Shown one piece after another: positions 1 to 42,037 of a stretch of DNA of 42,037 nt; position 1 is the stretch's first letter, and each line of letters starts with the position of its first letter. A program made the translations under genes and the position numbers. A model generated the notes under the pieces. It made no database searches. It saw nothing but the letters and a program-made list of their open reading frames with translations, and was not told the origin of the DNA. The stretch is from assembly GCA_012269745.1 (NCBI GenBank), contig JAAXJR010000004.1:3630-45666 (forward strand), given 5' to 3'. The stretch comes from Flavobacteriales bacterium (GTDB lineage Bacteria; Bacteroidota; Bacteroidia; Flavobacteriales; Schleiferiaceae).

Positions 1-2794
1 TCATGCTTACCAAAGTATCGTTTGAGAAATCAAGCGGCGGTGAAACGAGCTCGTCAACCGCTCCAGTAGAACTGTACGAATAATGACCTACTGTCATTGC
101 CGTTGATCCAGGTGTTGTTCCTCCTACCGTCGCTGATGACCAAGTCATTCCATTATCCGGGTTGATGATTTCCCAACCGCTTAATCCGCTTTCGAAATCT
201 TCTACGAATGGCAGCGTAGCACCACCCACTGAGATGGCTTGGTACTGCGTTGTATCGTCACTTCCATAGGTATTGGTAGCCGTCAAAGAAATCGTGTAAT
301 TGCCCGTTGCAGTAAATGTGATCAGTGGGAACTGAGAACTGTCGTTGGTTCCACCCACAAAGTTGTATGTAGAAGGTGTGATCTGCCAGTACCATGAAGT
401 AGGCTGGCCCGAAGTGTTGTCAGTCAATTGGACTGTATCTCCAAGACTACAAGTGCTCACAGGATCTGCAGTAAACGAAGCCTCTGGAACAGTGCTGAGA
501 CCAACCATTAGTGGACTTTGCCATACACCACGACCGTAAGTACCAATACGGAGGAGCGATTCATCCGCGTACATCTCAAAGTCGTTGATAATCACATTTG
601 GTAAGTTCTTATTGAAGCTAACCCAAGAAGGGTAAGTTGAGCTCTTGTAGTATACACCAATATCAGTCCCCACATAGATTCCGTCAGAGCCGTTACCCTC
701 AAAAATTACAGCAGTTGCGGGAACGTTTGGAAGACCAGAAGAGATGTTCGTCCAGGTCTGTCCGCCGTTAAAACTCTCCATCGCTTTCTTGTTGCTGTTG
801 AAACCAGAAATAGCAATAGCAATATGGTCCTCATCGTCCGGGTCGATGGCTATACCCAACACATTATTTCCCGGAGACAACGAACCGCTTGGTGTAATGG
901 TCGACCAAGTCGAACCGCCGTTGGTTGATTTGTAGACGCCTTGGTTGATCAATACATAGATGTAATTTGTGTTGCTTGGTGCAATCTCGAACTCGTCAAT
1001 ATTGGAGTTCCCGTTGACGTTGTTGGTGGAGGTTGCCGACCAGCTGCTGCCTGCATTGGTCGTTTTCCAAATTTTCTTAAACCCGGCATAGGCAGTGTTC
1101 GCGGTTACCGGATCTACCTGAAACGGTGTTACCCAGTTTCCTGAACCAGCAGGAGTTAGGCTGTTGATAGGGCTAAAGAACGCGCCTCCGTTATTACTCG
1201 TATAGAAAGAACCGTAATAGATAGAAGTGTACATTCTATTGTCATTCACTGCATCTACACCATTGTCCATACCATCACCGCCGGTTACCTCGCTCCAGTT
1301 CATGGTGGTTGAACGCATGTGCGAACCGTTATCTTGGGCACCTGCCAACACCAATGAAGAGTCCGAGGTGCTCTGACTTATTTTATAGTATTGGGTGATG
1401 TTCATCCCGTCGTTCAAGTCGGACCAAGAAGAACCACCGTTAGAGGTTTTGTATACCCCACCGTCTGTACCCACATACAACTGCGACGTGTTTGGACGGA
1501 AGATTGCGTGGTGGTGATCAGCGTGCACGTACGGCGTAGATCCCGCACCGTACCAGTGACCGACAATAGACCATGTTGAGCCACCGTTGGTCGACTTCCA
1601 AATATTTACCCCACCTACATAGATGGTGTTTTCAGCATTGGGATCACAAGCAATGGTCAAATCGTACCATGCTTGACCACCAGAGCCCGAACCGTTGTTT
1701 GCCCAACCCATGATGTTTGGCGTTGAACTCATGAGTGTCCAATTATTTCCTCCGTTAGTAGAGCGATAAACACCTCCATAACCATAGTTGCTATCTCCAT
1801 AGACCAAGTAAAGCTTACCTGGAGCATTTGAAACAGCAACCTCACAACGGTATTTGCCAGAAGTTGGAAGTCCGTTGGTTAATTGGGTCCAGTTGTCTCC
1901 AGCATCGGCAGAGCGGTAGATTTTTGGAGAAGAACCGGAAGTCGTTGCATAAACTGTATCACCACGGCCCATTTCAATACCGTAGAAGGCACCTGTTCTT
2001 TCGAGAGTAAATGTTGAACCGTAATTCGTACTGCGGTACACACCACCGTTAGTCGCTGCTATAACGATGTTTGTACTATCTGGGTGCACGACTACGCGAC
2101 CTATTCTATAGTTCTGATTAACGTTAAAAGACAATCCTGTTGGCGACCAAGTCACTCCACCGTCAGTAGATTTCAAAAGACCAAAGCTATAGGTATCCGC
2201 AGCATCGCGGTCACCAGTCGCCAAATACATGGTATCTGGGTGAACCGGATCAATGGCTAGATCACTGACCCCAATGTTGGTCAACTCGTCCGTAAAGGTT
2301 TTCCAAGTCTGTCCGTCGTCGTAACTCACCCACAAACCACCAGCAGGGGCACCTGCGTAAATGGTATCGTTGTGCTTCGGGTGGAACGCCACATTATTGA
2401 TACGGCCAATTCCACCGTTTGAAGGCGCATTATATGGCCCCATAGCAGACCATTCGCCGTATTCATTTGTCGTTTGATTGTTTTGACCTTGGATGGCTTG
2501 GTACAAAAGTCCCGGATGAGGACGTACACCATTTTCATCCACACGCTGGCCCATCATGTGTTCCCAGCGACGGAATTGCTTAATACCGTGTCCTTTTTCG
2601 TAAGGCACGCCGCGATGTGCTTTTTCAAATTTATCGACAACAGTGTTGAAATTCACGCGATAATCTTGCATGGCTTCAACCCACGTCATTTCATGAATCT
2701 CCTTGTTTGTCAAGGTCTTAGATTCACGCTGTTGTGCGTTGGCAATAAAAGTGGCGGCGATAAAGGCTAACGATAATGTAATCTTCCGTAGCAT
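1..2794 (-). CDS. Secreted BNR/Asp-box repeat protein with PKD domain, C-terminus cut by window edge
   Basis: About 931 codons are visible; the reading frame is still open at base 1, so the C-terminus is missing. The start is the ATG at 2794-2792, which gives a signal peptide (MLRKITLSLAFIAATFIANA) with cleavage before Gln. A charged pro-region follows, then roughly residues 120-750 carry at least ten Asp-box motifs of the type STNGGxxW, as in sortilin/BNR beta-propellers. A PKD-like domain lies at about 768-843, and a lectin/MAM-like segment beginning FVEDFESG at about 860 runs off the edge. Flavobacterial proteins of this build usually end in a T9SS sorting domain; that end is not in the window, so T9SS export is inference. 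The substrate is unknown. It could be a glycan-binding or hydrolase-related surface protein. The gene follows aspS on the same strand. Confidence 0.85.
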   Translation of the reverse strand, partial: MLRKITLSLAFIAATFIANAQQRESKTLTNKEIHEMTWVEAMQDYRVNFNTVVDKFEKAHRGVPYEKGHGIKQFRRWEHMMGQRVDENGVRPHPGLLYQAIQGQNNQTTNEYGEWSAMGPYNAPSNGGIGRINNVAFHPKHNDTIYAGAPAGGLWVSYDDGQTWKTFTDELTNIGVSDLAIDPVHPDTMYLATGDRDAADTYSFGLLKSTDGGVTWSPTGLSFNVNQNYRIGRVVVHPDSTNIVIAATNGGVYRSTNYGSTFTLERTGAFYGIEMGRGDTVYATTSGSSPKIYRSADAGDNWTQLTNGLPTSGKYRCEVAVSNAPGKLYLVYGDSNYGYGGVYRSTNGGNNWTLMSSTPNIMGWANNGSGSGGQAWYDLTIACDPNAENTIYVGGVNIWKSTNGGSTWSIVGHWYGAGSTPYVHADHHHAIFRPNTSQLYVGTDGGVYKTSNGGSSWSDLNDGMNITQYYKISQSTSDSSLVLAGAQDNGSHMRSTTMNWSEVTGGDGMDNGVDAVNDNRMYTSIYYGSFYTSNNGGAFFSPINSLTPAGSGNWVTPFQVDPVTANTAYAGFKKIWKTTNAGSSWSATSTNNVNGNSNIDEFEIAPSNTNYIYVLINQGVYKSTNGGSTWSTITPSGSLSPGNNVLGIAIDPDDEDHIAIAISGFNSNKKAMESFNGGQTWTNISSGLPNVPATAVIFEGNGSDGIYVGTDIGVYYKSSTYPSWVSFNKNLPNVIINDFEMYADESLLRIGTYGRGVWQSPLMVGLSTVPEASFTADPVSTCSLGDTVQLTDNTSGQPTSWYWQITPSTYNFVGGTNDSSQFPLITFTATGNYTISLTATNTYGSDDTTQYQAISVGGATLPFVEDFESGLSGWEIINPDNGMTWSSATVGGTTPGSTAMTVGHYSYSSTGAVDELVSPPLDFSNDTLVSM

Positions 2795-2837
2795 AAGGAT
2801 GTGTTAAGGTCCTTAAAACTACAAAAATCGAGCCTAC

Positions 2838-4595
2838 TTATTCTTCCGTATCTGCAGTAGTTACGAGCTTTAACTCATTGAGCTGTGCCTCATCAATAGT
2901 AGCCGGAGCATCAATCATTACATCGCGACCCGCATTGTTTTTCGGGAAGGCGATGAAATCACGAATAACCTCGGCACCACCGAGGATAGCCACCAATCGG
3001 TCAAAACCGAAAGCCAATCCGCCGTGAGGAGGTGCACCGTATTCAAAGGCGCTCATCAAGAATCCGAACTGCTTCTCAGCCTCTTCCTTGGTAAATCCTA
3101 GCAAATCGAACATGCGGCTCTGTAGCGCTCTGTCGTGGATACGAATAGAACCACCACCGATCTCATTACCGTTCAATACAAGGTCGTACGCGTTTGCGCG
3201 AACCTTACCTGGCTCGGTGTCAATCAAATCAATATCCTCAGGCTTTGGAGAGGTGAACGGGTGGTGCATTGCGTGGTAACGCTCTGTTTCATCGTCCCAT
3301 TCCAATAGTGGGAAGTCCATCACCCATAATGGTGCAAAGACCTCAGGATCTCTTAGGCCTAATTCCTCTGCAATGTGGAGACGCAATTCAGAAGTTGCCT
3401 TGCGCGTTAAACGCTCTTCACCTGCCAAAATCAGAATTAAATCGCCTGGCTTCGCATCCGCAGCTTTTGCCCATGCAGCTTGCTGCTCCTGCGTATAGAA
3501 TTTATCTACTGAACTCTTGTACGTGCCGTCCTCATTGACTTTACAGTACACCATGCCCTTCATGCCGATGTCTGGACGCTTCACCCAATCGGTCAACTTA
3601 TCGATCTGCTTACGCGTCCAAGAAGCGGCACCCGGTACCGCAATACCCAACACAGTTTCAGCTTGGTCAAAGACCATAAAACCGAGATTTTGAGTGAGTG
3701 CATTTAGATTGGCCAATTCCATCCCGAAACGGATGTCCGGTTTATCATTTCCATAGCGCTCCATCGCCTCTGCATAAGTCATGCGCGGCACACTATCAAT
3801 CTCAACACCTTTTACGTCTTTCAACAAGTGAAGTAACAATCCCTCGAACGTATTCAAGATATCTTCTTGCTCTACAAAGGCCATCTCACAGTCAATCTGT
3901 GTAAACTCTGGCTGACGGTCTGCACGTAAATCTTCGTCGCGGAAGCAACGCGTAATCTGGTAGTACTTGTCGTAGCCACTAACCATCAACAATTGCTTGA
4001 AGGTCTGCGGGCTCTGCGGCAAAGCATAGAACTTACCCTCTTGCATGCGCGAAGGCACCACAAAATCGCGTGCACCCTCTGGCGTTGATTTTATCAAGAA
4101 CGGGGTTTCAATATCCATAAAACCTTGCTCGTCCAAATACTTGCGTACCTCGATATTCACTCGGTTACGCAGCGCCAAATTGCGTTGCAATGGCCCGCGA
4201 CGCAAATCCAAGTAGCGGTACTTCATGCGAAGCTCTTCGCCACCGTCACTTTCTTCTTCTATGGTAAACGGAGGCGTATTTGCTGCGTTTAACACAACAA
4301 GCTTGGCACTCTTAATCTCCACATCACCGGTAGGCATGTTGGCATTCTTGCTGTGACGCTCGATCACCTCACCTTCAATTTGTACCACCCACTCGCGGCC
4401 TAGTTTTCTTGCTTCCTTCAACAAATCGGCATCCCACTCCTCATTGAAAGCAACCTGAGTAATTCCGTAACGGTCACGTAAATCCAAGAAAGTCATCCCC
4501 CCTAATTCACGCGAGCGTTGTACCCAACCTGCAAGAGTTACTGTTTGTCCAATATGTGCGGCGCGCAATTCGCCACAAGTATGTGATCTGTACAT
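2838..4595 (-). CDS. aspS: Aspartyl-tRNA synthetase
   Basis: 585 aa, the usual length for bacterial AspRS. It charges tRNA-Asp in the cytoplasm. Seen in order: an OB-fold anticodon-binding domain starting [12 protein letters not shown]; the class II catalytic core with motif 2 ([16 protein letters not shown], about residues 216-232); the bacterial GAD insertion; and motif 3 ([15 protein letters not shown], about 525-540). The frame stays open for 82 codons upstream, but that extension has no AspRS similarity and covers the divergent promoter region, so the ATG at 4595 is chosen. A TAnnTTTG box lies 20 nt upstream. The gene is divergent from tadA and co-oriented with the BNR protein gene. Confidence 0.97.
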
Positions 4596-4615
4596 GGTAC
4601 TAATTGTTTGAACCG

Positions 4616-4623
4616 CAAAAATA
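4616..4623 (-). promoter_or_regulatory. Putative aspS promoter -7 box
   Basis: On the minus strand this reads TATTTTTG, an exact match to the Bacteroidota -7 consensus TAnnTTTG, about 20 nt upstream of the aspS ATG. No clear -33 TTTG was found at normal spacing, so the call rests on the -7 box and its position. Confidence 0.45.
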
Positions 4624-4661
4624 GCCAAACTTGTGGGCCAATTCCCTATTTTGCGTGGAAG

Positions 4662-5105
4662 ATGATAGACCTTAATGATCACAGCATATTTATGAAGGCT
4701 GCGCTTGCCGAAGCGCAGCAAGCCGCCAGCGAGGGTGAAGTCCCCGTAGGCGCCGTAATTACCGCTGGCGGCCGCATCATCGCACGTGCCCATAACCTTA
4801 CAGAAAGACTCACGGATGTCACTGCACATGCAGAAATCCAAGCCATCACCGCAGCATCGAATTATTTAGGTGCCAAATACCTCCAAAAATGTACCCTTTA
4901 TGTGACCCTTGAGCCCTGCCCAATGTGTGCCGGCGCCCTTTTTTGGTCGCAGATAGGCCGGGTCGTATATGGTGCTAGTGATGCCAAACGCGGCTTCAAA
5001 GAGCATGGCGGAGAACTACATCCGAAGACGGAAATCATCTCAGGAATTATGGAGGAAGAATGTGGCGATATCATGACCCAATTCTTCCAACGCAAACGCA
5101 AATAG
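4662..5105 (+). CDS. tadA: tRNA-specific adenosine deaminase TadA
   Basis: 147 aa from the ATG at 4662. It deaminates A34 to inosine in tRNA-Arg(ACG). The cytidine/deoxycytidylate deaminase zinc site is complete: H56-A-E58 with the catalytic glutamate, and P-C86-P-M-C89. The conserved EVPVGAV segment lies at 26-32. A longer frame from a TTG at 4608 would add 18 residues with no family similarity and run into the aspS promoter region, so it was rejected. A GGAAG sits directly against the ATG, too close for a standard Shine-Dalgarno. The symporter gene starts 4 nt after the stop, so the two are probably co-transcribed. Confidence 0.95.
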
Positions 5106-5109
5106 GCGC

Positions 5110-6930
5110 ATGAACCTTAGCACCATAGACCTCGCGGTCCTTATCTCATTGCTGGCAGCAACCGTCCTTATCGGAATGTATTTCGGCCGCAGTAAAAAAT
5201 CGTCCATCAGTGAATACTTCCTCGGCGGCAGATCGTTGCCCTGGTACATCGCCGGTATTTCTATGGTCGCAACCACCTTCGCCGCCGACACCCCGCTGGC
5301 CGTTACGGAGCTGGTTGGACAGTACGGTATCAGTGGAAACTGGCTTTGGTGGAACTTGCTCGCAGGGGGCATGCTTACCACGGTCTTTTTCGCCCGATTG
5401 TGGCGCCGCTCAGGACTCACGACAGAGGTGGAGTTCATTGAATTCCGATACTCGGGCAGACCCGCTGCCTTACTTCGTGGCTTCAAAGCCATTTACCTCG
5501 GGGCATTCATGAACGTCCTCATTATGGGCTGGGTAAATGTCGCTATGATCACCCTGCTCCAAGGGTTCTTTGGATTGACTTATAATGAAGCTTTTCTGTG
5601 GACTGGCGCTGCTCTTCTGGGCGTTGTCGTTTACGTAAGTTTTAGTGGCTTGAAAGGAGTGGTATATACGGATGTGTTCCAATTCCTTCTCGCCATGGCG
5701 GGCTCCATTGCTTTGGCAATTTATGTGCTAGACGCTCCTGAAGTGGGTGGAGTAGCAGGTCTCAAAGCGGCCTTGCCAGAGGAAACGTTCAAATTCCTCC
5801 CGTCCATCAGTGGCGAAGCTTCAAGCAAGGGCAGTTACCAGATCACCCTGGCTTCCTTCTTGGCATTCTTTGGAATGGTATGGTGGACTTCGTGGTATCC
5901 TGGCGCAGAGCCCGGTGGAGGCGGCTACAGCGCGCAGCGAATGCTGGCAACCAAAGACGAACGCTCTTCTTTTCTAGCCAGTGCATTGTTCCAGATAGGC
6001 CACTACGCAGTACGCCCGTGGCCGTGGATTTTAGTCGCCCTAAGTGCCATCGCCCTTTATGGTTCAAAGGGAAATCCTGCAGAGGACATGCCTAGTTTTG
6101 TCTCTTACGAAATGCTCGCTGGAGAGGCAGATTTCGAGCCGATGAATGAGGCGCAGGAGGCGGAATATCTCGTGTGGTCTCAAAGCTGGGCAGAGGTATA
6201 TGGAGCGCAATTGCCGCAGGCAGTGAAGTACAACCAAGATTACCGCTTCGGATACATCTTTATCATGCGTGATTTTTTGCCGCAGGGGCTTTTAGGCATG
6301 TTGTTGGCCTCCTTCTTTGCGGCTTATATGTCTACCATGTCAACCCAACTGAATTGGGGAGCCTCGTATCTCATTAACGACGGGTACTTGCGATTTATTA
6401 ATCCTCATGCGCCGAAGAAAACGAGCTTGAACATCTCAAAATTGACCACCTTAATCCTTGCCATTTTGGGATTGTTGGTGACCGGCTTTATGGACAGCAT
6501 CGCAGGGGTGTGGCAATTCATCATGGAATGTGGCGCCGGCTTAGGACTTGTGCTCATCCTTCGATGGTACTGGTGGCGCATCAATGCATGGACAGAGATT
6601 GCAGCTACAGTTGCACCCTTTGTGGGATACGCGCTTGCACACAGTGTGCTCGATTGGGCGTTCCCGAACAGCTTCTTCTTTACCGTTGGATTTACCACTC
6701 TGGCATGGGTAGCAACGATGTACCTGACTACGCCAACACCGACCTATACACTTGTGGAATTTTATAAGACCGTACAGCCTGGTGGCGCATGGAAGCCTGT
6801 TGAAATGCGAATGGATCCCTCAGAGAAAATCGAGGCACCTTCTACACTGAAGCTGTTTGTTTATTGGATCTTGGGGATTGGGATTGTGTACGGTGCTCTG
6901 TTTGCTGTAGGTGCCCTCATTCTGCACTAG
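5110..6930 (+). CDS. Sodium:solute symporter (SSS family)
   Basis: 606 aa, strongly hydrophobic along its length, with the N-terminal SSS signature region (EYFLGGRSLPWYIAGISM, about residues 35-52) and many membrane segments, consistent with a LeuT-fold inner-membrane Na+-coupled transporter. A loop of about 80 residues (about 320-400, acidic and aromatic) separates two hydrophobic blocks. The substrate cannot be read from sequence; relatives carry sugars, amino acids, carboxylates or vitamins. It follows tadA by 4 nt and ends at a strong bidirectional terminator. Nothing links it to the starch cluster further right. Confidence 0.9.
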   Translation: MNLSTIDLAVLISLLAATVLIGMYFGRSKKSSISEYFLGGRSLPWYIAGISMVATTFAADTPLAVTELVGQYGISGNWLWWNLLAGGMLTTVFFARLWRRSGLTTEVEFIEFRYSGRPAALLRGFKAIYLGAFMNVLIMGWVNVAMITLLQGFFGLTYNEAFLWTGAALLGVVVYVSFSGLKGVVYTDVFQFLLAMAGSIALAIYVLDAPEVGGVAGLKAALPEETFKFLPSISGEASSKGSYQITLASFLAFFGMVWWTSWYPGAEPGGGGYSAQRMLATKDERSSFLASALFQIGHYAVRPWPWILVALSAIALYGSKGNPAEDMPSFVSYEMLAGEADFEPMNEAQEAEYLVWSQSWAEVYGAQLPQAVKYNQDYRFGYIFIMRDFLPQGLLGMLLASFFAAYMSTMSTQLNWGASYLINDGYLRFINPHAPKKTSLNISKLTTLILAILGLLVTGFMDSIAGVWQFIMECGAGLGLVLILRWYWWRINAWTEIAATVAPFVGYALAHSVLDWAFPNSFFFTVGFTTLAWVATMYLTTPTPTYTLVEFYKTVQPGGAWKPVEMRMDPSEKIEAPSTLKLFVYWILGIGIVYGALFAVGALILH

Positions 6931-6950
6931 AAACCGAAACTTTAAAGCAT

Positions 6951-6982
6951 AAAAAAGCCCGGCCGATGGCCGGGCTTTTTAG
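6951..6982. terminator. Bidirectional intrinsic terminator between the symporter gene and infB
   Basis: GCCCGGCC (6957-6964), loop GAT, GGCCGGGC (6968-6975), flanked by A and T tracts on both sides. It can end the symporter transcript on the plus strand and the rimP-nusA-infB transcript on the minus strand; these genes converge here. Confidence 0.9.
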
Positions 6983-6999
6983 TGTCTATATCTTCTGGA

Positions 7000-9813
7000 T
7001 TAGTCAAGCGTACGCTTCACCTCAACCATTGCGTAGGCTTCGACAACGTCGCCCACTTTGATATCATTGAAATTAGCAATGTTCAAACCACATTCGAAAC
7101 CTTGGCGAACTTCTTTCGCGTCGTCCTTGAAGCGTTTCAAAGAACCTAGTTTTCCTGTGTACACAACTACACCGTCGCGGATCACACGTACATCGTGGTT
7201 ACGCTCGATGGCGCCCTCGGTAACCATACAACCTGCAATGGTACCCACTTTCGAAATTTTGAAGGTTTCGCGGATCTCTGCTGTACCCTTGATTTCTTCT
7301 TTCATCTCTGCACTCAACATACCCTCCATCGCATCGCGGATCTCGTTGATCGCGTCGTAGATGATAGAGTACATTCTGATCTCCACTTCTTCTTTTTCGG
7401 CCAGCTTACGTGCTTGAGCAGAAGGACGAACTTGGAAACCTACAACAATCGCATCTGATGCTGTTGCCAGTAGGATATCACTTTCAGAGATCTGTCCAAC
7501 GGCCTTGTGAATGATGTTCACCTGAATTTCCTCAGTGGTGAGTTTCTGAAGAGAATCGGACAATGCTTCAACAGAACCGTCCACATCACCTTTAAGGATA
7601 ATGTTCAATTCTTGGAAATCTCCTACCTGAAGACGACGACCAATCTCTTCTAGAGTCATCTTCTTCTGAGAACGTACGCTCTGCTCACGCATCAACTGTA
7701 GACGCTTCGCAGCGATCTGCTTCGCTTCACGCTCGTCGTCCATGATGATGAACTTATCACCTGAAGTTGGCGCACCGTCTAAACCTAGAAGGTTTACCGG
7801 CGTCGATGGACCAGCCACTTTGATGCGGTTGCCACGCTCATCGAGCATTGCTTTTACCTTACCAGAATATTGACCGGCTAGAACGTAATCTCCGACTTTC
7901 ATGGTACCCGCTTGAACGAGTGCCGTACACATGTAACCGCGACCTTTATCCAAAGATGCTTCTACCACTGTACCGCTTGCATTCTTATCTGGGTTAGCTT
8001 TCAAATCGAGCATTTCTGCTTCGAGTAGTACTTTATCAAGAAGTTCTTCAATGTTCAATCCCGTCTTCGCAGAAATCTGCTGACACTGGATAGGACCACC
8101 CCAATCTTCCACTAAGATGTTCTCTTGTGAAAGTTGCTCCATAATCTTGTTCGGATTCGCTACCTCACGGTCTACCTTGTTAATCGCGATGATGATAGGT
8201 ACACCTGCTGCCTGAGCGTGAGAGATTGCTTCCTTCGTCTGTGGCATCACGGCATCATCCGCTGCTACTACGATAATGGCAATATCCGTTACTTGAGCAC
8301 CACGAGCACGCATTGCCGTAAAGGCCTCGTGACCCGGAGTATCCAAGAAGGTAATGGTTTGACCAGTATGAACCTTCACGTTGTAGGCACCGATGTGCTG
8401 AGTAATACCCCCGGCTTCACCAGCAATTACGTTGGCTTTACGGATGTAATCCAAAAGCGACGTCTTACCGTGGTCAACGTGACCCATCACCGTTACAATA
8501 GGTGAACGTGGTTTCAAATCTTCTTCCTTGTCCTCTTCTTCTTGGAACGTTTCCGTTACCTCTTCATCGACGAAATTGACACCGAAACCGAATTCTTCAG
8601 CCACCATCTCAAGCATTTCTGCATCGAGACGCTGGTTCATCGTCACCATCACACCTACACCCATCAAAGAGCCAATAACGTCATTGACGCTTACCTCCAT
8701 CATGTTTGCAAGCTCTGTAACAGTAACGAATTCTGTCACCTTCAACACTTTGCTTTCCTGTGCAGCCTGCATGTCTTTGAGCTCCTCTTTTTCACGACGC
8801 TCGGCACGCTTATCACGACGAATTTTGGCACCCTTGTTCTTCTTACCTGAGGTAAGTTTCTCGAGTGTCTCCTTAATTTGTTTTTGGATTTGCTCGTCAG
8901 TCAGCTCCTGTTTAGGCTCAACAGGCTGGTTACGACGACCTTTACCTTTTCCACGGTTCTGGTTATTACCACCGCGTTGATTTCTATTTCTTGGATCCGC
9001 TTGGGCTGGAGTAGCACCACCCGGTCCTTGAGTTTTGATACGAGTACGCTTCTTTTTCGGCGTCTTCGGCTTCTCTACAGGAAGCTCAATCTTCTGACCT
9101 GTGAATTTAGGACCGTCAATCTTAACGTATTTGGTCTTGATTTCAGAGTTCTCAGGTTTGGCGTCCTCAACTTTAGGCTCCTCCTTTTTAGTAGGCGCTT
9201 GCTCTTGAATCTTAGCACCACCACCGGCTTTCTTCGGGCCTTTTTCAGTAGGCTTGTGACTCTTGTTCGCTGGCTTAGGCTCTTCTTTTTTGGCTTCTGG
9301 CTTGGCCTTCTTCTTAGGCTTCTGCGCATCCAAATCAATCTTGCCCATCACCTTGAGACCGCCTGCAGACGCTTCTTCTGCTGGGGCAGGAGTTTCCGCC
9401 TTTGGCGCCACTTCCTTAGGCTCTTCTTTCGGAGCTTCAGCAACCGGAGCAGGAGCTGGCTCTTCTTTCGGAGCTTCGGCAACCGGTACAGGAGCTGGAG
9501 CTGGCTCTTCTTTTGGAGCAGGAGCTACTTCCTCTTTTGGAGTCTCAACAGCAGGTGCAGGAGCTTCTTCCTCAGCAGGACCACCACGAAGAATTTCCTT
9601 TTCTTCTTTGGATTGCTGGCTTACTTCTTCCGCCGCTTTTTTACGCTCAAGATCATCAGCAAAAGCAGTCTTCAACAGACCGTACTGTTCTTCCGTAATC
9701 TTGGTATTACGGTTGTTTGGAATATCATGGCCATTTTTCGCCAACTCTTCTACCGCTCTGTCTAGAGAGATATTGAGTTCTTTAGTGGCCTTACTTAATC
9801 TGACGCTACTCAT
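7000..9813 (-). CDS. infB: Translation initiation factor IF-2
   Basis: 937 aa. A GTPase that brings fMet-tRNA to the 30S initiation complex. Seen: an N-terminal IF2_N-type segment ([16 protein letters not shown]); a long low-complexity Ala/Pro/Glu/Lys linker (about residues 60-330); a second IF2_N-like domain; the G domain with GHVDHGKT (about 441-449), DTPGHEAF and NKVD; then the beta-barrel and C-terminal tRNA-binding domains. The linker holds tandem [10 protein letters not shown]-type repeats (see the repeat entry). Last gene of the rimP-nusA-infB operon, 20 nt after nusA. Confidence 0.98.
9419..9526 (-). repeat. infB: Imperfect tandem repeats in the infB linker
   Basis: Three successive units, starting at about 9419, 9458 and 9503, each begin with GGCTCTTCTTT on the plus strand. 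The first two share GGAGCTTC and a CAACCGG block. They encode [10 protein letters not shown]-like stretches of the flexible IF-2 N-terminal linker. Such repeats vary in number between strains. Confidence 0.8.
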
Positions 9814-9833
9814 AGAGTGTCTTTAGTGTTTTC

Positions 9834-11081
9834 TTATTCTTCGTCCTCGAATTCTTGCTTGAGAATTGATAGGATATTTTCGACAGTTTCCTCTTCCAAA
9901 TCGGCTCTTGATACCAATTCTTCTTTAGTCAACTTCAATACGCTCTTCGCTGTATCGCAACCAATCTTCTTCAATTCGTCGATGATCCAACCTTCGATCT
10001 CATCGCTGAACTGATCTAGTTCGATATCATCTTCGATCTCGATATCGTCACGATATACATCGATCTCCATGTTTACAAGCTTGCTCGCAAGACGGATGTT
10101 TGTACCACCACGACCAATAGCCAAACTTACTTGATCAGGTGCCAAGAATGCCTCCACTCTGCGTGTCTCTTCGTTGATGTTCAATGAAGTTACTTTCGCA
10201 GGGCTCAATGCTCTCTGGATGTACAACTGCAAGTTATTAGTGTAGTTGATCACATCAATATTCTCGTTGCGTAATTCGCGAACGATACTGTGAATACGTG
10301 AACCTTTCATACCCACACATGCTCCAACTGGATCAATACGATCGTCGTAAGATTCTACGGCAACCTTCGCCTTTTCGCCAGGGATACGAACCACACCTTT
10401 AATGGTAATCAAACCGTCGTATACTTCTGGGATCTCTTGCTCGAACAACTTCGCTAGGAAGCGCTCGTCTGTGCGAGACATAATGACCACCGGCTTGGTA
10501 CCACGGAAGACTACTTCCTTAACAACAGCGCGAATAGGATCTCCTTTGCGGAAGAACTCACGCTCGCCAATCATCTGGTCTTTTGGAAGAATGAGTTCGT
10601 TTCCTTCGTCGTCATATACGATTACCTCGCGGTGACGCACGTGGTGTACCTCTCCAGTAATAATTTCACCTTCGAGATCTTTGTAACGCTTGAACAATTC
10701 TGAGCTGTCGTGCTCTTGAATTCTGCTCACCAAGTTTTGACGGAAAGCCAGGATGAAGCGACGACCGAGGTCGATCAATTTAATTTCCTCAGAAACTTCT
10801 TCACCTACTTCGTAATCCGGCTCGATCTTAAGTGCAGCACTCAATTCGATTTCTTGGTTCTCATCCTCAACCATACCGTCTTCAACTACGGTTCTGTTGT
10901 GCCAGATCTCCAAATCACCTTTGTCCGGGTTTACAATAACATCAAAGTTTTCATCGGTTTCGTACTTTTTCTTCAACTGATTGCGAAATGCCTCCTCAAT
11001 GAAGGCCATCAAAGTAGTTCTGTCGATGTTTTTCTCCTCTTTAAACGCGAGGAAACTTTCGATAATCGCCTGATTTTCCAT
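9834..11081 (-). CDS. nusA: Transcription termination/antitermination factor NusA
   Basis: 415 aa. It binds RNA polymerase and nascent RNA to modulate pausing, termination and antitermination. The N-terminal polymerase-binding domain is followed by an S1 domain, then KH domains containing VGACVGMKGSRIHSIVREL and SLAIGRGGTNIRLASKLV. The short C-terminus (about 360-415, EGWIIDELKKIG onward) resembles a single helix-hairpin-helix; the two C-terminal AR repeats of proteobacterial NusA are absent, as is usual in Bacteroidota. It lies between rimP (20-nt gap) and infB (20-nt gap). Confidence 0.97.
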   Translation of the reverse strand: MENQAIIESFLAFKEEKNIDRTTLMAFIEEAFRNQLKKKYETDENFDVIVNPDKGDLEIWHNRTVVEDGMVEDENQEIELSAALKIEPDYEVGEEVSEEIKLIDLGRRFILAFRQNLVSRIQEHDSSELFKRYKDLEGEIITGEVHHVRHREVIVYDDEGNELILPKDQMIGEREFFRKGDPIRAVVKEVVFRGTKPVVIMSRTDERFLAKLFEQEIPEVYDGLITIKGVVRIPGEKAKVAVESYDDRIDPVGACVGMKGSRIHSIVRELRNENIDVINYTNNLQLYIQRALSPAKVTSLNINEETRRVEAFLAPDQVSLAIGRGGTNIRLASKLVNMEIDVYRDDIEIEDDIELDQFSDEIEGWIIDELKKIGCDTAKSVLKLTKEELVSRADLEEETVENILSILKQEFEDEE

Positions 11082-11101
11082 TATCTATAAAACTAAAACT
11101 T

Positions 11102-11542
11102 CTATTTAAATCTGATTGCCACTTTCGCCTCAACGATTTCAGCAAACTGTATTTCTAATTCAACAGGCGGAGCACTCTTCTTCTTTTGTGGGACGCTAAG
11201 CACCAAAAAATCCTGCTCCACTTTCTCTAACTTTCCTTCTACCTGACGGTCATTAAACTTCACCTTTAAAAAGCGGCCAATATTTTTCTTGTATTGACGC
11301 CAAATCTTCAGTGGCCTATTCAAATCTGGACTACTCACTGTCAAATTAAAGTCTTCAACATCTCGGTCCAATTCCGATTCCATCTTGCGATTAATCATTT
11401 TTATCTGATCCATCGAAAGACCTTCATCCGCATCTACATAGGCGATAATCACGTTGTTTGGCTTGACCTCAAGCTCCACCAAAAAAGCGTTGTTCTCAAC
11501 CGTGGCCTGCTCTGCAGCCTTTTCAATTTTTGCGTATTCCAT
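11102..11542 (-). CDS. rimP: Ribosome maturation factor RimP
   Basis: 146 aa from the ATG at 11542; a TTG one codon upstream would give MMEY and is less likely. RimP helps assemble the 30S subunit. The N-terminal alpha/beta domain is seen in NVIIAYVDADEGLSMDQIKMI and in the DFNLTVSSPDL segment, where other RimP proteins carry YxLEVSSPGLxRPL. The C-terminal Sm-like beta domain follows (VEGKLEKVEQDFLVLSV). Its place ahead of nusA and infB supports the call independently of the modest similarity. A promoter box and a UUCG hairpin lie in its leader. Confidence 0.93.
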   Translation of the reverse strand: MEYAKIEKAAEQATVENNAFLVELEVKPNNVIIAYVDADEGLSMDQIKMINRKMESELDRDVEDFNLTVSSPDLNRPLKIWRQYKKNIGRFLKVKFNDRQVEGKLEKVEQDFLVLSVPQKKKSAPPVELEIQFAEIVEAKVAIRFK

Positions 11543-11561
11543 CAATTAGTAGCAATAAAAG

Positions 11562-11583
11562 AGGGGACCGAAGTCCCCCTTTT
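11562..11583 (-). promoter_or_regulatory. Terminator-like UUCG hairpin in the rimP-nusA-infB leader
   Basis: On the minus strand: GGGGAC, loop TTCG, GTCCCC, then TCTTTTATT. The closing C(UUCG)G is the extra-stable tetraloop form. It lies about 20 nt upstream of the rimP ATG and downstream of the predicted promoter, so it is in the 5' UTR. No co-oriented gene lies upstream for it to terminate. It may be an attenuator or an RNA-stability element. The plus-strand reading also has a short T tract, so stopping antisense transcription is an alternative. Confidence 0.6.
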
Positions 11584-11602
11584 GAGTGCCAAAAAGTTTC
11601 GA

Positions 11603-11636
11603 CAAATATAGTGTAATTCAATGACTTCGTGCAAAA
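11603..11636 (-). promoter_or_regulatory. Putative rimP operon promoter
   Basis: Minus-strand TATATTTG (11610-11603) matches the TAnnTTTG -7 consensus exactly. A TTTTG (11636-11632) lies 21 nt upstream, matching the -33 TTTG element. Transcription would begin near 11597 and include the UUCG hairpin. Confidence 0.6.
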
Positions 11637-11714
11637 GCTGTCCTAATTGATTCAGAATCATAAAATTAATCTCATCTTTTACCCATTAAAAATTTGAACA
11701 AATGCTTATCTTAG

Positions 11715-11722
11715 TATCTTTA
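11715..11722 (+). promoter_or_regulatory. Putative promoter -7 box of the response regulator gene
   Basis: TATCTTTA matches TAnnTTTG at all but the last base. It lies 32 nt upstream of the ATG at 11755. The -33 element is not clear. Confidence 0.35.
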
Positions 11723-11754
11723 GCGCACTAAATTCTCGCTTTTATACAAATTCC

Positions 11755-12429
11755 ATGGAAAAGAGAAATGTCAAAATACTCATAGTCGACGACCATCCAA
11801 TAGTACGTGATGGTATTAAAACCATGCTCGAAATGGGCGATTTCGACTGTTGCAACTTCAATATCCTTGAAGCTGGTAACGCTGATGAAACAATGGCAAT
11901 GCTTAAAAACAATGCCTTTGACCTAGTCATCATGGATTACCAGTTGGAAGAAACCGACGGTTCTTCGCTGACCAAAAAAGTACTAGAGATCTATCCCGAA
12001 CAACACGTTCTTGCGCTCTCTAATTATGACGATATCGAATTTGCGGCAAATATGCTCAAAGCAGGTGCTCGCGGATACATGATGAAGAACGTAGGCACTG
12101 CAGAACTCATCAAGGCCATTACAACCGTTCTTGAAGGAAAGTTGTACTATGCACAGCATCTCGCAAATGAACTCATCGAAAAGAAAATTCTAGGAAAAGG
12201 AAGCTTTGACGTAGCTACAGACAATCCTGCAGTATCAAGATTGAGCAAGCGTGAGATTGAAATCATTCAACTCATCTGTGACCAGCTCACCAATGAAGAG
12301 ATTTCGAAGAAGCTTTTCCTTTCAAAGAGAACTATCGACAACCACCGTCAGAACATCCTAAATAAGTTAGGTATGAACAACACCGCTGGTTTAGTTCGCT
12401 TCGCTGTAGAAAATGGTTTAGTGCGTTAA
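11755..12429 (+). CDS. NarL/FixJ-type response regulator (orphan)
   Basis: 224 aa. Receiver domain at residues 1-125 with the acidic pair D12-D13, phospho-acceptor D61 in LVIMDYQL, and the conserved lysine in GYMMKN. A LuxR-type helix-turn-helix at about 155-220 (LSKREIEIIQLI, SKRTIDNHRQNIL) binds DNA. No histidine kinase gene is adjacent, so the partner is unknown. Monocistronic: its own promoter-like box precedes it and a strong terminator follows 21 nt after the stop. No evidence ties it to the starch genes. Confidence 0.93.
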   Translation: MEKRNVKILIVDDHPIVRDGIKTMLEMGDFDCCNFNILEAGNADETMAMLKNNAFDLVIMDYQLEETDGSSLTKKVLEIYPEQHVLALSNYDDIEFAANMLKAGARGYMMKNVGTAELIKAITTVLEGKLYYAQHLANELIEKKILGKGSFDVATDNPAVSRLSKREIEIIQLICDQLTNEEISKKLFLSKRTIDNHRQNILNKLGMNNTAGLVRFAVENGLVR

Positions 12430-12450
12430 TCGCCGTCCAATAGAATAGTA

Positions 12451-12477
12451 AAAAAGGCGCCCTTGGGCGCCTTTTTT
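12451..12477 (+). terminator. Intrinsic terminator of the response regulator gene
   Basis: AAAAAGGCGCC, loop CTTG, GGCGCCTTTTTT: a perfect GC stem followed by a T run. Confidence 0.9.
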
Positions 12478-12599
12478 GGCCCTATACCAAAGGCCTAAGT
12501 CTCATTGAATCATTTCCTTTAAAGGCTTAATTCCGTCTTGTCCGAGGGATAGACCTAGCACATCCTCGAACAAAATGCACGGGGAAAAATTTGGGGCAT
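12478..12599. other. Intergenic stretch with no recognised feature
   Basis: This lies between two opposing terminators. It contains an imperfect inverted repeat (CGAGGGAT near 12543 and ATCCTCG near 12572), but no promoter box, ORF or known RNA was recognised. Confidence 0.4.
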
Positions 12600-12600
12600 A

Positions 12601-12650
12601 AAAAAACCCCCGGCGCGGAGCGCCGGGGGTCTCTGTTCCAAAAAAGGAAC
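12601..12650 (-). terminator. Intrinsic terminator of the T9SS starch-binding protein gene
   Basis: Minus strand: ACCCCCGGCGC, loop TCC, GCGCCGGGGGT, then a run of T. The stem occupies 12606-12630. A second small hairpin (GTTCC, six bases, GGAAC; 12635-12650) precedes it in the 3' UTR. Confidence 0.9.
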
Positions 12651-12665
12651 TGTATGAGTAAGAGA

Positions 12666-14294
12666 TTATTCTACGATAACCTTCATTGTTCTCAACTCGC
12701 CTTTAGAGTTCGCGATGTTCACGAAGTACATACCACGACCCATTTCTGAAGCGTTTAACTCAACATTGCCCTGTGCATTGTCCATACCAGCAACCAAACG
12801 GCCAGTGATGTCCATTACACGAACTGTGTAGAAATCAGAAGTACCTAGAGCGATTGTTGCTACATCCGTCATAGGGTTCGGGTAGATCGCTACTGCATCC
12901 AATGCATTCTCTTCAACAGAGATGAAAGAACAAGCACCGTAAATGTGCTGAACAGTGTCTGCAGAACCTGTACGCGCGAAGAAACGGTTGTAAGAACCTA
13001 CACCATTATCTACACCACAATCAGCAGGAACTGGCTCGTGGTTAGAGTTATCTGATGGATCGCCGTTAGAGAAACGGTACTCCATAGTACCTGGACAGTA
13101 CTGTGCAACTGTAGCGATGTACTGGCCTGCTTGAGAGTGTGCAACCATTGGAATAGCATTTGAGCTCCACTGCGTGAAGTTACCCATCAAGTAAATCGTA
13201 TCAGCTGGCGTGAAAGAAGCCTGCGTGAAGTCAACGATAAAAGTTACGTCAGCCGTTGGAGGCGTAGTAGGACATGGTCCGTACGTATCGTTGCCGAAAC
13301 AACGAGGAGCAACTACAGAGTCAGAGCTTACAGTAACGATCTTGTTACCACCGCCTTCCCAGTTGGTCGCACCCGCTACGTGGTAACGAGCCTTGAACTG
13401 GAAATCACCAGAATCTACACCCATGTATGAGATAGAGTAAATACCGTCACCGTCTGGATCAGACATCAACTCACCACCCCATCCGTTGATAGGACCTGCA
13501 AGAGTAACAGAATCGATTGTAGAACAAGCAGTCAAAGAGCTTACATCAACATTTACAGTGATGTCGTACGTAGGAACTACAGTACATGGACCACATTGCT
13601 GGTAACATACTTCGTAGATACCGCTAACAGTATCCGTGTAGAAACGGTTATCACCTTGGTTAATACCTGCAGAAGAAGCCTGACAAGTAGAAGGAACCGA
13701 TTCAACAGCACCCCAACCGTTACCGTTGATGAACTTAAAGTATGTAGAATCTGTCTTGTTTACGTACGCAATGTAACGATGTACACCATCAAAGTTTACC
13801 ATCTGCGTCTTTGCTGGATCCCAACCTTGGAAGTTACCTGCTACGTGTACTGAATCTGAAGTCAATGTTTGTAGGGCCATATCCACCTTGAATTGGATTG
13901 CTTTTTGACCTGCCGGAGCAGCACCACCGAACATTACTGCTGGAAGTGTAGTATCCTGAGAGATCACTGCCCAACGGTTGCTGTTACCGTTAGTACCTAC
14001 TTGGATCGGTGCAGGAACACTCTCGTCGTCGCCCCATGCGTTACCGTTCAAGAATTTGTACTCTAACTGTCCTGCATTCACAGTTACAGTAGTTGAGTAG
14101 ATAGATGAAGTACCTACCTGAGTCAATGAAGTCGTGCTTGGTGACCAAGACTGGAACGACCCCGCAACGTGAACACCGTTAGAGTTGATCGTAGCAGAGC
14201 CCATATCAACCTGGAAGGTCACGCTGTAAGTTGTTTGTGCAAATGCGCTTACTCCTAGGAACAAGGCAGCTGCTAAAGCGTAAAACTTTTTCAT
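12666..14294 (-). CDS. T9SS-exported protein with four starch-binding-like modules
   Basis: 542 aa. The signal peptide is MKKFYALAAALFLGVSAFA. Four beta-sandwich repeats at about residues 21-118, 130-232, 243-340 and 348-455 share the pattern VxFxVDM ... VHVAGSFQxW ... YKFxNGxxW, which resembles CBM20/CBM48 (AMPK/glycogen-binding) folds. The last ~75 residues (IYPNPMTDVATI ... GRGMYFVNI ... MKVIVE) are a type A T9SS C-terminal sorting domain, so the protein should be secreted and anchored at the surface. No catalytic domain is visible. Its position beside a GH13 gene and the sus-like operon suggests it captures starch at the cell surface, a role that SusE/SusF lipoproteins play in Bacteroides. 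That role is inference. Confidence 0.85.
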   Translation of the reverse strand: MKKFYALAAALFLGVSAFAQTTYSVTFQVDMGSATINSNGVHVAGSFQSWSPSTTSLTQVGTSSIYSTTVTVNAGQLEYKFLNGNAWGDDESVPAPIQVGTNGNSNRWAVISQDTTLPAVMFGGAAPAGQKAIQFKVDMALQTLTSDSVHVAGNFQGWDPAKTQMVNFDGVHRYIAYVNKTDSTYFKFINGNGWGAVESVPSTCQASSAGINQGDNRFYTDTVSGIYEVCYQQCGPCTVVPTYDITVNVDVSSLTACSTIDSVTLAGPINGWGGELMSDPDGDGIYSISYMGVDSGDFQFKARYHVAGATNWEGGGNKIVTVSSDSVVAPRCFGNDTYGPCPTTPPTADVTFIVDFTQASFTPADTIYLMGNFTQWSSNAIPMVAHSQAGQYIATVAQYCPGTMEYRFSNGDPSDNSNHEPVPADCGVDNGVGSYNRFFARTGSADTVQHIYGACSFISVEENALDAVAIYPNPMTDVATIALGTSDFYTVRVMDITGRLVAGMDNAQGNVELNASEMGRGMYFVNIANSKGELRTMKVIVE

Positions 14295-14315
14295 ATAAAA
14301 ATGATTGGTTAGTAA

Positions 14316-14334
14316 TTAGTGTACCGAATACCTT
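14316..14334. promoter_or_regulatory. Weak third copy of the putative sugar operator
   Basis: TTAGTGTACCGAATACCTT shares the TTAGTGTA half-site and the AATAC core with the strong sites near 24390 and 25250. The arms AGTGTA and TACCTT match at four of six positions with the same 5-bp spacer. It lies 22 nt upstream of the T9SS starch-binding protein start, in the region divergent to the GH13 gene at 14416. Confidence 0.3.
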
Positions 14335-14415
14335 CTAAAATTACGGCATAGGCGGTTCCAAAATATCGTCTATTCTGCCAATTTTTAACCATATTGTCGC
14401 ATTATCCCGCATAAA

Positions 14416-16188
14416 ATGAAGAATAGCGCCTTAAATCTCCTTTTCGCCTTTTTCTTGGTTGGTCCTATGGGCTCGATTAAAGGGCAAGAAGTACACCGTG
14501 TTGACCCGCCGAATTGGTGGCGCAATTTTCCCTTAGATACTGTAGAATTATTCATCACCGGCGAAGGGTTTACAAAGGCCGATATTCACAGTTTTAAGGG
14601 TGCAGAAAGACTAGAATGGGGAATCCTAAGCGACAAGGTAGCATGGGTCCAATTCCGAATTTTACCCAACTCATCCGCACAAGAAATCACCTTTACAATT
14701 GGGTGCAGAAACATCAAATACCCCCTTCTTGAACGCAGCGGTTACCAGCCTCAAGGACTAAGCGACAGGGACCTTATCTACCTCATCACCCCGGACCGAT
14801 TTCACAATGGAAATCCGAAGAACGATGATATCAAAGGCATGCGTGAGCGCGGCACCGACCTGAACGAGCCTTATACCCGACACGGCGGGGACCTCGAGGG
14901 CATTGGGCAAGGACTTGACCACATCGAAAGCCTTGGCGCCACTGCCGTTTGGATCAACCCCCTGCTGGAAAACGATATGGCCCGGGACAGCTACCACGGC
15001 TACGCCATCACGGACCACTATCAAATAGACCCGCGCTACGGCGGTAACAAAGCCCTCATTGCACTAAGCAAGCAAATGCACGAGCGCGGCCTAAAGCACG
15101 TCGCCGATGTCGTTTACAACCACTGGGGATCTTCGCATTACCTTCAAGAATTGATGCCCGATTCCTCCATGGTACACTGGAATCAAAATGGCTCTATTCC
15201 ATTTTCGAGCTTCCGCTTCACATCGCTCACAGACCCATATGCATCCAAAGACGATATCGACCGATTCGAAAAAGGGTGGTTCGCAGGCGCCATGCCCGAC
15301 CTGAACCAAGAGCACCCATTAACCGCCTCATACCTTACCTATTCCACCCTTTGGTACATAGAATCCTTCGGTGTAGACGCCCTGCGCTGCGACACCTATG
15401 CATTTTCCCATCCTACATTCCTTAGGGAGTTAAACATGCTACTCAAACGTGTGTATCCAGAGCTCTTCATCTTTGGAGAAACATGGGCCTACAGTGAAGC
15501 ATCACAGCTCTACTTCGCGCCCAACGATAACGTGAGCGCAGGTTGGACAGGCAACGATGCGGTGACAGACTTCACCCTCTGGCGCGCCATCCACTCGATG
15601 TACGAAGCCGATGAATCTGAGCAATTCGGTTGGGCCACCGGTGCAGGTGCCTTGTACTACCGCCTCGCCGCAGATTACCTCTACGAGCGCCCGGAAGACC
15701 TTATCACCTTCGTTGACAATCACGACGACGGGCGCTTCCTCGGCCAGCTAGGAAGTGAAGACAAACTTAGAAGCGCCCTAACGCTGCTCTACTTCATGCG
15801 CGGTATACCTGTATTGTACTACGGAACAGAAGTTGGTTTAAAGGGATACGAAAACCATGGCGCCATTCGCGAGGACATGCCCGGATTTTCCGAAGAGTTC
15901 CCTGATTATAGCATAATTGGCGGTCAATTGTTAGATTTGTGTCAAGAATTGGGCGCTTTTCGAAAAACAAGAAGAGCCGTTAAGTTTACCCAAAGAGTGC
16001 CAGAGAATGGTTACTACATCCTTGAGGCTGCAAACGATTATTCCAAATGGATTTTGGTCGTGAACGCCACGGATAAGATGAGGAGCCACGAATACTGGTC
16101 AGGCAAAGAGCCCATACTCAGCTCAGATAAAGGGGGCGGGTCGGTTTTCTACCCTTGGGAAGCCAAGATATTTGAATTTGAGCGATGA
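14416..16188 (+). CDS. GH13 alpha-amylase-family enzyme (neopullulanase/cyclomaltodextrinase type), periplasmic
   Basis: 590 aa. It has an N-terminal signal peptide without a lipobox, so a periplasmic location is likely. An Ig-like Cyc-maltodext_N-type domain (VDPPNWWRNF onward, about 30-110) precedes the GH13 barrel. Catalytic regions are intact: VVYNHWG (region I), ALRCD with R324 and nucleophile D326, FGETW with acid E355, and VDNHDD with H436 and D437. A short C-terminal beta domain ends the protein. It resembles SusA-type enzymes, which cut maltodextrins or cyclodextrins to maltose and glucose after import across the outer membrane. The AraC-type regulator gene overlaps its stop codon by 4 nt. 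Confidence 0.92.
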   Translation: MKNSALNLLFAFFLVGPMGSIKGQEVHRVDPPNWWRNFPLDTVELFITGEGFTKADIHSFKGAERLEWGILSDKVAWVQFRILPNSSAQEITFTIGCRNIKYPLLERSGYQPQGLSDRDLIYLITPDRFHNGNPKNDDIKGMRERGTDLNEPYTRHGGDLEGIGQGLDHIESLGATAVWINPLLENDMARDSYHGYAITDHYQIDPRYGGNKALIALSKQMHERGLKHVADVVYNHWGSSHYLQELMPDSSMVHWNQNGSIPFSSFRFTSLTDPYASKDDIDRFEKGWFAGAMPDLNQEHPLTASYLTYSTLWYIESFGVDALRCDTYAFSHPTFLRELNMLLKRVYPELFIFGETWAYSEASQLYFAPNDNVSAGWTGNDAVTDFTLWRAIHSMYEADESEQFGWATGAGALYYRLAADYLYERPEDLITFVDNHDDGRFLGQLGSEDKLRSALTLLYFMRGIPVLYYGTEVGLKGYENHGAIREDMPGFSEEFPDYSIIGGQLLDLCQELGAFRKTRRAVKFTQRVPENGYYILEAANDYSKWILVVNATDKMRSHEYWSGKEPILSSDKGGGSVFYPWEAKIFEFER

Positions 16189-17057
16189 AAGCCACGATCG
16201 AAAACATACGAATTGCCGAAAAGGACAGAAGCTACCACAGCTATGTGCTTTCGCAACGTGTGGGTCAGCGTGGACTATCCATTTTCACCGACTATTGGCA
16301 CTATCACCCGGAGATTGAAATCACGTACGTAGTCAAAGGCGAAGGACTCGCTTTTATCGGAAACAAAATCGTTGAATTCAAAGCCGGCCAAGCCTTCTTG
16401 ATTGGTCCTTACCTGCCGCACAACTTTGTCGCTTCTGACGAGGAGGAGATGATCATGGACCGCGAATGTTGGGGACTTCAGTTTACTCAGGAATGGCTCA
16501 ATTCCTTCAAAGAAAGTGCCGCCCTAGGACCGCTTTTTAAAGCGATGAGTTTTGGTGTAGATCTCGGCCTATTCACCCCTGAAGAACACGAAGACTTTGC
16601 CAATATTGTTGGAACCAATTCCCTCAAGAGCATGGGCTCCTTCTTCAATCTCATGGCTTCGATCGCCGAGCGAAAAGAGTTCAAAACCGTTTCCACAACA
16701 AGCGCATACAGCAATGTGATGAGTCAGAAGATCAGCAAGCGCATGGAACGTGTTTCGAAGTACATTCAGGACAATTACCAACGTGCTATCACACTCTCCG
16801 AAATATCGGACATCGCCAGCATGACCGAACAGAGTTTCAGCCGTTGGTTCCGACAAACTTCTGGCTTGACTTTTATCGACTACTTAATGCAACTGCGAAC
16901 AACGGTCGCTTCACACCTTCTGGTGAATACCAACAAGCCAATGTCTGAGGTTGCCGAAGAGAGCGGATTCAACTCTAGCTCTTCTTTCAACCGTTCCTTC
17001 CTAAAGGTCAAAGGTTGTTCACCCCGCGAATTCCGCAAGCTTAAAAGACCGCTCTAA
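16185..17057 (+). CDS. AraC-family transcriptional regulator
   Basis: 290 aa. The N-terminal cupin-like sensor domain contains YWHYHPEIEITYVVKGEG (about residues 34-51). The C-terminal double helix-turn-helix lies at about 190-288, including ITLSEISDIASMTEQSFSRW and MSEVAEESGFNSSSSFNRSF. The start overlaps the GH13 stop in an ATGA, so the two are translationally coupled. Its stop abuts the convergent MFS stop with no spacing. The context suggests control of starch or maltose genes; the effector is unknown. AraC-type sensors with this cupin often bind sugars. Confidence 0.93.
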   Translation: MKATIENIRIAEKDRSYHSYVLSQRVGQRGLSIFTDYWHYHPEIEITYVVKGEGLAFIGNKIVEFKAGQAFLIGPYLPHNFVASDEEEMIMDRECWGLQFTQEWLNSFKESAALGPLFKAMSFGVDLGLFTPEEHEDFANIVGTNSLKSMGSFFNLMASIAERKEFKTVSTTSAYSNVMSQKISKRMERVSKYIQDNYQRAITLSEISDIASMTEQSFSRWFRQTSGLTFIDYLMQLRTTVASHLLVNTNKPMSEVAEESGFNSSSSFNRSFLKVKGCSPREFRKLKRPL

Positions 17058-18443
17058 TTACGCCTCCGGGGTGTAGGTTACGGCCTTCTTATTTGTAATC
17101 AAAAAGTTTGACAACCCTGCAATAACCAACGAAGTTCCTGCTAGCAACATAGCGTTGATTGGATCTTCACCAAATACCCCTTTGTAAATAGTCGTCAGTG
17201 AAGTTGCAGCCACAATCTGTGGGATGACGATAAACATGTTGAAAATACCCATGTACACTCCCATTCTGTTCGGATCCAACGTGGAGCTCAACATCGCATA
17301 CGGCATAGACAGGATAGACCCCCAACTGAATCCAATACAAACGAAGCTTAAGATCAACATCGACGGCTCGGTGATGAAGTACATGCTAATGAATCCGTAC
17401 GCCCCAGCGAACAAGCTGAACATGTGAACGAACTTTCTATTGATTCGTCTCTTAGCCGTCCAAAGGGTCAACAACAGGGCGAATACCATAGAGCTCAAGC
17501 CATAATTACCCATGTACGAACCCACTTTATTTGAAGCGTCATTAAATGCTCTATCCGCTATTTGGTAAGCATCTATTTGCTCAGCAGTACTTACGGCGAA
17601 GTCGATAGCCTCAGGCTTCGCAGCATTAAAAACATGATCCGTCAAGGCAGGGTTGGCCATGGACCACATACAGAAGAAGGCAAACCAAGAGAAGAATTGG
17701 ACCACACCTAAACGCTTCATTGTCTTCGGCATATCTGCGATGTTCTTGAACACCTCAGAAATAGTATTGGCTAAACCCGATTTTTCCTTCTGCTCCGCAC
17801 GGAAAGCTTCCATGTCCTCAGGGGGATATTCGTCGGTAGTAAAGACTGTGTAAAGGATAGATAAGATGAATACTGCAGCACCTATTCCGAATGCCACCTG
17901 CACCGACATCGGCACCACACCAGGCTCAGCTTCGTTGCTTACACCTAAAGAACTCACCATCAGCGGCAAGTTTGAAGCCACCCAGGTACTCACACCAATA
18001 ATCAGCGTCTGCACCACAAAACCAAAACTGCGCTGGCTGTCTGGCAATTTATCCGCCACCAAGGCACGGAACGGCTCCATACTGATGTTCATGGTAGCAT
18101 CAAGAATCCATAGACCCCCTGCTGCCATCCAAAGTGCCGAACTGTGTGGCACCACCAATAATGTTAGAGAAGCAAGAACTGCACCTATCAGAAAATAAGG
18201 GCGGCGGCGGCCAAACCTCGGGTGCCACGTATTATCGCTCATCTGACCAATAATAGGCTGCACGATAAGTCCCGTGAGCGGCGCGGCAATCCACAACAAT
18301 GGAAGGCTGTGCTCGTCAGCACCGAGCGTTTCAAAAATACGGCTCATGAATCCGCCTTGAAGGGCATATCCAAACTGGATTCCCAAGAAGCCGAAGCTCA
18401 TGTTCCAAATTTGCCAAAAACTGAGTTTAGGTTTGTTCTGCAT
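17058..18443 (-). CDS. MFS disaccharide transporter (SLC45-type, probable maltose importer)
   Basis: 461 aa from the ATG at 18443. Twelve hydrophobic segments; the loop between segments 2 and 3 contains GQMSDNTWHPRFGRRRPYF, typical of GPH/SLC45-like MFS sugar transporters. Relatives in Bacteroidota maltose clusters import maltose for intracellular maltose phosphorylase. The frame extends 43 codons upstream, but that part runs through an intrinsic terminator and has no membrane character, so it was not used. Expression may come from read-through of that terminator or from a weak promoter-like AATATTTG near 18510. Substrate assignment rests on context. Confidence 0.9.
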   Translation of the reverse strand: MQNKPKLSFWQIWNMSFGFLGIQFGYALQGGFMSRIFETLGADEHSLPLLWIAAPLTGLIVQPIIGQMSDNTWHPRFGRRRPYFLIGAVLASLTLLVVPHSSALWMAAGGLWILDATMNISMEPFRALVADKLPDSQRSFGFVVQTLIIGVSTWVASNLPLMVSSLGVSNEAEPGVVPMSVQVAFGIGAAVFILSILYTVFTTDEYPPEDMEAFRAEQKEKSGLANTISEVFKNIADMPKTMKRLGVVQFFSWFAFFCMWSMANPALTDHVFNAAKPEAIDFAVSTAEQIDAYQIADRAFNDASNKVGSYMGNYGLSSMVFALLLTLWTAKRRINRKFVHMFSLFAGAYGFISMYFITEPSMLILSFVCIGFSWGSILSMPYAMLSSTLDPNRMGVYMGIFNMFIVIPQIVAATSLTTIYKGVFGEDPINAMLLAGTSLVIAGLSNFLITNKKAVTYTPEA

Positions 18444-18464
18444 GTTTCTCTGAGTGTTAGTTGA

Positions 18465-18490
18465 GAAAAAACCCGGCACTGGGCCGGGTT
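18465..18490 (-). terminator. Intrinsic terminator between the secreted protein gene and the MFS gene
   Basis: Minus strand: AACCCGGC, loop, GCCGGGTT, then TTTT (stem 18470-18490). It lies 27 nt before the MFS start codon inside a co-oriented gene run, so it should reduce MFS expression relative to the genes upstream. Confidence 0.85.
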
Positions 18491-18513
18491 CTAAGCTGGC
18501 GTGTAGCCAAATA

Positions 18514-19368
18514 TTATTGACAGAAGATCGGAATAACGACCGCTTCTGTAACACGGTCTGCACCGCTCGCAAAGTTTTTACGCATCGCGATGAATTCTAA
18601 GTAATCCACCTCCTTATTAGGATTCAGGTTGAAGTGCTGTGTAGGAACAATCAACATCTCGAAGTTGCCATCGCCCACATCCGTCATCTGTAGGTCTGGA
18701 TTAGAACCAACGTTGAAAGTATTCTCAATCTGCTGGCTAGTACCGTCCGTATAAACCACTTTAGCGTAGGCGTAACAATCGTCAGAAGCTAGGTTCTGCA
18801 TCGATGCTTTTTCCTCTCTCCAGTTCTCGTAACGCAACGTGATTACGTCGTCAATCTTCACCTTCGTCGGGAAGTGGTAGAATGGATTGCGCTCCGTCGC
18901 AGGGGGGTCAATTGCAATACTCTGATCATCCGTCTTTACATCCGGATCACCGTAACCACCGCCGTCTTTTGCCTTCACCAAGAAGTGAATGTCTTCGTTG
19001 TAAACTGTAGTTGCATCCACCTCGTAAAACAAGGTTGGAACAATCTTCCAAGAGAACGTACCGTCAGAATTCTTGGTCATCTTCATAGCCTCATTAGAAT
19101 TCTTCCAAGGCGCGGAACCTGTGCCGTTTACATACGGGTGACCGTCCGGGTGTGTGGCTGGCTTCCACGTCCAAATGTACATGTCTTCACCTGCATCTAC
19201 AGCCTGCTTCAAAAGGTCTTGGTGACCTACGGCGAGGTCAAGAGCAGATGGGTCGAAGATAATCTCCAAAGAATCTGCTGGGTCGATGTTCTCATCAGGG
19301 ATTGTTGAGATTTGAGCCGAAGCATTTAGGCCCAAAGTCAATGCGAGTAGTGTGCTAATCTTTTTCAT
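18514..19368 (-). CDS. Secreted protein of unknown function in the sus-like operon, possible glycan-binding
   Basis: 284 aa. The signal peptide is MKKISTLLALTLGLNASA with cleavage before Gln; there is no lipobox and no T9SS sorting domain. The body looks like beta-sandwich material: Trp-rich YIWTWKPATHPDGHPYVNG, then an alternating KMTKNSDGTFSWKIVPTLFY segment and FLVKAKDGGGYGDPDVK. This layout is reminiscent of carbohydrate-binding modules in SusE/SusF-like proteins, but I cannot name a family with certainty. It is the fourth gene after susC, 6 nt downstream of the DUF5004-like lipoprotein, and is followed by a terminator. A role in maltodextrin binding is inference. Confidence 0.75.
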   Translation of the reverse strand: MKKISTLLALTLGLNASAQISTIPDENIDPADSLEIIFDPSALDLAVGHQDLLKQAVDAGEDMYIWTWKPATHPDGHPYVNGTGSAPWKNSNEAMKMTKNSDGTFSWKIVPTLFYEVDATTVYNEDIHFLVKAKDGGGYGDPDVKTDDQSIAIDPPATERNPFYHFPTKVKIDDVITLRYENWREEKASMQNLASDDCYAYAKVVYTDGTSQQIENTFNVGSNPDLQMTDVGDGNFEMLIVPTQHFNLNPNKEVDYLEFIAMRKNFASGADRVTEAVVIPIFCQ

Positions 19369-19374
19369 CTGAGC

Positions 19375-19848
19375 TTATTTTCTAGTGAAGGTTAGTTTGT
19401 AAGAAACGCTTGGCTTATCACAACGTACACGGTCGTAAACGAAGCTTACATTTTGATCGATAGAACGTGGCATGTTACCCAAAGGCAAAACCGTTGTTAC
19501 TGTATCGAACTGAGTTAAGTGAAGCTCAGAAGGGAATTCTGGGGTATTGTATTTCCACGTACCACCCGCACCGAATAGATCGAAACCAGGGCCTTGAGAG
19601 TTTACCGCGTAAGTGCTGTCTTCATTAAAAACAACTACCCACTTGTCTTGAGCATTTTGGTAGAATGTGCTGATATCTCTAGTCTCTGGAACCGGCAATG
19701 TAAGATCTGTTTGATCTGCATTTGTCAATTCCCAAGTACCTACGATACCTGCACCCGCCTCATATGCTGGACCGATAGGCCCAACTTCAGGCTTACATGC
19801 GCCCAAGATTATCAAGGCGCTCGCAATAAATAATGTTACTTTTTTCAT
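19375..19848 (-). CDS. Small lipoprotein, DUF5004/lipocalin-like
   Basis: 157 aa from the ATG at 19848. The signal peptide ends in a lipobox (ILGAC, Cys18). The mature part has the lipocalin-like opening GIVGTWELTNADQTDL and a VVFNEDSTYAV segment, as in short Bacteroidota lipoproteins of sus-like operons. An in-frame ATG at 19863 overlaps the susD stop (TAATG) and would add five residues before the signal peptide; translational coupling through it is possible, but the shorter start gives a cleaner signal sequence. Function unknown. Confidence 0.8.
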   Translation of the reverse strand: MKKVTLFIASALIILGACKPEVGPIGPAYEAGAGIVGTWELTNADQTDLTLPVPETRDISTFYQNAQDKWVVVFNEDSTYAVNSQGPGFDLFGAGGTWKYNTPEFPSELHLTQFDTVTTVLPLGNMPRSIDQNVSFVYDRVRCDKPSVSYKLTFTRK

Positions 19849-19862
19849 ATCGCTGAACTGCA

Positions 19863-21272
19863 TTATTCGCAGCCTCCTTCTTCGTTATATATAAATCCTT
19901 GGGCGGTTCCTTCAAAGTTAGGGAATTGGAGCACCATTCCTGGACAGTCCCAATCCACGCCGCGAATCTTTTGAATCTCACCCAATACACCTTGACGCTT
20001 CAACTGGAACAAACGATCGCCTTCACAAGCCATCTCCAATCTTCTTTCGTTCATTACATCAGAGATGCTAAGTGAACTCAAGGTCGCTACGTTTGCACGT
20101 GTTCTTAGGTCATTGATATAACCCAATCCTGAACCGTCAGCATCGCTGTTCAAACGAACATTACACTCTGCGTAGATCAAATACATCTCCGTCAAGTGGA
20201 TTAGTGGCACATCGATAAAGCTCGCGTCGAATTTGCTGATCATGTACAACTCATCTGCGGTACCCGCGTTGCGGATGTCGTACCACAACTGACCGCGAAG
20301 GTCATTGGTGTCCGAAGTAGCCGCTACGTATAGATCGGCGCTTGCCTTCAGTGCTGGGTTCGCATTTGGATCATCAGAACGGTAATTACCCACGTAACCT
20401 GATCCACGCTCATCTACCAAGGTGTCGCCACCAACTACTTCATTGGTGCTCACCAAAGTGAAGATGAATTCAGCCGGCAAACTTGTGTTTGGATGGTCGT
20501 TGAATCGCTTCGTTAAATCCTGCTCCAAGCTGTAAGAGCCCGAACCAATTACCTCAGCAGCTTTCGCCTTTGCATTGGCGAAATCGCCCATTTCCAAATA
20601 CACTTTAGCCAAGAGGCCTTTCGCTGCCATTTGATCCGCAAAGATGCCGTTGTCCGAAGGTAGGTCGGCTTCAGCGTCCAATAGATCTGAAACGATGGCC
20701 GCGTAAACATCGGCAACCGTAGCGCGCATTTGCGGCGTCTGATCGGCGCTCAACTTTAATGGAATACCAAGGTGACTGTTGTCTGAGGTGTAACCGTAAG
20801 GCAAAGCCCAGATACGAACTACGTGGTAATGACATAGGGCACGAATGAATTTTGCTTCAGCAGAAATTCTTTCGATACTCTCTGCGGTTGCACCTTCTAG
20901 ATCTGCAACCTCTTCCAACAAAGTGTTGGCGCGATAGATTGCGATGTATGCATCGCGGTATTCACCGCCAAATGAACCGTTAAAGAACGAAGATGTCCAA
21001 CGGTAAATCTGTGCGTATTCGCCGTTCAAGCCTAGTGGGTCAGCAAGGTTATCTGACATTACTTCCGGGATGTTTTGGAAACGGCCGTTGAAGGCGTTTG
21101 CCGCGACATCATAAACGCTCACCAATAGTTGCTCTGCATCCTCAATGGTTACAATGGCTGAATCTGCTGGGATTTGAGACGTAGTATCCGCTTTAAAATC
21201 TAGGATACGCTCACACGAGGAGTTTCCTACTACAATCGCTACAAGTGCTAGAAGTGCTACTATCTTTTTCAT
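19863..21272 (-). CDS. susD: SusD/RagB-family surface glycan-binding lipoprotein
   Basis: 469 aa. Lipoprotein signal MKKIVALLALVAIVVGNSSC (Cys20). The SusD fold is shown by ISAEAKFIRALCHYHVVRIWALPYG (TPR region) and by the C-terminal ERRLEMACEGDRLFQLKRQG motif typical of SusD proteins. It caps the SusC channel at the outer surface and binds the oligosaccharide to be imported, here presumably maltodextrin from context. It lies 12 nt downstream of susC. The symbol is by family, not proven orthology to Bacteroides SusD. Confidence 0.95.
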   Translation of the reverse strand: MKKIVALLALVAIVVGNSSCERILDFKADTTSQIPADSAIVTIEDAEQLLVSVYDVAANAFNGRFQNIPEVMSDNLADPLGLNGEYAQIYRWTSSFFNGSFGGEYRDAYIAIYRANTLLEEVADLEGATAESIERISAEAKFIRALCHYHVVRIWALPYGYTSDNSHLGIPLKLSADQTPQMRATVADVYAAIVSDLLDAEADLPSDNGIFADQMAAKGLLAKVYLEMGDFANAKAKAAEVIGSGSYSLEQDLTKRFNDHPNTSLPAEFIFTLVSTNEVVGGDTLVDERGSGYVGNYRSDDPNANPALKASADLYVAATSDTNDLRGQLWYDIRNAGTADELYMISKFDASFIDVPLIHLTEMYLIYAECNVRLNSDADGSGLGYINDLRTRANVATLSSLSISDVMNERRLEMACEGDRLFQLKRQGVLGEIQKIRGVDWDCPGMVLQFPNFEGTAQGFIYNEEGGCE

Positions 21273-21284
21273 GATTGCTAAGGA

Positions 21285-24200
21285 TTAAAAGTTAATGTTT
21301 ACACCAATGTTGTACGTCTTCTCCTGCGGTGGAGTGAGGTACGTTATGTTCGGTGACATGTTACGGTCAGTAGCGTTCTCGAAATCACGAGCAATCTCTG
21401 GATCCAAACCGATGTAATTAGTCAAAGTGAGCAAGTTTGTGCCAGTCACATTTACCGTCAAACCTTTCACGTTTTTGATCAATTTATCTTGTGGCACTCG
21501 GTAGCTCAACTTCACGTTACGCAAGCGAGCGTAGGTCCCATCGTGCAACCAGAGATTGGTGTTGATCCACTCTGTATTTGAACCGTAGGTACGGTAATCG
21601 CGGCTTAGACGCGGGTAAGTTGCGATATCACCCGGCTGTTGCCAGCGGTCGAACAAATCTGTACGCATGTTCCAATCGGTCACCACACCCATCTGACGCT
21701 TCGAAGAGCTATCGTAGATATCACCACCGATCGTGAACACCCACATGAAGCCAAACTCCCAGTTCTTGTAGTTAAATGTATTGGTCAAACCACCAATAGC
21801 ATCTGGCATTACATTACCTACTGCTACACGATTCTGAAGGTCCCAAGTATACGTTTCGTTGCCTTCCTTGTCGAGGTAAACCGGTAGACCATTTGCTGGG
21901 TCTACGTGAGAGAATTGAACGAGGTAGTTGGTACCAATTGGCATTCCTACAACTACACGAGTATCGTTAGTACCACCACTTACTGCATCTGGCGAGTACT
22001 CACCGATAGAAGTAATCTGGTTGTAGTTACGTGCAATGTTGAAGTCCGTGGTCCACGTGAAGTTATCTGTCACGATGTTTCTCGACTTAATCGCAAATTC
22101 AACACCTGTGTTGTACACGCTACCAACGTTGTCCCACCAAGAACCGAATCCTGTAGAACCTTGTAGCGTTACGTTTAATAGCATGTCGTTTGTCTGTTTG
22201 CGGTACCAAGCCAATTCACCTGAAATACGGTCGTTGAAGAATCCGTACTCAAGACCTACGTCATAAGTTGTAGATGTTTCCCAACGCAAGTTTGCGTTTT
22301 CGCGAATTACCGGGTAGCGGTACGTCTGACCTGCGTAACCGTTGTTGGCTACATTGTAGTAACCAAACCACTGGTACGAAGGAATAGCAGAGTTACCGTT
22401 CTTACCTACGGACGTTTTCAACTTCAAGAAGTTAATTGCCGGCATGTTTGCCATAAAGTCCTCGTCCGAGATGACCCAAGCAACCGAAGCTGCTGGGAAG
22501 TTACCGTACTTGTTATTAGGACCAAACTTCGAAGAACCGTCACGACGAATCAATGCTTCAGCGTAGTACTTTCCTTTGAAGTTGTAGTTCAAACGGGTGA
22601 AGGCAGAAGCAAACGCATATTCCTCGATGTAGCTCAATGGATCGTTCACCCACTGGCCCGTTTCGCGGATCTGACCTACAGCCTCGCTGTCGTAGTAGCC
22701 GTCAAAGCGCTTAATTCTGTTGTATTGGTACTCCGAACCAACCAACCAGTTGATGTGGTGGTCTTCGCCCAAATCCTTGATGTAGTTCGCTGTGGCGTTT
22801 CCTGACGTGTTGTACACGCTATATGGGTACATATTTGCGCGACCCAAGAAGTTGCCGTCCGCATCCTTATAAGTAGGATCGTAACCTGGCTTCTCCCAAA
22901 TGTGGTCTTCGAAGTGCATGTAATCGAACGCCCCTTGACCGCGGAAGGTCCAGTTATCGTTCAATTTGTAGTTCATGGTAATGTTGTTGATCGAACGATC
23001 TTCGATAGCCGTCCAATCTTTCATGTCGCGTTGTGCAACAGGGTTTAGGCTAATACCGCCTTTCAACCAGTAATCACCAGCCGAAGCAACAAGGTTGCCG
23101 TCGTCGTCATATTCGTCTTCTGCGTAGTAAATAGGATAGATTGGAAGTGCACGAGACATTGCCTCACCAAAACCACCCGACCAGGCGGCATCGATACGGT
23201 TGTTTACCCCGCGAGAAAGCGACGTGCTCAATCCTAATTTGAATCGTTTCGTAATGTCAAAATCTGCATTGATACGTCCAGATAGACGCTCGTAAGAGTT
23301 GCCCGCCAAATAACTGTGGTTATCATTGTAAGAAAGGCCCGCGTAGAAGTTTCCTCCCTTGAACCCGCGAGAGGCAGAGAAGTCGTAGCCGTGCTTAATA
23401 CCTTGACGGATGGTCTCTTGTACCCAATCGGTTCCTTCAAAAGCTTGCGCCTCAGCCCAGCTCATACGGTTACCTGGAAGCTCTGGAACACCAACGTTTC
23501 CATCGTTTACCCAGGCCTCTTCGTACATTTGAAGGTACTCGTCCTTGTTCATCATGTTAGGCAGGGCAGTTGGGTTTGAGAAACCAACGCGTGATGAGAA
23601 ATTATAAGTCAATTTCTTGCTCTTACCTCTTTTAGTAGTAATCAATACAACCCCGTTAGAACCACGAGAACCATAGATACCTGTTGCAGCAGCATCCTTC
23701 AAGATCTCTACAGATTCGATATCGTTAGGGTTGATCGTTGCAAGTGGGTTGGTGTTGAAACCACCGCGGTTACCGTTAAGGAAGTAATCTTGAGTAATTG
23801 GAATACCGTCCACTACATAAAGTGGGTCACCACCTGCTGAAATAGAGGCCACACCACGAACACGTACCATTGAGCCGGAGCCCGCGATACCTGAACCAGT
23901 AATTACCTGAACCCCGGCAGCCTTTCCTTGAATGGCATTTTCAAACGAAGGTGTTGGAATGTCGGTAAGCTCTTTGGTCTTCAACGAAACTACAGATCCA
24001 GTAAGATCGCGCTTACGAGCCACACCATATCCTACAACGACAACTTCGTCGAGTTGATTGCTCGCAGGGTTCATAGTTACATTGATGATTTGCTTGCCTT
24101 TGATATCCACTTCCTTCACTACCGGTTCGTAACCGATAAATGAATAAGTGATGGCATACTTCCCTGGCTTTAAAGAAAGGGAATATTGACCGTTGAAATT

Positions 24201-24353
24201 CGTAGAGGTTGCTCCACCCTTATCAACTGAAATGGCTACCGATGGAAGTGGTTCATTGAACTCATCTACTACCGTACCTGAAACCGTCTGTGCTTGGATT
24301 GCACCGCCAATTAGCAGGGAAAGAGCCACGAGAAAACGTGAGAATCGCTTCAT
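21285..24353 (-). CDS. susC: SusC/RagA-family TonB-dependent outer-membrane transporter
   Basis: 1022 aa. Signal peptide (cleavage after IQA), then a carboxypeptidase-D-like regulatory domain (VSGTVVDEFNEPLPSVAISV, about residues 24-100). A plug domain with VVVVGYGVARKRDLTGSV follows, then the SusC signature DPLYVVDGIP and a long beta-barrel ending in a terminal aromatic (INF). It imports oligosaccharides across the outer membrane with SusD. First gene of a minus-strand operon: susC, susD, DUF5004-like lipoprotein, secreted protein, then the MFS gene past a terminator. A -7 box and a putative operator lie just upstream. Confidence 0.96.
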   Translation of the reverse strand: MKRFSRFLVALSLLIGGAIQAQTVSGTVVDEFNEPLPSVAISVDKGGATSTNFNGQYSLSLKPGKYAITYSFIGYEPVVKEVDIKGKQIINVTMNPASNQLDEVVVVGYGVARKRDLTGSVVSLKTKELTDIPTPSFENAIQGKAAGVQVITGSGIAGSGSMVRVRGVASISAGGDPLYVVDGIPITQDYFLNGNRGGFNTNPLATINPNDIESVEILKDAAATGIYGSRGSNGVVLITTKRGKSKKLTYNFSSRVGFSNPTALPNMMNKDEYLQMYEEAWVNDGNVGVPELPGNRMSWAEAQAFEGTDWVQETIRQGIKHGYDFSASRGFKGGNFYAGLSYNDNHSYLAGNSYERLSGRINADFDITKRFKLGLSTSLSRGVNNRIDAAWSGGFGEAMSRALPIYPIYYAEDEYDDDGNLVASAGDYWLKGGISLNPVAQRDMKDWTAIEDRSINNITMNYKLNDNWTFRGQGAFDYMHFEDHIWEKPGYDPTYKDADGNFLGRANMYPYSVYNTSGNATANYIKDLGEDHHINWLVGSEYQYNRIKRFDGYYDSEAVGQIRETGQWVNDPLSYIEEYAFASAFTRLNYNFKGKYYAEALIRRDGSSKFGPNNKYGNFPAASVAWVISDEDFMANMPAINFLKLKTSVGKNGNSAIPSYQWFGYYNVANNGYAGQTYRYPVIRENANLRWETSTTYDVGLEYGFFNDRISGELAWYRKQTNDMLLNVTLQGSTGFGSWWDNVGSVYNTGVEFAIKSRNIVTDNFTWTTDFNIARNYNQITSIGEYSPDAVSGGTNDTRVVVGMPIGTNYLVQFSHVDPANGLPVYLDKEGNETYTWDLQNRVAVGNVMPDAIGGLTNTFNYKNWEFGFMWVFTIGGDIYDSSSKRQMGVVTDWNMRTDLFDRWQQPGDIATYPRLSRDYRTYGSNTEWINTNLWLHDGTYARLRNVKLSYRVPQDKLIKNVKGLTVNVTGTNLLTLTNYIGLDPEIARDFENATDRNMSPNITYLTPPQEKTYNIGVNINF

Positions 24354-24379
24354 GTTTTGGTGTTAAGTGTTGTATCCTT

Positions 24380-24387
24380 CAAATGTA
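24380..24387 (-). promoter_or_regulatory. Putative susC promoter -7 box
   Basis: Minus-strand TACATTTG matches TAnnTTTG exactly, 26 nt upstream of the susC ATG. The putative operator at 24384-24399 overlaps its upstream edge. Confidence 0.55.
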
Positions 24388-24399
24388 AAGAATACACTT
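24384..24399. promoter_or_regulatory. Putative sugar operator at the susC promoter
   Basis: TGTAAAGAATACACTT, an imperfect inverted repeat (AATGTA, 5 bp, TACACT). It is identical at 15 of 16 positions to the site at the pfkA promoter (25241-25256, opposite strand). It overlaps the upstream end of the susC -7 box and extends into the -7/-33 spacer. An extra AAGTGT half-site lies at 24365-24370. Confidence 0.55.
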
Positions 24400-24411
24400 C
24401 TTCTTAGGAAG

Positions 24412-24443
24412 GCGGGAAAAAGGCGGTATTAACTGAATCCGCC
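24412..24443 (-). terminator. Probable terminator of the Nudix-type regulator gene
   Basis: Minus strand: GGCGGATT, loop, AATACCGCC, followed by five T. The stem has one bulged base. It separates the regulator transcript from the susC promoter. Confidence 0.6.
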
Positions 24444-24474
24444 CACTTTTTAACCGAACAAAGGGCTTTTGGGG

Positions 24475-25179
24475 TTAAGTCAAGCTATCTTCTGATTTAA
24501 TACGATACAAACGGGCCGGTTTGTGAAGCACCCCTTTCTGCTTTTCTTCAGTGGCCTCAATCATCTTTTCGCGGACGATTTTTTTACGGAAATTTCGCTT
24601 GTCCAATTCCTCTTGAGTTATGGCCTCGTGCAGCTGTTGGAGTTGATTTAACGTGAATTTTTGAGGCAACAATTCGTAGGCCGTTTTATTGAGCTCGAAA
24701 TGACGCTGAAGCTTCATCAAAGCGACCTCAACAATGGCATTGTGATCAAAAGCTAGCTCAGGAATCTCACGGATATCTTGCCATAACGCCTCACCGGCGA
24801 AACTCGACGGATTCGGAATGAAGTCTGCCATCTTCACCAAAGCGTAATAGGCGACGGTGATTACCCTTTCTTTCGGATTGGCGCGGTAGAGCTCCAACCA
24901 CTTTCTATCCTTTTCAGCATTCACACGCAAGGGATCGCCGAAGGTGTGGAACTGTTGCAGGTGAACATCTTTCAAACTAGCCAGCTCCCATAAAACGCGG
25001 TCTGCTGCCTCATCGAGCCCTTCACCCCTGTGGATCAAATCCCCTGGAAGACGTTTTCTCAAAATGCCTTGTCCAATGTCCTTTTCCTCAATCAAGAGCA
25101 CGTTTAGGCGCTCTCCATCAAAGCCGAAAATGACACAGTCAACACTGAAATTAGGATTGATATCCTTCAATTCACTCAT
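24475..25179 (-). CDS. Nudix-fold transcriptional regulator (NrtR/AraR-like)
   Basis: 234 aa. The N-terminal half is a Nudix fold (FSVDCVIFGFDGERLNVLLIEE, LPGDLIHRGEGLDEAADRVLWEL). The Nudix box is degenerate: the metal-binding REUxEE core reads RVLWEL, so hydrolysis is unlikely. The C-terminal part (about 150-234: FELNKTAYELLPQKFTLNQLQQLHEAI, then NFRKKIVREKMIE) matches the winged-helix domain of NrtR-type regulators, which in Bacteroidota include pentose-sensing repressors. It sits between susC and the divergent pfkA operon, flanked by two copies of the same putative operator. Control of both transcripts is an inference from this arrangement. Confidence 0.88.
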   Translation of the reverse strand: MSELKDINPNFSVDCVIFGFDGERLNVLLIEEKDIGQGILRKRLPGDLIHRGEGLDEAADRVLWELASLKDVHLQQFHTFGDPLRVNAEKDRKWLELYRANPKERVITVAYYALVKMADFIPNPSSFAGEALWQDIREIPELAFDHNAIVEVALMKLQRHFELNKTAYELLPQKFTLNQLQQLHEAITQEELDKRNFRKKIVREKMIEATEEKQKGVLHKPARLYRIKSEDSLT

Positions 25180-25240
25180 GGTCAGTTTTTGGTAACGTGT
25201 TAAATTTGGGGTGCTTCAAGATAAGCAGTAAAAATTTAAT

Positions 25241-25258
25241 AAGTGTATTATTTACACT
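25241..25258. promoter_or_regulatory. Putative sugar operator at the pfkA promoter
   Basis: A perfect inverted repeat, AGTGTA (25242-25247), TTATT, TACACT (25253-25258). Read on the minus strand it contains TGTAAATAATACACTT (25256-25241), one base different from the susC site. It lies directly upstream of the pfkA -7 box. Confidence 0.6.
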
Positions 25259-25265
25259 AAGTTAC

Positions 25266-25273
25266 TATCTTTG
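25266..25273 (+). promoter_or_regulatory. pfkA promoter -7 box, near-leaderless transcript
   Basis: TATCTTTG is an exact TAnnTTTG match. The pfkA ATG begins only 5 nt after it, so the start of transcription should fall at or next to the ATG and the mRNA would be leaderless or nearly so. Confidence 0.6.
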
Positions 25274-25278
25274 CGCCC

Positions 25279-27263
<1,985 letters not shown>

Positions 27264-27279
27264 TACATTACCTTCATGC

Positions 27280-27306
27280 CCCCGCGGCTGCGCCGCGGGG
27301 GTTTTA
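27280..27306 (+). terminator. Intrinsic terminator after gapA
   Basis: CCCCCGCGGC (27280-27289), loop TGC, GCCGCGGGGG (27293-27302), then TTTT. It lies only 11 nt before the next start codon (27318). Confidence 0.9.
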
Positions 27307-27317
27307 TATAACTCGCT

Positions 27318-28190
27318 ATGATACTAATTGCAGAAAGTGGCTCTACGAAATGTGACTGGGTAGTTCTAAACTCAGACGGTTCTGAGCACAAGCGCTTCTC
27401 TACAATGGGGTTCAATCCTTATTTTCATTCAGCTTCTTTTATTCATGAGGAGTTGAGTGAGAACGAGGTGGTTAAAACCATATACGCTCAAGTAGAGTTC
27501 GTTTATTTCTACGGTGCTGGAGCTTCTTCTGAAAGCTTGAAGGATATCGTTAAGGACGGGTTACAACAAGTACTTCCCAATGCAAACGTTAGCGTCGATC
27601 ACGACCTTGTAGCCAGTGCCTACTCCACGTACACGGGCGAGCCTGCCATTACTTGTATTATCGGTACGGGGTCTAACAGCTGTTATTTTGACGGCGAGAC
27701 CGTGAGCGAAGAGGTGCCTGCTTTGGCATACATCCTCGGTGATGAAGGCTCAGCGAGCTTTATTGGTAAGCGTTTGGTGTCCGATTTCTTGTACAAAAAG
27801 CTCCCTGCGGAGATGGCTGAAGATTTCTTCAACACGTACCAATTGGACAAAGACGAAATCATCACCAGCGTGTACAACAAACCTAATGCAAACGTATACC
27901 TCGCGTCTTTTAGCCGCTTCGCTGGAAAGCACATGGAAAACCCATATGTGAAGCAAATTGTACGTGAAGGTTTCGCAAAATTCGCAGATATCCACATCGC
28001 GTGTTTCGACAACTGCAAAGAGGTGCCTGTGCACTTTGTAGGTAGCGTTGGCGCTATCTTCCACGAGATTCTTGAAGAGGTGTTGGAAGAGCGCGGAATG
28101 CGCCTTGGACAGATTATGCGCAAGCCTGTGGACGGCCTCATTAAGTATCACCTTGAGTACTTGAAAGTACTCGATGCCTATAAAGTTTAA
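27318..28190 (+). CDS. BadF/BadG/BcrA-type sugar kinase (N-acetylglucosamine kinase-like; possible glucokinase)
   Basis: 290 aa. ASKHA-fold ATPase: phosphate-1 motif ESGSTKCDW (6-14), GTGSNSCYF, and LGDEGSASFIGKRL. Bacteroidota members are usually annotated as N-acetylglucosamine kinase. Here the gene sits 9 nt before pgmB and then the maltose phosphorylase gene. That pathway releases free glucose, and no other glucokinase is present in the window, so glucose is a reasonable substrate; this is inference from context. The start lies 11 nt after the gapA terminator. Confidence 0.85.
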   Translation: MILIAESGSTKCDWVVLNSDGSEHKRFSTMGFNPYFHSASFIHEELSENEVVKTIYAQVEFVYFYGAGASSESLKDIVKDGLQQVLPNANVSVDHDLVASAYSTYTGEPAITCIIGTGSNSCYFDGETVSEEVPALAYILGDEGSASFIGKRLVSDFLYKKLPAEMAEDFFNTYQLDKDEIITSVYNKPNANVYLASFSRFAGKHMENPYVKQIVREGFAKFADIHIACFDNCKEVPVHFVGSVGAIFHEILEEVLEERGMRLGQIMRKPVDGLIKYHLEYLKVLDAYKV

Positions 28191-28199
28191 ACCGATCAC

Positions 28200-28844
28200 A
28201 TGATTAAAGGATTCCTTTTTGATCTAGACGGCGTTATTGTAGATACCGCCGTTTTTCATTTTCAAGCATGGCGTCGACTCGCTCAAAAACTAGGCGGCGA
28301 CTTTACCGAAGAACAAAACGAGCAACTCAAGGGGGTGAGCCGAGTAGATTCGCTCAAGAAAATCATAGAATGGACCGGCGCAACTGTGAGCGACGAAGAG
28401 TTCCAGACATTGATGGTAGAGAAAAACGAGTGGTACCTTGAGTTGGTGCAGGGTTTAGGCCCGCAGGATGCACTGCCAGGAGCACTTAATTTCCTGCAAA
28501 CCGCCTACGACCAAGGCATCAAAATCGCATTGGGTAGTGCTTCGAAGAATGCGCCCATGATTTTGGAAAAACTGGGTATCACTCCATTGTTCACTGCGAT
28601 AATTGATGGGAATAATGTGGTAAACGGCAAACCTCATCCAGAGGTATTTTTGAAAGGAGCAGAAGCTCTAGGACTAGAACCGTCAGAATGTGTCGTGTTT
28701 GAAGACTCCATCGCTGGGGTCCAAGCGGCAAAGGCAGGTGGCATGTCAAGCGTAGGTATCGGCGATGCGGAGACCTTGCAGGCAGATGTCCACTTCAGCG
28801 CATTGGGCGAGACGACTCCTGAAGCTTTGGTAGCTCACTTTTAA
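28200..28844 (+). CDS. pgmB: Beta-phosphoglucomutase
   Basis: 214 aa, HAD superfamily. It converts beta-glucose-1-phosphate from maltose phosphorylase to glucose-6-phosphate. Seen: nucleophile D8 and acid/base D10 in FDLDGVIVD; cap-domain LKGVSRVDSLKKI typical of beta-PGM; GSASKNAP (motif II); KPHPEVFLKGA; and VFEDSIAGVQAA (motif IV). It lies directly before the GH65 gene (18-nt gap), the standard pairing for phosphorolytic maltose use. Confidence 0.95.
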   Translation: MIKGFLFDLDGVIVDTAVFHFQAWRRLAQKLGGDFTEEQNEQLKGVSRVDSLKKIIEWTGATVSDEEFQTLMVEKNEWYLELVQGLGPQDALPGALNFLQTAYDQGIKIALGSASKNAPMILEKLGITPLFTAIIDGNNVVNGKPHPEVFLKGAEALGLEPSECVVFEDSIAGVQAAKAGGMSSVGIGDAETLQADVHFSALGETTPEALVAHF

Positions 28845-28862
28845 GAAGCTTACACACATCAT

Positions 28863-31190
28863 ATGTTCAATAAATATACTGAGGTAGACCCTTGGAAGAT
28901 CATCGAGCGCGGTTGGGATTCTGAAAACCACCCAAAGAGCGAGAGTTTATTTTCTATTGGTAACGGCCGTATGGGCCAACGTGCCAATTTCGAAGAGACT
29001 TACACCGGTAATAGCCTTCAAGGCTCCTACATCGCTGGGGTCTATTACCCCGATAAGACAAGAGTTGGTTGGTGGAAAAACGGGTACCCGGAGTACTTCG
29101 CCAAGGTATTGAACTCTTGTAATTGGATCGGCATTCAGGTGAAGGTCGACGGAGAGGAATTGGACCTTAATACCGCTACTGAAGTAGCGTCATTCTACCG
29201 CGAGCTCGACATGCAAAGTGGCTTGCTCAAGCGCTCTTTCGAAGCAACCCTTCCTTCAGGAAAAATCGTGGCTGTTGAAGCAGAGCGTTTGGTGAGCATC
29301 GTTCAAGACGAGATTGGAACCATTTCCTACAGCGTTACGCCGAAGAATTTCTCAGGCAAGATTGAATTGTGCTCGTACCTAGATTTCGATGTAGAAAACG
29401 AGGACAGCAACTATGACGAGAAGTTCTGGGAGCCTGTTACTCAAGGTCAGGAAGCAGGCGCAAGCTATGTGCACGCCAAGACCAAAAAAACCGGTTTCGA
29501 GGTAACTGTGGCCATGCGCAACAGTCTAAACTTGGACGGAGCGCCGCAAGAATGGGGCATGAGTTCAGATGCGAAGCACATGTTCGTCAGTGAATGCGCC
29601 TGCTATGAGGTGGCTCAGGGTCAAACCTTGAAACTTGAAAAATTTGCAGCGGTATTATCCAGCATGAACCACGACGTGGCAAGCTTGGATGCAAAGGCAG
29701 CAGCGCGCGCTACGGCGGCAGCAGCGCAAGGCTATGAAGCTCTGCGTGGTGAGCACGTAGCTGCTTGGCATAGCAAATGGGAGACCTCTGATATTGAAAT
29801 TGACGGCGACGCGGAAGCACAGCAGGGCATCCGTTTCAACATCTTCCACATGAACCAAACCTTCACAGGTGTGGACGACAGATTGAACATCGGTCCTAAA
29901 GGGTTTACCGGCGAGAAATACGGCGGTTCTACCTACTGGGATACCGAAGCCTACTGTTTGCCTTTCTACCTCGCAACGGCGCAGCCGGAGGTGGCGAAGA
30001 ACTTGTGTTTGTACCGTTATAAGCAGCTGGACAAGGCCATCGAAAATGCAGGCAAGCTCGGGTTTACCGACGGCGCAGCATTGTACCCGATGGTAACGAT
30101 GAACGGTGAGGAATGTCACAACGAGTGGGAGATCACTTTCGAGGAAATCCACCGTAATGCAGCCATCGCTTATGGCGTGTTCGATTACATACGTCACACC
30201 CAAGATTGGGGCTATTTGGCCGAAGGGGGATTTGAGGTCCTTCTAGGTATTAGCCGATTCTGGTCGCAGCGTGTGAATTGGTCACAGGAAAAGGAAGCCT
30301 ACGTGATGCTCGGTGTAACTGGGCCGAACGAGTACGAAAACAACATCAACAACAACTGGTACACCAACCGCATGGCAGCCTGGACGTTGGAGTGGACGTT
30401 GGAAGCCCACCATTGGCTTAAAGAAAATGCTGCGGACGCGCTGAGCGCCATCTCCAGCAAGACTGCGCTGAACGCAGATACAGAATTCGCCAAGTGGAGT
30501 GATATCATCGCCAAGATGTACTACCCAAAGAGCGAGAAATTAGGCGTGGTATTACAGCAAGACGGCTTCTTAGACAAGGAGCAGCTCACTGCCGACGACC
30601 TCAGCCTGGACGAGCGTCCAATCAACCAGCACTGGAGCTGGGACCGCATCTTGCGTTCGATCTTCATCAAGCAGGCGGACGTATTGCAAGGCTACTACTT
30701 CTTGAACCACCTCTACGAGGAAGAAGAAGTAAAGCGCAACTTCGACTTCTATGAGCCGAAGACCGTTCACGAGAGCTCGTTGAGCCCTTGTGTGCATGCC
30801 ATCCTAGCAGCACAGATTGATTACCCAGAGAAAGCCTACGAAATGTATTTACGCACCTCTCGTCTGGACATCGACGATTACAACCGCGAAGTTCACGAAG
30901 GGTTGCACATCACCTCGATGGCTGGAACATGGATGTCTGTAGTGCAGGGATTCGGGGGCATGAAGATTCGCGACGAAGAGTTGCATTTCACGCCAAAGCT
31001 TCCCGAACAGTGGAAGGGCCTCACCTTCTCCATCCTTTGGAGAGGCGCGACGCTCAAAGCAAACCTCACAGCCGAAGGCATGACCATCGAAAACGTGAGT
31101 GGCACTCCAGCCAAATTTGCGATCGACGGCCAGTGGTTTGAAGTAGCCGCAGGCGAAAAAGCATCCACTGCAGCCGAAGCACATGCTTAA
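28863..31190 (+). CDS. GH65 maltose phosphorylase
   Basis: 775 aa, the usual GH65 length. It splits maltose with phosphate into glucose and beta-glucose-1-phosphate in the cytoplasm; no signal peptide is seen. The N-terminal beta-sandwich is followed by the (alpha/alpha)6 barrel. The general acid is E490 in VTGPNEYENNINNNWYTN, a motif characteristic of maltose phosphorylase rather than trehalose or kojibiose phosphorylases. HESSLSPCVHA (about 640) fits the phosphate site. With pgmB beside it and GH13 enzymes downstream, maltose is the best substrate call. Confidence 0.94.
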   Translation: MFNKYTEVDPWKIIERGWDSENHPKSESLFSIGNGRMGQRANFEETYTGNSLQGSYIAGVYYPDKTRVGWWKNGYPEYFAKVLNSCNWIGIQVKVDGEELDLNTATEVASFYRELDMQSGLLKRSFEATLPSGKIVAVEAERLVSIVQDEIGTISYSVTPKNFSGKIELCSYLDFDVENEDSNYDEKFWEPVTQGQEAGASYVHAKTKKTGFEVTVAMRNSLNLDGAPQEWGMSSDAKHMFVSECACYEVAQGQTLKLEKFAAVLSSMNHDVASLDAKAAARATAAAAQGYEALRGEHVAAWHSKWETSDIEIDGDAEAQQGIRFNIFHMNQTFTGVDDRLNIGPKGFTGEKYGGSTYWDTEAYCLPFYLATAQPEVAKNLCLYRYKQLDKAIENAGKLGFTDGAALYPMVTMNGEECHNEWEITFEEIHRNAAIAYGVFDYIRHTQDWGYLAEGGFEVLLGISRFWSQRVNWSQEKEAYVMLGVTGPNEYENNINNNWYTNRMAAWTLEWTLEAHHWLKENAADALSAISSKTALNADTEFAKWSDIIAKMYYPKSEKLGVVLQQDGFLDKEQLTADDLSLDERPINQHWSWDRILRSIFIKQADVLQGYYFLNHLYEEEEVKRNFDFYEPKTVHESSLSPCVHAILAAQIDYPEKAYEMYLRTSRLDIDDYNREVHEGLHITSMAGTWMSVVQGFGGMKIRDEELHFTPKLPEQWKGLTFSILWRGATLKANLTAEGMTIENVSGTPAKFAIDGQWFEVAAGEKASTAAEAHA

Positions 31191-31201
31191 TCATTTGATA
31201 C

Positions 31202-31234
31202 TATCTTAGAAAGGCGCCCTGTGCGCCTTTTTTT
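31202..31234 (+). terminator. Intrinsic terminator after the maltose phosphorylase gene
   Basis: AAAGGCGC, loop CCTGT, GCGCCTTT (31210-31230), extended by TTTT. It ends 12 nt before the next start codon (31247). A promoter-like TATCTTAG (31202-31209) directly precedes the hairpin, so the hairpin could also lie in a 5' UTR. Confidence 0.8.
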
Positions 31235-31246
31235 AGCCAATAATCC

Positions 31247-33526
31247 ATGAAGAAATTTCTATTATTTGTAACCGCTTTGGCCGTCTTCACGGCCTGTGAA
31301 CAGGAGGAGGAAAAAGCAGTGATTAGCTACAACGCTGCCGCTTTGGCAACGCCGTACGTGCACAACGGAGATACCAGCATTTTCCACATCAAAGACTACA
31401 CGCTCGAGGAGGGCGCCGTGTTGAGTGGTTTGCCTTCCGGAGTATATAGCTACATGACCGGTGAAGGGGTTTACAAGATTTTTGGACGTCCTGAAAACAC
31501 CTTGGGCACCATGCGTATTTCGAGCCGTGAAAGCACCTTTGAAGTGCCTTTCGTAAAGGGTCAAAAACGCGGGGTCCAATTCCGCGTCGCCGCCTTCGAA
31601 GGCCAAGACGTGAAGGTCAAAGGCGAATTTAATGCGTGGAACACTGAGGCGAGCTTCCTCCAATGGGACGGCGACGCGTGGGTATGGAACCTCGTGCTCG
31701 CACCGGGCGATTATGCCTACAAGCTGGTCGTCGATGGACAAGAGGTGATGGACCCGACCAATACGCTCAGCCAAGCCAATGGATTTGGTGGGTACAACAA
31801 TATCCTTTCTGTGGAATCTGAGAGCGAGGCGGAGCCTCGCGGCGTGCGCTTTGTTGGCGGCGGACAGCTAAAACTAATGTTTACCCCGATGCCTGAAGAC
31901 CAAGAGGTCCTTATCATGCTCAACAATACGCCTTTGAATAGTACGCGCTCGCCGTTGGCTACCGTTGTGGAATTGCCAGAAGAGGTAGAGGCGATGGAGC
32001 TCGCTTGGGTTAGATTGTACAGTGCGCGCGGCGGAAAATTGGCCCCAGATGCACTTATCCCATTGAAGTATGGGAAGGTGGTTGAAGACCCGAAAGAATT
32101 GGACCGTAGTAACTGGCATACTTCCATTATGTACTTCGCTATGATCGACCGATTCCTTAACGGCGACGCTTCGAACGATCAGCCTGTAGACGACCCAGCC
32201 GTACACCCTCGTGCCAATTACCAAGGTGGTGATATCGCCGGGTTGCGTGCTAAAGTGAACGACGGCTACTTCGATTCCTTAGGGGTAAACTGTCTTTGGA
32301 TTAGCCCACTTACTCAAAACCCAGAGGATGCCTGGGGGCTCTGGAACCAGGGCGGACCGGTGAGCACCTTCTCTGGCTACCACGGCTACTGGCCAGTGAG
32401 CAATATCAAGCCTGACCACAGATTCGCTACAGATGCCGATGTGCACGCCTTCTTAAATGATGCTCATGCTAAGGGCAATAATGTGCTGCTCGATTATGTG
32501 GCGAACCACGTGCATGAATTGCACCCGGTGTATCAGAAAAACCCGCATTGGGCAACCAACAAATACACTGACGATGGCCGACTCAACACCCAGCTTTGGG
32601 ACGAAGAAAGGCTGACCACTTGGTTCGATACGTTCATGCCTACGCTGGAATTGCGCAATGATACCGTGGCCGACCTTATGTCCGACAGTGCCCTGGTTTG
32701 GATCACGCAGTATCCGTTCGACGGGTTCCGTCACGATGCGACCAAGCACATCCCTATGAACTTTACGCGTCTGTTGACCGAAAAGATCCGCAAGGTGAGC
32801 GACAAGCACGTGTACCAGATTGGAGAGACCTACGGCTCCGACGAGCTCATCGCCAGCTACGTAGGAAGCGGTAAGGTGGATGCCCAGTTCAATTTCAACC
32901 TCTACGATGCCGCCTTTGAAGCCTTCACTCAAGAAGGTGTGTCGTTCGACCGATTGAAAAAATCCCTCGAGAGCAGCCTCACCTACTACGGCTACCACCA
33001 TTTGATGGGGAACATTTCAGGGAATCAGGACAAGCCTCGCTTCGCCTCCATGGCCAGTGGCCATTTGAGCCCTTCAGAGGACAGCAAGCTTGCCGGTTGG
33101 ACCAGAGAAATTCCTGAGGCAAACGAGCGTGGATTCCGTAAGATGGCGTGTATGCACGCCTTCAACATTGCCGTTCCAGGTATCCCTATCATCTACTACG
33201 GCGACGAGATCGCCATGCACGGTGGCAATGATCCAGATAACCGCAAAATGATGCGCTTTGAGGACCACAACGACCGCGAGAAGGCCTTGTGGGAGCAGAC
33301 CGCTGAGCTCATCCACCTGAGAAGAAATTCCATGGCACTGAACTATGGCGGCACGGACATCTACCAGCCTGAGGCAAATGTATTGGTCATAGAACGCCAA
33401 TTCGCCAATGAATATGTCCGCTTCTTCTTCAACAATAACCCGAAAGAAGTGACCCTAGAAAAATGGGGCATCACTGTACCTGCAGACGACTTTACTTACC
33501 ATATACAAATCTTAGAACGTGAATAA
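31247..33526 (+). CDS. GH13 alpha-amylase-family lipoprotein with CBM48-like domain
   Basis: 759 aa. Lipoprotein signal ending VFTAC (Cys17) followed by acidic residues, which suggests outer-membrane surface export. An N-terminal beta domain (about 20-105) and a CBM48-like domain (VKVKGEFNAWNTEASFLQWDG, about 105-190) precede the GH13 barrel (about 280-700). Region II GFRHD (R495, nucleophile D497) and region III GETYG (acid E527) are present. Region IV reads G592-N-Q-D595, with Gln in place of the usual His. It overlaps the next GH13 gene by 8 nt. Likely role: degrading starch outside the cell to supply SusC/SusD. Confidence 0.9.
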   Translation: MKKFLLFVTALAVFTACEQEEEKAVISYNAAALATPYVHNGDTSIFHIKDYTLEEGAVLSGLPSGVYSYMTGEGVYKIFGRPENTLGTMRISSRESTFEVPFVKGQKRGVQFRVAAFEGQDVKVKGEFNAWNTEASFLQWDGDAWVWNLVLAPGDYAYKLVVDGQEVMDPTNTLSQANGFGGYNNILSVESESEAEPRGVRFVGGGQLKLMFTPMPEDQEVLIMLNNTPLNSTRSPLATVVELPEEVEAMELAWVRLYSARGGKLAPDALIPLKYGKVVEDPKELDRSNWHTSIMYFAMIDRFLNGDASNDQPVDDPAVHPRANYQGGDIAGLRAKVNDGYFDSLGVNCLWISPLTQNPEDAWGLWNQGGPVSTFSGYHGYWPVSNIKPDHRFATDADVHAFLNDAHAKGNNVLLDYVANHVHELHPVYQKNPHWATNKYTDDGRLNTQLWDEERLTTWFDTFMPTLELRNDTVADLMSDSALVWITQYPFDGFRHDATKHIPMNFTRLLTEKIRKVSDKHVYQIGETYGSDELIASYVGSGKVDAQFNFNLYDAAFEAFTQEGVSFDRLKKSLESSLTYYGYHHLMGNISGNQDKPRFASMASGHLSPSEDSKLAGWTREIPEANERGFRKMACMHAFNIAVPGIPIIYYGDEIAMHGGNDPDNRKMMRFEDHNDREKALWEQTAELIHLRRNSMALNYGGTDIYQPEANVLVIERQFANEYVRFFFNNNPKEVTLEKWGITVPADDFTYHIQILERE

Positions 33527-34868
33527 ATCTATCATTACCCTATTGGCAGCTGCCCTGACTTTGGCAGCTTGCAGCGCGCCGGAATCGGCACCAGAAACTA
33601 CCTCAACCTGGGAAGATACCAAGCTTCCAGAGTGGGCGAAAGACGCGAATATTTACGAGGTCAACATCCGTCAATACACGCCGGAAGGAACCTTGAATGC
33701 CTTTAAGGAGCACCTTCCGCGCTTGGCCGAGATGAACGTAGACATCCTTTGGTTCATGCCCATCCAACCTATTGGTGAGCGCAACCGCAAGGGCGAACTA
33801 GGCAGCTATTATTCCATCCAAGATTACACCGCGGTCAACCCAGCTTTTGGAACCGTGGAAGATTTTAAAGCCATCGTGGACGAGGCGCACGCACTAGGTA
33901 TCCACGTATTGCTTGATTGGGTGGCCAACCACAGTGCTTGGGACCACCCTTGGGTAGAGTCTAATGACGATTTCTACACCCGCGATGAGGACGGCAGCTA
34001 TCCTATGGAAGCCATCGGAAACGACGGCGGCAAAACGGGATGGACAGACGTGGCCGATTTGAATTACGACATTCCACTGCTTACCGATTCCATGGCTGCA
34101 GAAATGGACTGGTGGGTAAGTAACACAGGCATCGACGGATTTCGTTGTGATATGGCCGGAATGGTGCCGTACGCCTTCTGGGAGCATACCATTCCTATGT
34201 TGCGCGAGAAGCACGGACCTCTTTTCTTCCTCGCGGAATGGAGCGAGCCGCACCTGCTCAGCACCTTCAATGCAGATTACGGCTGGGAGTTCCACCACAT
34301 GATGAACGACATCGCGAAGGGTCACAAGAGCGTCTACGATCTCGAGGTCTATGCTGCTAAAAACGATACCGTTTATGGCGACGATGCAATGAAATTATAC
34401 TTCACCTCCAACCACGATGAAAACAGCTGGCAGGGCAGTGCGATTGAGCGCATGGGCGACGATGCACGCGCCTTCTTTGCTCTTGCTTTCATGATGGACC
34501 AAAGTTTCCCATTGTTGTACACCGGGCAAGAAGCCGGGATCGATTTCAGATTCCCATTCTTTAGCAAGGATACTGTGGGTGTGAATTGGTCTGCGAATAC
34601 CGACCATGCAAAATTTTACGCTTCCCTTTTCGAACTAAAGCACAATCATCCTGCTTTATGGAACGGCGCATACGGCGGTGAAATGACCCTGAGTACAGAT
34701 ACTACAGCGAACACTGTAATGATCTCCAGAACCCTCGGCGAAGATCGAGTAAACGGCTATTTCGCCTTCGGTGGCGGTGAAGTTGTTGGGGGTGAGGATG
34801 CAGGAGAATTGGTCATTGATATACACGGAGCGAAAATCTACACCAAAACTTTGGCGGGGAACGAGTAA
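33519..34868 (+). CDS. GH13 alpha-amylase lipoprotein
   Basis: 449 aa from a GTG at 33519, overlapping the preceding GH13 stop by 8 nt. The lipobox ends LTLAAC (Cys18), then a Ser/Pro/Glu linker leads directly into the barrel (EVNIRQYTPEGTL). GH13 regions: VLLDWVANHS (I), DGFRCD with R209 and nucleophile D211 (II), AEWSEP with acid E240 (III), TSNHDE with H299 (IV). Compact alpha-amylase type with a short C-terminal beta domain. It is probably displayed on the outer membrane with its neighbour, but the periplasmic face cannot be excluded. Confidence 0.92.
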   Translation: MNKSIITLLAAALTLAACSAPESAPETTSTWEDTKLPEWAKDANIYEVNIRQYTPEGTLNAFKEHLPRLAEMNVDILWFMPIQPIGERNRKGELGSYYSIQDYTAVNPAFGTVEDFKAIVDEAHALGIHVLLDWVANHSAWDHPWVESNDDFYTRDEDGSYPMEAIGNDGGKTGWTDVADLNYDIPLLTDSMAAEMDWWVSNTGIDGFRCDMAGMVPYAFWEHTIPMLREKHGPLFFLAEWSEPHLLSTFNADYGWEFHHMMNDIAKGHKSVYDLEVYAAKNDTVYGDDAMKLYFTSNHDENSWQGSAIERMGDDARAFFALAFMMDQSFPLLYTGQEAGIDFRFPFFSKDTVGVNWSANTDHAKFYASLFELKHNHPALWNGAYGGEMTLSTDTTANTVMISRTLGEDRVNGYFAFGGGEVVGGEDAGELVIDIHGAKIYTKTLAGNE

Positions 34869-34894
34869 CTTTAAGCTCGCAAAAGAACCACCGC

Positions 34895-35395
34895 ATGTAC
34901 AAGATCACAGGAAAGAACACCTTTGAAGTTGCGCCAGATACTAACCCGGCCGAAGGGTTGCTCGACGGCACCTATTACAACCTGGACATCGAAAAGATGG
35001 ACGGACGTACTTGGCATATTTTGAAGGACTATAAATCCTACTACGTACAATGGGTAGAGCGCAGCGAAGACGGCAAGACCTTTACTTTGAAGATCAATGG
35101 CCAATTGCTCGAGCTCAACGCCAAGGACCACTATGACCTGCTTTTAGAGCAAATGGGCATGTCTGCGGCAAACACCGCGAAGGCGACCAAGCTCAAGGCA
35201 CCTATGCCGGGCAAGGTACTCGACGTGATGGTGCAGCCCGGTCAAACGGTGGCCAAAGGAGAGGGACTACTCATACTGGAAGCCATGAAAATGGAGAACA
35301 TGCTCAAGGCCGAACAAGACGGCACGGTAAAATCCGTGAACGTTTCGGTGGGTGATGCTGTTGAAAAGAATAACGTACTTATTGACTTTGAATAA
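34895..35395 (+). CDS. Biotin carboxyl carrier-type protein (biotin/lipoyl attachment domain)
   Basis: 166 aa. The C-terminal biotinyl domain carries EAMKMEN with the target lysine K132, 34 residues from the end, the normal distance for biotin carriers; APMPGKVLDVMVQPGQTVAKGE precedes it. The N-terminal ~90 residues resemble the linker domain of acyl-CoA carboxylase carrier subunits in Bacteroidota. No biotin carboxylase or carboxyltransferase gene is nearby, so its partners must be encoded elsewhere. It lies 26 nt after the GH13 gene and 1 nt before the next gene. Confidence 0.9.
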   Translation: MYKITGKNTFEVAPDTNPAEGLLDGTYYNLDIEKMDGRTWHILKDYKSYYVQWVERSEDGKTFTLKINGQLLELNAKDHYDLLLEQMGMSAANTAKATKLKAPMPGKVLDVMVQPGQTVAKGEGLLILEAMKMENMLKAEQDGTVKSVNVSVGDAVEKNNVLIDFE

Positions 35396-35396
35396 C

Positions 35397-35867
35397 ATGA
35401 AAAAAACACTTCTACTTTCAGCGCTAGGCGCTATCGCATTTAGCTGTAGCCAGCCTGCCGAAGCACCGGCAGAAAACCACGAAGGCCACGACCACAACCA
35501 CGAGAGCATGGCTCCTGAGGAAATGGACGAAGCTACTGGCCGCGTATTCTTCGCGAACCTTGAAAACGGCGACACAGTAACCAATCCTGTTTACGTAGAA
35601 TTCGGCGTAGAAGGTATGGAAGTGCGCCCGGCTGGCGAGATTGTGGAAGGCACAGGCCACCACCACCTATTGATCGGCAACGCGTTCCTCGCAAAAGGTG
35701 AGGTTGTTCCTGCGGATAGTGTAAATATCCACTACGGCGGCGGTCAAACTTCAGATACAGTAACCCTTCCCATGGGCGAAGTTCGTTTGGGCATGCAATT
35801 CGCCAACGGCGTACACGCTTCGTACGGCCGCGACATGAGCGCCTCGATCAAGGTGTTTGTGAAGTAA
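35397..35867 (+). CDS. DUF4399-like lipoprotein with His-rich N-terminus
   Basis: 156 aa from the ATG at 35397. The lipobox ends AIAFSC (Cys17). A short acidic His-rich segment (HEGHDHNHESM) follows, which could bind metal. The body (VYVEFGVEGMEV, GTGHHHLLIG, VRLGMQFANGVHASYG) matches the DUF4399 pattern of small periplasmic or outer-membrane lipoproteins of unknown function. An in-frame start 45 nt upstream would put 15 extra residues before the signal peptide and overlap the biotin carrier gene, so it was rejected. A bidirectional terminator follows. Confidence 0.85.
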   Translation: MKKTLLLSALGAIAFSCSQPAEAPAENHEGHDHNHESMAPEEMDEATGRVFFANLENGDTVTNPVYVEFGVEGMEVRPAGEIVEGTGHHHLLIGNAFLAKGEVVPADSVNIHYGGGQTSDTVTLPMGEVRLGMQFANGVHASYGRDMSASIKVFVK

Positions 35868-35888
35868 AATTCGCACTATTTGAATAGT

Positions 35889-35919
35889 AAAAAAGCCACC
35901 CACAGGGTGGCTTTTTTTA
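35889..35919. terminator. Bidirectional intrinsic terminator between convergent transcripts
   Basis: AAAAAAGCCACC (35889-35900), loop CACAG, GGTGGCTTTTTTT (35906-35918). It serves the lipoprotein gene on the plus strand and the adhesin/OmpA operon on the minus strand. Confidence 0.9.
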
Positions 35920-36114
35920 TTACAACTGCTCGACTTTAATAGTCTTATCAAAAGAAATCAAAATTCTATCACGGGATTTACCGGTCCGAAGCATTTCAAT
36001 AAATGATAGTCTTTTTAACATCACGGCACGCTTGTTTTCAAAATCTACATTTTCACAATGGTAACCGCGACTATTCCAAAGATCGATAGATGATTCAAAG
36101 GCTTCAATTTTCAT
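35920..36114 (-). CDS. Small hypothetical protein overlapping the 3' end of the OmpA-family gene
   Basis: 64 aa, no signal peptide and no membrane segment. It begins MKIEAFESSIDLWNSRGYHC and is charged, with a basic middle. The ATG at 36114 overlaps the OmpA gene stop (36104-36106) by 11 nt, and its own stop lies directly at the operon terminator. That position supports a real, translationally coupled last gene, but I recognise no family and the ORF is short enough to be chance. Confidence 0.5.
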   Translation of the reverse strand: MKIEAFESSIDLWNSRGYHCENVDFENKRAVMLKRLSFIEMLRTGKSRDRILISFDKTIKVEQL

Positions 36115-38914
36115 ACGACCCCGATTTAAATAGTTCTACTTTTCTATTTCTAGCATGTTCAGCGTTGGACTTCGCGTCTCCGGAGAACGACTCTCCACGA
36201 GCAACAATCTTCACATTACCGGCATATTGCGGATTTATTTTCAAAATCTTCTTTTTCACCGACAGTGCTCTCTCTAGACTCAAAATGAAGTTATAGCCCT
36301 CTTCGCCACGATCATCTGCATATCCGTAAAGGACTACATCCTCATCACTTTTTAGACTCTCACTTAAGTCCTGAAGTTGCTTTAAATATTTTCGTTGAAA
36401 TGACGATCGGTCGAAGTCAAAGAATACAACAAGGTGTTCTTTATTAACATCCGTTTCTGATAGATAAGGAGCAATCTGAATGTCAATTCTACGATTCTCT
36501 GCGGCTACCCATTCATAATCTTGTTGACCCCCTCCTATGGAAGCAAAAGGACTTTCATCCGCAACCATTTCTATCTCTATTTCTGCTATCGAATCCCCTA
36601 AAGACTTTTTGATCAAGTACTGTAATTCAGCTGCACGCAACACGCTAAGATTTTCATTAACAGACTTATTCCCAACTCCATCTGTATGTATGGTGAATCT
36701 TACGCTCATCTTATCAAAAGGCACTTTCCCAAGAAGCTCCTTAAGTTCCGCTCTTTTCTCATACTTAAGAGCAACCTGATCTTTAGCAAACCTATAAGTT
36801 ACATACAAGGGTTCCTTCTTCTCTACAGCATTATCCGACGAATCGACTTTAGGAGCAATCCTCTCATTAAGTGTGATCTCAACTCTTCTGTTCCGTCGCG
36901 ACTGTTCCTCGCTACACTTCGTACAATAGATTTTTGGCTTCTGCTCACCCCAAGAGACTAGGCTTATTCGTTGTTCAGGCACACCTATCTCATGAACTAG
37001 TAGATTTCTAACATCTAGGGCCCTCAGTAAGGCTAGCTTCTCGTTATATGATTTTCTACCCTTAGAATCTGTATGCCCTTCAATAAGCAAGGATTCCACT
37101 GCATCCTTTGAAATGGCCTCTTTAAGATATTTGGACTGTTTCTCGGCTAATTGAAGCTGTCCATTAGAGTACTCCAATGTTATTGTTCTCTTCTTCAAAC
37201 CATCATTAAAATTATCACCTGGAGAAGAAGAAACGTAATCGTCCGATTCCTTTTTCACAATATTCGAAACTACCGATTCACTCTCTTCGCGACTCGCAAC
37301 ATCTTTTAAATCTACATCTATGTCGTTTAGCGATTCACTTCGTGCTACTGCACTAACTTGGTCTTTTTCTACATCATCCAACGCAGCTAAAGCAGTCGGA
37401 TTAGTTTTCTGGACATGCTCTGAATCAACACCAACTCCACTACCAGATTCAGCCTCAGTAGCAGGTGAACTCACAGCCTCGTCCACTTTAGCCAGCGCGG
37501 TTGAATTGACCTCCTTAGATTCCAAAATTGGTGCAGAAGTTTTGACTATTGCTAACGTATCAGTCATCGCTGTAGGTGCATTCATTTCTGATACTAAAAC
37601 ATCGTCAATTAACGTGTCTGATGCTTCAAGTAAGGGTGCATTGATGGTCCGCGAACCAGAGGCGTCTTGCCCTAAGCTAGTGAGCTCAGGCACTTCACTC
37701 ACCAACAAACCCTCTTGGGAATCAACTATTGACCCTTCTAACGAATGGTCCTGAGCTGTGATAGTATTGACTGTCTCTTCGTTCATGTTATCCGAATCAA
37801 TCGAGGCAATAGCAACAGTTTTCTGAGTATCCTCTGAAACTTTACCAACTCCACTACCGGATTCGATCTGAGTAGTAGGAGAATCTTCAGTCTCGTCCCC
37901 TTGAGCCAGCACAATGGCGGCTACTTCCTCATATCCCAAAGTAGAACGATCAGTTTGCTCAGCATTTGTATCATTAGATATGAGTAATGAATCGTTAGAC
38001 CCTACACCGTCAATGTCCTGAGTTTGATGAACAAATAAAGGCGGTTCCATACCTTCCAAAACTTTATCAGACTGCTCGTTATAGGCCAAGAAAATATCGG
38101 AATTAAATGTTCCTTTAATTCCTTGCGTAAAGACCGCTGAGTCTGACGCTAAGAAAACCAATGAGTGGTCGTCGCCAGAAGAATTAAATGGAGCTTCAAG
38201 GCGTTGTTCCGTTTGTTCATTAAAACTGTACGATAGAATGTCCAAGCCATTCTCCAAAACAGGCCGGCTGAAATATATTTCGGAGCCAATAGCTGTAGGA
38301 AAAACCTCGTTTTTAACAGTATTTACCTGCTGAACATTGACCGGCACACCCATGTTCCCTTTGGCATCTATTTCCGCATAGTAAATATCGTAACCACCTT
38401 TCCCTCCTTGCATATCAGAGGCGAAATAGAGGCGACGATTATCTTTATCAAAGAACGGATGCTGATAATTGTACTTCTTAGAAACAAATGGGAGATCCTT
38501 AGATTTTCCTGTTTTGAAATCTAAATACTGGATAGTGAATTTGAACTCGCCTTTTGTAGCCTTTCTTCTGTTAAAAGAATAAAATGCTCCAGTTTTTTCG
38601 TTCAAAAAAGTAATTGGGCCATAATTAAATCTCGGTCGCTTTAAACCGAAATCTTCAAATGAACGGGATTCACCTTTTTCGACATCTAGCATGAAAAGTG
38701 CAAAGTAACCTTGGTTATTGTCCTTAGCAATCTTTCGTCCATTAACATTTTCCCGTGCGGAAACATAAACGAGACCCTTTCCATAAGGAACTGCACTAAA
38801 GTCTTCAAATGCAGAACTCGTTAAGCGAACAACTGAATCTGGCTCAAAAGTTTGAGCGAATGCAGTAGTTGCCAAAAGACTGAGTACTGCGATTACTGCG
38901 TATCTTCTACTCAT
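36104..38914 (-). CDS. OmpA-family protein with PD40 repeats and three tandem OmpA-like domains
   Basis: 936 aa. Signal peptide MSRRYAVIAVLSLLATTAFA. A PD40/WD40-like beta-propeller region lies at about 25-290 (HPFFDKDNRRLYFASDMQGGKGGYDIYYAE). An acidic Ser/Thr-rich linker spans about 290-585 with an internal duplication. Three OmpA-like peptidoglycan-binding domains follow: about 590-690 (IEGHTDSKG ... RRNRRVEI), 710-810 (FTIHTDGVGNKS ... NRRIDI) and 820-930 (LYGYADDRGEEG ... RNRKVELF). One OmpA domain is usual in the PorE/SprF-associated family. It starts in a TAATG overlap with the porP/sprF-like gene. Likely anchors a surface-adhesin complex to peptidoglycan. Confidence 0.9.
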   Translation of the reverse strand: MSRRYAVIAVLSLLATTAFAQTFEPDSVVRLTSSAFEDFSAVPYGKGLVYVSARENVNGRKIAKDNNQGYFALFMLDVEKGESRSFEDFGLKRPRFNYGPITFLNEKTGAFYSFNRRKATKGEFKFTIQYLDFKTGKSKDLPFVSKKYNYQHPFFDKDNRRLYFASDMQGGKGGYDIYYAEIDAKGNMGVPVNVQQVNTVKNEVFPTAIGSEIYFSRPVLENGLDILSYSFNEQTEQRLEAPFNSSGDDHSLVFLASDSAVFTQGIKGTFNSDIFLAYNEQSDKVLEGMEPPLFVHQTQDIDGVGSNDSLLISNDTNAEQTDRSTLGYEEVAAIVLAQGDETEDSPTTQIESGSGVGKVSEDTQKTVAIASIDSDNMNEETVNTITAQDHSLEGSIVDSQEGLLVSEVPELTSLGQDASGSRTINAPLLEASDTLIDDVLVSEMNAPTAMTDTLAIVKTSAPILESKEVNSTALAKVDEAVSSPATEAESGSGVGVDSEHVQKTNPTALAALDDVEKDQVSAVARSESLNDIDVDLKDVASREESESVVSNIVKKESDDYVSSSPGDNFNDGLKKRTITLEYSNGQLQLAEKQSKYLKEAISKDAVESLLIEGHTDSKGRKSYNEKLALLRALDVRNLLVHEIGVPEQRISLVSWGEQKPKIYCTKCSEEQSRRNRRVEITLNERIAPKVDSSDNAVEKKEPLYVTYRFAKDQVALKYEKRAELKELLGKVPFDKMSVRFTIHTDGVGNKSVNENLSVLRAAELQYLIKKSLGDSIAEIEIEMVADESPFASIGGGQQDYEWVAAENRRIDIQIAPYLSETDVNKEHLVVFFDFDRSSFQRKYLKQLQDLSESLKSDEDVVLYGYADDRGEEGYNFILSLERALSVKKKILKINPQYAGNVKIVARGESFSGDAKSNAEHARNRKVELFKSGSYEN
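37405..37496 (-). repeat. Direct repeat copy in the OmpA-protein linker (C-terminal copy)
   Basis: A 92-nt segment that matches 37819-37910 closely and at exactly the same length, 414 nt (138 codons) away. Shared core on the plus strand: CCAACTCCACTACC. It encodes a SGSGVGVDSEHVQKT-containing stretch of the linker. Confidence 0.75.
37819..37910 (-). repeat. Direct repeat copy in the OmpA-protein linker (N-terminal copy)
   Basis: Partner of 37405-37496; it encodes SGSGVGKVSEDTQKT. Equal length and a preserved frame point to an in-frame duplication that has since diverged. Confidence 0.75.
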
Positions 38915-39804
38915 TACAAGAAATATTTAGGACTTACAACAGACTTTGATTTGGCACTTAGATCAACTCCTAATCCCAAAACATGACTTTGTTGGGTAAT
39001 GAAAATGAGATCTGATAAGGGATAATTGTACTGATAAAAGAGCCTCATATCCTCGGGCAATTCAACCATGTAGAACAAGCCTATCTCATCATATGGACTG
39101 ATATTCAACCCTAATCCATACTTCTCTTGATATTCCACATAGCCGTGGAGATTTACATCAACAGGTGAGTTCTCAGAAACATTCAAAAGCATTGAAGTTT
39201 TGAGTGTGTATTTTTCATTAAGATCAAAGGATTTACCGGCTAACATATGCCAAACCCTTGCGGTGTAGTTGTTCAAGTATATCTCACTTTTAACCACATT
39301 CTTAACCGCAAGTCCCAAAAACCAATCGTCACCGTATAGATTCGTAGATAGATCTACATTTTGTAACCATGGAGTGGCAATGTCGTAAATAGATTGGTCT
39401 ATTTTATCCACATAGAACTCATCTAAAATATCAACCGAGGTTTGAGCCAGAGTATATCGAATACCCGTAGATAAATACACTCTATCGGACACTTGTAAAT
39501 GATATGCAGTAGAAATCCCTAAAGATTGCGTTACCATAGGGCCAACCTTGTCCTGGATCATACCGATGTTAAATCCGAACCTTGTAGGTGTCTGGTGGTC
39601 GTAGAAGGCAGCAGCTGTTCTTGGCGCACCTTTAATCCCCACCCATTGTGCATCATAAATGGTCTGAAAATTTGCTACTTGTTGACCTGCGGTGGCCGGT
39701 GAGATAGCAATTGGATTGAACAAATAGTTGTCCATTGTAGGACTTTGTTGCCCCATTAAAAGGGTACAAATTAAGCTCGCGATTATTGTATAACTGAGTC
39801 TCAT
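38914..39804 (-). CDS. PorP/SprF-family type IX secretion-associated outer-membrane protein
   Basis: 296 aa from the ATG at 39804. The signal peptide is MRLSYTIIASLICTLLMG before QQ. The mature start SPTMDNYLFNPIAISPATAG is the hallmark of the PorP/SprF family, followed by beta-barrel strands with GFNIGMIQDKVGP and LSTGIRYTLA. SprF-type members act in secretion or surface attachment of the repeat adhesin encoded just upstream, as SprB/SprF do in Flavobacterium. The adhesin stop is 1 nt before this start; the OmpA gene overlaps its stop. A 32-codon upstream extension inside the adhesin gene was rejected. Confidence 0.93.
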   Translation of the reverse strand: MRLSYTIIASLICTLLMGQQSPTMDNYLFNPIAISPATAGQQVANFQTIYDAQWVGIKGAPRTAAAFYDHQTPTRFGFNIGMIQDKVGPMVTQSLGISTAYHLQVSDRVYLSTGIRYTLAQTSVDILDEFYVDKIDQSIYDIATPWLQNVDLSTNLYGDDWFLGLAVKNVVKSEIYLNNYTARVWHMLAGKSFDLNEKYTLKTSMLLNVSENSPVDVNLHGYVEYQEKYGLGLNISPYDEIGLFYMVELPEDMRLFYQYNYPLSDLIFITQQSHVLGLGVDLSAKSKSVVSPKYFL

Positions 39805-39805
39805 T

Positions 39806-42037
39806 TTATTTTGTAATAAATACATATCCAGTATAAGTGTCTCCAGTTTCGTAAATAGAAACCATATAGTAGTAGGTACCAGTTGGCAGTACTCCATCAC
39901 CCTCTGCCAATGGAATATTCACATTAGGTCTACCGTCAAATTCATTTTGATAATTCTCAGCTTCAAAAACAACTTCACCCCAGCGGTTGAACACCTTAAC
40001 TAGGTTTTCATTGTACATGCCAATTCCCAAGATCTCCCAGAAATCATTATCACCATCACCATTCGGAGTAAAGACTGCAGGAATAAGGAGCTCACACGGA
40101 TCTGGATCTAAGAAGTTCGGAATTCCATCACCATCACAATCATCGAAGCCTTCTCCGTCATTGTTATAATCGAACTCCTCCTCATCGCTTAATCCATCTC
40201 CATCACTGTCCTCATCTTCTTCGTTTGGAATACCATCGCCGTCGATATCTCCATCGCCACCTCCGCCGTTAGGTGTTCCTCCTTCATCCACATTTGGAAT
40301 ACCGTCACAATCGTAATCTAAAGCATCAATCAAGACCGTATCTGTAGCTGTTGCACCATAGTAGTCGGTCACAGTCAAGGTGTAAATCCCGTAAGGAATG
40401 CTATCGACAAATTGTACCGTATCGTTCGTAGACCAACTATAGGTGTATGGCGGTATCGCTCCTATAGCAGTACCTATGGCTGCACCACTAGAATCATCGG
40501 GACAATACACTAGATCAGTACAAATTGCGGAAGCCACTAGAACAGTTGGCTCTATCAACGTATCGTTGAAGACCACTGAACACCCATTAGAATCTGTTAC
40601 TACCAATTCATAAGGTCCGGCAGGAATACTATCCAGATCGGCGGTAAAGTACTGTCCGTTGTTCCAATTATAAGAGTATGGAGCAGTTCCCCCTTGAACA
40701 ATTGTCGTCAAACCACCATCACTACCTCCATTAGTAGTCACGTGGTATACGCCTAAATACAATTGTTTGATTGAATTCACCTTCAAGGCGTCAGGCTGAC
40801 CTAAATACAATGTATCTGTGGTGGTACAACTGTTTGAATCGGTCACTAGATACCAATAGTAACCAGCAGGAACATTGGATAATGTGTTTCCTTGAGTTCC
40901 ATCACTCCAAGCGTAAGTATACGGCGCTGTCCCTCCACTCACTGTCAAAGTTGCCATCGCAGAAGAATCTCCAAAACATAAAGCGTCGGTTATCACCGAG
41001 TCTACATCTAAAATCGCCATCGATGGCAGTGTTACATGTACATCTACAGAGGCACTGTCCTTGTTCCCATAGATGTCTTCAATGACCAACCAGGTGCTCA
41101 CTAAAGGCACATCACCACAGTTAAATATGGAATCTGATAGATATCTATTTAAAATACCACAGTTATCCCATGAAGCACTATCGACTTGGGCTGCACTAAG
41201 GGTATACAGCCCGTTACTATCCAAGGTGATGTTCATGGAAGCGTAAGAGTGGACGTACGGCTTCTGAACATCCGCTACAGTAATATCAAATGCACAAGTA
41301 TCAGCATTGCCAGCGCTATCTATACCAATTGTATAAACCGTAGTCACCCCAACGTTGAAGTAGTCACCTGGCTGATGCGTAGAAGTCACTATTACATTCC
41401 CCGAGTTATCCTCAAACGTTGGCGGTGTCCAAATCACAAATGCACCACATGAATCCGTAAGGTTTGATAAAAGCGTATCAGCTGGACAATTAGAGTACAC
41501 TGGGCTAACAGTATCTACTACAGCAATATTAAATGAACAAGTATCCGAATTTCCTGCCGCATCTATTGCAACGTAAGTCACAGTAGTAGAACCTAATGGT
41601 AAAAACGCTCCTATCTGAATATCACTATATAATGTATCCAAAGCACAATTATCTGTGGCAGTTGCTACAGACCAAGTTACAGATGTTAACGTGCTATCTG
41701 CGGCACCATATACTAGCATGTTGCTTGGACAGGATAGCATTGGGTCTTCATTGTCCTCTACGGTAACATCCTGTGTCGCCGTAGCTGTATTTCCACTACC
41801 ATCGGTCACCGTCCAGGTCACCGTCGTCGTACCGAGCGGGAACGTCGTTGGGGCATCGTTCGTTACCGAGAACACAGAACAGTTGTCCGAAGTCGTTGGC
41901 GTGCCTAGGGTAACACCACTGGCTGCCGCATCACAAGAGCCTGCATCCGCATCGACGGTAACAGCAACTGGCGCTGTGATCGTTGGGTCTTCATTGTCCT
42001 CTACGGTAACATCCTGTGTCGCCGTAGCTGTATTTCC
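39806..42037 (-). CDS. Large HYR/SprB-repeat surface adhesin with gliding-motility-type C-terminus, N-terminus cut by window edge
   Basis: 744 codons visible; the frame is open to the right edge, so the start is outside. Seen from the N-terminal side: at least three HYR-like modules of about 81 aa (TFPLGTTTVTWTVTDGSGNTATATQD, ending DNEDP or DTVSP); a divergent module; three SprB-type repeats (CFGDSSAMATLTVSGGTAPYTYAWSDG and two relatives); and a calcium-binding Asp-rich stretch (DGDIDGDGIPNEEDEDSDGDG). The C-terminus is of CHU_C gliding-motility type (IPAVFTPNGDGDNDFWEI ... KVFNRWGEVVFEA), a T9SS type B signal. It is probably a secreted, surface-anchored adhesin. Followed by the porP/sprF and OmpA genes. 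Confidence 0.92.
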   Translation of the reverse strand, partial: GNTATATQDVTVEDNEDPTITAPVAVTVDADAGSCDAAASGVTLGTPTTSDNCSVFSVTNDAPTTFPLGTTTVTWTVTDGSGNTATATQDVTVEDNEDPMLSCPSNMLVYGAADSTLTSVTWSVATATDNCALDTLYSDIQIGAFLPLGSTTVTYVAIDAAGNSDTCSFNIAVVDTVSPVYSNCPADTLLSNLTDSCGAFVIWTPPTFEDNSGNVIVTSTHQPGDYFNVGVTTVYTIGIDSAGNADTCAFDITVADVQKPYVHSYASMNITLDSNGLYTLSAAQVDSASWDNCGILNRYLSDSIFNCGDVPLVSTWLVIEDIYGNKDSASVDVHVTLPSMAILDVDSVITDALCFGDSSAMATLTVSGGTAPYTYAWSDGTQGNTLSNVPAGYYWYLVTDSNSCTTTDTLYLGQPDALKVNSIKQLYLGVYHVTTNGGSDGGLTTIVQGGTAPYSYNWNNGQYFTADLDSIPAGPYELVVTDSNGCSVVFNDTLIEPTVLVASAICTDLVYCPDDSSGAAIGTAIGAIPPYTYSWSTNDTVQFVDSIPYGIYTLTVTDYYGATATDTVLIDALDYDCDGIPNVDEGGTPNGGGGDGDIDGDGIPNEEDEDSDGDGLSDEEEFDYNNDGEGFDDCDGDGIPNFLDPDPCELLIPAVFTPNGDGDNDFWEILGIGMYNENLVKVFNRWGEVVFEAENYQNEFDGRPNVNIPLAEGDGVLPTGTYYYMVSIYETGDTYTGYVFITK
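41740..41794 (-). repeat. Direct repeat in the HYR adhesin, copy 1
   Basis: 55 nt identical to 41983-42037, offset by 243 nt (81 codons, one HYR module). It encodes the module end GNTATATQDVTVEDNEDP. Confidence 0.9.
41983..42037 (-). repeat. Direct repeat in the HYR adhesin, copy 2 (reaches the window edge)
   Basis: Identical to 41740-41794 up to the last base of the window, so the repeat array very likely continues to the right. Confidence 0.9.

Follow-up and report, generated by a model that had tools for sequence, protein, structure and literature searches.

A Nudix-type regulator of the NrtR/AraR family appears to link starch import to glycolysis in a marine Schleiferiaceae bacterium

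INTRODUCTION

How polysaccharide uptake is tied to central metabolism in marine Bacteroidetes is poorly known. SusR, HTCS and ECF sigma factors are local regulators of uptake loci and have been discussed as controlling uptake and polysaccharide genes (PMC3878776). The DNA analyzed here, called the window throughout, is a stretch of 42,037 nucleotides from the genome of a marine Flavobacteriales bacterium of the Schleiferiaceae. It carries the gene of a Nudix-type regulator between a susC-type import gene and a glycolytic operon led by pfkA, with similar operator-like motifs on either side. An earlier note on this DNA had proposed that one factor controls both starch import and the operon. Does a single regulator really join the two? 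As judged from sequence comparisons, one Nudix-type regulator appears to control glycolysis as well as glycan import, and it may reach gluconeogenesis too.

RESULTS

A starch and glycolysis locus with two near-identical sites

The operon's first gene, pfkA (25279-26262, plus strand), encodes an ATP-dependent 6-phosphofructokinase. It is followed on the same strand by gapA, a type I GAPDH (26277-27263), a BadF/BcrA-type sugar kinase inferred to be glucokinase-like (27318-28190), a HAD hydrolase (28200-28844), a GH65 enzyme of the maltose phosphorylase type (28863-31190) and two GH13 enzymes (31247-33526 and 33519-34868). We read the HAD protein as β-phosphoglucomutase-like because the GH65 phosphorylase adjoins it. 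Glycolysis and starch genes are already joined within this operon. On the other side of the regulator gene lie susC, for a TonB-dependent transporter (21285-24353, minus strand), susD (19863-21272, minus), genes for small DUF5004 and DUF4961 proteins, an MFS transporter gene (17058-18572, minus), the gene of an AraC-type regulator with a cupin sensor (16185-17057), a GH13 gene and the gene for a T9SS-secreted starch-binding protein of the CBM48 type (12666-14294, minus).

The motif occurs as TGTAAAGAATACACTT at 24384-24399 on the plus strand and as TGTAAATAATACACTT at 25256-25241 on the minus strand; the two differ at a single base, and the regulator gene (24475-25179, minus strand) lies between them. 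The palindromic unit that the sites have in common is AGTGTA-N5-TACACT, and we scored its 12 arm bases. The predicted operator O1 (25242-25258, plus strand) lies where pfkA and the regulator gene diverge; it is the perfect palindrome AGTGTATTATTTACACT and matches at 12/12. The predicted operator at susC, O2 (24382-24398, minus strand), is AGTGTATTCTTTACATT, which reads AATGTAAAGAATACACT on the plus strand, and matches at 11/12. A weaker predicted operator, O3 (AGTGTACCGAATACCTT, 14318-14334, plus strand, 10/12), stands between the genes for the starch-binding protein and the GH13 enzyme. A scan of the whole window found no further site at 10/12 or better.

Re-reading the window sequence thus bore out most of what the earlier note had described: the coordinates of the strong sites and their one-base difference, the 6-5-6 inverted repeat that is perfect at pfkA, the place of the regulator gene and the weaker copy upstream of the starch-binding protein. 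The claim that each strong site abuts or overlaps a TAnnTTTG box stood only in part. O2 does overlap the susC box, TACATTTG (24380-24387, minus strand), but the pfkA box, TATCTTTG (25266-25273, plus strand), which is conserved in close relatives, begins 7 bp past O1. TAnnTTTG is the -7 element of the Bacteroidetes -7/-33 promoter consensus.

The sites are conserved, and their targets recur

Perhaps two promoters resemble each other here simply by chance? Loose matches are certainly common. A window scan with a 16-mer at up to 3 mismatches found 2 matches where 0.82 were expected, which is not significant, and in a pattern search of the source genome at up to 2 mismatches the motif gave 75 matches and the reversed control pattern 85, so that there was no excess. 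Exact sites alone were enriched in that genome (4, versus 0 for the reversed control). Chance resemblance is also contradicted by the co-occurrence with the regulator described below and by conservation. Scanning genome contigs for the regulator yielded 24 close relatives (identity 78-98%; the gene is partial in one) under the titles Schleiferiaceae, Cryomorphaceae and Flavobacteriales; beyond these came one ortholog at 54% (L044) and distant Actinobacteria. Every one of the 24 close relatives had a 12/12 site at pfkA, its arms invariant around a spacer that read AATAA, AACAA, AATGT, AAAGT or AATGG. The 54% ortholog had no site at pfkA.

At susC, nine close relatives kept an 11/12 site whose right arm is overlapped by the -7 box. 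Among the more distant relatives, the majority have a site that reads AGTGTACWTTTGAC, displaced by a few bases; its spacer contains the -7 box and its right arm has decayed. This pattern, at the susC promoters of L029-L031 and L035-L043, has the appearance of operator turnover. Sites upstream of susC in family f14 and in further genera matched at 11 or 12 of the 12 bases, and in f14 (G053 and G064) the regulator is flanked by two exact sites, just as in the window. O3 has counterparts at the homologous place, 10/12 in G033 and 11/12 in G037 and G019. Because they are conserved across relatives, we conclude that the sites are real; the two strong ones form a real operator pair, their role as operators being predicted from sequence. 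We give chance resemblance almost no credence.

The earlier note had named scattering of the motif at unrelated promoters as an outcome that would count against it. Family genomes contained about 72 exact sites, of which three overlap a called ORF; two of those ORFs are over-extended or spurious, leaving one site (L171) clearly inside a gene. The targets were recurrent: pfkA (15 genomes), susC (13), the regulator itself, CBM48/CBM20 proteins (6 genomes, 12/12), a 480-aa GAPDH (6), homologs of the window's MFS transporter (4 other genomes) and α-glucan phosphorylase (3), with PEP carboxykinase and GH31 as single cases. In several genomes with the susC site, a GH13 gene sits between the regulator and the site. 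The recurrent targets are sugar genes and not NAD genes, and no arabinose genes were identified among them. There is a high likelihood that the pair of sites belongs to a real regulon, a reading that is well supported. The predicted wider membership is susC, amylases, starch-binding proteins, glucan phosphorylase, a maltose-type transporter, pckA and a GapB-like GAPDH. In one respect the regulon proposed earlier was drawn too narrowly: the GapB-like GAPDH and pckA are also predicted members, and their sites are positioned differently.

Several further sites were noted in passing. In the source genome, those at ridA/secA and in the purK region have no clear tie to sugars, and those at an MFS plus Gfo/Idh pair and at two further susC genes are left unexplained by the regulon. 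A second SusC/SusD pair (G000:C6:13618, L184; L172, L177) is closely preceded by the motif in three species of the genus, and two sister species have it in exact form. An exact site lies 150-204 bp upstream of uvrC, a gene with no evident sugar link, in three species of genus g8 (L147, L151, L152). Sites also occur in pairs with a spacing of about 235 bp, which might allow looping: one pair is close to a susC promoter (G000:C65:32476 and 32710), and the other lies between purK and the gene of an outer-membrane protein (C8:48465 and 48701).

The regulator shares the DNA-reading helix of AraR and differs in its sensor half

The product of 24475-25179 has 234 aa and consists of a degenerate Nudix domain followed by an NrtR_WHD/AraR_C winged helix, as seen with Pfam, PDB and an AlphaFold model. 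The winged-helix domain PF21906, a feature of the NrtR family, scored 86.5 bits against a cut-off of 27, and the Nudix domain PF00293 was also above its cut-off. The Nudix box itself is broken, with RVLWEL in place of REUXEE. By sequence, the best PDB match was BtAraR of Bacteroides thetaiotaomicron (5bs6, E=9.4e-33, almost full length), and the top fold matches of the AlphaFold model (pLDDT 88) were AraR and then NrtR. Against the NCBIfam NtrR equivalog the protein scored 83.7 bits, far under the cut-off of 400. In the regulator tree the outgroup branches are very long and deep support is weak. We read the protein as a new functional branch within the known NrtR/AraR family rather than as a regulator of a new kind.

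The residues with which AraR reads the major groove (K179, R180, N181 and K184) are all kept: the regulator and every aligned ortholog have the recognition helix of BtAraR, DKRNFRK, without any change. In the wing, K204/R205 of AraR are H/K. Operators tested with BtAraR (AGTGTATTTGATACACC, AGTGTTACTTTTACACC and AGTGTAAAAAAGACACT) share the pattern AGTGT-N7-ACACY with the window motif, and the contacts in the BtAraR structure define GTGT (PMC4666351). Our collected sites are A/T biased at ±9 and ±10, positions that lay outside the selection, which points to a 21-bp palindrome, the same site length as for AraR.

The ligand pocket looks different. H131, F129 and V92 of AraR are retained, and R34, F36, G48, F49 and G89 are replaced by K, I, D, L and K. 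The arabinose contacts R34, R86 and H131 are accordingly not all present: H131 is kept, R34 is K, and R86 falls beside an insert, where the match is alignment-dependent. This conserved insert, RV...KD..WL...R..P, comprises about 17-20 residues (about 85-101) next to the pocket; in alignments it was absent from AraR, NrtR and a second NrtR-type regulator of the source genome, the C75 paralog. It is a possible effector determinant. Since the helix is identical and the sensor half has diverged from that of AraR, the two regulators share a DNA address and probably respond to different signals. The target genes and the extra basic residues make a phosphorylated sugar our guess at the effector.

The sites follow the regulator

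If this regulator owns the sites, the two should be found together. Of 41 genomes in the family, 24 had an exact site, in each case together with an ortholog, and none of the 10 ortholog-free genomes had one (Fisher 1.7e-5). By manual tally of an order-wide sample, the exact motif was present in 24/47 genomes with a close ortholog versus 11/101 others; ortholog-bearing genomes without an exact site often had one at 11/12 or 10/12 at pfkA. We then considered the pfkA promoter alone, taking 320 bp upstream of pfkA, anchored on its GGDAPGMN motif, in 49 chosen genomes. A site of at least 10/12 was present in 20/21 ortholog-bearing genomes, which span several families, versus 1/28 ortholog-free genomes (Fisher 1.5e-11, not corrected for relatedness). 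The regulator-bearing G032 had no pfkA site in this test, and a second, unlinked pfkA in three regulator-bearing genomes had no site in any of them. On the pfkA tree the regulator state changes about five times; in an independent-pairs test on 3 supported pairs the site followed the regulator in nearly all pairings (p=0.25, too few pairs).

One genome of the survey, G140 (96% complete; L206, which is G140:C114, and L207), has three exact sites and no regulator ortholog among the matches listed; two of these sites are at gapA-like and BadF-kinase genes.

Could a paralog of the NrtR type, C75 for instance, own the sites instead, with the window protein binding elsewhere? The C75 gene (G000:C75:97404-98000; L187:3950-4627) adjoins a sodium:solute symporter gene, and its product shares the DKRNFRK helix, so the two regulons may overlap; paralogs in G009 and G034 (33-36% identity) even have an exact site directly upstream. 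However, C75 itself has no motif upstream, and the pfkA site is missing from members of the order that have multiple paralogs and lack a close ortholog. G019 and G028 have the ortholog as their single detectable NrtR-type regulator, yet carry sites at pfkA and susC. Hence, the C75 paralog is not needed, and we rejected it as sole owner of the sites; the paralog reading as a whole is improbable.

The AraC-type regulator (16185-17057) is another candidate, since its gene lies inside the starch cluster and is syntenic in close relatives, and it might control the starch genes through the motif. The motif, however, is a 21-bp palindrome of the AraR type, and it stays with the Nudix regulator at loci whose surroundings showed no AraC gene. 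We regard AraC control as very improbable and set it aside. The proposal of one factor for starch import and the pfkA operon finds support in conservation, in the target list and in the helix identity with AraR; wherever an outcome that the earlier note had named as refuting could be computed, the result favored the proposal.

Site positions suggest repression at pfkA, gapA and susC

O1 itself covers the -33 region of pfkA, about 20 bp upstream of the -7 box. Across genomes, a site at pfkA starts 16 to 31 bp ahead of the point where the -7 box starts; this distance is 11 or 31-34 bp for susC and 31-34 bp for gapA, whether linked to pfkA or standing alone. It varies by genus, and the -33/-7 region is covered at nearly all pfkA, susC and pfkA-linked gapA sites. 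Covering of the core promoter at such differing phases suggests steric repression, and so that the regulator would be a repressor at pfkA, gapA and susC.

Taken together, we consider it highly probable that the window regulator binds both strong sites, couples starch import to glycolysis and is released by a sugar signal. In this model, the product of 24475-25179 would be a sugar-responsive NrtR/AraR (Nudix) regulator that binds AGTGT-N7-ACACT as a dimer. Free of effector, it would occupy O1 and O2 and block the core promoters of susCD and of the pfkA-gapA-kinase-pgmB-GH65-GH13 operon. It is probably self-controlled, because O1 also lies within its own divergent promoter region. Starch breakdown would raise an intracellular sugar or sugar phosphate, which would enter the Nudix pocket; the winged helices would then rotate and release the DNA, as L-arabinose does with BtAraR, and import and glycolysis would be turned on together.

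Sites upstream of gapB-like GAPDH and pckA promoters

In the source genome, the gene for a GapB-like GAPDH (477 aa) has an 11/12 site 111 bp upstream (G000:C21:17166-17182; L231:4167-4183). The site was found in a blind genome scan and the gene was placed afterwards; its position is conserved in several genera. The source genome's pckA has no site. At the GapB-like, 480-aa GAPDH of other genomes (gap2), the site starts 93-96, 82 or 71 bp from the -7 box, and at pckA 70-73 bp; single cases at these genes are 119, 80 and 138 bp. Since these sites lie upstream of the promoters, plain repression is insufficient, and activation by the DNA-bound form is suggested.

Cra (FruR) of Escherichia coli, a LacI-family protein, acts on both glycolytic and gluconeogenic promoters. 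Perhaps the window regulator is a dual switch of this kind, a repressor of glycolysis and starch genes where its site covers the promoter and an activator of the gapB-like GAPDH and pckA where the site lies upstream? Sites of at least 10/12 were present at gap2 in 10/19 and at pckA in 9/24 regulator-bearing panel genomes, and in 0/6 and 0/4 genomes without the regulator; shuffled controls gave 0.14 and 0.18 where 10 and 9 were observed. The distances cluster with a spacing of about one helix turn, and the source genome has the gap2 site. Against this, the best-fitting period is 11-11.75 bp and not 10.5, the 119 and 138 bp distances break the pattern, the source genome's pckA is without a site, and co-occurrence at these genes is weak when taken alone (pooled Fisher p=0.009). 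The analysis suggests that the regulator may activate putatively gluconeogenic genes, following the logic of Cra. We put the dual reading a little short of an even chance; it extends the repressor model rather than contradicting it.

DISCUSSION

A literature search, with most subscription journals outside its reach, found no earlier report of a Nudix/NrtR regulator for starch or glycolysis in Flavobacteria. If our reading is true, the NrtR/AraR family reaches beyond pentoses into hexose and starch metabolism, a ready motif is at hand for predicting regulons in uncultured marine lineages, and the regulator offers a clean case of a changed sensor with the DNA-reading helix kept. In its fullest form, the proposal is that Flavobacteriales other than the best-studied families have evolved a Cra-like central carbon switch from a Nudix scaffold, one that would repress polysaccharide import and glycolysis, activate gluconeogenesis and sense a glycolytic sugar phosphate through its clade-specific insert. 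We give this composite somewhat less than an even chance.

How does the regulator compare with known systems? Its logic would be similar to that of Cra if the dual reading holds, but the two are not homologous, the window regulator not being of the LacI family. In B. thetaiotaomicron, starch import of the susC type is controlled by SusR, but SusR is a membrane-bound activator with a direct-repeat motif (PMC3878776) and belongs to an unrelated family, whereas the window regulator is a Nudix and winged-helix protein with a palindromic site. Shewanella NrtR (3gz5/3gz6) shares fold, family and an inactive Nudix box; it differs in controlling genes of NAD metabolism, in its effector, ADP-ribose, and in its helix, QGKSFRR as against DKRNFRK. 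BtXylR (BT0791; PMC3878776), a predicted NrtR-family xylose regulator, is similar in exerting sugar-catabolism control in Bacteroidetes, but it serves a pentose pathway, and the literature examined describes no glycolysis or starch regulon for it.

The closest counterpart is BtAraR (BT0354; PDB 5bs6, 5ddg and 5deq; PMC4666351). It has the same Nudix and winged-helix architecture, an identical recognition helix, a 21-bp site of the AGTGT-N7-ACACY pattern and SusCD systems among its targets. However, BtAraR targets arabinose genes and the predicted targets of the window regulator are those of glycolysis and starch; the pocket residues differ, and AraR does not have the insert.
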